From Branchiostoma floridae (lineage: Eukaryota > Chordata > Leptocardii > Amphioxiformes > Branchiostomatidae): 64,000 nucleotides of DNA. Shown here in pieces: positions 1 to 64,000 of the stretch. A program made the position numbers and the translations under genes. Within the stretch, counting starts at the first letter, position 1; every line of letters starts with the position of its first letter. The stretch lies in contig NC_049992.1 in the NCBI RefSeq assembly GCF_000003815.2, positions 1-64,000 on the forward strand. Reading direction: 5' to 3'. A model generated the notes under the pieces. It made no database searches, was not told where the DNA came from, and was given only the letters and a program-made list of their open reading frames with translations.

Positions 1-460
1 TGTAGCAGCAGAGCACCGTGTCAGTGGACTACTAACACTACCCCAGACCTGCTACTGCTACTAGGTACGTCTGGACAAAGGGGAGAGGTTTGAAGTTAGA
101 CTGATTGCGACTGCAGAGAGTTCAGATCACAGCAGCAGCAGAGCACAGTGTCAATGGACCACTAACACTACTACAGACCTACTACATGTACTACTACTAC
201 TACTAGATACGTCTCCGAGGTACGACCGGAAAAAGTGGAGAGATTTGAAGAACAATACTGATTGCGACTGCAGGGAGTTAAGACCACTGCAGCAGCAGAG
301 CACAGTGTCAGTGGACTACTAACACTACTACAGACCTACTACATGCACTAGTATTAGATACGTCTCAGATACGACAGGATAAAGTCAGAAGAGGTTTGAA
401 GACAGCCTGATTACGACTGCAGGGTCACGGTTCAGACCACTACCGCAGCCGAAAACACAG
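1..460. repeat. Imperfect tandem repeat, about 130-157 bp period
   Basis: The phrase AGCAGCAGAGCAC followed by GTGTCAGTGGACTACTAACA recurs at about 4, 134 and 291, each time followed by a CTACTACTA-rich stretch and a GATTGCGACTGCAGGG phrase. A partial fourth unit lies at about 413-460. The block sits upstream of the glycine-rich gene, so it may lie in its promoter or 5' region. No coding potential is apparent. Confidence 0.8.
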
Positions 461-967
461 TTGACTACATTTAACTACTACTACCACCACTACTGATACT
501 ACTACCACTACTTCTACTAGATGCATCACAGTCATATCGCTGAGTGCTCTACTCCAGATTGCTAATCCCAAAGCAAGGCGAGGGGAGAGCGAAAAGAGCC
601 ACTTTATCCGTACCATCACCCGCCCTCTTGAGCTGTAAGAAAAGGAAAGGCATCACATTCTGCTAGAAGCAGAGAGCATATACGAGACATAGAACATAGC
701 AAAGGACAGCAGAGACACGTATATCACCACGCTAGCCGGAATGAGAGATCAGCAAACAGGTGTACATGGCCTTCTCACGGTACATTGAGAGTACACACAA
801 ATTCGACGTGCTCTCCTAGAAATTGTAACCTCCGGCAAGTCTCAAGCACAGGTGACCAAAATAACGATAGACAGATAGACAATATTGACTCGAAACTGAA
901 TCAAGTGAAACCCAGCACCAAGAGACCACGTCTAGCGAAGTAATAGACGTCAAAGAAGGATAACCTG

Positions 968-1066
968 TGTTTACACAATCTCTCGCTGGCTGGGGTTAAT
1001 GACCCCCTCCCCTCCTAGGTGGTGGCAACTGTAAGGCCGACCGCTAGGAGCGCGATTTTAGTCAGG
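968..1066 (-). repeat. Dispersed repeat ending just upstream of a start codon (copy 1)
   Basis: This stretch is closely matched in reverse complement by 27783-27886, an intron of LOX-1. Both contain CTGTGTTTACACAATCTCTC, a GGGGTTAATGACCCCC core and a GCGATTTTAGTCAGG end. The match ends about 20 bp before the ATG at 1086, so the immediate 5' flank or 5' UTR of that gene appears to be repeat-derived. The family was not identified. Confidence 0.75.
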
Positions 1067-1085
1067 CAACAAACGGCAACGATCA

Positions 1086-2416
1086 ATGGGTGACTGTGGG
1101 GGTGGGGGTGGCGGTTGTGACGGTGGTGGGGGAGGGGGTGGTGGTGGGGGAGGTGGTTGTGATAGTGGCGGGGGTGGGGGAGGGGGTTGTGATAGTGGCG
1201 GAGGGGGTTGGGATTATGGTGGGGGTGGTGGAGGGTTTAGTGGCGGGGGGCATAGTGGCGGGAGGTATGGTGGCAGGAGGAATGGTGGCGGCACTAATCG
1301 TTGTGGGGGTGACTATTCTGCCTGTGCCGTGATCTTGTGCTTGCTCGCCTTCACTCCTGGGTTTTGCCTAATCGCCATTGATGCCGGATTTAAAGGCGAT
1401 CCTGCTGGGACCTTTGCTAAAATGGGATACGTGTTTTTGACCGTGGGTCTTCTAATTGGCTCGTGTGTGTTTCGGCGTTGGTACAAACGGAAAAAGCGGA
1501 TTAAAAGGCTGCATCGACAACCGGAAATATCAACGGTGACATCTACAGTCCCCCCGGCGGATGTCACAGGTACTGCACCCACCGCCATGACGCATCCAAC
1601 ATCGGTTTTTATCGAACCGTCGACAGGCCCTGCAGTTCAAACCCAGGCCGCAGGGGGCGCTCCAGTGCCCAGGGGACCGTACCAATCACACTCTCCATAC
1701 CAGTCAAGGTAACCATTCTTATACTTTCCTAGAACCCCTGCTGGCACTTTGTAACGTTCGGTTGTCTTATATACTTTTATAACTGTACGTTATCACGATA
1801 GACTTTGGGTCATAGCAGATCTATGGGAGACTAGTTAATAGTAGCTAGTACTAGTATCCAAGGTACTGTGGCCGACACGAACAATGGGCAACACACCTAA
1901 ATTCCCTGTTCAGCACATCGATCTATTTTACCTGCTGAAGTCATCTATTTTACCAGCTCAACACACCAACACGCCTGTGTGTGTGACTGTGTGAACAGGA
2001 TAACTCAAGCACGGCTGGATGGATTGCTTTATTTCATACTTAGTGTGTTGGTAGGGTGTGATCATGACGAAAGCTGGAAACGATTCGATTTTGGGGGCCC
2101 CTAGCGGCTACTCTTGGTACTGCAGCGGAACGTCCAGTCTTGATGTCTCGTGTTCTGAATAAGCTATGGTCATGACTTTTTCGGTCTTAGATGGCTCTTG
2201 TTTGAATATATTTTTTAATGTATTTCTGTCCTTCATCGCAGCTTCCCCCTGGGGTTTACACCGCCCGGAAGTGGACCCCATCCACCAGCTGCTGTACGCG
2301 TACAAGGGAACTTCACCAGAACCGCTGCCCCAACGCCGACGGGAACACAAGATGGCTACAATCCGACCATAGTAGACCCTCCCCCTTCGTATGAAGAAGT
2401 CGTCGGTGTAAAATGA
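1086..2416 (+). CDS. Glycine-rich two-pass membrane protein with C-terminal PPxY motif
   Basis: Two coding exons, 1086-1708 and 2242-2416, are joined by GTAACC...CTTCATCGCAG. The split codon gives an open 265-residue product. Residues 1-76 are almost pure glycine with scattered Cys-Asp/Ser pairs. Hydrophobic segments lie at about 78-99 and 113-129, and a strongly basic stretch (RRWYKRKKRIKR) follows at 130-141, predicting a cytoplasmic tail. The tail is Pro/Ser/Thr-rich and ends with PPPSYEEV near 254-261, a PPxY motif of the type bound by WW domains. No N-terminal signal peptide is visible. The start is the first ATG of the open frame. A possible polyadenylation signal, AATAAA, overlaps the stop at 2416-2421. 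I do not recognise the family. The layout recalls small PPxY membrane adaptors, but that is inference. Confidence 0.7.
1095..1290 (+). repeat. G-tract coding repeat (polyglycine)
   Basis: Dense runs of three to seven Gs (GGTGGGGGTGGC-type) encode the polyglycine N-terminus. The coding strand could form G-quadruplexes, and the tract is a candidate for length variation. The +2 frame is also open across it and gives a valine-rich shadow that I do not accept as coding. Confidence 0.8.
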
Positions 2417-3060
2417 ATAAATGAACTCTGTTGCTCGACGACAAAGACTAAGACAGTGTTAGTAAAGTTTAGCCAGTTTATGACTACAACATGTAGTACT
2501 GACAAATTCCTTTTCTTATGCGTTTTGAACATTCCACCCATCTCAACCAATGATATAACATCCAAGGGACAAGAAGAAGCAGGATCTATATAACTGTAGT
2601 AGCTTTAGAGCTTATGTTTTAGATGAGAAGTATAAGAAACCAACTTTCTACATGTATTTTGTCACTACTTTTGTACTTGTATTCTTGTACTTATCCTAAT
2701 AGGGCATCCATGTAAAGTAAAGGTTATCATCATTATTCTTCACGATATGTATGACGGATGACCAAACCTGTTGAGTTAACGTTGTTAGGACGACATTGTC
2801 CACCACCAGATATGGTCTTCTTACACGAGACTTGTAGATTTAGACTCTGATATACATTAGAATACTAAAGATGCTTGTTGGCAAATGCTAAAGCCACAGC
2901 AAGTATAGTTACCTTGTGTTTTAGAGTACGCATAAGCCACAATAAACACGGCTCATATGGCAGGACTGAACTGGCCTAGGTCTGGCATGTGTTCGCTTCC
3001 GTTTATTTACCTTTGCTGAGAAAGCTATGTATTCGGGTCTGTCTGTTTGTCTGTCTCTGT

Positions 3061-3125
<65 letters not shown>

Positions 3126-3159
3126 TGCCTGCCCGCCCGCCCGCCCGCCCGCCTGCCCG

Positions 3160-3209
<50 letters not shown>

Positions 3210-3253
3210 TGCCTGCCAGGCCTGTCTGTCTGCCCGCCTGTCTGTCTGTCTGT

Positions 3254-3318
<65 letters not shown>

Positions 3319-3357
3319 TGCCTGCCAGGCCTGTCTGTCTGCCCGCCTGTCTGCATT

Positions 3358-3388
<31 letters not shown>

Positions 3389-3410
3389 GCCTGCCTGCCT
3401 GCCTGCCTGT

Positions 3411-3445
<35 letters not shown>

Positions 3446-3454
3446 ACTGCCTGT

Positions 3455-3499
<45 letters not shown>

Positions 3500-4264
3500 T
3501 GCCTGCCTGCCTGTCTGCCTGTCTGTCTGTCTGTCTGCTGTCTGTCTGTCGGCAGTTTATACAGGCTATGATCCAGAGGCGCAGTTACGGCCGTTTGTTA
3601 CAGAGATCATTATCAGTGCAGGAGATGTCACTCACAGGCATATCTGTTGGATCTGGACATTCAAAACACCAACAAAAATCCCGCCACACCGTCTGCTTCA
3701 CCCTTGAGCAAGCGTCATCTCCAGCCACTCCCGTGTCAGAGGTGAAACGTTGACATTTCAAGAGTCTCACTCTCAATTAACTTAAGTGAAAGAACAAGTT
3801 AGACACCATTTCATGCTGACGTGACTCCGCGGTGGATCGGCACTGACATATCTACAACGTTGTCGTCCTGTTTATGCAAGGTGGGGACATTTATATGTAT
3901 AAATATATCAACATATATTTACTGCAATGAGTCAAGATCTCTGAGGAAGGTTTGCCACGCTACGTAAAAAGTTGTTACATATAGTTTGAAAACCTGAGAA
4001 GAAAGTGTGTAGCTGTTGTGGCTGCTAGCTGAGTTGAAAGAGACTAGACCAGTTTTCAACGTTTCTCTCACTGGATGTTTCTTGTTTTCGAGCACAACAA
4101 ATAACGATGGAATGTTAACAAAATCTTGTTCAAAAATTGAAGAAGTTTATTTGTGTGGGAAATGCACGTAAGTGTCACAGTTGGTGGGGTACCTTGCATG
4201 GGCGTGACCAGAATGTCAATCATAGCCTGTGAATTTATGTTTATTCGGGTGAGCGACATAACGT
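2417..4264. other. Spacer between glycine-rich gene and LOX-1 exons
   Basis: Apart from the CTGC/CTGT microsatellite at 3055-3551, I see no supported gene. A second AATAAA at 2941-2946 could be an alternative 3' end for the upstream gene. No counterpart of the LOX-2 first coding exon was found here by eye. Confidence 0.5.
3055..3551. repeat. CTGC/CTGT tetranucleotide microsatellite, about 0.5 kb
   Basis: Uninterrupted CTGC units are mixed with CTGT, CCGC and two CTGCCAGGCCTGTCTGTCTG higher-order interruptions (about 3213 and 3323). It keeps long ORFs open in several frames, giving Cys/Leu/Pro repeats. These are a by-product of the repeat, not genes. Confidence 0.95.
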
Positions 4265-4541
4265 GTGCAATGGCCTAGTGGTTAGAGTGTTCGCCTTGCA
4301 TTCGGTAAGCCGTGAGTTCGATCCCCGGCCGAGTCATACCAAAGACTTTAAAAAATGGTACATGCTACTTTCTCTGCTTAGCACTCAGCACTAATGAGGA
4401 AGAGTATGGAAGTTAAACACACATCACTACCAGCGGACCAGCCCCCTGTTGTAGTGGCTTGCACATGTGTGGCCCAAGGGCTACAGAAATGGAGATGGGC
4501 GCCACCCCTACGCATCTGTTACTGATGTACGGGCAACTTTA
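4265..4541 (+). mobile_element. tRNA-derived SINE with 9-bp target-site duplication
   Basis: The head looks like a tRNA gene: an A-box-like TGGCCTAGTGGTTAGAGTG, a CTTGCAT anticodon-loop-like stretch (Ala TGC-like) and a B-box GAGTTCGATCCCCGG. A roughly 200-bp unrelated body follows. The element is flanked by perfect direct repeats ACATAACGT at 4256-4264 and 4542-4550. The acceptor stem does not pair as in a functional tRNA, so this is a SINE rather than a tRNA gene. Confidence 0.85.
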
Positions 4542-4651
4542 ACATAACGTAGCTTTGCCTTGGAGCCATAGAATCAAAGAAAGATAACTCACATTCCTTC
4601 GAAAGTACTAATGCCAGGTTACAGTGTTGTTTTATTAATACCAGGTGGTTG

Positions 4652-4861
4652 GAAAAAAAGGAAAAATTGGACAGATATAGACAGATAACATGGCTGGGGA
4701 GTATGCCCGAGGAGTATAGTTTTCGACCTAGCTAACTCGTCTGCCATGTTATCTGTCCATTGTCCAATTTCTACTATTTTCCAGGGACCTGTGGAGCTGG
4801 TAGAGGCTAAGACTTCCGGATACGGACCTCATACGGACTTTAAAATATTCGCACGTGTGAA
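4652..4861. mobile_element. Fold-back MITE fragment next to a LOX-1 splice acceptor
   Basis: This matches the right-hand part of the complete element at 7449-7740, sharing TGTTATCTG, CTGGTAGAGGCTAAGACTTC and a terminal CACGTGTGAA. Its 3' end is 28 bp before the first recognised LOX-1 exon. The left end is truncated or diverged. Confidence 0.75.
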
Positions 4862-4888
4862 CCCACCTTTATAACGATTTTCTCCCAG

Positions 4889-5652
4889 GTCATGGACGTC
4901 CTCATCAAGACCAAGACAGGGAACTTCCTGGGTGCTGGGACGAACGGGGCGGTCTACGTCAAACTGGTGAGCTCGGACGGGAAGGAGTCTGCCGACCTGA
5001 TGCTGGACGTGCTCTGGAAAAATGACTTTGAACAGGGGGCAGAGGGAGAGTGAGTAGTAGTACATGTAGTAATGATTTATTTAAATTAATATTTACAAGA
5101 ACAAAGCAACAGCCTCACAGGCAGCCATATGCTTCTTGAATTATATTGAAGGTCACATTAAAAGTTCAATGCATCGGCTTCAGTTTATTTCAACTTGAGA
5201 AGCTTGTTGGTTCGCGCTTTGCTTTGTGTACGGAAGTCATGTGTAAAGTTCAATCCATCATTCCTTCATTTCCATTCATTCTTTTCCATTCATTACATCA
5301 TTCATCAATTCATTCCTTTATTCATTCTTTCTTTTATTCCTTCCTTCCTTCATTCTTTCGTCCATTCATTCATTCATGCATGCATACATACACCCATTCA
5401 TTCATCATTCCTTCATTTGTCCATACATTCATTCATTCCATTCATTCATTCGTTCATTCATTCATCCATCCATCCATTCCAGGTACTGGCTGAGTAACGT
5501 TGCCGTGACCGCCCCTATCCGCGAGCTGAAGTTATCACGTGACACCATCTACCCGCTGGACCAGTGGTTCTGCAGGTCCCTCTCCGTCCAGCTGAGTCCA
5601 GGCGAGAACGGTCCCACCTACTACTTCCCTGTGGACCGCTGGATCGGAGCAG
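4889..5652 (+). CDS. LOX-1 PLAT domain exons (two exons)
   Basis: Exon 4889-5049 encodes [19 protein letters not shown] onward, the first beta-strands of a PLAT/LH2 fold. Exon 5483-5652 encodes the second half with [10 protein letters not shown] and [15 protein letters not shown] domains bind membranes and Ca2+ and position the enzyme on lipid. The intron between them is mostly CATT repeats running right up to the splice acceptor. Confidence 0.9.
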
Positions 5653-8600
5653 GTCGGATTCAGATTCATAATTCAGATACATGATTCATGATTCAGATTC
5701 ATGATTCAGATTCATGATTCGTGATTCATATTCATGATTCGTGATTCATATTCATTATTCATATTCATGGTTCATGATTCAGATTCGTGATTCATGATTC
5801 AGATTCATGGTTCATGATTCAGATTCGTGATTCATGATTCAGATTCATGGTTCATGATTCAGATTCATGGTTCATGATTCAGATTCGTGATTCATGATTC
5901 AGATTCATGGTTCATGATTCAGATTCATGGTTCATGATTCAGATTCATGGTTCATGATTCAGATTCATGGTTCATGATTCAGATTCATGGTTCATGATTC
6001 AGATTCATGATTCAGATTCATGGTTCATGATTCAGATTCATGGTTCATGATTCAGATTCATGGTTCATGATTCAGGTTCATGGTTCATGATTCAGATTCA
6101 TGGTTCATGATTCAGGTTCATAGTTCATGGTTCATGATTCAAATTCAGATTCAGATTCTTGATTCAGATTCAGATTCATGATTGAAATTCAGATTCAGAT
6201 TGATGACTCATAATTCATAATTCAGGTTTATTCCATATTATCATATAGCCAGATGGAGTTGGCCAATCAGAGGCCCCCATTTCCCATGGGTTATCAGGCA
6301 GTAACCTCAAAAGTGGTCGGTTATTCTAATAACCGACCACTTTTTGGACCGCACCATTATACAGGGGACAGTCATGAATTTTTTTTGTACTGTTGTTTGT
6401 GTGTAAACCATGCATAACTGTCAAAAATATTATGATTGATTGGTTATGTTAATTAGGGCTCCACATGGGGAATATAGGGATACTTGAAAAGGAATTATGC
6501 TGATTTTACACATTTTCATTATGGCTTTCTAACGTGATTAAGCCGGTACCTTCCTAAATCACTTCATATATACGTACTTTGTCGTGCCCAAGTGAAAAGG
6601 CTCTGCATGGGGGGTACCAGGACTCCACTTAATACATGTAGTTTGTATTGCAAATAAGCCACATGTTGATGCTGATATGCTATATCACAAACAGATGATT
6701 AGTTAAAATTATTACTTAAATGATGATGATGAAATAGTTTAATGTTTGTATTATATATAGACACTATTGTACAATATATATATTGCAAATGTATTTTTAT
6801 GTAATGTATTAAAGTGTTTATTTGTTATAAATGAATTTGTGTGAAATAACTGTCAGTTGGATAGGCTATATGATAATAACGTTAATGCCCCGCCTTATCC
6901 TCGGTGTATATGGTGAGATAANNNNNNNNNNNNNNNNNNNNNNNNNNNNNNNNNNNNNNNNNNNNNNNNNNNNNNNNNNNNNNNNNNNNNNNNNNNNNNN
7001 NNNNNNNNNNNNNNNNNNNNNNNNNNNNNNNNNNNNNNNNNNNNNNNNNNNNNNNNNNNNNNNNNNNNNNNNNNNNNNNNNNNNNNNNNNNNNNNNNNNN
7101 NNNNNNNNNNNNNNNNNNNNNNNNNNNNNNNNNNNNNNNNNNNNNNNNNNNNNNNNNNNNNNNNNNNNNNNNNNNNNNNNNNNNNNNNNNNNNNNNNNNN
7201 NNNNNNNNNNNNNNNNNNNNNNNNNNNNNNNNNNNNNNNNNNNNNNNNNNNNNNNNNNNNNNNNNNNNNNNNNNNNNNNNNNNNNNNNNNNNNNNNNNNN
7301 NNNNNNNNNNNNNNNNNNNNNNNNNNNNNNNNNNNNNNNNNNNNNNNNNNNNNNNNNNNNNNNNNNNNNNNNNNNNNNNNNNNNNNNNNNNCAGGGATTA
7401 TCTCACCATATACACCTCGGGCCGGGGCATTAACCCTTTATTCAAGGCTTCACACGTGCGTGTATATTGAAGTCCGTACGAGGTCCGTATGGAGTTCTTA
7501 TAGCCTCTACCAGACTCCACAGGTCGCTGAAAAAAACAGTAGAAATTGAACAAATGTAGACGCATAACATACCAGAGGAGTTAGCTGTCCGAGTAGTATG
7601 GTTTGCGACCAGCTTACTCCGCTGGCATGTTATCTGGCTGTGTTTGTCAAATTTCTATTATTTTTCCAGCCCCCTGTGTAACCTGGTAGAGGCTAAGACT
7701 TCCATACGGACTTGAATATATACTTATACGCGCGTGTGAACCCGGTGTGACAGCGATCTCGCCCCCCCGTGACCTCGCCCCCCCGGGAGGGGCGAGATCA
7801 CTAGTGTTTTCGCCCCCCTTTAGCGTTTTCGCCCCCCCACCCCCCATACCCACCAGTGTTTTCGTCCCCCTTAAGGACATTGCTTCTCGGAGGGTTCTCA
7901 AGAGCAACTACATATTAGGCTCGCTACCTGGTACTATGCTGCACCTGGGGAGTAACGTATATGGTGTGTTACCTGGCACCTATATGGCACCTCTTTACCT
8001 GAAGATGTTATACCTCGAAAGTCGATACTATATGGTTCGATGCAAACAAGCCATTGAAATGAAAAAGACGCTTTTTTTAGGAAAAAGACAGAGCTACCGC
8101 GAACGTATAAATAAACACCATCTACGGTACGGAATAAGTCAGCTACATGTTTTTAATTTGTCACAGTATTTTCTATTTGTGCAGGAAACATTTCCAAAGC
8201 ACTAACAAAAACACAAGTGAATAATAGTTTCTTATTATAAACGCTAACTACGCGCAAGTTCATATACCTGTTGCGAAATGCTACAAAAACCCTGATAAAG
8301 TACCACTCTTAAGAAACACGGGTAAAACACCTGATAGAGTTTCTAAATACTAGAAAAACAGTCATATTTGAGATAAAGATACCCATAGGCTAGGTGCATA
8401 TAACAAAATGTGCGATATTCTAATGAATACCTTATCTACATAACTGATCAAGACATTTCATACTTTTTTCTGGTCAATTCATGGTAGAGGCTTCATATTG
8501 GAGATATATATATGTAGGTTGCTTGAGGACATGTGAATACAATGAAATAAATCTTATGTCGAGACTCAAGTATATGCAATAATGGGAATACAAGGACCCA

Positions 8601-11600
8601 ACCCTCCTTGTCCGAAACAACTTCAACGACCTGGACCAGACGGCTATCACCATGGTTACCAGGAAAGTAACAGGCACCCTGTGGTGTTCGGTTACATAAT
8701 GTTGCAAATGGCTTAGTACACGTACAGAGCTAGAGGGGCTCGGGTCACTCTAGAAATTTAGAAATGTGTTGGAATAAGAAAAAAACACAATAGTTGCCAT
8801 GAGTGTTAGACTACAACATATGAATGTAAACATTATATATTTTCTTGTAAATGTTACCTTTCTAGTTATCATTATTATTCTATATTTACATACGTTATGC
8901 CCACTCGCAGGCGGCTATGTGTGGCTAGTTCCAGGCGGCTGTTGCCTTCCCCAGGACGACTGGCACCCTCATGAGAGGCAGAAGGAGCTGTTAGTGATGA
9001 AGGAGCGCTACAAGTCCTTCAACCACACGGAAGGCCTTCTGCCAATGGTATGGGTGATCAATGTTTTTTGGCGACGCCTCAGGGGCGGAGCCGTTGGTAT
9101 AGTACTACGATTGAGTTGCCAGGAATTCTAATTATTCCACGAACGCATTCCCTAGAGAATTCGCTTTTGGCAACACCTTTTGCATATAAAATTTAGAAAC
9201 TGTAATTTCATTCTTGGGGCAAAGCATAGGCCGTTGCTTTTATGCACTATTGCAGGTTTTTAAAGATATATCAAATGATTTCAGATACTTTAAAACAGAT
9301 AATTTCGTTGCAATTGACATAAATTGTTGATGGTCACAGAAACAGAATTGTGAATTGTTTTAGGTTAGACATGAGTGGCTTTAGATTGTTTATGTTTCTG
9401 GTCCATGACCACTACCCCTGCCACCGGTAGATCTACTGGGAGATTAGTCGCGGATCTGCTTGGAGATATGTCTGGATACGGTGACTCGATTCTTCACTAA
9501 ATTTATCCACCCTCTTCGCTCTCTCCCACAGCTGAAGACACTACCTGCAGAGGCGTCTTTTTCGAAAGTGCAACTGGTAATTGTTACTTTATGTATGCTA
9601 AGCATTCAAATAGGAATCATTGATTAAGCTCGTCCGGACAAATTTGTTTTATTCACTTTACTTTACTCCAATTGTACGTTTGTTTGCATTGCATAACCGG
9701 TAAACCGCTTAAAGGCATAACATTAAGTTTCTACTGAAGAGAACGAGCTGCATGTCCGGACAGATTTGCTTATCCACTTTACTTTACTCCAATTGTTCGC
9801 ACACAGTCTACTTTGGTAGAGCTATTAAAATGCATCCCCTTAGGCCATGTTGATTTTATCATATGGATGACATCCAAGCGCGCATCAATTTTTGACAGTT
9901 TCCAAAATAAAAAGTAAAAAGAATTCAACCATACTCTAATTCATACCAAGAAGCTCCAAAATAAGCAAATTCATACCGTGGACTGCAAAACTAAACATCG
10001 AAAACGTATGCTAATGTCATAGAACATTGCAAGGTCACAGAAGATATGAATGAACAAAAATGAGGAATCTCTTGTTCGGTATACCATATTCTGTGTGTTC
10101 AGTCATTTGTTCAACCTTCCTGGCCACTTTGATTTCATAATGAATGCAACTTTTGTTTGGTCAAATTTTTTTATTCGCACGCTCGCATCAGTTTTTAGAT
10201 TCCCAGAGGATGTCGTCCATATAATCAAATCAGCCTGGCCTTATTTCTAAAATAAAAAATATTTGCAGGACTCCATGGTTAAGTCGGCGTCTATCCTTGG
10301 CATGACAAACTTGGACATTTTCTACGCAAGTTTCTTCCGTAAAGACGACGGCCGGTGGGAAACCTTCGACAGCATCGACCAAGTCTTCCCGCCAAGGAAA
10401 GTACCGAAGGTGGGTGAAATTGAACGACACAACAAATAGTTACCAACTTACCACCATCTCATGCTTGGCCTTTATCAAACAGGCCTTGGCAAACCGGCCT
10501 GGGATCTGTGCTTCTAACTTGCCAGTTTCCATACCTGGCTCCCGGAGCCTTTTTGGGCTAACTTATAGTACACATTTGCTGTTGAGCAGCCAGTCCATAG
10601 ACGACCCAAAAGGAAAAGATGATGCATCACCCCATACAAGTACCGTTTTCACTTACAAGAGGTTAACGGTGGTCACCGTGATGCAGTTAGAAGTGAGCTA
10701 TGAGACGTCTCCTGTCTCCTGAGAGAGACCGGTAACCACTTACAAGTGGCTCAGAGAGACGAGTCTCCGTCTCTCCGTCTCCGTCCTGTACAATGATACC
10801 ACGCACAGATACTCGCGAGACTTCGTTGACGGTACGAGATTTAGGGGCTCGGAAATTTTCAGGTATCTGAACCCCGGATTGTTGCCTCGTTTGGCCAGCA
10901 GCTGATCAAGTCGACCGATTCCATGGCGAGGTAAGCACCTTTTACTGATCATTTTGAAGTTAATAATCACTGCAACCCTCACTCGTTTGCCTTGTGAGTT
11001 TTTTTTTGTGACAAAGTGTGCGCGCTTCGGCCAGGCGCGGGTGAAGGGGGAGGGGGGTGGTACACACCACCACCAGTAGAAAACAAAAACAACAAAACAA
11101 TAATATTGTACATGTGATTGTGCTGATCGCAAGAATAGCCCACTGCTGTTGTTACTGGCCTGTTATAGCGGTCATTAAGCCCATGCATTTACAGTATTCA
11201 AATCAATTCACCTCAAACATGTAGTAAGACCATGAGTCGGATATACGATCGTTTCGATTCAAATTATTATCTCGATTTTGAGCTGTTCACTTTCAGAATC
11301 AAAATCAACCTGAATATACCAGAGAAATTGACACTCGTGTAGCATGTGGCAAGATGCAGAAAGCGCTATAGAGTACAAATGTATGTGGCATGACCATGAG
11401 AACATTTCCAAATCATAATGTTTGTCTCCTTGTGTATCAATTGAATGAATGGTCACAGATACAACCTTTGTCATTTTATTATAATCCACATATAGCTGAA
11501 TTGTCTCCAAAGTTTCTTGTCTCTCTCAAGTGTCATTGCATTTTCCCAAGGGTAGTCAGCTGTTTTGGAAATGTCAGGAATCTCTTTGTACAAACTATAA

Positions 11601-14600
11601 TTCTTTTTATGAATAATGCCTCAACATCTATGATATCCTCTGACAGACATGAGTGAAAAACAAATGAAATTGTTTTCCAGGTTGGAATCCACCCTGAAGC
11701 CTATTGAAGACATACACGAGATCACAAGATGGCGGCAGAGTGACCTAGAATGGACCAATCCTGTTCGATCATGCTCTATTTTGAACACCCACGATGGTCA
11801 AATTTGGCCGAAAAGTTTCCATTCGAACGCAGAGTATCGGGTTACCGGGGCTCCCGCGCGGTCCCCGCGGAGGGCTGACGGTGACTGAAACATCTTCTAA
11901 AATATCGTGATAGTTTGAAAAACAATCTCTCGCACGTGCCTCGTCGATATTAAATGAAAACTGGCAGTGTGTACACGTCAAATCTTACCGTGTACGTGTG
12001 CTACACAGTTTTGTCTCAATGTCTTCTGAAATGTGCATAGTTGGTTGATTTAGAATGGGTGTTCGGTGGGCCAAAAAAAGCAAATACCATATTTAGATTG
12101 GTCCTAAATTTGACTGAAAATCCAAATCTTTTATTTCATATAGGTTATGACATTAAGATCAAACTTTCTGTCTTAGGGATTTTTTTAACTTCTACTTAAA
12201 ACTATTTTTATAGCCAATATAAGGTCGAAAAATCGTCATTTTTTCACGTTTTCACGCTCAAAGACTCGTAATTCAAAATTGCCTCCATGTTCCAAAAATC
12301 CCTAAGACACAAAGCTGGAGATATTAGTTGTCGACAATATAAGTCCTGAAAGAGTTGATTTGCACGCGTTTTGCAAGCGATTTAAATACCATGTTTGGTC
12401 CTATGTCGAGTCGCACTGATAGTGACAAAGAGTAATTGATACCGCCGTAAACAAGTGTTGTAACATTCAAGGTCACCAATAATGACGCCAGCAGCTTTGT
12501 TACATGTCACATGTTCCAAACTAAGCGGCAGCAAAACTAAGCTTGCCAAATAACGGTTTATATTTGTGAAAATGTTTGTTTTTCTTCTGACACACGGCAC
12601 CCGGGAAAATGAGGGCGTTTGCTGCGTGTTTACTGTAACAACCTGCGGGTGACCTCGGATGACCCCAAATAGAACGCCCGTTCTGTTCGATCACGCCAGC
12701 GTTCTGTTCGATGGAAGTTGATTAGATGGCGGCAGAGTGACCTAGAATGGACCAATCCTGTTCGATCATGCTCTATTTTGAACACCTCGGTCAAAAACAG
12801 CGCCTGTCGGACAGAACTGTTCGCTTCCACTATTTAGCTGATAATAACGACTGACTTCAGTTTAGCTTTTTTTCACCCTGACCTCCTCACAGACCGGGTT
12901 GAAAAAAAATGTGCTGACTTCTTTGTTGAAGGTTACATCCACTGAGTACAGTCATCTGAGGAGGGGGCTGATATAGTTGTGGTAAGGGCTTTAATTTCAA
13001 TCAAAGTGGAAGCGGGAGGCCACGCATATCATTACCTTGTTTGTGAGCAGAAGTGTCTGGTTTCTGACATACAGTCAATGCACATGAAAACCAGGGTACA
13101 CCTATTTGTTACTGGGTTTCTACTGCGTTTGCTGCATGCATAACAGCGGCATGCTCATGATAAAAGCGAAATCAAGAAGAAAGCAGCTCAGGCACTCGTG
13201 GAGAGGGAGCTTGTACTATGCACCAACTAATGGGACACTTCTACAAAGTCTGCCAGTGCAGAGTCCCGTGTCTTATACATACCCTGCTCTACATGTGCAT
13301 CCTGCCCACCAACAATGTAAAGCTAATTGCAGTGGCTCTCCCTCCCACAGTACCTATACATGGTGGGTTTAGTCTTCAACAAAGAATAGCATAGCATTTT
13401 TCTTTGGCCATTTCTGTTCAATGATGATGATTTCTGTTCAACTGGGTATTCGAATTAGAATAGGGGTTGCATCTTGTTCTATTTGTTCAATATGACGTTC
13501 GATCGGGATTTGTCCATGATGACTCCCTTGCGAAACTGAATGACCTCGACGTTGAGGAAAGAAAGCAATACCTTTCAATAATACAACGTGTGTCATGCCA
13601 AAGGTAATTTTATATCTAACTAAAGTAAAGGGACGTTATTACATTTATTGGTGTCAATAATCCTACATGTTCTGGAAATGTTTTGTAACATCTAGTACTT
13701 TGGAAAGGTTTTAGTAGCTTACTAGTAGGAATGTTTTTTTTTATGAAGACAGATGCCATTTTGATATTAGTGTTGTTGAGATCTTTTAAAGCATGTATAT
13801 GTCATATATACATCCTTTGATTCCTGTGTTTGTAGATATTTCCAAAGCATAGTAAGCATGCCTGTATATTATAGTCTTACTGTATTTATAACTTCCAGTG
13901 CATACCGTATGCTTGGTAGTGTTGTTTATGTATTCAGGTGAGCTTTTAGAATACAGACATGAATGAACTGATGCATATGACTTTGGACAGGTGTTTGAGT
14001 AAGTGTACATGTAAATTTCCTCCTGGTAGGAAGCAGGAGATGGTGCTGTTTATGCAAGTCACACCTGTCTAGAATGATCAGACCACTGGCTTTAGTTGTT
14101 CACACTGAAGAACCACATGCTTGTAGAAAAAGATGAAATTGTTAGAAATCTTTGGGCAAAATGGATTCGGATACAGTCGAATCCGGGCCCATATTTTGCC
14201 ATATCCTTGAGGGATGCGATCAGATAAGGGCAGATGCGATTGGTTATGGATCTAAAATCTGACATTCGCCGGGTTCCGTACTTGTTTGGATATGGAAAAA
14301 ATATGAAATACGTATCTTTTGCAGCTGCGATAGAGGTCATATCCTTGCTGTAAAATACACTTAAATGTCTGTAATTTTCCGTATCCTAACCAACACGCAA
14401 ATCCCCACATTTGCCTGCGAATGCGCAGATACGAAAGGATTTTCCACCTTCTTAACCGAATCAGAAATCTGAATCACCCTGTATTTGCAATGTATTCGCA
14501 GATACGAAATTCAGAATTTTTGGATCCTAACCAAATTCAAAAGCAGTATCCCCCCACATTTGCAACGTGTATACAGATACAAAATGGGGATTTTCCTGGA

Positions 14601-17600
14601 TCTGAACCAAATGTTAACTGTGATTTGAATGCTGTCAGTGTAGAAACATGTATATGATACAATGTACCTAAGTGTGTTCATATATAGGATAATATCAGAC
14701 ATGACTTCTTTCCTTGTTGACTATGATTTTAATGCTGGCAGTGTTATACTAGATAATCATTTGTACTTAAGTACATGCTATTGTTAAAACACAACCTGTA
14801 CATATTGACTGTGGCTAGGTTAAAAATCAATGAATGGACGGGCCTCAGCCTACAGGAGAGACTAACCCTGGCTAGGGAAAGAAGAACCTGGAGGCAAATC
14901 TCGATCTTCATGTCTACCTTGTCCCCCCAACGACCTGGAGGTCAAGGGACTAGGTAGGTAGGGTAGGTAGGTAGGTTAAAAATGATATGCTGTCCCAAAT
15001 GCATTTTATTACTTGTAAGAGCTGTGTGCAAAGTGCTTGTATTGAGCCCTATTGTACATACATCTTTAATGAAAGATGTTAACAGCTGTTGACAATTCAA
15101 TAAATAAAATTTCCTGTTATCCAGTCACTGGCCTCAGAACTGCCTGTATTCGGTAGCAAAAAATTAACAATATTTTGATACCCCAACATACATACATACA
15201 TACATACATACATACATAATCATACTCTATCAAGTTGTATCATTAACAAAGTTCCATTTCCAGCATGATCTATTATTCGTCAGGTAAGGTCCCTATCACT
15301 CCAGTCTCTGATTCAATGAAGTTCTTTAGTGAAAGGACGGCCTCTTCTCATGTTTGCTTCTGGGACCAAAGTAGCAGTTTACCGGCTGGTTTGCAATGTC
15401 GAGTAACATGGCCAGCAAGGCTTTACCAACGTCACAACAGATCTTTGTTTCCTGTGTGTTCCTGCCAATGTTTGTTGTATTCTCCAAGCAGAGGTTGAGT
15501 CTGGGATTCTAGTACTGTAAATGCAGGTGGTTTAATGGTTTTTCGGGGTGGCCACTTCACCGCGAACTTAAAACCACCACGACCATTTTTCCATGGAAGT
15601 AAGAGACTATGGTGCGTGGTACAGCGAACTTAAAACCACCGCAAAAAGTCCTTTTTCCCGCTACCTCGAAATTAAATCCCCGAACTTAAATACATTTACA
15701 GTAGTGGCTAAATTTGGTCCTCTGGGTCAAAATTAGATATTGAAAACAATGTCCAATTTTCTTCAACATTATTTGGTGCGGAATGGTTCCCCGACATTAT
15801 ATATACAACTTATTTGTCGAAAAAGCTAAATTTGGTCTTCTGGGGCAAAATCTACATTTTTCGCAAAAAAAATATATCGCGAACCAATGTCCGATTTTAT
15901 TCAAACCAACATTATTGGGTGCGGAATGGATCCCTGACATTATGTATACAACTTATATGTCGAAAAAGCTAATTTGGTCTTCTCAGCCAAAATATGCATT
16001 TTTCGCCAAAAAATTAATATCGCGAAACGATGTCCAATTTTATTCAACCCACATTTGTTGGATGCGGAATGGATCCCTGACATAATGTATACAACTTATA
16101 TGTCGAAAAAGCTAAATTTGGTCTTCTCAGCCAAAATAAGCATTTTTCGCAAAAAAAATTAATATCGCAAAACGATGTCCGATTTTATTCAAACCAACAT
16201 TGTTGGGTGCGGAATGGATCCCTGACATAATGTATACAACTTATATGTCGAAAAAGCTAAATTTGGTCTTCTCAGCCAAAATATGCATTTTTCGCCAAAA
16301 AAATTAATATCGCGAAACGATGTCCGATTTTATTCAAACCAACATTGTTGGGTGCGGAATGGATCCCTGACATAATGTATACAACTTATATGTCGAAAAA
16401 GCTAAATTTGGTCTTCTCAGCCAAAATAAGCATTTTTCGCAAAAAAAATTAATATCGCGAAACGATGTACGATTTTATTCAAAATAACATTATTGGGTGC
16501 AGAATAGTTCCCCGACATCATATATACAACTTATTTGTCAAAAAAGCTAAATTTGGTCCTCTGGGACAAAATCTGCATTATTCGCAAGAAAATTAGATTT
16601 CATAAAACAATGTCCGATTTTCTTCAAACCAACCTTATTGGTTGCGGAATGGTTCCCTGACATAATGTACGCAACTTATTGTCAAAAAAGCTTAAGTTTG
16701 GAAGCAGCAGAACTGGCGCATGGCCTGTGACTCTTGTTGAACTTTTACTTTTGATCAAAACGCCTGAAGTAGCTGTAAATAGATAAATTTAAAAGTATGG
16801 ACGTTAACGTCTAAAGGAAGAGACAATCTTGAGGTCACTATAGTGCTTCATGTAGTACTATAGAAGTTGGCAACAAAGGCCAGGAAAGGCTAGCAGTACT
16901 AGTAACAATATTAGGAAGCTCAAATCCATGGATCCCTTCATATGAGAAAGACTGACTTGAGGGTTAAAGCGTGAGGGTTAATGTGTTTAAAGAATGAGGT
17001 GATGAGGGTCAATATGACTCTCTTTTTACAACCTATGCAATAAATGCAAACTGCACAAGGAACCCCTGTATGTCTGGAACTCCCCGTTGTGGAATGGCAA
17101 CTGCACAACTAGATTAAGAAATGTATAGAAAAGTGAAATATATGTATAGTATCACCGATGATACCTCACGTAGCGTCCTAACTGACCTAATAATTCATGT
17201 CGATCTAAGCTGACCTAGATGTTAAATGTCGTTTACCATGTCTGTTCCTTGCAAATCAAATATATCAAACAGCAGTTTACATGACGACTTTGTACAAGCT
17301 TAAGCATGAACATTTCATTTAAATTTGAAAGAAACCCTATTCTATTACGTTCGTTGCAAGTGAGATATGAAATCGTTCCAGCCAACCCGCGTTCCACTAA
17401 GCTCAACATTGTCCGACGTACAAAGAAACGTATGTTTAGACGTACAAAAATCATGTATGTTAAGAATTTATGAAGGTGAAAAAGACAATTTACCACATAC
17501 GCCTGTTAGGACATTTTTGTGCTATTCTCACTTTCTTTCTGAGTGTCTGTACTCAATACTTTAGACGGAGATGTGAACTTTTATCTAAAAGTTGCGCCCG

Positions 17601-20600
17601 AAATATATGATTTATTCTCCGAAGTTCAAATGTTAGTAACTCGATGAACAATTAAGATTATCGCATAGGGATTCATACAGGGACTAAGAAAGCTTTCAGA
17701 ATCTTGTAGAAAGAATTTGAGAAAAATCCATCGATTTCTGGGTGAGATATGAAAAACCAACATGTTCCACTCTCACGCAAGGCCGACCCGCGTGCCACCT
17801 GCTATCCAATTCTAGCGTGATTTAAACCGCATGCGACGGAAATCTCATTTTCTTCATAAATCATAAAGAGAGCGGAATTTTTCGATGCAATTTTCACAAC
17901 ATTAGGCCAATATCTCAATCTATCTGTTCCTCTTTTAGTTTTGCTGTACCATTAATCTGATTGAAGATATGAGTGTTACATATGTCTTCATTTTCGACCC
18001 CTACAAAAATGTTTACATCAAGTGGCGCTTATGGCAACTTTTCCCAACTTTTCTGAGTTTAAAAATCATTCATTCTACATAGATGATCTACAAAATGACT
18101 AAAACAGTCGTAATTTGATATTTCATTTTTTTACACAGTCATTTTAATGAGTTTTATTAGATATATTTACCAAAAAAACGATTTATCTATATCCAAGCGG
18201 TAATTCTTATTACTGCAGGGCGCCACTGCGGCGAAAATTAATCGGCTTCTTTTGCTGATTGTAAAACCTTTTTTTTCGTCAATGATAGTATACAAAAGTA
18301 GTCAAACCTCGTATTGTGGTATTTCATTCCTCCAGTAGTCTGCTCAGCGTGTTTGATTGAATGTACTTACAAACAACCGACAGTTATTAAAACCTAGCGA
18401 CTTTCCTCAGAACAGCAGGCATCAATGTGGAAAGCATTGAGGTCCATGGTAGTGTTTCAAGCCTTCTTGTTCAAATTAGCTTTCAGTTGAGTTGTGTGGT
18501 TTTCTGGATGCTTGCGGTCAATGTTAAAGGATATCAATAGCGTGTTTACTCTCAGTATATGTCATATGAATTTGAAATGAATCATTTTTGTTCTATAGGT
18601 GCAGAGCTTTCAAGTCAATTGTGCAATGGTAGGACTTGACAGTATCACTTAAAAAATTCAAAACTTCATGCTTTGGCTTTGTTTTCAATGAATATTCTTA
18701 CTATTGTAACTAACAATAGATTTTCTGGAAAGCTAAAAGAAACCATATAATTCTACTGTATCAACCTCTGGATGATTGCTGCTTATCTGTCCTATAAAAC
18801 TGTAAAGAAGCAGATTTTATAATCAAACAGACTACAGTTTCTTTTCATAGTGACTTGACTGATGCAGAATATTTAAAATAAACAAAATAACCCGCATATA
18901 AAGAAAGAACTGTATACTGTACTTGAAATAGACACATCTTTAACACCATTTTTTACAACAGGATATGATCCTTTGTGTTATTCCTCATATGTATAACAGT
19001 ACATGTGAAAATAACTCAAACTCGTGGATCATATCTATGNNNNNNNNNNNNNNNNNNNNNNNNNNNNNNNNNNNNNNNNNNNNNNNNNNNNNNNNNNNNN
19101 NNNNNNNNNNNNNNNNNNNNNNNNNNNNNNNNNNNNNNNNNNNNNNNNNNNNNNNNNNNNNNNNNNNNNNNNNNNNNNNNNNNNNNNNNNNNNNNNNNNN
19201 NNNNNNNNNNNNNNNNNNNNNNNNAGTGTTACTGACAGCATAAAATTTTGTGCATAAAGTAGTTCACATTGTACAAGTATGTACAAGATGCAAAATGGCT
19301 GCTTGCTAGCTTACCTTTAATGATACTACTACATGTATTATATAAGACAAATGTCTAATTTCTAAATTGAACTTACAAATTTCTACTACAATTTCAATAC
19401 AAATATAGCTGTGATTTCACATGCATCTGTATTAGAGTCACTGTAAATGTAACAAACTACAGGCATTGCAGAAAGGGTTTCTAAGTAAATTTCCACTAGC
19501 TATTTAATATTTTCATAGGCTCATAAATTAATTATCATTGCATTAGGACTTGGGCTGGTTCATAAATAACTCTTCCATGCAGGAACAGGTGCTCTAGTGC
19601 TTAGTCATACCAAGGAGGTTAAAAACTATTGTCCACTGTCACAACCATACAAGAACAATTGATCTAAGAACTAGGTTATAACAACAATACAGAAACATAC
19701 CAGTTGTGATGAATATGTATGTATGTGTGTGTGAACATGAGGGATAAAGACACAGTTTTGTTATTTGAATGCTTAGTGTTATCATAAGTTTCTAAGCAAA
19801 AAAATGCATCTTTGTCTTGTCACCTGTTGACCAACATGGAGTATCAATTTCCCTTTGTAGATTTTCATACGTGTATGAGGTTTGACACGTCTGTGACTCA
19901 TCACTCTTCAGAAACTGAATCCAAGCAAGGTTAATATCTATCTCATGTATCGATATAACCTCCTTGATCCTAGATGTCAACGCTCTCCACACAATCACAG
20001 TACACCGCAATCATTTAAAAACACAGACATACACACGCACGCATAAACATACATACATACACACACACACAATACCACTCCCCACACAATCACACAGTGC
20101 ACTCACCACAGTTATTGAAACACACACACAAACACACACAAACACGCACACAACTTAACAATCATTATGGATTTGCGGGTACTATGATTATTTTACACAT
20201 TTGTTTAAAAAAGTTAATATACCCGTTCTCACCCCATATGTGCTGTGAGAATAAAAGTGCCAAATATTTAATTTCATGAATAGCATCATCATTGCACATC
20301 ATCTCATCTGAATGCCCTATAGCAGAATTTGATACTAAAAACGTGCAAATATGTTTGATAAGTTATCGATCACATGTTAAATACCTTTTTTTATATACAT
20401 TGCATGTAAAACTCAGGTTAATCAGCCTTATTTTGTTCACCTGTGTGAAGCAAGTGGTGGAGCAAACAGTGACCTCTTTAGTTTGTATGTAAAGAATATT
20501 TAGGTTCTGTTGGAAAGAGTTTTAACAAGTTGTACATGTAATTTGTATTTCATAGGTATGCAGTTTTTGCTATGCACCAATCAATCACCTGTCATAAGAA

Positions 20601-23600
20601 AGATGTCTTTTGGTTTTATCATGCATATGCATAAGTCACAATCATGTTTGTTGCCACCCCCTATGTTACTAGAATTTGGCTATATTAACAACAATCCATG
20701 ATATCTGCATGAAAAATACTTCTTCAGATCTATCTATTTCATTGAAAAGTATTTTTAAAACTATATACTGATACTGTGAGGGCAATAATGGGGGTCAGAA
20801 ATCTTCCCTCCCAACATCTGCTTGAACAATATTGATATATGGTATGGAGGTAGAATGAGAATGTGACCTTGGGGATTCATATTCATTTTTTATCTGGTCT
20901 TCGAGATTTTTTTCTGGTCTTTACCAACTAAAAGTGTTTATTTTATGGTCCTATGTCATAGCATCAAATTCAAATGAGCTGCAAATGTACGGGCAAGGAG
21001 CGAGAAGATACATTTATGGTACATTTTATTTGGGGGATGAATGAATTGAATTGTAAAACAATTGTTTGAATAATTTTCATCCAAAAATGTATATTTTGCA
21101 CTCGTACAAGTAGCTCTTGTTCAAAGCCCGATGATCTCAAATTTGGTATTGGGACAGCCGTTAAATGTACACAAGAACAGAGCTTCTTGAATAGTCCAAT
21201 TGCATCACAATAACATTGTGCTCATTCCTAACTTTTGTGTTGAGTAATAGTCTGCATTAGCATGGATGGTTTGGAAAAATCCATTTTAGGGTGAGGCATT
21301 TTGGAAGTATCTAATTCTGCAAGGGAGAATCTTCAGAGTAAGTTCATGTTCCAATGGAGTAGAAAAGCACGTGAGAGAAATTTAAGTGTAAATTGTGCTG
21401 CGTGGTGTAGGAATGTGGAATAGAGACTGTATGGTTTGGACTCAGAGGTTTTTATACAGATTCTGTGATGTCGGATCTATTCGTATCGAGCAACTGCTTA
21501 ACCTGTCTCGGTGCTTCACCATACTATTGTTGCTGAGTAATTTTAACATACATGTAATTGCCCAAGACAGTAATGAGAGAAAAGAAAATCTGAATAAACA
21601 GCTGTCACAGTAATCCCCCTAGAGTCCATGCATACCCCAAAAGAAGTCTATTGCAAAAAGGAACTTATACCTATAGGTGAAACATTATAATCTGTTGGGG
21701 GGGGGGGGGGCATGTGAGAGAAATCCATGTGTAAACTGTGCTACATGGTGTAGGAATTGAGTTATCTGTATGTAGCAAAATTTATTGACTTTAATTTCTC
21801 TGTTATTTAGCCAGGGTGTCCCCAAATTCTCAGTGGAAAACACTACTTTACAGTCCAGGGCCCTGGAATGAATTGGATGGTATGACTACACACAATTCAG
21901 AGTAGCTTCATAAGTCAGCTTTCAAAATCATACAGCAATAGCTCATGGTCTGACTCGATTTGACTCAGATACACAGAAGAACACAGTGTCTAAGCATGAC
22001 CCAATTGTAAGTTTGGCGACAAAGTATTGCGTCATGGACATTCTCCTGTGCAGGGCAACCAGTAGGAAACCATGAGTGCTGACAAATATGTCACTCCCTT
22101 TTGGGGTCCATAACCATGATGTAGATCTCCATTGGTGAAATCAGATGATTGTTCTGCTACCTTAATGCGAATCGATTATTTTGCAGAGTGGGAACACAGT
22201 ACAAAAAGTATTCATCAGCATAAAGTGTATCATAAGATACAAAAACACCCAGAGATAAGACCATTTTTTTTCAAACGAGTTTGCTCAGTGTAAGGCCATC
22301 GACCACTGAACTATGCTCACTGTAGGCTGTGTAGCAGCATCTCTTCTCCCTAAGTTAGAAACATTGTGGAGCTAGTTTGACTCACTGACTCAATAGGCGA
22401 AGCAGAGGTTACGAGTTGCTTGTGAAATTCCCTTCCCCATTCTAACCAGAATGGTTTGATCCACTCCCACCTGGAGTTATGTGTTTTGACTAATTTGCTT
22501 CAGATGTTGAGATAATACATGTGTATAATCGTTCTTGGTTTAGGGTGGGTACAGAAAATTAAGGTACAGGTATGGTTCAGGTCTAGAGGATCAGGTACAG
22601 GTCCCCACCTATCTGTGAAAACTAATGAATGGGCGACTCAAAACAGTGGTCCATTTTTGCAACGAAAGATTCTATTTGGACGTTCATATGCATTTAAAAA
22701 AAAATTCTGTATGTCAACAACACTAACTGCCTCTGTTTTAGACCAAGTTTGACTGTAGAAGCTCGGTAAAAATGACTATCAACTCTCTACTTCACTGTCG
22801 TTCTTTTCTTGGATCTGTAAGCCCCAAAACATGTGAACGTCTGCCGATATAATCTGTTCATTTTGAATCGGTCCAACATTCAGTCCACTGATTTTTCAGG
22901 TCTGTTTTTTCTGAATCGGTCCAACATCCGGTCCACTGATTTTTTCAGGTCTGTTTTTTCTGGACCGGTCTAACAAGCAAAAAACGTTTTTTGTACCCAC
23001 CCCTATTCTTGGTGAGTGAAAAGTAAGGTACCAAATTTTTCTTATGGTGTTGTCCTGTTAGATCATAATGTTATTATGGTTTCTTGCAAATTCTTGCCCG
23101 ACAGCTAATTGCAATTATTATTATTTGATTTACAATAATAGGTGAAGAACAATATAGCCATTGTGTCACCTCTAGTCTGAAAACATTAACTCTAAATTCT
23201 TTCTGGAGAACACATCGATGTTTCAAAGGTCTGAATTCGATCCCAGGGTCGGCTGGAAAGGTTCAAGTAAAAAGGGAATCCTGTGTTTGAGGAGGTGCCT
23301 AGAGCACGTTAACAGCATTATTACTCAGATTGGGTAATTATCTACTGGCTGCAAATTAATACACCAAGGTGAATGAATGAGACAGTGAAAGACAAAGGAT
23401 CCCACGTTTTCTGTATTAACTGTACATGGATACCTTGGCAGAGAGTAGTTTTTCACATGAGACCCAATTGCTATATATGGGTCACAGGGGCGTGTAGTGT
23501 TGCCCATTTGGTATTTTTGGTACGAAGATGTCTAGGTGGTATAACACCAACGTTCAAAGCCGCCCCCCACCCCACACTTCGCCCCCCTCCCCCCAAAAAA

Positions 23601-26600
23601 GTGCGATTTAATACAGTACCATTAGCAGTTCAGTTCTGTGCGCAGCTGTACAAGAAACGTCCAGATTCTATCAACAACGTCCGCTACTAAAAAATGTATG
23701 GCGAATTATGTCACGGTCGCTGGGAAATGATGTAAGGTTACACAGCGGTAAAGGTTTACGTTTACCGATCGAACCGACCCTGGACCCGACCTCAAAGCTG
23801 CGATCATCTGCCGACGGCCGACTAGGGTTTGAAGAAAAGGCATATCTGCACTGTTTGCTAAACCTTAGCCTTTGACAGACATGTAGAAACAATACACCCA
23901 ACTCACTTTCTCGTTATATTCTTGTCCAAAATAACGTAAAACTACACTTTTCCTTGCATATTCCTAGGGTGTACGGCAATTTTGGGCCACTGGTCGTCTA
24001 GGTCAACACCAAGCGAGGTGACCCATGAACCCAAGAATGACCCAATATACTTGGTTACCCATCGAAAAACACAACACATGGAGTCTGACACACTCATCTC
24101 TCTGAGCCACTTGTAAGTGGTTACCGGTCTTTCTCAGGAGACAGGAGACGTCTCATAGCTCACTTCTAACTGCATCACGGTGACCACCGTTAACCTCTTG
24201 TAAGTGAAAACGGTACTTGTATGGGGTGGATGCATAGGGTCTTGCATGATGAAGGATGAAGGTTGTTCCTGTTTCCATTCTGTTGGGTTTAAGTTTATTC
24301 AACGAGCCTGGTGGTCATTTCCTCCCGTTGTTACGTCACTTTCTGGAATGCATCTGTCTCTGTTTGGTCGTCAATAGGGGAAGACGAACTGGAAAACCGA
24401 CGAGAACTTCGGCTCGCAGCGCCTGACGGGAACTAACCCGACTTCCATCCGTGTTTGCAGGGAGCTTCCCGAAGGGTAAGCTGGACTGAAACAAGAATTT
24501 ACAAAAGTACTATAACCCAATTTCAGTCTTAGAATTGCTGCCTCACCAGCCAGAAGTCACTAGTCTGGGTATCATCCAATTTGTACGAGGCTCCTCGCAC
24601 TCGTTGCCCTAGAAAATTGAAGGCAGAGAGTGCAGGGAGCCCCTGGTAGAAATCGGGCTCTGGTGGATAATCATGAAAAAGACACTAGGGGGAGGGGGTG
24701 TCTAGCTCAAACTCCTAGAAACAACTATCAAACCTTGTTGCTTGTACAGAGCCTGTTCTTGACCCCAGTTTGTCATATTCGTCCGCCCTGGGAATGCATA
24801 ACCTGCGAACTCAAATCTGTTCTCATGCTTATTTATGTGCGTGCTGCACTTAGCGCCAATTTTGACTTGGAAACCGCATAAACCCGACCTGTTCCTTCTA
24901 GTTGCAATGTACCTGTAACAATTGTTGTGCACTAAACTTGCCGTGACTTTCCAGGTTCGGAGTGACGGCGGCCATGATTGAGCCCTTCCTGTACGGCCTG
25001 AAGCTGGCAGACGCCCTGCAGAAGAACCGCCTGTACTACGTGGATCACACCATCATGGGGGTCACCTCCATGGCTAACAAAACGGCCCCCAGGCACGTGA
25101 GTACTCCGTTGTTTTCACGTTTTGCTCGCACACCAAATGGAAACTCTGCAAGCAGAGTTTCGGTTCCGTTTGTTGTTTGGACGTGTGGCGGACATAAAGA
25201 ATATGGGGCAGAATAGAATATATGTGTCTTGTATCAAATATGACATTCCCAAACTTTGCCACATTCACGGACGAACAGAAAGCCACATATCTCTTAAAAA
25301 CAAAGGACCCACAAAAAGTGGGGCTCTTCGTCTTCCGCTGCTTCCAAAAAAGAAGTCAAACCCAACCTATCTAGATCTATCCACCGCTAGTATTCGAGAA
25401 GTCTCTTTTTACAATAATGTTTTTACTGTTCATTGTCACATATATGCTCCCTATGTTTCCACAATGTACCTGCAATTAGCCTTTGAGCATGAACTTGCAA
25501 ATAAACTTTGTATTTAAGATGTGCGCCCCGTTCGGCCTGTTCTTCGTTAACGACAAGAAGGACCTGGTGCCTGTGGCCATCCAGCTGTACCCGAACACAG
25601 GGGAGGAGCAACATCCGGTGAGTGCCCATGCTATAAGCACGTTCGCGGTTCCTAGTACGCATGTCCAGTGACGGGAATTGTGGGTAATATGTCAAAAGAG
25701 AAGGCCCCATACATGTAAACAGTTCTCGTCTCAACCATTGTCTCGATTTGTATAACAGTGTTCAGACGTGCACTAAACAAAGTTTTTTAAAAAAAGAATA
25801 AAAAAGATCTGCAAAATTTTTAAAAATTAAAAAAAAAATCGGTTTTCAGGTGTTTCTGCCGAGTGACCCGCCCAACACGTGGCTGCTGGCCAAGAAGTGG
25901 TTCAACTGCGCAGACGCGAACTATCACGAGGCTATCCCCCACCTCGGTACGATTTATTTATCTATCTATTTATTATCAATCCCTTCCCTTCACTGAGTAG
26001 CTGATTTTCAAAGGAGCCCTTACAAATTCAGAACGTATCAGGATAAGAGGAAATTGATATTTATATAGAACTTCATTGGACAACAATTATACACGGTGCA
26101 ATGTATGGCAGCAACTCAAAAAGTACAAAATAGAAAAATATATACTTAAAGTTCATCTGTGACGGTAGTCAACATCGTGTTGCGATTTAAAATCCGTACC
26201 GAGACGGGGGCCGATACCGACTCCCAAGCACCTTTGACCCTTTGCTGACGTCACAATTTATGAACACTTCCACCCTGAGTTTGATAACTTTTGATAAGTA
26301 GGTATGGCTGTAGTGTTCCATGTTTATTTGTTCTAAGCTGGTATGAGTTTCACGAAATGTCATGATCGCCTCTTTGGCTCTCCTGTTCCAGGTTTCACAC
26401 ATCTGCTTGTGGAGGCCTGCAACCTCGCGGCCAAACAGAACCTGTCCATCTCCCACCCCATCCACCGCCTCCTGGAGCCGCATTTCATCTACATGTTCGC
26501 CATCAACAAGTGAGTCTGGACTAAGTATACCAAAACGGCCTCTGTTATGTAGCGAAACGACTTTTGCCTTGTAGCAAACGACTTTGCCATGTAACTAACG

Positions 26601-29600
26601 ACTTCTGACATTTAGGCTTAAAGTGCTCGTACCAGCAAAATGACTGCCATGTTGCGAAACGACTTCTGCCAAGTAACGTTACCAAAACGACTGCAGCGAG
26701 CTGACAATGTAGACGACGGTTATGTTACAAGAAGAAATCTAACAATTTTCCCTCTTGCTCGCCCCCCTCCCCCAGTCTGGCCCTGTACACGCTGATCTCC
26801 GATGGAGGCGGTCTGGACCAGACTACGCAGATAGGGGCACAGGGAAGCTTTGAACTCCTAAAGCAAAGGTGAGGAGAAACGTGTATTTGATAGATACTGA
26901 TGATTATTTCTTAACGTTACTGATGATTTTGCTCCCATCTTTTACGAAGTTTTATGCCCCTGTCAAACATTCAGGACCCACATATGACTTTGATTGTTCA
27001 ACATCTATAGCAGGCTGGCTCAGACGACTTTTAAAGACTTGTAGGCTAGGCAGCCTCGCCGACCAACTCCCAACCACAGATGACCAAATATCCTTGTTAA
27101 CCATCGTGAACAACATGTTTGGCCATGGCTGGCTATGTGAGACATGGGTTTGATGTACCAGTTTGATGTACCAGTTTGTGTTTTCTACTGAAATAGGGTG
27201 AAGACTTGGCGGCTCGACAGGGAGGGCACCCTGCCAGAGGACCTGAAATACCGTGGAGTAAGTCATATTTGCTCTATGCTCTTTTAAGATATTCATTCTG
27301 TTGCATTTCGCCCTGCAATTATGCTTAACCATTTAATGACGCCCTGTGTCTGTATACCTCCCCAGTATGTCATTTGGTATAAAACAGCAGCTTCTGCATC
27401 TGCCTTTTACCTCCACAACCGACGTCAGTTCTCCGTTTTTTCACCTGGGTGAAGTGAGGAAAGTCGTGTTAAGCGCCTTTCCCAAGGACACAAGATCGGT
27501 AGCGTAAAAAGTTTTGAACCTATGACCTCTGGGCTGTGAGCCGGCTAGCCAAACATCCTGTAGTTTTGGCACACGTCCCAAGTTATGTCGCTGACCCTCC
27601 AGGTGAATAAATGATCCAGGACCTGTTTTGTTTTGTTTTGTACATGACAGGTTGCCAACGCGGACGACCTGCCGAAGTACTACTATCGCGACGATGCCCT
27701 GCCCACCTATGACGTCATCAAGAAGCATGTCACCCTGGTTGTGAACTACTTCTACAGTCCTGATGGTGAGAGGCTAGACTAACCTGACTAAAATCGCGCC
27801 CCTAGCGGCCGGCCCTACAATTACCCCCGCCCTAGGAGGGGGTCATTAACCCCAGTTAGCGAGAGATTGTGTAAACACAGGCTAGTGGCTAGACAAGCTT
27901 TAAATGTATTATCAAAAGTAAAATTTGCTAGAAGTGCACTTGGAATGGATTTGATGTCTTTCTTACTTTAATATTTTCCTTGGCCTTGCTGCTTAGGTCC
28001 ACAACCAATAGAGAGTTGGCATACTTCCTCAAACACTATTGGTTGATCTACATACAGACATGTGTATATATGTATAAATGTGAAAATGTATGTGTATATG
28101 AAAATATTGTGAAAGTTTCAAACGTTATTTCTGAAAAAAAAATGATATCATCTAACCACTGTCCATTTCAGCGGAAGGCAAGTCCACCAAACTGGACGCA
28201 GATCGTGAAATACAGGCGTTTGCGAAGGCCCTTGTTGAGAGTGAAATCCAGGTAAGCAATTGAATGATCCCGCTAAAATGAAACAATGCGTTGAGTTTGA
28301 TGATAAGTTGATCTTACAGTAAGGTCTTGGTCAAGTACTGACGTTCTGAGAAACAAGATGGCGCCTGCATGACGTCAAATTCCACCATGGCAGCGCCCAA
28401 TGTGCCAGTGAAAACAATACAATTTTGACATTCGTCAAACCTGTAATAAGACCATGCAGGAAACCCTACACTGCGCCGTTATTGTTTTCTTATTTTTTCT
28501 TATGGATTTTAAAATTATTATCATTTCTATTACTATTACCATCATCATGATTGTTATCATTATTATTATCGTCATCATCACTACTATTGCTATTGTAATC
28601 ACTATTTCAATCATCATTATTATGATTATGATTATCAATACTATTACTATTATTTGCATTATCATTATCATTATAGATCATAATTATTATAATCAAGCGC
28701 CCTTCCTCGTTCCCAGGGAGTTCCCGGAAACGGCAAGTTGTCCACCGTGGATGAGCTTGTGCAGATCCTGACGTGCATCATCTTCACGGCCAGCGTGCAG
28801 CACGCAGCCGTCAACTTCATGCAGTGGGACCAGTACGGCTTCGTGCCCAACATGCCGCTCGTGCTGGAGGGGGAACCGCCAAAAAATAAGGTTTTTAAGT
28901 AGCAAACTGTCATCATATATCTGTCTTTTATTTAGATCTGTCTCAAGTTAACCGTTTTAACTGTCTTAATTCAACCCTTGTCCATTTTAGCCATTTTTTC
29001 AACTTAACAACAAAAGTGTAAAAATAGATACCTGACTTCGATTTGCGAGGTTAAAGGTGGGAGGAGAGGGATGGGCTCCACCTTCCAATACCATACTCTA
29101 GACACAGAGTATGACAACCCACAGCCCCTACAGCCTCAAAAAGGCTATTCTACTACCCTTTATCTTACGTTTGAATGTCTGCTGAACTTCATATTTCCTG
29201 CGTCACTGATGAAAACTTGCAGATCCTAGACCTGAACGCCTGACCGTTTACAACATCTACCAAGTTGCTTGAGTATCTTCTGTATAGTGGATTATTACAA
29301 TCCTACATTTTCACCATTGCAGGAAGCGAGAAGAAGCAATTTCTATGTAAGAGTAGTTCTATGACACTTTTACATGTATGTTTTGTCTTTGCTGTGACTT
29401 GTACGTAGCCCGGTTGGGCAAAAATGTACAATAAAGGTCTTCATTCATTCATTGTATCCCTTTTGTCAAGTAGGAGGCCCTGACGGAACAGGCTGTCCTG
29501 GACGCGCTCCCCTCTAAGTACCAGACTCTGCGGATCAACCTACTGACGGAACTGCTCAGCGAGCGCTCCACGCAGCCTCTGGGGGACTTCGAGGTGAAAT

Positions 29601-30883
29601 ATCTCCAGGGAGACAAGGCGGAAACAGTCCTCAATTCGTAAGTAAAATTAATGTCCTTGGTAAAACATCTATTACACACTGTCACACATAGCCAACCATG
29701 GCCTCCCGACCTTCTCCAGACCATGGTTGGGAGTTAAGACCCTGTCACACATAGACAACCATGGCCTCCCGGCCTTCTCCAGACCATGGTTGGGAGTTAA
29801 GCCCCTGTCACACATAGCCGACCATGGCCTCCCGACCTTCTCCAGACCAATGGTTGGGAGTTAAGCCCCTGTCACACATAGCCGACCATGGCCTCCCGAC
29901 CTTCTCCAGACCAATGGTTGGGAGTTAAGGAGTTAAGCCCCTGTCACACATAGCCGACCATGGCCTCCCGACCTTCTCCAGACCATTGTTGGGAGTTAAG
30001 CCCCTGTCACACATAGCCGACCATGGCCTCCCGACCTTCTCCAGACCAATGGTTGGGAGTTAAGGAGTTAAGCCCCTGTCACACATAGCCGACCATGGCC
30101 TCCCGACCTTCTCCAGACCATTGTTGGGAGTTAAGCCCCTGTCACACATAGCCGACCATGGCCTCCCGACTTTCTCCAGACCATTGTTGGGAGTTAAGCC
30201 CCTGTCACACATAGCCGACCATGGCCTCCCGACCTTCTCCAGACCATGGTTGGGAGTTAAGCCCCTGTCACACATAGCCGACCATGGCCTCCCGTCCTTC
30301 TCCAGACCATTGTTGGGAGTTAAGCCCCTGTCACACATAGCCGACCATGGCCTCCCGACCTTCTCCAGAACATGGTTGGGAGTTAAGCCCCTGTCACACA
30401 TAGCCGACCATGGCCCGTCCTTCTCTTGGCCATGGTTGAGAGCTAGTCGTGAACAAGGTCGTCTGTGGTTGAGAGTTGGTCGGCGAAGTTGCATGTTGCA
30501 AGTTTCTCGTTTGCTAGTCTGGAGCTAGAATAGAACACATTCCAGACTACTCCCGACACAGCACCGACATGGGTTGGGGAGCGGTCGGGCACATTGTCTT
30601 GGGGAGGTCTCAGTCATGTGTGACGGGCTTAAAACTGATTTCAAAAACACATTGCTAATTTAGTTTGGGATGTGATACCATGCCACTAGCCAAGTAACAC
30701 TTGCAATCACTTAAGTCTGAAAATAATATGTTTCGTTTCTGAAGTCTTTGTTCCCACCTGAATAGATTCCAGGAAGACTTGGCAAAGATCGCGAAGGACA
30801 TCGAGCATGAAAACTCCACCCAGCGGTTCAAGCCGTACGACTACCTGGACCCTCGCCAGATCCCCAACGCCATCAGCATCTAA
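4889..30883 (+). CDS. PLAT-lipoxygenase, tandem copy 1 (LOX-1)
   Basis: Non-heme iron dioxygenase of the animal lipoxygenase family, expected to oxygenate polyunsaturated fatty acids. Exons: 4889-5049, 5483-5652, 8911-9047, 9532-9576, 10269-10409, 24378-24475, 24955-25096, 25519-25617, 25850-25946, 26392-26509, 26776-26868, 27197-27257, 27651-27765, 28172-28251, 28717-28890, 29474-29637, 30766-30883. All joins are GT-AG and phase-consistent, giving 670 residues. The PLAT/LH2 domain spans about 1-112 and the catalytic domain the rest. Iron ligands in visible numbering are H357 and H362 (HEAIPH), H548 and N552 (QHAAVN), and C-terminal I670. Other family marks are YYRDD and [11 protein letters not shown]. 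The first coding exon seen in LOX-2 was not found, so the 5' end is open; Met at 4892 is the only in-frame start seen. Substrate and positional specificity cannot be read from the sequence. Confidence 0.92.
5255..5481. repeat. ATTC tetranucleotide repeat in LOX-1 intron
   Basis: Degenerate ATTC/CATC units run into the acceptor CCATTCCAG. LOX-2 has a much shorter ATTCATCC stretch at the same intron position (about 46020-46040), so the repeat was present before duplication and expanded in LOX-1. Confidence 0.9.
5660..6232. repeat. 20-bp ATTCAGATTCATGGTTCATG minisatellite
   Basis: About 28 units of a GATTCAGATTCATGGTTCAT-like monomer start directly after the LOX-1 exon ending at 5652. LOX-2 does not have this array in the same intron. 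Confidence 0.95.
6886..7429. mobile_element. TTAA-flanked inverted-repeat element interrupted by an assembly gap
   Basis: The left end TTAATGCCCCG...GTGTATATGGTGAGATAA is mirrored on the right by TTATCTCACCATATACAC...CGGGGCATTAA. TTAA stands outside both ends (6882-6885 and 7430-7433). The interior is 470 Ns (6922-7391). TTAA targeting is typical of piggyBac- and Kolobok-type elements; the class is inferred from the ends only. Confidence 0.7.
6922..7391. other. Assembly gap, 470 N
   Basis: Run of N inside an inverted-repeat element. ORFs that cross it are artefacts. Confidence 1.
7449..7740. mobile_element. Fold-back MITE, complete copy, about 292 bp
   Basis: Roughly 60-bp terminal inverted repeats start TTCACACG and continue through CAAGTCCGTA and AGCCTCTACCAG. 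The interior is itself palindromic, with TGTTATC-type arms around 7565 and 7625. It lies in LOX-1 intron 2. A partial copy is at 4652-4861. Confidence 0.85.
7755..7875. repeat. Short C-tract repeat (TTTTCGCCCCCC)
   Basis: Several CTCGCCCCCC and TTTTCGCCCCCC units, including GATCTCGCCCC and its inverse GGGGCGAGATC. Low complexity, not coding. Confidence 0.75.
9990..10240 (+). repeat. Dispersed repeat in LOX-1 intron 4 (copy 1)
   Basis: Shares TTCAGTCATTT, CAACCTTCCTG and CAGAGGATGTC with 39830-40070, and the last phrase again with about 42470-42500 just upstream of LOX-2. Family not identified. Confidence 0.65.
10628..10764 (+). repeat. Left terminal inverted repeat of the 13.6-kb element
   Basis: Starts CACCCCATACAAGTACCG and is the reverse complement of 24092-24228 apart from two transitions near the inner end. 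Confidence 0.9.
11727..11789 (+). repeat. 63-bp direct repeat, upstream copy
   Basis: Identical to 12724-12786, 997 bp downstream in the same orientation. Begins AGATGGCGGCAGAGTGACC and ends TATTTTGAACACC. The 0.93 kb between them has no recognised gene. Confidence 0.9.
12724..12786 (+). repeat. 63-bp direct repeat, downstream copy
   Basis: Second copy of the unit at 11727-11789. Its last 30 bp are also the left terminus of the TIR element that follows. Confidence 0.9.
12754..13475. mobile_element. TIR element (TGTTCGATCATGCTCTATTT), copy inside the 13.6-kb insert
   Basis: The left end CCTGTTCGATCATGCTCTAT...GAACACC and the internal phrases TCAAAAACAGCG, ATGCATCCTGCC-like and GCATTTTTCTTTGGCC recur in order at 48842-49124 in LOX-2. 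There the right end is an inverted copy of the left. This copy is longer and more decayed at its right end. Confidence 0.65.
15184..15220. repeat. ATAC microsatellite
   Basis: About nine CATA units. Confidence 0.95.
15513..15703. mobile_element. MITE with TACTGTAAATGC ends, 191 bp
   Basis: Ends are TACTGTAAATG...CATTTACAGTA. The interior has CGCGAACTTAAAACCACC and CCATGGAAGTAAGAGACTA motifs. A second copy, cut by a gap, is at 58945-59126 in inverse orientation. Confidence 0.85.
15706..16700. repeat. Satellite array, about 143-bp period, seven copies
   Basis: GTGCGGAATGGNTCCCNGACAT recurs at about 15777, 15918, 16060, 16207, 16351, 16495 and 16640, with GTCGAAAAAGCTAAATTTGG and CGATGTCCGATTTTATTC between. 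The central copies are more alike than the outer ones, the usual pattern of unequal exchange. The array starts within a few bases of the MITE end at 15703. ORFs across it are repeat artefacts. Confidence 0.92.
16701..19039. other. AT-rich interior of the 13.6-kb element, no gene seen
   Basis: No ORF longer than about 90 codons and no recognisable domain on either strand. No clear repeat structure was noticed. Confidence 0.4.
19040..19224. other. Assembly gap, 185 N
   Basis: Run of N inside the 13.6-kb element. Part of a coding exon could be hidden, but the flanks show none. Confidence 1.
20038..20155. repeat. CA-rich microsatellite
   Basis: Interrupted ACAC/CATA repeats. Histidine/threonine-rich ORFs here come from the repeat. 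Confidence 0.9.
22542..23003. mobile_element. TIR element (AGGGTGGGTACAGAAAAT), copy 1
   Basis: The left end AGGGTGGGTACAGAAAAT is matched by the right end TTTTTGTACCCACCCCT. The interior has repeated CAGGT/GGTCC phrases. A second copy in opposite orientation is at about 50154-50534. Confidence 0.8.
24092..24228 (-). repeat. Right terminal inverted repeat of the 13.6-kb element
   Basis: Reverse complement of 10628-10764. Ends GGTACTTGTATGGGGTG, followed directly by the GATGCAT duplication. Confidence 0.9.
25225..25518 (+). mobile_element. Retroelement-like 3' end abutting a LOX-1 exon
   Basis: Shares ordered phrases (CACATTCACGGAC, TTCGTCTTCC, CAATTAGCC, CTTGCAA(A)TAAACTTT) with 60385-60655 downstream of LOX-2. 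The AATAAACTTT end resembles a polyadenylated retroelement tail. The following TGTATTTAAG is the acceptor of the exon at 25519, so the element seems to supply this splice site. LOX-2 uses an unrelated acceptor sequence there. Confidence 0.6.
25850..25946 (+). CDS. LOX-1 exon with first two iron-ligand histidines
   Basis: Encodes [17 protein letters not shown] followed by NYHEAIPHL. The His-x4-His pair (H357, H362 in visible numbering) corresponds to the two helix-borne iron ligands of animal lipoxygenases. The next exon (26392-26509) continues with FTHLLVEAC and [13 protein letters not shown], matching the conserved core that follows in the family. Confidence 0.95.
26525..26720. repeat. Intronic GTAGCGAAACGACTTCTG repeat, LOX-1
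   Basis: Degenerate 20-25 bp units directly after the exon ending at 26509. A fuller array is at the same intron position in LOX-2 (53765-54005), so the repeat pre-dates the duplication. Confidence 0.85.
27005..27180. mobile_element. Relic of the TTAAGCCCNGTCACACAT MITE family in LOX-1
   Basis: Contains CGACCAACTCCCAACCACAG and a CATGG...GGCTATGTGAGACATGGG end, shared with about 54720-55010 of LOX-2 at the same intron position and with the element at 29672-30633. Confidence 0.6.
27405..27600 (-). mobile_element. tRNA-derived SINE family 2, LOX-1 intron copy
   Basis: Reverse strand: a decayed tRNA-like head around 27590-27510, then TGTGTCCTTGGGAAAGGCGC, CACGACTTTCCTCACTTCACC and ACGTCGGTTGTGGAGGT-type body. 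The same intron of LOX-2 carries a copy at 55480-55633, so this insertion pre-dates the gene duplication. Confidence 0.75.
27783..27886 (+). repeat. Dispersed repeat, copy 2 (inverse of 968-1066)
   Basis: Starts CCTGACTAAAATCGCG and ends GTGTAAACACAGG. See 968-1066. Confidence 0.75.
28500..28690. repeat. ATT/ATC low-complexity repeat in LOX-1 intron
   Basis: TATTATCATT-type trinucleotide-like repeat just upstream of the metal-site exon. It produces isoleucine-rich ORFs on both strands that are not genes. Confidence 0.9.
28717..28890 (+). CDS. LOX-1 metal-site exon (His and Asn ligands)
   Basis: Encodes 58 residues from [18 protein letters not shown] to GEPPKNK. QHAAVN supplies His548 and Asn552 as iron ligands, and VPNMP follows as in the family. 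The donor is the weak GTTTTTAAG. The exon is identical at all 174 bases to LOX-2 57800-57973, including silent positions. Confidence 0.95.
29276..29455 (+). mobile_element. LINE 3' tail with ATTC repeats, LOX-1 intron
   Basis: Ends GTACAATAAAGGTCTTCATT followed by short ATTC repeats, typical of CR1/L2-type LINE 3' ends. A homologous copy at the same intron position in LOX-2 (58311-58500) shows the insertion is older than the duplication. Confidence 0.7.
29672..30633. mobile_element. MITE whose left end is amplified into a minisatellite
   Basis: About twelve units of roughly 61-72 bp (CCCCTGTCACACATAGCC, ACCATGGCCTCCCGACC, GGTTGGGAGTTAAG) fill 29672-30420. The distal end ATGTGTGACGGGCTTA at about 30618-30633 is the inverse of the unit start TTAAGCCCCTGTCACACAT. 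The array is therefore best read as repeated copies of one MITE terminus. It lies in the last intron of LOX-1. LOX-2 has a gap and another MITE there. Confidence 0.8.
30766..30883 (+). CDS. LOX-1 terminal exon
   Basis: Encodes [16 protein letters not shown] to QIPNAISI and TAA. The C-terminal isoleucine, whose carboxylate is the fifth iron ligand in lipoxygenases, is present. The PNxIxI ending is a family hallmark and fixes the stop. Confidence 0.95.
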
Positions 30884-33800
30884 GACATCTAGCTGTTCTG
30901 TTTACATTGAAAGTTTTCGTCAAGGATCACACATGTGACAATCTTATGCGTGTGAAGTTAAAGACTAAAAACTTTCACATTCGTATATATACAATATGCT
31001 TGCAGGTCTGCAATGTATAACCAAATGTATAACAAAAAATGCTTTTTTTAAAAAAGCTAGTCTTGCAAGCTTACATAACGGTCAGGATGAAATGTTGACA
31101 GAAGATACTTTATAAGTAACAAAAAAGGCACATTGGCAAAGTGCCCAATCCTAGCAGAAAGAGAGAGAGAGAAGATAAGGATAATGCTTTTTACATATCA
31201 AGGAGGTTTGATGCTAGTAGATAGACTCTTATGATAGAAGACTTAAGGAAGATACTTGCAAGTACACGCTAATGCCACAGCAAGTAAACTCGACAGTTAC
31301 TAAGCTTGTTACCAATTTTGAAACTTGACCTGTAACAAGATGCACGGTGCACCACTATTGGTAACGCCATGTCTCCAAATTGTGACTTACATTGTTCTAT
31401 AAAATAATCACTGCGCGAAAACACAGATTTCCGCTTTGCAAACCCGTGCACACATGCAAGTAAATTCAGAGCGTCCACGGGTTCCCACGAGTGCCCACTG
31501 TGCGAACGTGACGTGCCCCCACATGGGACACCCGTGCAAACCCGTGTAAACGGACCACTCGCGTGTCCATAACGTGCCCTTCCTGTGGAAACCCGTGTGC
31601 ACTAGCCGTACAATCTTAGTAAACTTGTGCGTACGCGTGGAAACTATCGACGTATGCTTTTGTGTGCGAATGACTGTTGCATAACTTAACGGCTAATTAT
31701 CACCTAATTATCTCCCCGGGGCTCGACTGCGCCATTATTACACCCTTTGTCATTAAAAGCAGCGCCATTTTCACTGCCCGGGCTTTCCCAGCCCAAAAAT
31801 TTACCCTCCCAGGTTTTCCCTTCCCCTGTATACAATGTGTTTGCTTTTATTCTTTCTAAATGGTGAATTATCTTTCGTTAATTTTCGTTTTTTTTTGAGA
31901 GAGAGAGTCGACCGCTCCTGACGCGTTCCTTCATATGTACTTAGTGCTGTCGCCCCTGCTTTAGCTTCCAAAGGTTCGTCGGTCCTCCATCACGTTGTTT
32001 TGGGGTTGTTATCCGCAGTCGCTCCACTCCAGGACGTTATAAACGTTGTCCTTTCTCCACTGTGCAGTCGCTCCAAGTTCGATGACAGAAAATTCCTGTA
32101 GGTCTCTTGAATTCAGCTCTGTACATTATGATGTCGGCAGCATATACATTTATCACATAGTCGTTGCAGAATTCCAAGCGTGGACGTGCAAGTTCGTAAC
32201 AGTGGTATCCAGCCGAGCCGAAGGAACTCCAAATCACCCAAGTCGACCGGACAGAATCTTGTGTACCACGTAGAGCGACGTAGAGTTAACAGTCAGGGGC
32301 GCATCTGGCGATCCGAGCGGTGGGGATCACCACACCCCACCCACAGAGAGCCCGCCCGACTCTCGGTAGACTGGATCATGAATAGTTAGGAGGCCAGTCG
32401 TTGCTCTGAAAGTAGAATTTGGTCCCATGGCACTAGCAGTGGATTTCAATTCGATGGCAAGATAATGTCCGGTCTTGATGTAGAATCATTCCCAAGCTCT
32501 CAATGAGTGCCTGCGCTGTTTGTCGTGCGATCAAATACTTAGCTATCGGCCGGTTTGCGCAGCGTGAAAGCACTCTGAATGAGAAGATTTGAAATGACAA
32601 CCGTCACGGGTTTGAAAATTGGGACACGTGTGTTGATTGGTCCTCATTTCCAAACACCCACCTCATGTGTGAAATACGATTGGCTACTTCGGATGGGTAT
32701 TTGAATAAAGACACAATAACTCATTGTATATACTATTTGTGTGTATCATCAAGGAGTTTGTACATAATGCCCTGCGTTCTACAAGTATTCTCAGTTCACT
32801 AAAGGAAGCTTGAGCTTTTCGTATGTATCATTGTTTTATCAAATATACAAATCGCATAAGTTCTAATATTTTTCTCAAAACACCTTGGGCTTTAGATAAA
32901 TCATTTGTGTCTGCAGAAAGCCTACCAACAAAAACAAAAAAGAAACATTTAAGATTATCGACCAACTACACCCTGTGTATGTAGCCTCCCGCTAAACTCC
33001 CTTCCACGGTAAACTTACTTTCCCGGCATTAGAAAACCTTAGTCAACATTGAAAATCGCGAACCAGCCCGCATAAAATAAAATCCAACCCTCCTCGTAGC
33101 CTGCGACGGAGGCTATGAGACACGCGCGTCGGGATGCCATGCCGGGAAACAAAACAATGAAATGTGTATTGGGCCATGGGGGAGGGGTGCTTGTGAAAGT
33201 CCAGCAGTAACCTTCTTGCTTTTCACCTTGCTTGTACATGTCGGTATTACCCACTTGTAACAGACATTTAGACATTTGCTGAGTTCATTAGTATTCTGGC
33301 GGGTCAAACTTCCGCCCCTCAATATTCAACCAAAAACCAACTTGAAGCCAGGCAGACAATCTCCATAATACCGATATCAACCAAAAATTACACTGTGAAA
33401 GTGAACTATACAAATATTGAAGTTCTCCATAACCTAATTATCTTTGTAAGTGTTTGAATCGATTTTTTTTCGACAAACAAGGACTCAGTACAATGGAAAC
33501 TCAACACGGTGTCGGAATGCGGCGTTGATATACTGTATAAACAAAGCCGACCGACCAAAGAACAACACTTTCAATCTAATAGAATACATGCATTGATAGG
33601 CGCCGCACTCCAGGTTAAAGCCTAGATGACAATCAACTCATGTAATGTTGCATAGAAAACAATTCATATGATTAGTTACAGAAATCGGGCACACTCCGTT
33701 AAAATTGAATATGTTGCTTCAGTAGTGACTTTAATATTACACTCTATCTGTATATAGAGGTAAAGTAGTTTGTTGAGTTTCGTGTATACGGCACGATTGT

Positions 33801-34506
33801 GTTGCATATCTTATTTCGCGTGCTGTTGGCGTCGGTTTCATTATTGACTTTCCCGCAAGTACATACCGAAATGTGGCAAGGGCTCTGGTTATTTTTACTT
33901 GACAATTCACATAACTGAATCATCAGACACTTCTCAGCTCTCCATTGTTAACGATAATTTTTCAACACGGGGAGTGTGCAACAGTGGGGCGCGTGGACTC
34001 TTCGCGTGCCCTATCGTGCGCACAAGTTTGCATTGTAGGGGCACGCGGGAACAGGCAGTCCGTGGAAACCCGTGCCCACGGTGAGAACACGCCAGGTTTC
34101 ACCATCGTGCACAATATTGGGAACTCGTGGAAATTTACCTTTTCATGCAGTGAATGGACTATGCAATATGGATTAGACGCAATGTGGATTAAATGCATAT
34201 GGGTTGTGCGCTATATGGATTGTAAGCTACATTCTTATAGATATATCGAGCGAATGCTACATGGATTGTATGCTGTATAGATTGTATGACCACAATGCCA
34301 TTGTATGCTATAGCCTATACCTACATGATAGGTAGTCTGGCTTTCCCAAAAGGCTGCTGTATCACTTGACCCCTGTGGCCCTGTTTATACAGTAGTTCCT
34401 AATGTCCAATAGATAGAATATTGGACGAATGACATTTTGTATTTGTAACATGATTTAGCTTATGAGAGAGAAACGCATCGTCTAGGCTTGTGCAAACCAT
34501 ATTTCA
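30884..34506. other. Intergenic DNA downstream of LOX-1, no gene seen
   Basis: 30884-31030 is probably LOX-1 3' UTR, as TTGCAGGTCTGCA near 31003 recurs downstream of LOX-2 near 60217. 31430-31640 and 33965-34130 share GTGGAAACCCGTG-type GC-rich phrases and may be one dispersed repeat. No ORF with recognisable protein similarity was found. Confidence 0.45.
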
Positions 34507-34510
34507 TTAA

Positions 34511-35438
34511 CCCTATTCAGACGGGGGGGGGGGGGCTTTTGAGGCCCGCGCCGACTTCGATGTCCTATAACGTCAGAACGGCTTACGCTAGAGCCACCAA
34601 ATTTGAGGAGTTTTCCTAAAATATTGTTGGCAACAATTTCGTGAAGTTTCACAAATGATCCATTTTTTCGTGTTGCCATGGCAACCGTTTGTTGACAGGC
34701 AGTTTTGCCAAAAATCACTATTTTTGGTTCTAACAATGTATTTTTCACATTTATTTGCTATATTACTGCTATTTTGTTACATAAATAAAATCTTACATTA
34801 TTTTGCATATCTTTCATAATTATATATGCATAAATTATGCTAATTTGATGACGTCATCAGCCCAAAATCCAAGATGGCGGACCGTATAGCCAGATCAAGA
34901 ATAACAAGCTAATTATCCCTTAAAATGTGTAACTACCGGGTATTTTTTATCAAAAACCATCTAAATGAATGAATTTCGTCTATTTCCATTACCCTTTGTT
35001 ATTATTTGCTGCAAAAAAAGTATTTTCAAAAATTCAAGGTGGTGGATATAATATGGCGGAGCTCAACTCGTATCTTAGATGTGCATGACGTCATTTTATG
35101 ATGTTGCTATTGGCAACACAAGTCGTAATGAACATAATTATTCTGTTATCTGCACTTGTGGTTACATTTTTGTAGCATAACTTGAAGTTTTCTGAGAATA
35201 CCCCTTTTTTATGGGTCCGGCCAATATAATAAAATTGATGACGTCATAATTACGTCATCGTATGTCAACGTAACGTCAAACGTCAAATACTTGTCAGATA
35301 TTATGTCGACATTATGTCCTGAAAGTTTGGTGGCCCTTCGGCACGTCGTGTTAGAGTTATAGGACTTAGAAGTGGAGGGCCTCAAAAGCACCCCCCACCC
35401 CCTCCAGGGATGACCAAAAAAGCCCGGTCTGAATAGGG
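34511..35438. mobile_element. TTAA-flanked piggyBac-like non-autonomous element, 928 bp
   Basis: TTAA stands at both borders (34507-34510 and 35439-35442). The termini are CCCTATTCAGAC and GTCTGAATAGGG, and the subterminal GCTTTTGAGGCCC is also inverted at the other end. CCCT termini with TTAA duplications are typical of piggyBac elements; Kolobok also uses TTAA. The interior has no transposase ORF. Confidence 0.85.
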
Positions 35439-35694
35439 TTAAAAAAACACAATACTGTATTTGTCTTTGAAGGAATTACTTAACAACAGCACTGCATATC
35501 TGTCGGAGGTCTCCAAAACCTTGTCCAGATTTTGGGATCATGCCAAACCCTTACTTCCAGATTTTGGCCTGTATTTTTCATTTAAGTTTCCCAAAACTTA
35601 AGGGCCGACGTCAGAAGCCTCCAATATTCTTCTGGTGTTCTTCTCAGCAAGACAGTTACCCCAAGTCTGTGGCGTTTCTGTAAGCAAATGTAAA

Positions 35695-35945
35695 TATAGT
35701 CCCATGACCTTTTTAGGCTGAAGGGCCACTGGCGAAGCCCATCCCTCTCCTTCCACTGCCTTCCACCTCCCCAACCGAAGTCAGGTACCCATTTTTACAC
35801 CTGGGTGGGGTGAGGAAAGAGTAAACTGCCTTTCTCAAGGTAACACGATTGGTGGCATGACGGGATTTGATTTTGAACCCAGGACCTCTGGCTTCTGGAC
35901 CAAACAGCCTTCATTTATGCCAGACGATCCCATAAGACACTTCCT
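35695..35945 (-). mobile_element. tRNA-derived SINE family 2, intergenic copy
   Basis: Reverse strand: GGTCCAGAAGCCAGAGGTCC and GGGTTCAAAATC (B-box-like), then CTTGAGAAAGGCAG, CTTTCCTCACCCCACCCAGG, CTGACTTCGGTTGGGGAGGT and a GGAGAGGGATGGGC tail ending at the CCTAAAAAGGTCATGGGAC phrase. Confidence 0.8.
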
Positions 35946-36413
35946 GAACGTGTTCCAAGTTTATGGCGCTTCCTTCGTGATATTTAGAACCACCGTGTTA
36001 AAACAGACCCAGATGTAGGATGCTTGGCGATTCTTGTCTGGACCTTTTCCTGTTCTTCCAGGAACTCATGGTAAGATAAGGCCATGTTTTCGCCAAGTTT
36101 GTGCAAGGCGTTTCCTTCAGGACCTTTTAACAGCCCCATCTGTGGGGTACCTATGAGAGGGCTGTGCCCCATTGTTTACCCAGTGTAAATACCAAAGGGC
36201 TAAGTTGCTTTTCCATCTTCCTTGTTTAAAAAAACACGAGGGTAGAATTTTGCTGAGTAAGTTGACGCAATGCACCAGGATTGCTGCTGGATCATCAGTA
36301 TAGCTTGGACCTGGCAAAGATATCGATGTTCTGGATCGCAAGCAATTTTGCTTATTAAGATTGCCTTAGAAAAGATGGGAGGATGGAATCAAAGAATGGG
36401 CAGTCATTACACT

Positions 36414-37690
36414 ATGTGTCTATGGGTAACTGTTAGATTATCTATGGGCACCTGTTAGATTATCTATGGGAACCTGTTAGATTATCTACAGGCACCTGTT
36501 AGAATATCTATGGGCACCTGTTAGATTCTCTATGGGAACCTGTTAGATTATCTACAGGCACCTGTTAGATTATCCATGGGCACCTGTTAGAATATCTATG
36601 GGCACCTGTTAGATTATCTATGGGCACCTGTTAGATTATCTATGGGCACCTGTTAGATTATCTATGGGAACCTGTTAGATTATCTACAGGCACCTGTTAG
36701 AATATCTATGGGCACCTGTTAGATTCTCTATGGGAACCTGTTAGATTATCTACAGGCACCTGTTAGATTATCCATGGGCACCTGTTAGAATATCTATGGG
36801 CACCTGTTAGATTATCTATGGGCACCTGTTAGATTATCTATGGGCACCTGTTAGATTATCCATGGGCACCTGTTAGATTATCTATGGGCACCTGTTAGAT
36901 TATCTATGGGCACTTGTTAGATTATCTATGGGAAGCTGTTAGATTATCTATGGGCACCTGTTAGATTATCTACGGGCACCTGTTAGATTATCTACGGGCA
37001 CCTGTTAGATTATCTACGGGAACCTGTTAGATTATCTACGGGCACCTGTTAGATTATCTATGGGAACCTGTTAGATTATCTATGGAACCTGTTAGATTAT
37101 CTATGGGCACCTGTTAGATTATCTATGGGAACCTGTTAGATTTTCTTTGGGAACCTGTTAGATTATCTACGGGCACCTGTTAGATTATCTATGGGCACCT
37201 GTTAGATTATCTATGGGCACCTGTTAGATTATCTATGGGAACCTGTTAGATTATCTATGGGCACCTGTTAGCTTATCTATGGGAACCTGTTAGATTATCT
37301 ATGGGCACCTGTTAGATTATCTATGAGAACCTGTTAGATTATCTATGAGAACCTGTTAGATTATCTACGGGCACCTGTTAGATTATTAATGGGAACCTGT
37401 TAGATTATCTATGGGAACCTGTTAGATTATCTACGGACACCTGTTAGATTATCTACGGACACCTGTTAGATTATCTACGGACACCTGTTAGATTATCTAT
37501 GGGAACCTGTTAGATTATTAATGGGAACCTGTTAGATTATCTATGGGAACCTGTTAGATTATCTATGGGAACCTGTTAGATTATCTATGGCAACCTGTTA
37601 GATTATATATGGGCACCTGTTAGAATTATCTACAGGCACCTTGTAGAATTATCTATGGGCACCTGTTAGAATTATCTATGGGCATGATTA
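36414..37690. repeat. 22-bp minisatellite, about 1.27 kb
   Basis: Roughly 55-60 tandem copies of CACCTGTTAGATTATCTATGGG with variants (AACC, CTACGG, CTACAGG, TCCATGG). Higher-order blocks are visible: the order of variants at 36480-36600 recurs at 36680-36800. No ORF. Confidence 0.97.
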
Positions 37691-38080
37691 GAAGAAGACT
37701 TAAGAGACCTCGTACGTTCTTGAGATATTTAGAGCTGTTATTACGTTTCTTGTTTCAGCTTGCTCGTGACTGCGAAGTAAGTTGCAAACGACAAAGATTT
37801 TTTTTGTTATTACAACAAAAAGGAAATACTGTACAGCGATGCTGCACTCAAGCAACCTGGCTTATATTAACGGCACCACCATAACGTCAAAGCTTTCCCT
37901 GTGGCATAGCCCCCGAATGAAGATACGAATTTTTGCTGATGCCCCAAGTTCATGAATTCCGTCTTCTGAAGAGGCCAGGCAGCGTGCCAAACCACTGTCT
38001 CCGTTTCGCCCACACGTCTGCAGAGTTGTGTCAAGGACAGCGTTTGGAAAACTACGATGCCAGCAAATTTTGTGGCGTCG

Positions 38081-38475
38081 TGTGTGGCGTATCTGGTTGA
38101 GCGTTCGGCTCTGAATCTAGAGGTCCCGAGTTCGATACCCGCCGTGCCCCCGACGTTGTGCCCTTATACCCCCTATCCACTAGGACGGCGCTCTCGCCGC
38201 GCTCTCTTTGCGACCTAAACTTTGACAGATCACTCAACGAATTCTGTAGAAAAAAATATTTCTTTACACTTTGTGTGTTTTGTTGTCTTCTCAGTCACAC
38301 TTGTATGTTTTGTATTATATACCCAGTGTGAAAGCGAAGGTTACGCAGTGAGAGCGCAGCACGATAGCCGTCTATGGAAAGGGGGCATTGGGACAGGCAC
38401 TTTGTAAACACGACCTTCCTCACTTCACCCAGGTGTAAAATTGGGTACCTGACTTCGGTCGGGGAGGTAAAAAAA
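38081..38475 (+). mobile_element. SINE family 2 copy split by a nested MITE
   Basis: tRNA-like head TGGCGTATCTGGTTGAGCG with B-box CCCGAGTTCGATACCCGCC at 38081-38152. The SINE body (GGCACTTTGTAAACACGACC, CACCCAGGTGTAAA, CCTGACTTCGG) resumes at about 38390. Between them, about 38165-38388 begins CCCCCTATCCACTAGGACGG and ends in a diverged inverse (GTCTATGGAAAGGGGG), indicating an inserted MITE. Confidence 0.75.
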
Positions 38476-39829
38476 GACTACATTAACCTTCTGCCTTTCC
38501 TTGTATGTGGCAATGTTAATATTTATCAGTTACCGAGTTACTAACTTGAGTGTAGTGCCACATTGTCCTCGTCTGTCCAAAAGCAAATAGAAAAAAATCA
38601 CAGCAGATTTTCTGTGATCTTTTTTATACCTTTTCCGCTGTGCCGAGCAGTTTGGTTCCCGAGCTCACGGTCTCAGCCGGGCAGATGTGTGGTTCACACT
38701 CACTTGTTGACAGACTTCATGATGTTGTCGTAGAGCGTCGTACGATTTTCAAACAGGCTATGACAGAACTAAACATTTATGTCCAAGTCAGCCTTTTCGG
38801 TAACAATACAGCTAAATTTTGCGCGACGCATGCAATACTTTAATACTTTATATACGCTAGTTCACCTTTATCCGTCAAGCAACCTATATCCGTTGTTACA
38901 AAACACGGTATTGATGGTATCATATCGACGGACGGTGGTTTTAGACTGAAATATTTTGAAAATATTTCAATTTGAAACCACCCTCCTTCAAATTGATATC
39001 CTAAATCTTGGTTGTCCATCGTGACTTCTGCGTGCCCACTTTTTAAAAACAACGGATACCCTGTTTTTAAAAACAACGGATATATGTTACTCCACGAATG
39101 AAGGTGAAATTACTTTTTATCTCAAGAATACAACTACTGTATGCACTGTTGTAGGGGTAACCCATCTGTCTCAAGATGAAATAAATAAATAAATAAATGC
39201 CCATTGCGATCGTACAACATTTGTAACCGCGCCCTTAACCAGAATGACTACATCAGATGTTTGAAACCAGCAACGGAAGAATAATAGAACCGATATCGGC
39301 CGCGACATATAATTCTGTGAAACTAATATCAGCTCAGAAACAACACAGGGAACAGTCATAACTACAAGTACCAAACCTACCAAATCCAGGGTTGATGTGT
39401 TCAATTTTTTTTAATCGTTGGATGAAACTTGATGCGACAAAGTACAATAGAGACATCTTCACTACATAGCTTTAAACAACGCTTGGACGTAGATGTGCAA
39501 AGATTAGGTATGACCAGTCATTCAGGGACAACCTAGTGTGTATTATGTGTGCTGGCATTGAAATACCATCCAAGTTTAAAGCTTGTTCTGGTATCCAAGC
39601 TATGCCAAGGCCAGACACGCTGACATAATAATAACATTGGGTGCAGCTATGGATAGAGTCAGGTTTTACAGGCACTGATTGTGCTCACTTAGGCCAAGTG
39701 GATTCGATACTATGGATGATATCCACGTGCATCAAATGTCGTCCGTTTTTTTCGGATGAAACCGTGCGAAACAGCTGCAGATTGAGCAAAGATGCCAAAA
39801 ATCTATTCTTAACAAACGGATACTAATAT

Positions 39830-40070
39830 TCTAGAATGCCAAAGTCAATTCCTATCTCAAAATAAGAAAAAAATGAAAGAACAAAAAAGACAAATATGGT
39901 GTTCGGTTACAGCCATGTTCTCCGTGTTCAGTCATTTACTCAACCTTCCTGACTATTTAGATTTCGTACTGAAGTCAACTTTTTGCCAAACTTTTCCATT
40001 CGCTCCTTGGCATCGGTTTGGGGTTCTCAGAGGATGTCATCCATATCATCAAATCAGCATGGCATTGTCT
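39830..40070 (+). repeat. Dispersed repeat, copy 2 (see 9990-10240)
   Basis: Shares GTGTTCAGTCATTT, CTCAACCTTCCTG and CAGAGGATGTCATCCATAT with the LOX-1 intron copy. Confidence 0.65.
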
Positions 40071-40254
40071 ATGTCCTTCTATGTTGATCATTACTGAATT
40101 TACCGTTAAGCGTTACCGACCCTCCTAAGTTTACCGTTGAGCGTTTCCAGGATTCCCCATGCAGACCCCCAAACCAGTCTAGGCTTGTTCTTGGAATCCT
40201 GTGAATCATGATATCATTTAATGCTAATCATAAAAGGTAACGTAAAGGGAGTCC

Positions 40255-40440
40255 AATAGACCCATCCCTCTTCTTCCACCGTCTTAAACATCCCCAACCG
40301 AAGTCAGGTGCACCTGCTGCACCTGGGTGGAGTAATAAGGAAAGTCGTGTTAAGCACTAAGGCAATGACACATCATCGGTAGCATGACAGAATTTGAACT
40401 TGGCTCCTGGGCCAAACTCCCTGCAGTTATGTCACACGCC
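40255..40440 (-). mobile_element. tRNA-derived SINE family 2, intergenic copy
   Basis: Reverse strand: TAACTGCAGGGAGTTTGGCC, GCCAAGTTCAAATTCTGTC, then AACACGACTTTCC and CACCTGACTTCGGTTGGGG, the same order as the other family members. Confidence 0.75.
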
Positions 40441-40952
40441 CCCACACTACTGGGAATGCTCTTCATTCATATCCAAAACAGCTGTGGGATAAACCATTTT
40501 TGTTGAGGGGTGCGCGTCAAAAGCACTTTAGTGGCTGTTGCATCCGACTTACTTGGGGTTTACGAGTTTTTTTTCTTTCCTATACGCCTATAGCAGCACT
40601 GTACAAAGGCGTTAACAAAAATCCTCAATCAGCAATGCATGCAGAAAGAGCACGCTATGTCTATCTTCCTCCCCCTTAACAGAAAGTGGTATGTCCAGGC
40701 GATAAGAGCACCAGACACCCCTATAATATTATGTGATTGACTCCTGTGCGCTTTTGGTTAGTACTCGAAGTTGCAGTAGACTGTCAGTGTGAGAAAAGTA
40801 CGTCGTGTGTGCGACAACGAGCAGAACCGTCATTCTGTCGGACCATCGGACACACGCGCAGTCGATCTACTTTCTGTTGGTTACGTGCATTTGTTACGCT
40901 TACAGGTGGGTATGCTTACCTTTTCCGTAAGTACAGTTAGCTCACCGTTCAA

Positions 40953-41309
40953 CTAAGGGCACAACCCGCCATATGTGCAATTTGTCCGTACGTTTTTTTT
41001 GGGGGGGGGGGGGGGGGAGGCCACGACCACGTATTTCTGAAAACGTTCAGGCCGTACAGGGCAGGCGCATCGCCCGTACTGGTACGTACTTACGGGGGTT
41101 GAATCCGCAGCCCGATGGCACACAAAGTTTTGCCTGCACGTAAAGTTCTATGGCGTGTCTGCGTGCTCCAAAATCCGTCGGATTCCCTACGAGTTCGTAG
41201 GGAGGCGGTACTTACCACTTACGGATCCCAAAAGATTGCTCACGTTTTGGCACGTAGACAGTACGTTTTTAATTGCACGTACGGCGGGTTGTGCGGCTTG
41301 TGCCCTTAG
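40953..41309 (+). mobile_element. MITE family CTAAGGGCACAACCCGCC, copy 1
   Basis: Terminal inverted repeats CTAAGGGCACAACCCGCC and GGCGGGTTGTGC...GTGCCCTTAG. The right end carries a short internal duplication. A G-run of about 20 bases at 40998-41018 differs from the other copies. Copies 2 and 3 are at 55634-55962 and 59582-59875. Confidence 0.88.
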
Positions 41310-41449
41310 CTTTAGTCGTAGCTGGGCCGCTCCAATATACGTAATTGGTCGCGTGGATCGTTATTTACTTTTTAGAGTTAGCACTTGGAATAGGGTAGTC
41401 GCTTACTATACTGATTATTTGTCATTTTGTCACTTGCTAATCTCTCCCG

Positions 41450-41705
41450 TATATCTCCAAGCAGATAAAGTGATCGGGTTTATTTTGTACACCCATTCTA
41501 GTGGGAGTCAAAAGGCAAGAGAGAGCGCACAAAATAACCCCGACCCCTCAGTCTGATTTGAGATGAAACATCAATACTACGAGCATCGCATTTCAGCCAA
41601 GTTTGTACTCAAATGCCATTTTACGAAAAAGTCAAACTTGAACCCTAGAAACCCTTATTTGTAGGTCTCTACCGTCATAGAGCTTTCACCGTGTCCCTTT
41701 TGGCT
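41450..41705 (+). repeat. Dispersed repeat, copy 1
   Basis: Shares ATTTTGTACAC, TCTAGTGGGAG, CATTTTACGAAAA, CTTGAACCCTAGAAACCC and AGCTTTCACCGTG in order with 62720-62965. Confidence 0.8.
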
Positions 41706-41779
41706 TTGAGGTTACGTGTAACTAAATTTGAGATGGCACGTTCGTGTGTTGGTGGGGGTGGGGGGGGGGGGTTATAACG

Positions 41780-42055
41780 GCCGTTGGAATGTCATGAACA
41801 TCCTGCGCCGTCTGTACAAAAAAAGGGAGTGTTTGCAAGTCTGTCAACCAACGGTCATGCGTTGTCGGGGGGTTCATGACGGTTTTCAGATTACCATGAA
41901 CATCGTGTGTACAAAACGTGCAGTGTTTGCAAGTCTGCCAATTAACGGCTTTCTAACGGTCATGCAAGTCTGGCTATCAGCGGTTCATAACGGGTTTCAG
42001 ATTACCGTGAACGCCGTGTACAAAACGTGTAGTGTTTGCAAGTCTGTCAAGCAAG
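41780..42055 (+). repeat. Three tandem units of about 100-112 bp
   Basis: Each unit holds ATGAACATC(G/C)TG-like, TGTACAAAA and AGTGTTTGCAAGTCTG. Open reading through it reflects the repeat. Confidence 0.8.
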
Positions 42056-42591
42056 GCCATTACGCCAAGGAGAGTAAAACAACCTGTCGCCAGCTGAGAA
42101 TTTTAGGGCCCAACATTACCCTGATATTACATCTTCAACAGAAAGATGAAGGCAATATTTGCTTCCGTACGTTGTTCTTTGAACAAAAGAATAAAAACTT
42201 CGGGTATCATATGAATAAAAATACTATATAAAGGCGTTTGTCATAGGAAGCCCCACTCCCTAGTCTTTATTACACTGAGATCTAACATATACAGAGCAGT
42301 ACTACTGGGTGCGCACCTATATAGACTAGGAGTGTCAACCCTTCATACCTGCCATGTTTGATGACTGTCCTGGGAGAGAAGAGTCTAGATGTTTAGCCCT
42401 GTGGTTTAAAAGTATTTTTGTTTTGCCGGATTTGTCCCTTTTTTGCCCACGTGCATTAGTTTTGTAGTCTCCAGAGGATGTCATCCATGAAATTAAGACA
42501 GTGTGGCCTAAGGAAAGTAAATGGGGGTGTGAGTCTCGAAATTCATTTTCTTCTGCGTTAAAATCTTTTTATTTCCACTTGCAGGATCAAC

Positions 42592-42666
42592 ATGTTGAGC
42601 TCAATGAAGAAGCATGTGGAGAAGAGGGTGGAGGGGGTGAGGTCGATGCTTGGAACAGCGGACACT
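42592..42666 (+). CDS. LOX-2 first coding exon (basic N-terminal extension)
   Basis: Encodes 25 residues, [20 protein letters not shown] then GTADT, ending in phase 0 at GTAAGT and joining in frame to [11 protein letters not shown] of the PLAT domain. It predicts an amphipathic basic helix ahead of PLAT. Many animal lipoxygenases begin directly with PLAT, so this is a lineage feature or a membrane or targeting segment; its function is unknown. Confidence 0.8.
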
Positions 42667-45600
42667 GTAAGTCGTCTTTCCCGGGAAAAAAGTTTCCTAG
42701 AAGAATCTTTATCAGCTGTGCAATTACCGTAGCTAAAGACTCTACCATCTATAAGTTAATTAAGGGTTATTATAAGCGGAGAGCATTAGAAGTTACATAC
42801 ATCATCCTTACATGAAAATGGAATGTTCTATAGCTGACACTATCATTTGGATGGCATCTCCTGAGAAAGGCCTGCACGAGCAACCTCCATGGAGGAGCTC
42901 CACAGAGGTCCTCCATGGAGGTTGCTCAGAGGGTCATCCAGCCCCACCCTGATGTTCCGATATGATGGCGCGGATCAAAGCATGGACGTACACGGACTAC
43001 GAGTTTTGACCGAGACGTACATATACTTGTTCTAGAGAACGTCGAATCTATCAAACAGTCTTTCGTCTTTGTTCTAGCGCACCGCCTACTTACCCTTTCT
43101 AGGTACCCTCTTCTTTCCTGATTCATTTACATGCCTCATTCAAGATTCAGGAAAACGACGCCCATAATAGCAGAGAGGTACCCATGAAAGGTCACTAACA
43201 GTACTTAGTGAGTAATGGCATGCTTCAACACAATAGCGCCTGCAGCTGCCTTCATTGCCACCACCTTTATTTACCCTTATGACTCATGTGCTTGTGAGTC
43301 ATTGCCACCACCTTTATTTACCCTTGTGAGTCATGTGCTTGTGAGTCATTGCCACCACCTTTATTTACCCTTATGACTCATGTGCTTCTACAGGTGCTCA
43401 CTGGTGCATTCAGACATTTTTTGTCCCCATCGTTTGGAGTTACAAGGGCACGAAGCGTCATAGTAACCTGAACAACACGCTTGACAAGCATGTTTGCCGA
43501 ATTTCACACTTCAGTACTGTAGAAATCCAGAGGGGCGAGTAAGCTAAGAACAGAAAGAAACAAACATGCCGACATCCGGGATCGAACCCGGGTCGGCAGA
43601 TTATAAGTCACGACCGCTATCACTGTCGCCACAAAAGCTCAGAGCTCCTTGGCAAGGACGGTAGGCGGTACTTGAACACCACTGTTACACTACTAATGGT
43701 GAGGTATATCTGTCTGCTGTGTTGCACAAGATGAAGTACCACATGTTGGGCTGAAGATGTAATTCCTGTTTGGTAACGTTAGCTGTTCGGAGGGTCATTT
43801 CAGTTTGAGTTGACTTGTTGCTCATATCGATTAAGGACGTTGCTACAAGGTGTTCTGTCTGGGAACGTGCCGACAATTTACCATGCTATAAAGTTGAAAA
43901 TCTGTGTAACGGGTGTCTCTCACACAACACAAAATCTGTACAAACTGAGTCTAAACAGGTCTGAGAGTGTGAGGAAGAAACAACCAATCATTAATAAGAT
44001 ATTGCCGATAATCCGGGCACTACCCGGAAGGCCGTAACCTCTAATTTGAATCGACCGCACCGTTTCCCTCTCAATCAATGAGGAGCGCCTGTATTTATAA
44101 TCTTGGCCCAAGTTTAAGGATATATCCGATTGGCTAATGAGGACTGTTTTTTTAACGATATTTTTAGTCGTTTTTATCGGGTTTTCTATTTTGTCATTTT
44201 ATCTTGCTGTCTCAATACTCTCCAAGCAGAGGTTAGGCTCCGGCTGTTTTTTTAACGTTATTTTTAGTCGTTTTTATCGGGCTTTCTATTTTGTCATTTT
44301 ATCTTGCTGTTTGGCTGGCGGACATCTAACCTCAGCTTGGAGAGTACAAAAAGGTGAGCGTTTCAATTAGTCAGTCAATCAACACCATAAAGCCAAGGTG
44401 TGTAAAAGGTCCAATATCACCATGATAACAGCGTCAACAGAAAGATGGTTAGTCAATAATTGCTTCCGTTGTCATTTGTAGGAATGGAAAGGTATCAAAT
44501 AAGTTACTCTGACTTTTGTTTGCCTTAGAAAGCCCCACTCCCTAACTTGAGTTAGTCGGCCAAATATCACTATGATAACATCGTGAACAGAAAGATTAAG
44601 TCAATACTTGCTTCCGTTGTCCTTTGTAGGAAAGGAAAGGTATCAAATAAGTTACTCAGACTTTTGTATGCCTCAGAAAGCCCCACGCTGAGTATTAGTG
44701 GCAGACGGACACGTTCCTCAAACAACTTGGACTTGGTTCATTGTAGAACAGAACGATATAGAAACAGCGCTGTCCCGTATATGGCACGTTTGGTCAACAC
44801 ATAATGTCCACTAGTTGGGAAAACAAACTGCATGTTAGTTTCTAATGACTAAAAATGTGTTTATTTTGCTTCGGAAAGATGGCTATGTTTTAAGATCCTA
44901 GGAGTGGCCTTGGGCTTTGCCCTCGGGGACCCCAACAAACTCCTCGGGTGGGCAGAGACCCCATATAAGCAGATGAATAGTTGGGTAAAGGTCAGTTATT
45001 AAGGGGAAACAGATGATGTCATCTCTGACCTCCCACCACCCCCCTCCTACGCCCTCCCTTGATGTCTCCCCTTCTCTCTTTTTTTCTCTCACTCTCTCTC
45101 TCTCTCTCTCTCTCCAGAATGAGCAAAAAATTAAAAAAATTTCAAACTTGTCTTCTTGATAGAAATTACAAACTGGGACTAAGCTGAGAGCGCATAATTT
45201 TAACCTGGCTTCTTGGCTTCTTGGGGGGGGGGGAGTAGAGGGATGTGCTCTGCCTCCCAACACCCTGCCCTAGACACAGTGGATAAAAGCCCACTGGTCC
45301 TACGGCGTCAACAAGGTCATGGGACAACTTTTAACTAAATACCTTTTTCTAGGGCATGGACGTCCTCATAAAAACCAAGACGGGGAACTACTTGGGCGCA
45401 GGGACTGACGGGAACGTCTACGTCACCCTTGTGGACTCCGAAGGAAAGAAGTCTCGCGACCTGAAACTGAACGTGCTTTGGAAAAATGACTTTGAAAGGG
45501 GGGCAGAGGGAGAGTAAGTAGCAAAATGTCACTAAAACTGCAGAAACAACTTTCTAAAGAAACATGTACAAACTGATAAATGTTGTAGTCGATTTATATC

Positions 45601-48600
45601 TATGTTGAGGTCAACGTATCTGAAATATGAGACGGTAATCGACATAGTGAAAGGTTTACGTCACACAAAGTGATGATGATGCACACAAAGTAAAGCTCTG
45701 ACCCTTCTCAAGTTGAAATGACCCGAAGCCTATATATATCACGTGACTTGAACAGAAATATGACGTCAGCAACGGGCCAAAGGTGCCCTGCAGGCTACAT
45801 GTACATGAGAGCCCATCGGCTATTCTTCAACAGAGAGACGGGGGCCGATACAGACTGTCGGACACCTTTGACTCGATGGTAACGTCAGCCTACCTTTCAG
45901 ATCACGTGACATAGGCTTCGGGTCATTTCAGCTTGAAAGGGATCAGATAACATGCCGAAAACTCGTTGGAAAGCACTTTAATTTGTGTATGGAAATAATA
46001 TGTAATTTGTTTTCAAATATTCATTCATCCATTCCTTCATTACAGGTACAGGCTGCGTAATGTTGAAGTGACCGCTCCTATTCGAGAGCTGAAGTTATGG
46101 CGGGACAACAGCTTCCCTCTTGACGACTGGTTTTGTCGGTCTCTCTCTGTCCAACTGAATCCAGACGACAACGGCCCGACGATCTACTTTCCTGTGGATC
46201 GCTGGATCAGGGCAGGTCAGTATCAGCCCACCGTCATCATCACCAACATCACCGCGTTTTAGTGCTCGTACTGACGCGGGCCGTCATTCACTTACGCTGT
46301 TAGGCGTAGGTACCAATTTATAAAAAAAGGGGGGGGGGGGGCTGCCGGACAGTTCACGGGCTATTTTTTGGGCACTTTCATGTGTGTCCCCTACGTGACT
46401 CCGTGGGATACCTTGCAGTTCCCTGGGTATTTTGTGGGCCCGGCCGGGGACAGGGTTGAATTTAAGGCGGATTTAAATCAACACGGGACCCGGTAACAAA
46501 TAGACACCGTGACCTACCCTTGGTGTACCCCGAAGAGGCACCTCCTAATTAACCCCCCCCCCCCCCCCCCACACACACACACGCTGGTGTCCGCTGATCC
46601 CCCTCCCAACTGCAGCCCGTCTCAACAAGGTCTCACTCAACTGGTTTTTACAAGCCATGGCTTGCCCCTTGTCCTCTCTTCCTCTCTGTACCTCTTCCTA
46701 TCGGGCACCAGCTAAGTGGCTGCTGCATTCGCCAGCGTCACCCTTGCAAGTCCCAGCCTTGGCATTCGCACAACGTGACAGCGAAAACGTTGTCTTGCTC
46801 TTTGCACGAGCGTGAAAAGTTGAGGTTGCCTGGTTGACCAGTCCTAGTACGGTCGGTCCGAAAGGTCATGAGTTTTTATTCATTATCCCCGATTTCGGCC
46901 GCAGTCGTGGCGTCGGTGTGGCGTAACTGGTAGAGCGTCGGGCTCAGACCAAACCCAAAGGGTCCGAGTTCGATACTCGCCATGCTCCTCCCCCCTTGCG
47001 ACGACCTTAGGAAATGCACCCCACACGATTTAAACATCATTACGGTGGAGCGACGCCCACAGAGCCTCTTGGCTAATATGTCGAAAGTGTGCCAATCACA
47101 CATGGATTTGGTGTGCCAATTTGCCACTAAGAGCCGTCAATTATTACTTTTTTCTTGTCACAGGTGGGTCTGTGTGGCTGGTTCCAGGCGGCTGCTGCCT
47201 TCCCCAGGACGACACCCATCGCGATGAGAGGCAGGAGGAGCTCTCAGTGATGCGGGAGCGCTACAAGTCCTTCATCCACACGGAAGGCCTTCTGCCAATG
47301 GTATGGTTTCATCGGTTTCTTTTTGTTTATTCAATTGCTTTTTTGCTGGTTGGCGTTTAAAATAATATTTAAATTGCCTTACTTCTCAACAATGGCCTCC
47401 TATGACGTATAGGGCAGTCCTATCAACGACCATGTGTTAGAATAGACTAAGTGTGCAAGATCGCAAATACATTATAAAGGTAATCTATGTCATACTTTGG
47501 CCGTGATAACATTCGATACGGGTGTTCCGGACCGGGTGACAAATATAGAATACAACACGGTGTATTCCGTATCACCCGAGGTTCCAGCCCCGACCCGCGG
47601 GAGGGCTGGGACCGAGGGTGATGCGGAATACACCGTGTTGTATTTTATTTATGTCATGCCCACGTGAGAAAGCACATATTTCCATGCGAAATGCACCAGA
47701 AGTTGAAAAAATGTTGTGTCCTCGAACAAAAGATTGTGACAACAGCAATTCTAACGTCTGAATCCGGTATTCGAATCTTCAACCATGCCGTATTCGGCCC
47801 GTTCGAAATAGTTCGATTTACTCGAAGGAAGCCTGTGTGATACAACTTTAGAACCTGTATGATACGGAAAGTTATCACACAGTCCGGAACACCCGTTTCG
47901 AACGTTTTTGCGTCACAGGTATGACATAACTTGGGTTATCACACAGGGTCTTCTGTAATATTATCACACGGGCCTCCATAGAATAATTCGAACGCACTTA
48001 GAGTGCGTGTGTCTCTGTCGAAACTTCGAATACCGGATTCGGACGTTGGAACTGCTGTTGCTACAATTTTTGTTCGAGGACACCAAACCCAACATTTGGC
48101 GCATTTCACATTGAAGCGTGTCTAAGGTGGGTATGACGTAAATAAAACACAACACGGTGTATTCCGCATCACCCTCGGTCCCAGGTCCCAGGTACCTCAG
48201 GTGATACGAAATGCACCTTGTTGTGTTCTAGGTGTAAAAGCCTACAAAGGTTACAATTTCATATGATGAAGTTTAACCATTGCCTTTGCCCGGTTATCAT
48301 AATTCTTGTCATGGATACGGTAACTTTACTAAAATACCCTGCCATTTTTCTCTCTCGAACAGCTGGAGATACTACCAATAGAGGCGAAGTTTTCGAAGAC
48401 GCAAATGGTAATTGTCACTTCAATTAACGCTAAGTATACCCAGAGCAATCTGTGCTGCACATCGAGATCTCACATTAGGCTTGTTTGTTTGTGTGTTTGC
48501 TTGTATGATTGCATACCCGGTAACCCACTTAATACGAGTTGCATATCTGGACAGACCTATTTGACACACTCTCCATTTTTTCGAGAAGTAGTATCCTTCT

Positions 48601-51600
48601 CTTTTCTTTGAATGAGTAAATTACCTAGCTCCGGCTACGGACGTCTGTCGGATAGGACGTTTGATGGAGGTCCCGTATTTGGGGAAAGACACAACCCAAC
48701 CAAGTAAAACCCGCTATAACAACGTTACATAACCTACGAAAAAGGTAGGGGACCTTCCCAGTGTGAGTGGATCAAAACCATTCCCGAATTTCCCGACCAG
48801 CCCTCGTAACCCCTGCCTCGCGTATGGACGACCTGGGGTCCCCTATTCGATCATGGTTCTATTTCCAACACCTCCGTCAAAAACAGCGCTAGCGTTTGTA
48901 GGACGGAACTGGCCGCCGCCGCCGCTGTATAGCTGATAGTACATATTGCTTTACACATGCATCCTGCCTGCCAACAAAGTAATGCCATGCAGTGGCTTTC
49001 CCTCCCAAAACAACTGTACTCGGTAAATGCAGCCTTCAACAGTTAAAGAAGGCATAGCATTTTTCTTTGGCCATTTCTGTCCCCTTGGGGCTGTTTTGAC
49101 GGAGGTGTTCGAAATAGAACAGGGGGTTCTGTTTGTTCGATATAGCGTTCGACAGGACTAGTCCATTGTTCAAACACAGCTTACTCTTGACATAGCTATT
49201 AACATAAATCCCCTTATTTCTTAAAAAAACATTTGCAGTTGTCCATGGCTAAGTCGTTGGCTATACTTGGCATGACGAACTTGGACATTATCTGCGCAAG
49301 TTTCTTCCACCAAGACGGCCGGTGGGAAACTTTTGACAGCATCGACCAAGTCTTTCTGCCAGGGAAAGTGCCGAAGGTAGGAGAAAGTGAATGGCACAAT
49401 TATCCTCCCATTGGGGTCTGCATAGTCTTTTCCGTACGGCGTAAGCTGTCTGCTTTGATTTTCCGTATCTCGTATGGAAAGTCGTCTTATAATTCACGTA
49501 GTTTGTAGCGAGGCGACCAAATGTCGAGTACTTGCCCACCTCGATATTACCGTAACACGTTACGTTAGGGTGTTGTTCTGAATTCAGGGTAAAGCGTTGC
49601 TGGGTGTCCATTCCGTTGGGTTTAAGCACATTTAGTGTAGTCTTTGTGGATACAATCCCATTTTCCCCGTTTTGATTTTTGTTGATTTGATTTATTTGCA
49701 CATAAAAAAAAAGGAAATACACAAAGTAAAGATAAATGATACATAAAAACCGTGCGGGAGAGAGGGAGAAGCCAATATAGGCTTGTGGGAGCCCTGGTCC
49801 TAACAACTACTGAACACAATTCGAAATAATTGAAATGGATAACAAATCATAAATGAGTAACAACAATTTTCGTATCAGTTTCTGGATTGCAATCGCCCTT
49901 ACCTCAATGAAGTTTAGACATCAAGGTAATGGTCAGACGTTTATGGCAGCATCCACTGCCACGATCAATGGGTGTGCAAAGGAGTTGATTTTTAGTCGTA
50001 CTGTTCTTTTTTACTATCTTAAAATTGTCTACACCTCCTTTGCATATAAGTATCAATTCATTAGATGTATAGAACAAGCAGACATAGGGTATAGAACAAG
50101 CTCTTTGACAGATCTGCTCAGTGTCAGTAATTGTCACTGAAGAATGGTAGTCCAGAAAAACCGGACCTGAAAAAATTCGGTGAACCGGATATTGGACCTA
50201 TTGGAAAATGTACAGACTATATGATCAGGCATTCACACGTTTCGGGGCTTATCGGTCTAGCAAAATAACAAGAGCGAAGTAGAGTAGAGCCTATAGTCAT
50301 TCCTACCAAGTTCTCCAGTTACAGTTAGCCTTGTAGGATTTTAAAACACCAGTGGGATTGGAATACTACACAAAACAGATTTCTTTGTTGCGAAATGGAC
50401 CATTGTTTTGAGTATCATCCATCAAAAAGTTCTCACTTACTGAATCAGGTCCAGGTTCAGGTCCGGACCTGAACCTGATCCCCTGGACCTGAATCGGACC
50501 TGGCCCTGAATTTTCTGTACCGGTACCCACCCCTAGTAGTGCATGCTGCCTGGAACGTCTGACAGTTTGCAAAATCATATCCTGTTTCTTGAGTGATTGA
50601 TATTTGACGCATTCGCCATTTTTGGTCGTCAATAGGGGAAAACTAACTGGAAGACCGACGAGAACTTCGGCTCGCAGCGCCTGACGGGAACCAACCCGAC
50701 ATCCATCCGAGTGTGCACGGAGATTCCCGAAGGGTAAGCTGAGTTAAAGCAAGGCTTCACAAAAATACTAACCTGGGTTTCATCAGAAAGTTACATGGGT
50801 CTAGTTTGTCTCTATTTTCTATAAGACAGAAAAGAACAATGTGGTTCTGAACTAGAGTTAGTTATTTCAGAAGATAAACTTTAGGTAGTTCCATAGCATA
50901 GGCATAGCCTTTTTGAGGCCGTAGAATAGGGGCAATCGGTAGTTATATCCACCATGTCTAAAGCCCCCTTCACACGAGAGCAAGAATGATCCAGAATACC
51001 GTCGGAATTAAAATCATTTTCTATTCCTGGCAATCCGTAGTGTGTTCCAGAAATTCTCACTGCATTCCAGCTATTCGTGCCCATTCTTTTGGCTGCCCCG
51101 AAAGTTTTTGACATGTTAAAAACTGTCGAGGTGCATTCGAAGTGTAGAAATATCCAATGACATTCAAAGTGGATTCTAAGTGGATTCTAAGTATTCTACC
51201 TGCAGTATGACCGCATTCTACGGGATTTCAACATTATTCGACACAGTCTTATCTCATTCGATGGAGAACCGAAACGGCAAGCCACTTCGAATCCTGCCAG
51301 AATGTGGCCAAAAGAATATCTGGAATGCAGTGAGAATTTCTAGAATACACTACGAATTCCCAGGAATGGAAAAGAATTTTCATTCTGACGGCATTTTGGC
51401 TCATTCCTTCTCGTGTGAAGGGGATATAAGGTTCATTTGGATTTCCCACCCGAATGGCCCCAAATGTGGCACGAATTTTGCAAATACTTCATTCTGGCTG
51501 GTTCTGCTTGATTCCTGATAATTCGGTTTCAGTATGAAGGCCCTATTAGGCACAGTCTAGGTAGATGGAGCCCAACCTGTCGTTCCAACGCCTTTTACAT

Positions 51601-54600
51601 TCTCAACCATAGCTAGGAATACCTGGATGAAATGAGGAAAGTCGTGTTAAGTGCCTCTCCCACGGGCACAAGATCGGTAGTTTGACAGGATTCGAACCCA
51701 GGACCACTGGGTTCTGAGCCAGGTACCCTACAATTACGTCCTGCGACCCCACCTGTTACAATGTTTGTGCTGAAACTTGACTTGACTTTCCAGGTTCGGA
51801 GTGACGGCGGCCATGGTTGAGCCTTTCCTGTACGGCCTGAAGCTGGAAGACGCCCTGCAGAAGAGTCGTCTGTACTACGTGGATCACACCATCATGGGGA
51901 TCACCTCCATGGCCAACAAAAGGACCCCCAGACCCGTGAGTACTCTACTCAGGCATGTGTTGCACAATCTCTGGCTATCTGGCTGGGTCTCCTCCCCGGA
52001 GTTTGTGGTTATTCCCCTCTAACTTACGAGAACCATTCCCTATCCTAGATTCAACAATGGGAGCTCAGCACGATTCTTCATCACTATGAAAATCCATCCA
52101 ATAGGAGATGCTAAACGCTTGCCTTTGTCAGACTAGTAAGTGCTCGATTGTTTTCTCGTTTGCTTACACAACAAAACTGTAAACTGTCTGAGGCGTACCA
52201 CACCAGTTTGTACGTGAAGCTCTGAAAAAAATTATGTGCCCGTCCACTGCTACCGGACGTGATTTTGGAAACACGTGATTGTAGTAACAAGTCGTATGTT
52301 CCTGCGTCTGGGAGGGGGGAGAGACGGGGGACGACACAGGTTACCTGGCACCTACGACCCATTGCACAGTCACGTATCTCCAGCTTGACGTCACGGAAGC
52401 TGCAGTAGACGGGTTCATTCCTCAAAGTCAGCTGAAAGTCCTACCTACGTTGTTGGTTATGTCAAGTTTAGTTTTTGTAATAACGTCATTTACCAACACA
52501 GATGAACTTTAATGATAACATACATCTGTCCTGTAAAGATGTGCGCTCCGTACGGCCTGTTCTTCGTTAACGAGAAGAAGGATCTAGTGCCTGTGGCCAT
52601 CCAGCTGTACCCTAACACAGGGGAGGAGAAACATCCGGTAAGTGTCCACGCTATTATTTACCTCGGTCAAGAAGGTTATGTTTTTAGCAGCGTTTTTGTT
52701 TTGTATTTTCATTTGGTGCTATAAGACCCCTCCTCCAAAAAAAAGAAAGTCTGAGAGTCCCGTGGGGCCAGTCTGAAAGTGCCCACTGTCCGTAAACTAC
52801 CCAAGTTTGGTTTGGGCACGTGACTGTTACATAAACCATTACTATTGAAGTTTGTAATTATGTTTCGTATGACATACGTCAACTTCATTAAGGTTAAAAA
52901 ATCTTAAGATATAAAAAAAATCGTTTTTCAGGTGTTTCTGCCGAGTGACCCGCCCAACACGTGGCTGCTGGCCAAGATGTGGTTCAACTGCGCAGATGCG
53001 TGCTATCACGAGGCCGTCCCTCACCTTGGTACGTTTTATTTGTTTATTTATGAATCTTTATGGTAGTCTCTTTTATTCTCTGAGTATCTGATATTTTTTT
53101 AAGTCCTGACTTTCAACTCAGGTACTTTACTGTTTTTTGTTTCTTGAACTGGCAACTCGATACCATAACTTGATGCGCGATACCAACAACCTACTGGGAC
53201 TAACCGCTACCTAACCAGCGCTATACCAACAATGATCAAATCATTGAACGAACTGTAGACTATGTATATACGCATATACTCCACCAGGAGTCAGGACAAT
53301 CTGTTTTTAGCTAACGTTATATATAGGTCAAGTCAACCAGTTTTAGCATGATCAGACTTTTAATATGTATAGTTTTAACCCTATTTCAATTTGCCTTTTA
53401 GACATTGCACTCGAATCTGCAATATTTATCCATTATGATATTTATGCTTCACGTCTTACTTGTATTGTTTATGCTACAATTGTACAAATGTTCTTGTGAG
53501 TAGCAATAAGGTGCGATACTCAATGTAAACAAGCCTGATAATTCGGCTTTCGAGCCGCAAGTTGGCTGTGAAACAAATAAACCATTCTTTCACAATCGAT
53601 TCTGTCTCCGGTTCCAGGTTTCACACATCTGCTTGTGGAGGCCTGTAACCTGGCGGCTAAGCAGAACCTGTCCATCTCCCACCCCATCCACCGCCTCCTG
53701 GAGCCGCACTTCATCTACATGTTCCATATCAACAAGTGAGTCTCGACGCGAAAAGATGCAGTGACTAAGTATAGCAAAACGGCTTCTGTCATGTAGCGAA
53801 ACGACTTTGGCCATGTAGCAAAAGGACTATCATGTAGCGAAACTAATTCCTTCATGAAACTGAATGACTTCTGTCATGTAGCGAACCGACTGTTATATAG
53901 CAAAATAACAAACACCATGTAGCCAATTCTGCCATGTAGCCAACGACTTCTGCCAAGTCGCGGAACGACTGTAGCGAACTGACAATGTGGCGAAACGACC
54001 GATTACCAGCGCTACAAGAAGCTATCACGTAATGAGTTATTCACATTCCTCGAATCAAGTACAACAGATTTTAAAAGACTCAATGCTACAGGCAAATTTG
54101 ATTATATATTCAGATGTGACAACTCCCACAATGCTAAAATAGGTAAATATATAAAAGATTGCTTTGTCATAAGAAAAAATGCCGAAACTCATAATTAGCC
54201 CCACTCGGTTGTAGTACAATGTTTTAGGCTAGCTCTCATTGTTTTAGAAATAAGGATGTCAAACTCCATTCTATATTCATAATCTGCATATGTACTATGT
54301 TTAATACTTGCTTTAGTAATTAGGATGATAAGTTTGTTTCTTCTTTCTTTTGCCATACATTGTACCGTGTCTTCTTCTTCTAATAAATTATCCCTTTTGC
54401 ATGCATCCCCCCAGTCTGGCCCAGCGAACACTGATCGACCATAGCCTGGACCAGGTGACGCAGATAGGAGCGCAGGGGAGTTTTGAGCTCCAAAAGCATA
54501 GGTGAGGCGAAACGTTTATTTCATTTAGACTCCTTCGCAGATTTCTGGCAGACCTGTCCTTTATGGTGGTGGTGGTTGAGGGGGGGGGGGGCGTTGTGGC

Positions 54601-56819
54601 GCTCATTCGCGATTTTCAACATGGGATGAGGGCTACTAAGGAGTTTCCAGAGCAAAAAGAGACTATATTTGATAGATACTGTTAATTAGTTGTTACCGAT
54701 AATATAGCCCTTTTTTATTAAGCCCTGTGACACATTCAGGACCGACCAGTCTCCTACCAAGGTTGGTCCATAGATTCAACAGGATTCTGATGAATAGCTT
54801 TCACTGAATGCTATCCTAGCTGCAGTTTGCTCCTACGATCGCATCCGAGCAAGATATGACTTTCCTGACTTGATTGTCCTGAATATATGTAGTTGTCTGG
54901 CTCGGACGCCTAGCAGGCAGTCTCGTCGACCAACTCCCAACCACAGATGACCAAATATTCTTGCTAACCATCGTGAGGAACATGGTTGGCTATGTGTGAC
55001 ATGGGTTTGATGTACCAGTTCGTCTTTTCGACTGAAACAGGGTGAAGACTTGGCGGCTCGACAGGGAGGGTACTCTGCCAGAGGACCTGAAGTTCCGTGG
55101 CGTAAGTCATATTTGCTCAACATGTCTGAAGGCTTTCTAGGATTATGGATTTTCATTTTATTGCACTACACACTGCAAGTATGCTTAATCCTCTAATGAC
55201 TATCTATACCTGTATGACCAGTATCACCACCAGTTGGTATGACAAACCGGTAGTCTCCAAGTAGACCCTACGGTGCCTAAGAGATAGTGTCAAAGCTGGC
55301 AAGGGGCTTAGTATAGCGGCACCAGGTGCCCGTTTGACTCCCTTTGGCCGGCTATACTTCTTGGCCAGCTTCGATATTATCTCTTAGGCACCGGAGGGTC
55401 TGCTTGGAGACTAGCAAACCGGCTTCTGTATCTATATAGTCGGTATAACTGTCTGTCACTGCCTCTTAATTACCTGCCAAACCGACGCCAGGCACCAATT
55501 GTTAATTACACGTGGGTGGAGTGAGGAAAGTCGTGTAAATTGCCTTTCCCAAGGAAACAAGATCGGTAGCGTAAATTTAAAGCTTTTGAACCTATGACCT
55601 CTGGACTCCGAGTCAAACAACCTACAGTTATGGCTAAGGGCACAACCCGCCGTACGCGCAACTTGTCCGTACGATTTTTTGGGGAGGCCACGTCCGCCAC
55701 GTATTTCTGCAAACGTTCAGGCTGTACAGGGCAGGCGCGTTGCCCGTACTGGTACGTACGGGGGGCGAATCCGCAGCCCGGTAGCACACAAAGTCTTCCC
55801 AGCACGTAAAGCTCTATGGAGTGTCTGCGTTCTCCAAAATCCGTCTGATTCCCTACGAGTTCGTACGGAGGCCGTACTTACTACTTACGGATCCCAAAAG
55901 ATTGCCCACGTTTTGGCACGTAGACAGCACGTATTTGGACGTACGGCGGGTTGTGCCCTTAGCTTTAGGCACACGTCCTCAGAACACAGTTTTTCGCCTA
56001 TGCGGATTTACATGGTTAAGGACCCCAAATTGAGGAGGTTCGACGCCTAAAAATTCAAAACAGGGTGCAGAAAGAATCAACTAGAATCTAATTTGTTGAA
56101 GTGCAGGGTACAACCTACAAAATATCTGAAAATGGGCATAGTTCTTCTATAAAGGCATATTGATTTGACCCCCAGCGGAGGTCATGGAACTGCAGGCGAC
56201 GCACAGGCAGTACTCGGTAACAGTATCAAGGCGCAAATTCACGCCGGCCGAAAAAGCAACTTATACAGTCTCAAAACTTATATATTCCTCTACCATTCAA
56301 GAATAACTACGGCCTTTGCATCCCTGTGAGGCACTACATTATACCCGACCTACTACTAGTATTGGGGACGAGGGTCGCGCATAGATAACGGTTACAGTGT
56401 TATGAGACCTTATGTCACTGACCCTCCAGGTGAATAATTGTTCCTGTTTTGTTTGATTTTGTCCTGTTTTGTATACGGCAGGTTGCGAACGCGGACGATC
56501 TGCCGAAGTACTACTATCGCGACGATGCCCTGCCCACCTATGACGTCATCAAGAAGCATGTCACCCTTGTTGTGAACTACTTCTACAGTCCTGATGGTGA
56601 CTAGACCTGCTTTAAATGTATTATCAAAAGTAAAATTTGCTAGAAGTGCACTTTGAATGGATTTGATGTCTTTCTCACTTTAACATTTTCCCTGCTTCTC
56701 AGGCCCGCACAAAATGAAAACAACCAAAAAAGAATTGACTTGGTTCCTCAAACACTATTACTTGATATTGGATGATATGATCGATGCTTGTGTCATAAAA
56801 TCACACCGACACCGACAAC

Positions 56820-56859
<40 letters not shown>

Positions 56860-56910
56860 GACCTTCTCCACACTCACATTTACACACACACACACACACA
56901 AACTCGCACA

Positions 56911-56947
<37 letters not shown>

Positions 56948-59407
56948 ACACACACAACCTCGCACACACACACACACACACACACAAACTCACACACACA
57001 CAGAGACACACGCACGCACATATATATATATATATAGATATATAGATAGATAGATATGTAAATGTGAAAATGTATGTGTATATGAAAATATTGTGAAGGT
57101 TTGAAACGTTATTTCTGAAAAGAAAGATGCCACATAACCATTGTCCATTGTAGGGGAAGGCAAGTGCACCAAACTGGACGCAGATCATGAAATTCAGGCG
57201 TTTGCGAAGGCCCTTGTCGAGAGTGGAATCCAGGTAAGTGGTGGAATACCTCGGATTATTTAAAACACGCTGTATAGTTTGGTTATACTTTGATCTTACT
57301 AGGTCGAGTAAGACGTTCGGAGAAACAAGATGGCGTCTGCATGACGCAGAAGTCCACCATGGAAGCGCTCATTGTGCGAACGAAAACAATACAGTTTTCA
57401 CCTTTGATTTCATTTGATGTTGATATATGTCTGGGGTTATCTACCCATGCCACATTATAACATTTGATTCGTTTTGATCTTGGAATGTATAATTTAGTTT
57501 TTTTTTGCTTTTGTTGCGAAGACTTTATGGGAGTCTGTCTTTTGTCTGTATTTTGTTTGGTTTTGTATTTGTGTATTATTCATTTAATGAAATATTCCAA
57601 AGAAATAGAGAAACCGTGCCCTTACTTGCACCCAGGGTGTTACAGGAAACGGCAAGTTGTCCATGTCCGTCGATGAAGTACTCCATCATCCTCACGTCTT
57701 GTGTAGTTTGGTGTCTTTTATATCAGTCCTGCCGTACCCCGATTTGGAAATGGTACGGAGGCCTTACCAAAGCATAACCGGAGTTTTACTCCCACCCAGG
57801 GAGTTCCCGGAAACGGCAAGTTGTCCACCGTGGATGAGCTTGTGCAGATCCTGACGTGCATCATCTTCACGGCCAGCGTGCAGCACGCAGCCGTCAACTT
57901 CATGCAGTGGGACCAGTACGGCTTCGTGCCCAACATGCCGCTCGTGCTGGAGGGGGAACCGCCAAAAAATAAGGTTTTAAAGTAGCAAACTGTCTTTAAT
58001 CTATCTTGTCTTATATTTTCTTTTATTGCCGCTTGTACTAGAGGGAGAACCGCTCAAAAGTTCAATTGATCTGTCTTATATTGACATTATTGTCTTCAAA
58101 GAACTGTGAAAGAGATATGTACCGTTTAAAACTAAGGTAAAGCGAACTGTCTTCAGTTAACCCTTTCAACAAACCCATGTCATGCCCCAAAAAGGCAATG
58201 GGGGTGGGGGCTTTAACTTACCTTTGAATATCTGATGGGCTTTTGCTTTTCATCAGTCACTATCAGTCAGATCCTATATCCCAAAGCCTGACAACAAAAT
58301 GTATCCAGTTGCTTCTGTATAGTGAATTATTATATTACAATCCTATATTTTCACCATTACCAATTAGCAAGAAGCTAGAAGAAGCAACTTCTATACAAGA
58401 GTAGATCTATAACACTTTTACATGTATGTTTTGTCTTTGTTGTGACATGTTTGTAGCTCTGTTGGGCAAAATGTACAATAAAGGTCTTCAATCATTCATT
58501 AGAGCTCTTTTGACATGTAGGAGGCCCTGACGGAACAGGATGTCCTGGACGCGCTCCCCTCTAAGTACCAAACTCTGCGGATAAACCTGCTGACGGAAGT
58601 GCTCAGCGAGCGCTCCACGCAGCCTCTGGGGGACTTCGAGGTGAAATATCTGCAGGGGGACAAGGCGGAAAAAGTCCTCAATTCGTAAGTTCGTAAGTTA
58701 AATCATTGTCCTTGGTGATATCATTGTCCTTGNNNNNNNNNNNNNNNNNNNNNNNNNNNNNNNNNNNNNNNNNNNNNNNNNNNNNNNNNNNNNNNNNNNN
58801 NNNNNNNNNNNNNNNNNNNNNNNNNNNNNNNNNNNNNNNNNNNNNNNNNNNNNNNNNNNNNNNNNNNNNNNNNNNNNNNNNNNNNNNNNNNNNNNNNNNN
58901 NNNNNNNNNNNNNNNNNNNNNNNNNNNNNNNNNNNNNNNNNNNNCTAATTTCGCGGTAGCGGAAATAAGGACTTTTCCCGGTGGTTTTAAGTTCGCGGTA
59001 GCACCATGCACGGTAGTCTCTTACTGCCATGGAAAAATTTTCGCGGTGGTTTTAAGTTCGCGGTGAACCGGCCACCGCGAAAACCGCGAACATTAAACCA
59101 CCGCGAAAGTTTCTGTATTTACGGTATCTTGGGAAGTGCTGATCTTGTGTGATGGGCACCGCTGATTTTGTTTGGAATGCTGCGCCATGCTACTAAACCA
59201 AGTAACATTTGCAATGTTTTACGTGTTTGAAAATGACATGATTTGGATGCTGACATTAATTTCTGACGTCTTTGTTCCAACCTGAATAGATTCCAGGAAG
59301 ACCTGGCAAAGATCGCGAAGGACATCGAGCATGAAAACTCCACTCAGCGGTTCAAGCCGTACGACTACCTGGATCCCCGCCAGATCCCCAACGCCATCAG
59401 CATCTAG
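42592..59407 (+). CDS. PLAT-lipoxygenase, tandem copy 2 (LOX-2)
   Basis: Paralogue of LOX-1 with the same intron positions and phases. Exons: 42592-42666, 45353-45513, 46046-46215, 47164-47300, 48363-48407, 49239-49376, 50636-50733, 51794-51935, 52539-52637, 52932-53028, 53618-53735, 54415-54501, 55041-55101, 56482-56596, 57154-57233, 57800-57973, 58521-58684, 59290-59407. The product is 692 residues: a basic N-terminal extension (1-25), PLAT/LH2 (about 26-136) and the catalytic domain. Ligands are H381 and H386 (HEAVPH), H570 and N574 (QHAAVN) and I692. Relative to LOX-1 it is one codon shorter in the exon at 49239 and two codons shorter in the exon at 54415. The start ATG lies 7 bp after a good acceptor (CACTTGCAG), so an untranslated 5' exon further upstream is likely. 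Fatty-acid specificity is unknown. Confidence 0.93.
43254..43392 (+). repeat. Three tandem copies of a 46-47 bp unit
   Basis: CATTGCCACCACCTTTATTT then ACCCTTATGACTCATGTGCT and TGTGAGTC, repeated three times with single-base changes, in LOX-2 intron 1. Confidence 0.9.
43566..43633 (-). mobile_element. tRNA-like sequence, probable SINE head or tRNA pseudogene
   Basis: Reverse strand: TGGCGACAGTGATAGCGGTC (A-box-like), CTTATAATC (anticodon-loop-like, would read TAT), and CCGGGTTCGATCCCGG with a perfect T-arm. The 3' TGTCGGC has no pairing 5' strand, so a functional tRNA is unlikely. Confidence 0.55.
44144..44345. mobile_element. MITE (ACTCTCCAAGCAGAGGTTAG) beside a direct repeat
   Basis: The 129-bp element 44217-44345 has 20-bp inverted ends with one mismatch (ACTCTCCAAGCAGAGGTTAG and CTAACCTCAGCTTGGAGAGT). 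Its interior (TTTTTTTAACGTTATTTTTA onward, about 68 bp) is nearly repeated just outside at 44144-44211. Solo ends of the same family occur at about 15480 and 61976. Confidence 0.85.
44408..44692 (+). repeat. Tandem duplication, about 130 bp
   Basis: TATCACNATGATAACA, AACAGAAAGAT, TTGCTTCCGTTGTC, GGTATCAAATAAGTTACTC and GAAAGCCCCAC appear twice in order. A diverged third copy is near 42115-42260. Confidence 0.85.
45085..45115. repeat. CT microsatellite
   Basis: Run of CTCTCT in LOX-2 intron 1. Confidence 0.95.
45697..45947. mobile_element. MITE with 37-bp inverted ends, LOX-2 intron
   Basis: Left TCTGACCC...GTTGAAATGACCCGAAGCCT and right AGGCTTCGGGTCATTTCAGC...GGGATCAGA are inverse, with ATCACGTGAC also inverted. 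The core GAGACGGGGGCCGATAC recurs at about 26200 in a LOX-1 intron. Confidence 0.85.
46328..46575. repeat. G-run and C/CA-run low complexity
   Basis: A homopolymer-like G tract at about 46329-46341 and a C tract followed by CACACA at about 46552-46580. Confidence 0.85.
46914..47015 (+). mobile_element. tRNA-derived SINE family 2 head, LOX-2 intron
   Basis: GTGTGGCGTAACTGGTAGAG (A-box) and GGTCCGAGTTCGATACTCGC (B-box), close to the head at 38081. Confidence 0.75.
47549..48230. mobile_element. Long inverted-repeat element with hairpin ends
   Basis: Each end is a hairpin built from ACAACACGGTGTATTCC. The sub-ends (ATTTATGTCATGCCCAC, TGTCCTCGAACAAAA, CCGGTATTCGAA) are inverted between halves over some 170 bp or more. 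It sits in LOX-2 intron 4 and is absent from the corresponding LOX-1 intron. Confidence 0.85.
48842..49124. mobile_element. TIR element, LOX-2 copy of the 12754-13475 family
   Basis: Left TTCTATTTCCAACACCTCCG then TCAAAAACAGC; right GCTGTTTTGACGGAGGTGTT then CGAAATAGAAC. Lies in LOX-2 intron 5. The related copy in LOX-1 is in the next intron, inside the 13.6-kb insert, so the two are independent insertions. Confidence 0.75.
50154..50534. mobile_element. TIR element (AGGGGTGGGTACC), copy 2
   Basis: Right end GGTACCCACCCCT with CAGGTCC/GGACCTGA interior, inverse to 22542-23003. Lies in LOX-2 intron 6 just upstream of the exon at 50636. Confidence 0.75.
51590..51755 (-). mobile_element. tRNA-derived SINE family 2, LOX-2 intron
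   Basis: Reverse strand: GGCTCAGAACCCAGTGGTCC, GGGTTCGAATCCTG (good B-box), GGGAGAGGCACTTAACACG, then ACTTTCCTCATTTCATCC. Confidence 0.8.
52932..53028 (+). CDS. LOX-2 exon with first two iron-ligand histidines
   Basis: Encodes [17 protein letters not shown] and CYHEAVPHL with H381 and H386. It differs from LOX-1 by K to M, N to C and I to V in this exon. The adjacent exon 53618-53735 carries FTHLLVEAC and [11 protein letters not shown]. Confidence 0.95.
53765..54005. repeat. Intronic CATGTAGCGAAACGACTTCTG repeat, LOX-2
   Basis: About ten degenerate units directly after the exon ending at 53735. Same family and same intron as 26525-26720 in LOX-1. Confidence 0.88.
54720..55012. mobile_element. 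Relic of the TTAAGCCC-type MITE family in LOX-2
   Basis: Begins TTAAGCCCTGTGACACATTC and ends GGTTGGCTATGTGTGACATG, with CGACCAACTCCCAACCACAG inside. Shared with LOX-1 27005-27180. Confidence 0.65.
55480..55633 (-). mobile_element. SINE family 2 in LOX-2, interrupted by a MITE
   Basis: Matches LOX-1 27405-27600 at the same intron position. The MITE at 55634-55962 is inserted within it: CAGTTATGG precedes the MITE and GGCACACGTCC follows it, continuous in LOX-1. Confidence 0.8.
55634..55962 (+). mobile_element. MITE family CTAAGGGCACAACCCGCC, copy 2
   Basis: Complete 329-bp element with near-perfect inverted ends, inserted into an older SINE of LOX-2. Confidence 0.9.
56820..57060. repeat. 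CA and TA/TAGA microsatellite cluster
   Basis: ACAC runs broken by short phrases at 56820-57018, then ATATAT/TAGATA to about 57057. LOX-1 lacks it at the same place (about 28060), so it expanded after duplication. Confidence 0.95.
57636..57712 (+). pseudogene. Broken duplicate of the LOX-2 metal-site exon
   Basis: After a plausible acceptor (CTTGCACCCAG) the sequence reads GVTGNGKLS in frame, then a 3-base insertion, VDE and decay to an in-frame-disrupted HPHVLC stretch. It parallels [20 protein letters not shown] of the functional exon 164 bp downstream. No usable donor follows and the iron-ligand part (QHAAVN) is gone. It is most simply a remnant of an exon duplication or of the original LOX-2 exon. 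Confidence 0.8.
57800..57973 (+). CDS. LOX-2 metal-site exon (His and Asn ligands)
   Basis: Identical to LOX-1 28717-28890 at all 174 positions by direct reading, encoding H570 and N574. The 5' flanking intron differs at once, while about 20 bp of 3' flank (AAGTAGCAAACTGTC) is still close. The flanking exons of the two genes differ at several silent sites. Confidence 0.95.
58311..58500 (+). mobile_element. LINE 3' tail with ATTC repeats, LOX-2 intron
   Basis: Homologous to 29276-29455. Contains ACATGTATGTTTTGTCTTTG and ACAATAAAGGTCTTCAATC. Confidence 0.7.
58733..58944. other. Assembly gap, 212 N
   Basis: Gap in the last intron of LOX-2. Its right edge is inside a MITE. Confidence 1.
58945..59126. 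mobile_element. MITE copy cut by gap (family of 15513-15703)
   Basis: TTTCGCGGTAGC, GGTGGTTTTAAGTTCGCGGT and a TATTTACGGTA end; inverse orientation to the first copy. Confidence 0.8.
59290..59407 (+). CDS. LOX-2 terminal exon
   Basis: Encodes [16 protein letters not shown] to QIPNAISI and TAG. The C-terminal Ile692 iron ligand is retained. The acceptor CCTGAATAG is the same as in LOX-1. Confidence 0.95.
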
Positions 59408-59581
59408 TCGTGCTCTTCGCATCGGCAGTTTTCGATTTGAAAACTAAAGCCTTTTACAAACGTTACTTCATGTTTAAACGTCTGCAATACATATACAGCA
59501 CCCATTGCCGTTATCAATTAGAATAGCTAACAATTCAGTTGCCATTGAAACATTCACTTGCCATTGGAACACCGCCTGTAC

Positions 59582-59875
59582 CTAAGAGCACAACCCGCCG
59601 TACGTGCAAGCACGTGCTGTCTACGTGCCAAAACGTGGGCAATCTTTTGGGATCCGTAAGTGGTACGTACCGCCACCGTACGATCTCGTAGGGAATCCGA
59701 CTGATTTTGGAGCACGCAGACACGCCGTAGAACTTTACGTGCAGGCAAAACTTTGTGTGCCATGCGTCTCCCTGCTCTTGCCAGACGTTCTCCACATTTT
59801 CAGAAATACGCGGAGGACGTGGCCTCCCCAAAAAACGTAAGGACAATTTGCACGTACGGCGGGTTGTGCCCTTAG
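59582..59875 (-). mobile_element. MITE family CTAAGGGCACAACCCGCC, copy 3, in the LOX-2 3' region
   Basis: Complete 294-bp copy, inverse to the other two, starting 175 bp after the LOX-2 stop. Sequence matching the LOX-1 3' UTR appears before it and again near 60160-60245, so it probably sits in the 3' UTR. Confidence 0.88.
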
Positions 59876-60237
59876 CTTTTGCGAGCTGAACTAGGTGTTA
59901 AAACCTTCACCGCTGCTGGTCAATTGAGTCCAATCTTACCCAACCTACTCCTAGAGATGAGTTGGATCAAATTTGAAATTTGGACTAGATCAATTCGATT
60001 TAATCTCGTAATTGGCTGTTCACATTGAGGGAAATCAATTGGACTCTATTCGAATTGGTCATTTAATAATCGAACTGATACGCATAGATTTTGCCGAGTC
60101 TGAACCGAACCGAAGCGTTCTGTTGACGTCAATATTCACTAAGGTTTAAGCACTCATTTTATGAAATTAAAAAACTAAAAACGTTAATATTATCTTATTC
60201 ACTAACAATTTTGCTTGCAGGTCTGCAGTGTATATTC

Positions 60238-60243
60238 AATAAA
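60238..60243 (+). promoter_or_regulatory. Candidate polyadenylation signal for LOX-2
   Basis: AATAAA lies 23 bp after TTGCAGGTCTGCA, a phrase conserved downstream of LOX-1 (about 31003). The conservation makes it a better candidate than other AATAAA words, but no transcript evidence is available. Confidence 0.4.
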
Positions 60244-60384
60244 TTGAGAGAGGGCGGTACAAGAGGCTATCCGTGTGTGAAAGAACATGCAAACAATGTA
60301 TGTCAAACGTGGCGGAAGACGAAACACGTTTTATGTCAAACTGCTCTCTCTATAATCACGTAAGAAAAGCACCTGTTTAAAGAG

Positions 60385-60655
60385 GCCATCAAATTCCACC
60401 CAAACTTCCTCACATTCACGGACAAAAAGACAACATCACAAAACCCACACATAATAGAAAAGGTGGGATCTTTCGTCTTCCACTGTCTTCGAAAAAGGAG
60501 TCGAACCCAATAACCCAGGATCTAGGGTTAGCTTTTACTAGCTTTAGACTAGAGTAGACACTTGTGATATTGTTTTTACACTGTTTGAATCTTTTATGTT
60601 ACCTTCAATTAGCCCACGGGCAAGAATTTGCAATAAACTTTATTATTAAAAGGGG
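60385..60655 (+). mobile_element. Retroelement-like 3' end downstream of LOX-2
   Basis: Homologous in order to 25225-25518. Ends GAATTTGCAATAAACTTTAT. Confidence 0.6.
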
Positions 60656-60984
60656 AAATACTCTAAGAACTAACCACGATTAAACAGACTACTCCAATCT
60701 ACTTGTCATGAAGATGATTATCCGAAACGTACAAAAGAAAAAAAAAATTAAAAATCAGATGTCACAAACGTAGAGTTAAGTTTTGCTTGTAATCATGTGA
60801 CAGATGCCAACATTTCACAGGAAGTTGCTTCACTGTTTCGCAATGTTATGAAATGATGGTTTTATTAAAACCAAAGAAAAATACATCCACGGCTTCTTTT
60901 CTTGTGTGTGTTTCTGAAGGAACTCGTTGCTAGAAAGATGGGAGTAAAAGAATAATATGGGGAAAGTTATCATTTATTCTATCG

Positions 60985-61215
60985 TTAGATGTAGTCCCAT
61001 GGCCTTTTTAGGCAGTATGGACCAAGGGGACCAGTACCAAACGGTTGGGAGTGTGTCTGTGGTACTGTGGTAAAGGTCACCACTATGTCTAGGGTAGGGT
61101 GTTGGAAGGCGGAGCCCATTCCTCTCCCATGCCTACCCCCAAACTGGTCTTGATCTTGGAGCCAGTGAATCCTGATATCTTTGAATGTTCTTCATAAAAG
61201 GTAAAGGTGGTCCCA
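60985..61215. repeat. Dispersed repeat with CCCATGGCCTTTTTAGGC end
   Basis: Shares the GTCCCATGNCCTTTTTAGG phrase and GGCGGAGCCCATTCCTCTCC with the tails of SINE family 2 (for example 35695-35760) and with 45230-45310, and contains CTAGGGTAGGGTGTTGG. Confidence 0.65.
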
Positions 61216-61834
61216 TGGCTTTCTTATTTATTATGATGTGACTTGTCCTTATGCCTCCATATTACTGCATGTCTACAAAGGTTAAGTGATGTTTTTATTG
61301 ACATACCGTCTTACATGTGGACGCCATCTTGCGGTCACAAACATTATTACCTGCTACACGATAGCAACACATTTCCATTAGATCTCCTTCTGATTCAACT
61401 CCAACACTGTATTCATCATACTTAGTTACGCTTATGATATTGATTATGAAATAGCAGTTGTTTAAAAGTGTAAGATCGTCTTTATTTCTTCTAAATGAGA
61501 TAGCATTCAATGCGTAACACCAAAGCTTGGCTTTTAGCGTTCAGATCTAACTGTGCTTAAACAAACATTCATGCATGCCATGCATATTTGTCAAGTCAAG
61601 CATATTTGTGCACAGGCAATGACACGCCAATGACCATGGTCATGGGACAAAATAGTAAACATTTGCGACCTGCATACCGCTACCGTAGCATATCTCCCGC
61701 TCGGTTCTGCTTTTGTATCTTGTAATGTTTACATAAACAAACACAGTACGGGTTATGCTGGGGTGACGGTAAAGAAGGGAAGGGTCAAATACCTTGTTTA
61801 TCAAGACTCTCTTAATATATATGCAAATGATGGA

Positions 61835-62419
61835 GCCTCTATCCTGCCATTGGGTGTCGGGTTTTACTACGCGATAGCAACAATTAGATCTACTTCTCAT
61901 TCAATTCTAACAGTTTCTTGGTTGCATAAATGATATTGATAATGAATTAGAAGCTATCTAAACGGGTAATATCGTCTCCAAGCAGAGGTGAGGCTCCGAC
62001 TGTTTTTTANNNNNNNNNNNNNNNNNNNNNNNNNNNNNNNNNNNNNNNNNNNNNNNNNNNNNNNNNNNNNNNNNNNNNNNNNNNNNNNNNNNNNNNNNNN
62101 NNNNNNNNNNNNNNNNNNNNNNNNNNNNNNNNNNNNNNNNNNNNNNNNNNNNNNNNNNNNNNNNNNNNNNNNNNNNNNNNNNNNNNNNNNNNNNNNNNNN
62201 NNNNNNNNNNNNNNNNNNNNNNNNNNNNNNNNNNNNNNNNNNNNNNNNNNNNNNNNNNNNNNNNNNNNNNNNNNNNNNNNNNNNNNNNNNNNNNNNNNNN
62301 CTAATTCATTATCAATATCATTTATGCAACCAAGAAACTGTTAGAGTTGAATGAGAAGTAGATCTAATTGTTGCTATCGCGTAGTAAAACCCGACACCCC
62401 CATGGCAGGATAGAGATGG
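61835..62419. repeat. Palindrome with assembly gap at its centre
   Basis: Left arm 61835-61950 and right arm 62301-62419 are near-perfect inverse copies (CTATCCTGCCA, TGTCGGGTTTTACTACGCGA, GCAACAATTAGATCTACTTC). Diverged copies of the arm lie near 61340-61520. A solo CTCCAAGCAGAGGTGAGGCT MITE end is at 61976. Confidence 0.9.
62010..62300. other. Assembly gap, 291 N
   Basis: Lies between the arms of the palindrome 61835-62419. Confidence 1.
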
Positions 62420-62719
62420 AGATGGCAGGATACATGGAGAGTAGGAGTCCAGTTGTGTTTGCGTTCACGGCCTAGTTTTGACGATTTCCAATAGAAGAAA
62501 TAGCCATTGAATCCCAAATCCGTTCTCAAGAACATGTCAGTCGTCTGGTACTTGTATTCTCGATTCTAATACACACCATAACACGGCGTCGCCGTGATAA
62601 ACTGCCTTTTTTAAACAGGTATCATGAGTCCGGCGTTGTTTGTATTATCATGCAAAAACTGTTGGAGAACAATAAATTTTGGTAATATTTTGCCCCATCT
62701 GTCTGATCAATTTATCACC

Positions 62720-62965
62720 AAACAGACAGGCGATCGGGATTATTTTGTACACGCTTTCTAGTGGGAGGCAAGCAGCAAGAGAGAGCTTACAAGGTAGCCC
62801 CGACCAATCCATCTGTTTGGGGAATCAAAAGTCAATACTATAAGCATCGAATTTCAACCAGGTGGGTCCTCATATGTCATTTTACGAAAAGTAAAAAAAC
62901 TTGAACCCTAGAAACCCTTTTTTGTAGGTCATTACCGTCCTACAGCTTTCACCGTGCCCCTTTAG
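62720..62965 (+). repeat. Dispersed repeat, copy 2 (see 41450-41705)
   Basis: Same ordered phrases as copy 1, about 80 percent alike by eye. Confidence 0.8.
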
Positions 62966-63258
62966 CAGTTGTTTATAAAGGTATGATCGTCTGTATTTCT
63001 TCTAAATGAAGATATACTATACAATGCATAAGGCCAAATACGCAAGCGCATGCCTCTTAGCCATGCAAGCGTTCAGATCCAACAGATAGGCCTGTAGGTG
63101 ACATCTCCTGTATTGATAATGATCTCATAAACAATATGGGTGCATCAACCGTAACTGCCACGGACCATAGCCTGTATAAACTGCCGTGCAGTTCACTTTA
63201 CAAAGTTAAGTACAAAATGCTTCTTGTGCTGTAATACTGTATATATAACGTAATTGTG

Positions 63259-63534
63259 TTAAAGCACACAGACAGACCCGAGGATTTTTTCTACCGCTGG
63301 ACACCTGTTTGGATGTATACATTTATAGGTGAAACTCTTTGAATTGATTAAGAATTTCAGCTGTGTTTGCAAACATGAACTCTTTGTCCCCTGTAAGGTT
63401 TGTTGTCGCGTGTTTTTGCTGTTGCTTCTTTCTAGATTTAGAAACATCTTAGTTGATTTTTCACCCTCTTCATAATGTTTTTTTCCTTGATCTTCTCCTT
63501 GCTCCGGTTGCCTTGTATTCATTAAACTTGTCAA
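63259..63534 (-). pseudogene. LINE reverse-transcriptase ORF fragment
   Basis: The minus-strand reading contains HYEEGEKSTKMFLNLERSNS, which resembles the linker (EGEKSTKxFxNLEKRN-type) found upstream of the reverse-transcriptase palm in L1/Tx1-type LINE ORF2 proteins. The rest is weak and no catalytic YxDD is present. A second minus-strand ORF (63531-63821) just upstream may be part of the same decayed element. Confidence 0.5.
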
Positions 63535-63949
63535 TCTGCTCTTTTGTATGGTTGTTTATCTAAATAATCAAGTATTGGTCTTAATTTTTTATTATACTTG
63601 CAAACGTGTTTTTTTTTCAAGTAGGCGTAGGTATCTTGATCGAGCTTGTACCTTTTGTATACTGTATTGTGTGGTATTTTCCTTGATACATGTACATGTC
63701 TTTGTTTACACAGATTCCATTTTGTCCTGTTGTCGACATCTTGATTCTTGTATCTGTTTTTCGTACCATCGAATTTTAAGTTAAATCCTCTGTCTGAGGA
63801 GTAAGGTCTTTCAACACGCATAGCATCTGGTCTCTCAGAGATGGCCGTTGGTCACACAATGAGCGCTCAATGGTCTCGGCAGGGTTGCCGCCGATGTTTC
63901 AGCGAGCACTAACAAGAATGTGGGACAAGTACACACGAAGGCACCTACA

Positions 63950-63994
<45 letters not shown>

Positions 63995-64000
63995 GCACGC
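63950..64000. repeat. CA microsatellite at window end
   Basis: ACACAC run ending in GCACGCACGC at the window boundary. Confidence 0.95.

Follow-up and report, generated by a model that had tools for sequence, protein, structure and literature searches.

The founding paper on the Zisupton transposons is reportedly that of Bohne in 2012. The KDZ (Kyakuja-Dileera-Zisupton) superfamily, its giant size and its non-autonomous derivatives are already known, and the available text of PMC12477816 describes giant KDZ transposons of more than 10 kb and up to 30.3 kb in Ectocarpus and Chlamydomonas, which its authors link to long haploid phases. The amphioxus family analysed here shares with these giants, as portrayed there, the KDZ transposase, the size and the extra genes, as well as nested insertions common to copies and non-autonomous families presumed to be mobilised in trans (PMC12477816). 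It differs from them, so far as that text describes them, in its animal host and in an internal 145-bp array found across families. The fungal Kyakuja elements, in the relevant sections of PMC12730594, resemble the amphioxus family in their 7-bp target site duplication (TSD) and 5'-CA..TG-3' outer ends, whereas two characterised Kyakuja families are without terminal inverted repeats (TIRs) and the amphioxus family has TIRs of 137 bp. As a further difference from Kyakuja, no TET/JBP family was found among 123 ORFs of a 35-kb amphioxus element. Zisupton is similar in its KDZ transposase, many exons and TIRs (the splicing of the amphioxus gene being predicted), but the TSD of Zisupton and Dileera is 8 bp in the same sections of PMC12730594, and that of the amphioxus family is 7 bp. 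By combining a 7-bp TSD with long TIRs, the amphioxus family departs from all three KDZ groups as that source describes them. B. floridae proteins also appear among the best BLAST hits of a nematode Zisupton in the portion of PMC9297572 that treats it. Outside KDZ, the Tetris foldback element of Drosophila virilis is likewise apparently non-autonomous with tandem repeats (~220 bp) inside; its repeats, according to the available part of PMC4079207, are part of the TIRs and occur in long satellite arrays as well, whereas the amphioxus array is internal.

The window, the whole stretch of 64,000 nucleotides of Branchiostoma floridae DNA that was analysed, carries within a lipoxygenase intron an insert that is very probably a giant, non-autonomous DNA transposon belonging to the KDZ superfamily, because a 35-kb relative with matching ends encodes a KDZ transposase, of which a broken exon survives in the window element. 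Most likely, a KDZ-type enzyme moved this element. The near-identical 137-bp ends and the GATGCAT on both sides of the 13.6-kb insert, as noted in a sequence-only reading, were confirmed (TIRs of 137 bp each, 2 mismatches). The insert spanning 10621-24235 in that reading is real, but these limits take in both GATGCAT copies, and the TIRs themselves lie at 10628-10764 and 24092-24228 (Table 1).

Table 1. Positions of the features identified in the window element.
Feature	Position	Strand	Remark
Left TSD GATGCAT	10621..10627	.	flanks left TIR
Left 137-bp TIR	10628..10764	+	tip CACCCCATACAAG
Broken KDZ transposase exon, piece 1	11664..11780	+	54% aa identity over 39 residues to 35-kb relative
63-bp direct repeat, copy 1	11727..11789	+	straddles exon/insert boundary
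934-bp stretch	11790..12723	.	no blastn match in other fetched family-1 pieces (E 1e-10)
63-bp direct repeat, copy 2	12724..12786	+	
KDZ exon, piece 2	13530..13631	+	stop codons inside
145-bp tandem array, 6.5 copies	15764..16701	.	common to most compared copies and KDZ-coding relatives
1.6-kb stretch	17375..18979	-	83% identical, in inverted order, to DNA beyond array of 35-kb element
Assembly gap (N)	19040..19224	.	
Right 137-bp TIR	24092..24228	-	
Right TSD GATGCAT	24229..24235	.	

As first read, no transposase or polymerase ORF is visible: the 87 gap-free ORFs of at least 50 aa in the window element contain no transposase family (Pfam, E 0.05) and no polymerase, integrase or capsid family. 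A coding interior was rejected from these ORFs, whose top match is a zinc ribbon (0.0026), and also from ten longer ORFs of the window and other copies; 357 of 469 gaps in the alignments of other copies to the window, added up across the printed bins, have lengths not divisible by three. One copy, C5a, has a 393-aa ORF that matches RepB-RCR_reg (3.7e-6) and overlaps an insert particular to that copy. No Rfam family was found in the window element, and no tRNA by ARAGORN in its bacterial setting. The KDZ exon relic is split in two with stops within, and is collinear with an exon of the 35-kb element (E 2e-11, pairwise comparison) that is itself without a Pfam match; the window DNA at 11594-11751 is 84% identical to DNA of this relative. 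The 934-bp insert, with its 63-bp direct repeat, is private to the window copy.

The 35-kb relative lies on contig C10, with TIRs 35.1 kb apart and the TSD CGCTAGC, and encodes a split-exon KDZ transposase; a chromodomain is encoded further on. The KDZ domain (PF18758) was identified in four ORFs (best E 2.5e-11), which cover profile positions 3-48, 51-100, 102-143 and 162-213 of 217 in order on one strand, and two of these four stretches (51-100 and 162-213) clear the curated cut-off alone. They come after a CxC2 cluster (L042:5357-5608), where CxC2 (E 6.6e-9) and CxC1 (6.1e-8) are above the cut-off and CxC3 (7.4e-5) is below it. AG and GT are found at most 60 bases from each KDZ stretch, one of them as GAG/GTAAGT, a placement that is only suggestive of a spliced multi-exon gene. 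The element probably has another gene, whose product would carry GTF2I-like and chromo domains, the GTF2I-like match being below the curated cut-off, and this second gene has a weak match (E 6e-4) at the C15 KDZ locus. No other transposase family was found in 123 of its 131 ORFs of at least 60 aa (Pfam, E 0.01), which leave out four L043 array frames and four overlapping or low-complexity L044 frames. Of the 137 positions in its two ends, 8 and 6 respectively differ from the left end of the window element, and stretches made up of a TIR plus the adjoining 300 bases reach 72% and 81% identity. The interiors are rearranged and partly unalignable, and the window element is therefore a relative of the C10 copy and not its direct deletion product. 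Among 12 exon and 12 profile matches, no KDZ locus other than C10 lies between family-1 ends; the nearest other match to the C10 exon (C6:25762287, 83% over 65 aa) has no tip nearby among the matches listed.

The 137-bp end has at least 36 matches in the host genome, and its outer 20 bases have at least 31 exact copies. Nine further TIR pairs of 7.8-14.2 kb carry the non-coding interior of the window element, and the ten 13-kb-type pairs including the window show substitution divergences of 0.6-2.7% from it where aligned (alignments of <300 columns, or >30% overlapped by a better one, omitted). Exact 7-bp TSDs at the same locus, with letters varying by site, flank 7 of the 11 family-1 pairs, the 35-kb one included, and are absent in the other 4; 3 further exact 7-mer matches join ends on different contigs, the chance expectation being ~0.03 over 528 end-to-end comparisons. 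The flanking 8-mers agree at 0-3 positions in all 11 pairs. Since at least 31 tip copies and recurring 7-bp duplications with different letters exist, the window ends are not a chance pairing. The large non-autonomous DNA transposon proposed from the sequence alone is upheld: the ends recur in numerous pairs, duplications of 7 bp accompany them, and one relative has a transposase gene. The near identity of the two ends had also been taken for youth, which does not follow: T at TIR position 133 occurs at the same end of 9/9 other 13-kb pairs and A at position 98 in 5/9, and both differences are therefore older than the insertion. That the window copy is young is indicated instead by its divergence of 0.6-1.1% from the six closest copies with good coverage. 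A tip CACCACATACACGTAACGTT was rejected as a third family, because the outside DNA is alike in both copies read and the tip therefore sits within another repeat. With 3 mismatches allowed, the tip search gave 114 matches versus 24 in the backward control among the matches listed, so single tips at this level carry little weight.

In the lipoxygenase exons, 10239-10432 corresponds to 49212-49399 of the second gene and 24363-24512 to 50621-50770, giving intron lengths of ~13.9 kb (LOX-1) versus ~1.2 kb (LOX-2) and bearing out the size contrast first noted. Three exon frames were scanned for Pfam Lipoxygenase: 26361-26510 matches (1.3e-7), 24947-25105 matches weakly (0.13) and 10251-10433 has no match. 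The exons either side of the insertion share 83% and 88% identity with their counterparts in the other gene, on which basis the insertion is likely later than the LOX duplication; the intron DNA adjoining the insertion gave no match in that gene.

In the history that we propose, a full element like that on C10 would have had inverted ends, a many-exon KDZ gene, the 145/146-bp array and probably a second gene. A derivative would have been left with almost none of the transposase gene but with both ends and the array, gathered other repeats and multiplied. A KDZ protein would act in trans on the 137-bp ends, excise the element and reinsert it at a staggered 7-bp cut, for which an active KDZ copy would have to exist or have existed recently.

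P-type transposases can leave TSDs of 7-8 bp. The same length is given for the hAT7 type in the relevant part of PMC12730594, and the KDZ gene might thus be a passenger in a family moved by such an undetected enzyme. This is improbable: the 7-bp TSD does fall outside the 8-bp rule of Zisupton and Dileera in that source, and family-1 ends flank only a single KDZ locus among the 12 exon and 12 profile matches, but the scanned ORFs of the 35-kb element offer no other transposase family, neither a hAT nor a P-type transposase occurs among those of either element, C300 has a further KDZ gene inward of a family-2 tip, and the window element itself holds a KDZ exon relic. A composite of two small end-elements flanking 13 kb of host DNA, in keeping with the absence of a transposase inside as first read, is very unlikely and for practical purposes refuted by the interior that it shares with nine further pairs, each inserted elsewhere, and by TSDs sitting outside the whole unit in most pairs. 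Polinton/Maverick elements are marked by DNA polymerase B, an integrase and a 6-bp TSD. The size and long TIRs would suit a remnant of these or of the other self-synthesising groups that the sequence-only reading had brought up, yet the probability is negligible, with a TSD of 7 bp, not 6, and no polymerase, integrase or capsid family in the 87 window ORFs or the 123 ORFs of the 35-kb relative.

The array of the presumed KDZ derivative is present in 9 of 11 family-1 copies compared, in family 2 and beside two KDZ genes, and is not, as had been supposed, a passenger of the window copy. Family 2 is a second giant family with the same type of array and ends almost unrelated to those of family 1; an exact adjacent 7-bp TSD is absent in 5 of its 9 pairs, two of which fit once 4 extra bases are permitted. 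These two and the 3 cross-contig matches account for just some of the pairs in both families that have no exact TSD, a point against the proposed model. At C300, KDZ exons whose aa sequences are 56-85% identical to those of the 35-kb gene lie ~9 kb inside a family-2 tip; a single side of this element is visible as the contig ends. The C15 KDZ locus has no tip within 30 kb.

On balance, the array is probably a neutral hitch-hiker, spread by recombination between families with no role in transposition, which is compatible with KDZ-driven mobility. It is absent from the fetched pieces of C5a (which has an exact TSD) and C3, and the monomer number varies from 3 to 16 (matches covering <110 bases omitted). 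The 35-kb array is 87-91% like that of family 2 versus 70-75% like that of family 1, which runs against the TIR grouping, and the array may therefore have been exchanged. Among the candidates scored, 40 of 112 in one search and 40 of 107 in another, nearly 30 loci carry 71-80% arrays. Two of these loci have flanks in common (855 bp at 97%, 337 bp at 99%) and therefore at least these lie in a larger repeat. Against neutrality, all 12 loci with arrays at least 88% identical to the 35-kb array, among the matches listed, are in elements tied to KDZ directly (C10, C15) or via family 2, and the array comes after the KDZ gene at two diverged KDZ loci (C10, C15). The arrays of the 13-kb copies show no internal homogenisation, as their monomers diverge on average by 0.110 inside a copy versus 0.112 between copies; the within-array mean of the 35-kb array is 0.028. 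It is a tentative and rather doubtful possibility that the array is a cis-acting working part of a giant chordate KDZ transposon clan, for example a platform binding the transposase or a chromodomain partner; the array lies after the KDZ gene in two elements whose transposases have diverged, is kept in two transposase-less families and has seemingly been exchanged between families. If true, this would be a new kind of transposon clan, organised around an internal satellite on which it depends.

A 13-kb intron insert is here tied, from raw sequence, to a probable transposase, and the amphioxus case would add a KDZ group that combines a 7-bp TSD with long TIRs. The near-identical copies, 8-35 kb long and with TSD partners swapped, may reflect chromosome rearrangement or mis-assembly, and the travelling tandem array raises the question of its role in these elements. 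To our knowledge, amphioxus has no long haploid phase. Giant KDZ transposons with two sets of giant non-autonomous derivatives in a probably diploid chordate may thus be a case to weigh against the proposal, as worded in the available text of PMC12477816, that links giant elements to haploid life cycles.

The ends of the 13,601-bp element in the lipoxygenase (LOX) intron stand as the sequence-only reading had described them: 137-bp terminal inverted repeats (TIRs; 10628-10764 and 24092-24228) with two mismatches and GATGCAT on both sides. The intron between the same two exons of the neighboring paralogue is 1.2 kb. When three exon frames of the first LOX gene were compared with Pfam Lipoxygenase, one matched well, one weakly and one not at all. 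The reading had seen no transposase ORF; likewise, a Pfam scan of 87 ORFs of at least 50 aa gave no transposase, and the element has no Rfam or tRNA match. Within 11727-12786, a 934-bp stretch has no match in the other fetched copies; the perfect 63-bp direct repeats on either side of it greatly exceed target duplications of ordinary length. Comparing the window with itself also revealed two tandem arrays close to the LOX genes but outside the element, at 29679-30445 and 36419-37684, with units of roughly 63-72 bp and 66 bp.

The 137-bp end has at least 36 matches in the genome (513 Mb, 431 contigs; those concerned here measure 17-35 Mb for C1-C19 and <0.4 Mb for C175-C300). Besides the window copy, nine pairs of inward-facing ends are spaced 7.8-14.2 kb apart, and all nine, retrieved in pieces, have interior DNA in common with it, in agreement with the expectation of many paired copies (family 1). 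Over the aligned parts, substitution divergence from the window copy is 0.6-1.1% in C18, C204, C10b, C12, C10a and C3 (a disrupted copy, not one of the nine pairs) and 2.5-2.7% in C8, C9, C5a and C5b, while C13 differs by 0.2% over just 414 aligned bases. Large internal stretches are missing from C204, C5a and C3, and 357 of the 469 gaps among the aligned copies are not multiples of three, as expected for a non-coding interior. The TIR variants 59, 63 and 88 are found at both ends of C5b versus one end of C5a (the two copies at C5:1338200-1348100, piece L023, and C5:3685900-3701100, pieces L024 and L025), which hints at end-to-end conversion or exchange between copies.

Seven of 11 same-locus pairs, including that of a 35-kb relative on C10, have an exact 7-bp target-site duplication (TSD), with different letters each time; it is absent at C18, C8, C204 and C9. 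All-against-all comparison of the 33 family-1 ends read (528 comparisons, in which chance alone would give ~0.03 exact 7-mer matches) recovered the seven same-locus matches and three between contigs. These cross-contig partners look like original insertion sites that were split, either by recombination among the copies or by faulty assembly through near-identical 13-kb repeats. The C8 and C9 ends have no partner among the 33 compared. The copy at C12:17114762-17129006 (L015, L016; TSD CGCCATG) breaks an apparent coding exon, one flank matching a polycystin channel (Pfam PKD_channel, 3.2e-7) and the other, on the same strand, being open for 55 codons without a Pfam match.

Exact TSD matches between family-1 ends on different contigs
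Feature	Ends	Match	Copy coordinates
Cross-contig TSD match	C18 left (C18:3177688) with C4 (C4:26007659)	exact 7-bp	
Cross-contig TSD match	C204 left with C12b (C12:14053671)	exact 7-bp	C204:43028-53051
Cross-contig TSD match	C204 right with C11 (C11:23334862)	exact 7-bp	C204:43028-53051

A transposase-encoding copy, sought as a check on the original proposal, was found in the 35-kb relative, whose matching ends (C10:1733475 and 1768566) have CGCTAGC on both sides. It was retrieved as four pieces, and 123 ORFs were scanned with Pfam. Three ORFs match the KDZ (Kyakuja-Dileera-Zisupton) transposase at E up to 0.01; one ORF holds the CxC1, CxC2 and CxC3 clusters, one a chromodomain (2.4e-13) and one a GTF2I-like repeat (7.3e-5, under the curated cut-off). 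The eight remaining Pfam families were judged chance or low complexity. Four successive ORFs on one strand cover positions 3-48, 51-100, 102-143 and 162-213 of the 217-position KDZ profile (E-values 0.0051, 1.3e-7, 0.015 and 2.5e-11; neither the first nor the third reaches the cut-off by itself), and an AG and a GT are present no more than 60 bases from the KDZ stretches of this predicted gene. Further along, the same strand carries the chromodomain and GTF2I ORFs, and we infer that they form one gene. The ORF C10:1765334-1765840 (L045:1935-2441, minus) looks to us like part of a GIY-YIG endonuclease from a Penelope-type element, and is probably a nested insertion.

Compared with the left end of the window element, the 35-kb ends have 8 and 6 differences over 137 positions, and the interiors match at 65-94% identity, in part rearranged. 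One KDZ exon remains in the window in two pieces (11664-11780 and 13530-13631), the second with stops. From the similar ends, the interior matches and this split exon we conclude that the window element derives from an ancestor that encoded KDZ, to which the 35-kb copy is related.

Allowing up to 3 mismatches, the outermost 20 bases had 114 genome hits versus 24 in a backward control. These hits included a second tip, CACCCCATACACATAGCGTT, which itself had 29 hits when up to 1 mismatch was allowed, versus 0 in the control, and defines nine pairs spaced 12.6-21.0 kb apart (family 2). Four pairs have an exact adjacent 7-bp TSD, two more fit allowing 4 extra bases, one matches at 6 of 7 positions and two (C1, C14a) are without a TSD. 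Past the 20-base tip, the TIRs of the two families have no meaningful match. A KDZ gene on C300 lies ~9 kb inside a family-2 tip, with the contig stopping before the other side, and shares 56-85% aa identity with the C10 gene over matched stretches. Two family-2 tips on the same contig (C300:17600 and 23731) have like orientation and complementary 7-bp neighbors, 6 kb apart, a pattern suggestive of an insertion with one inverted side. A KDZ locus on C15 has long stretches in common with one family-2 copy (~80-99%), and its exons align collinearly to the C10 gene (41-67% aa identity); the 30 kb read there showed no tip. The family-2 copy C14:6543000-6552999 carries two 51-bp minisatellites (L060:1577-2020, 3195-4100) beside its 146-bp array.

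A monomer search of 11 family-1 copies found the tandem array of the window element (145-bp unit) in nine, with 3 to 16 monomers each, but not in the pieces retrieved for C5a or C3; the 35-kb copy, which is additional to these 11, has 5 monomers. Both genome monomer searches scored 40 candidates, and the following counts hold among the matches listed. Arrays at least 84% identical to the window monomers occupy 13 loci; nine of these are inside family-1 pairs, and the other four (C175, C3, C11, C1) are within 10 kb of a single family-1 end. The 35-kb monomers gave 12 loci at 88% identity or more. Each of the nine family-2 pairs accounts for one; the others are in the 35-kb element, at the KDZ locus of C15 and on C11, where a lone family-2 tip is 4.5 kb away. 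Nearly 30 further loci have arrays at 71-80%, two of them with flanking DNA in common. The 35-kb array shares 87-91% identity with one family-2 array, though little else aligns between those elements, and 70-75% with that of the window element. This likeness is at odds with the grouping by ends, a conflict that could stem from exchange between families or from selection.

Family 1 resembles two Kyakuja families, which have 7-bp TSDs and CA..TG ends and no TIRs, but differs from them by its 137-bp TIRs; its TSD also sets it apart from Zisupton and one Dileera, where 8 bp is given (PMC12730594). In a brown alga, giant KDZ elements that reach 30.3 kb and contain nested insertions are described together with giant families that are presumed to be non-autonomous, and a 31.7-kb Chlamydomonas element is cited there (PMC12477816). 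Best hits of nematode Zisupton are reported to include B. floridae proteins (PMC9297572). No paper listed for amphioxus describes the family in its title or abstract opening; Repbase and subscription papers lay outside this search and may contain an entry.

The near-identical ends of the window element had been taken to indicate a young insertion, an argument that does not hold: both TIR differences recur in other copies, T133 at the same end in all nine other pairs and A98 in five of the nine. TIR identity is therefore no clock here. The evidence for a recent spread of family 1 is instead the low divergence between its copies.
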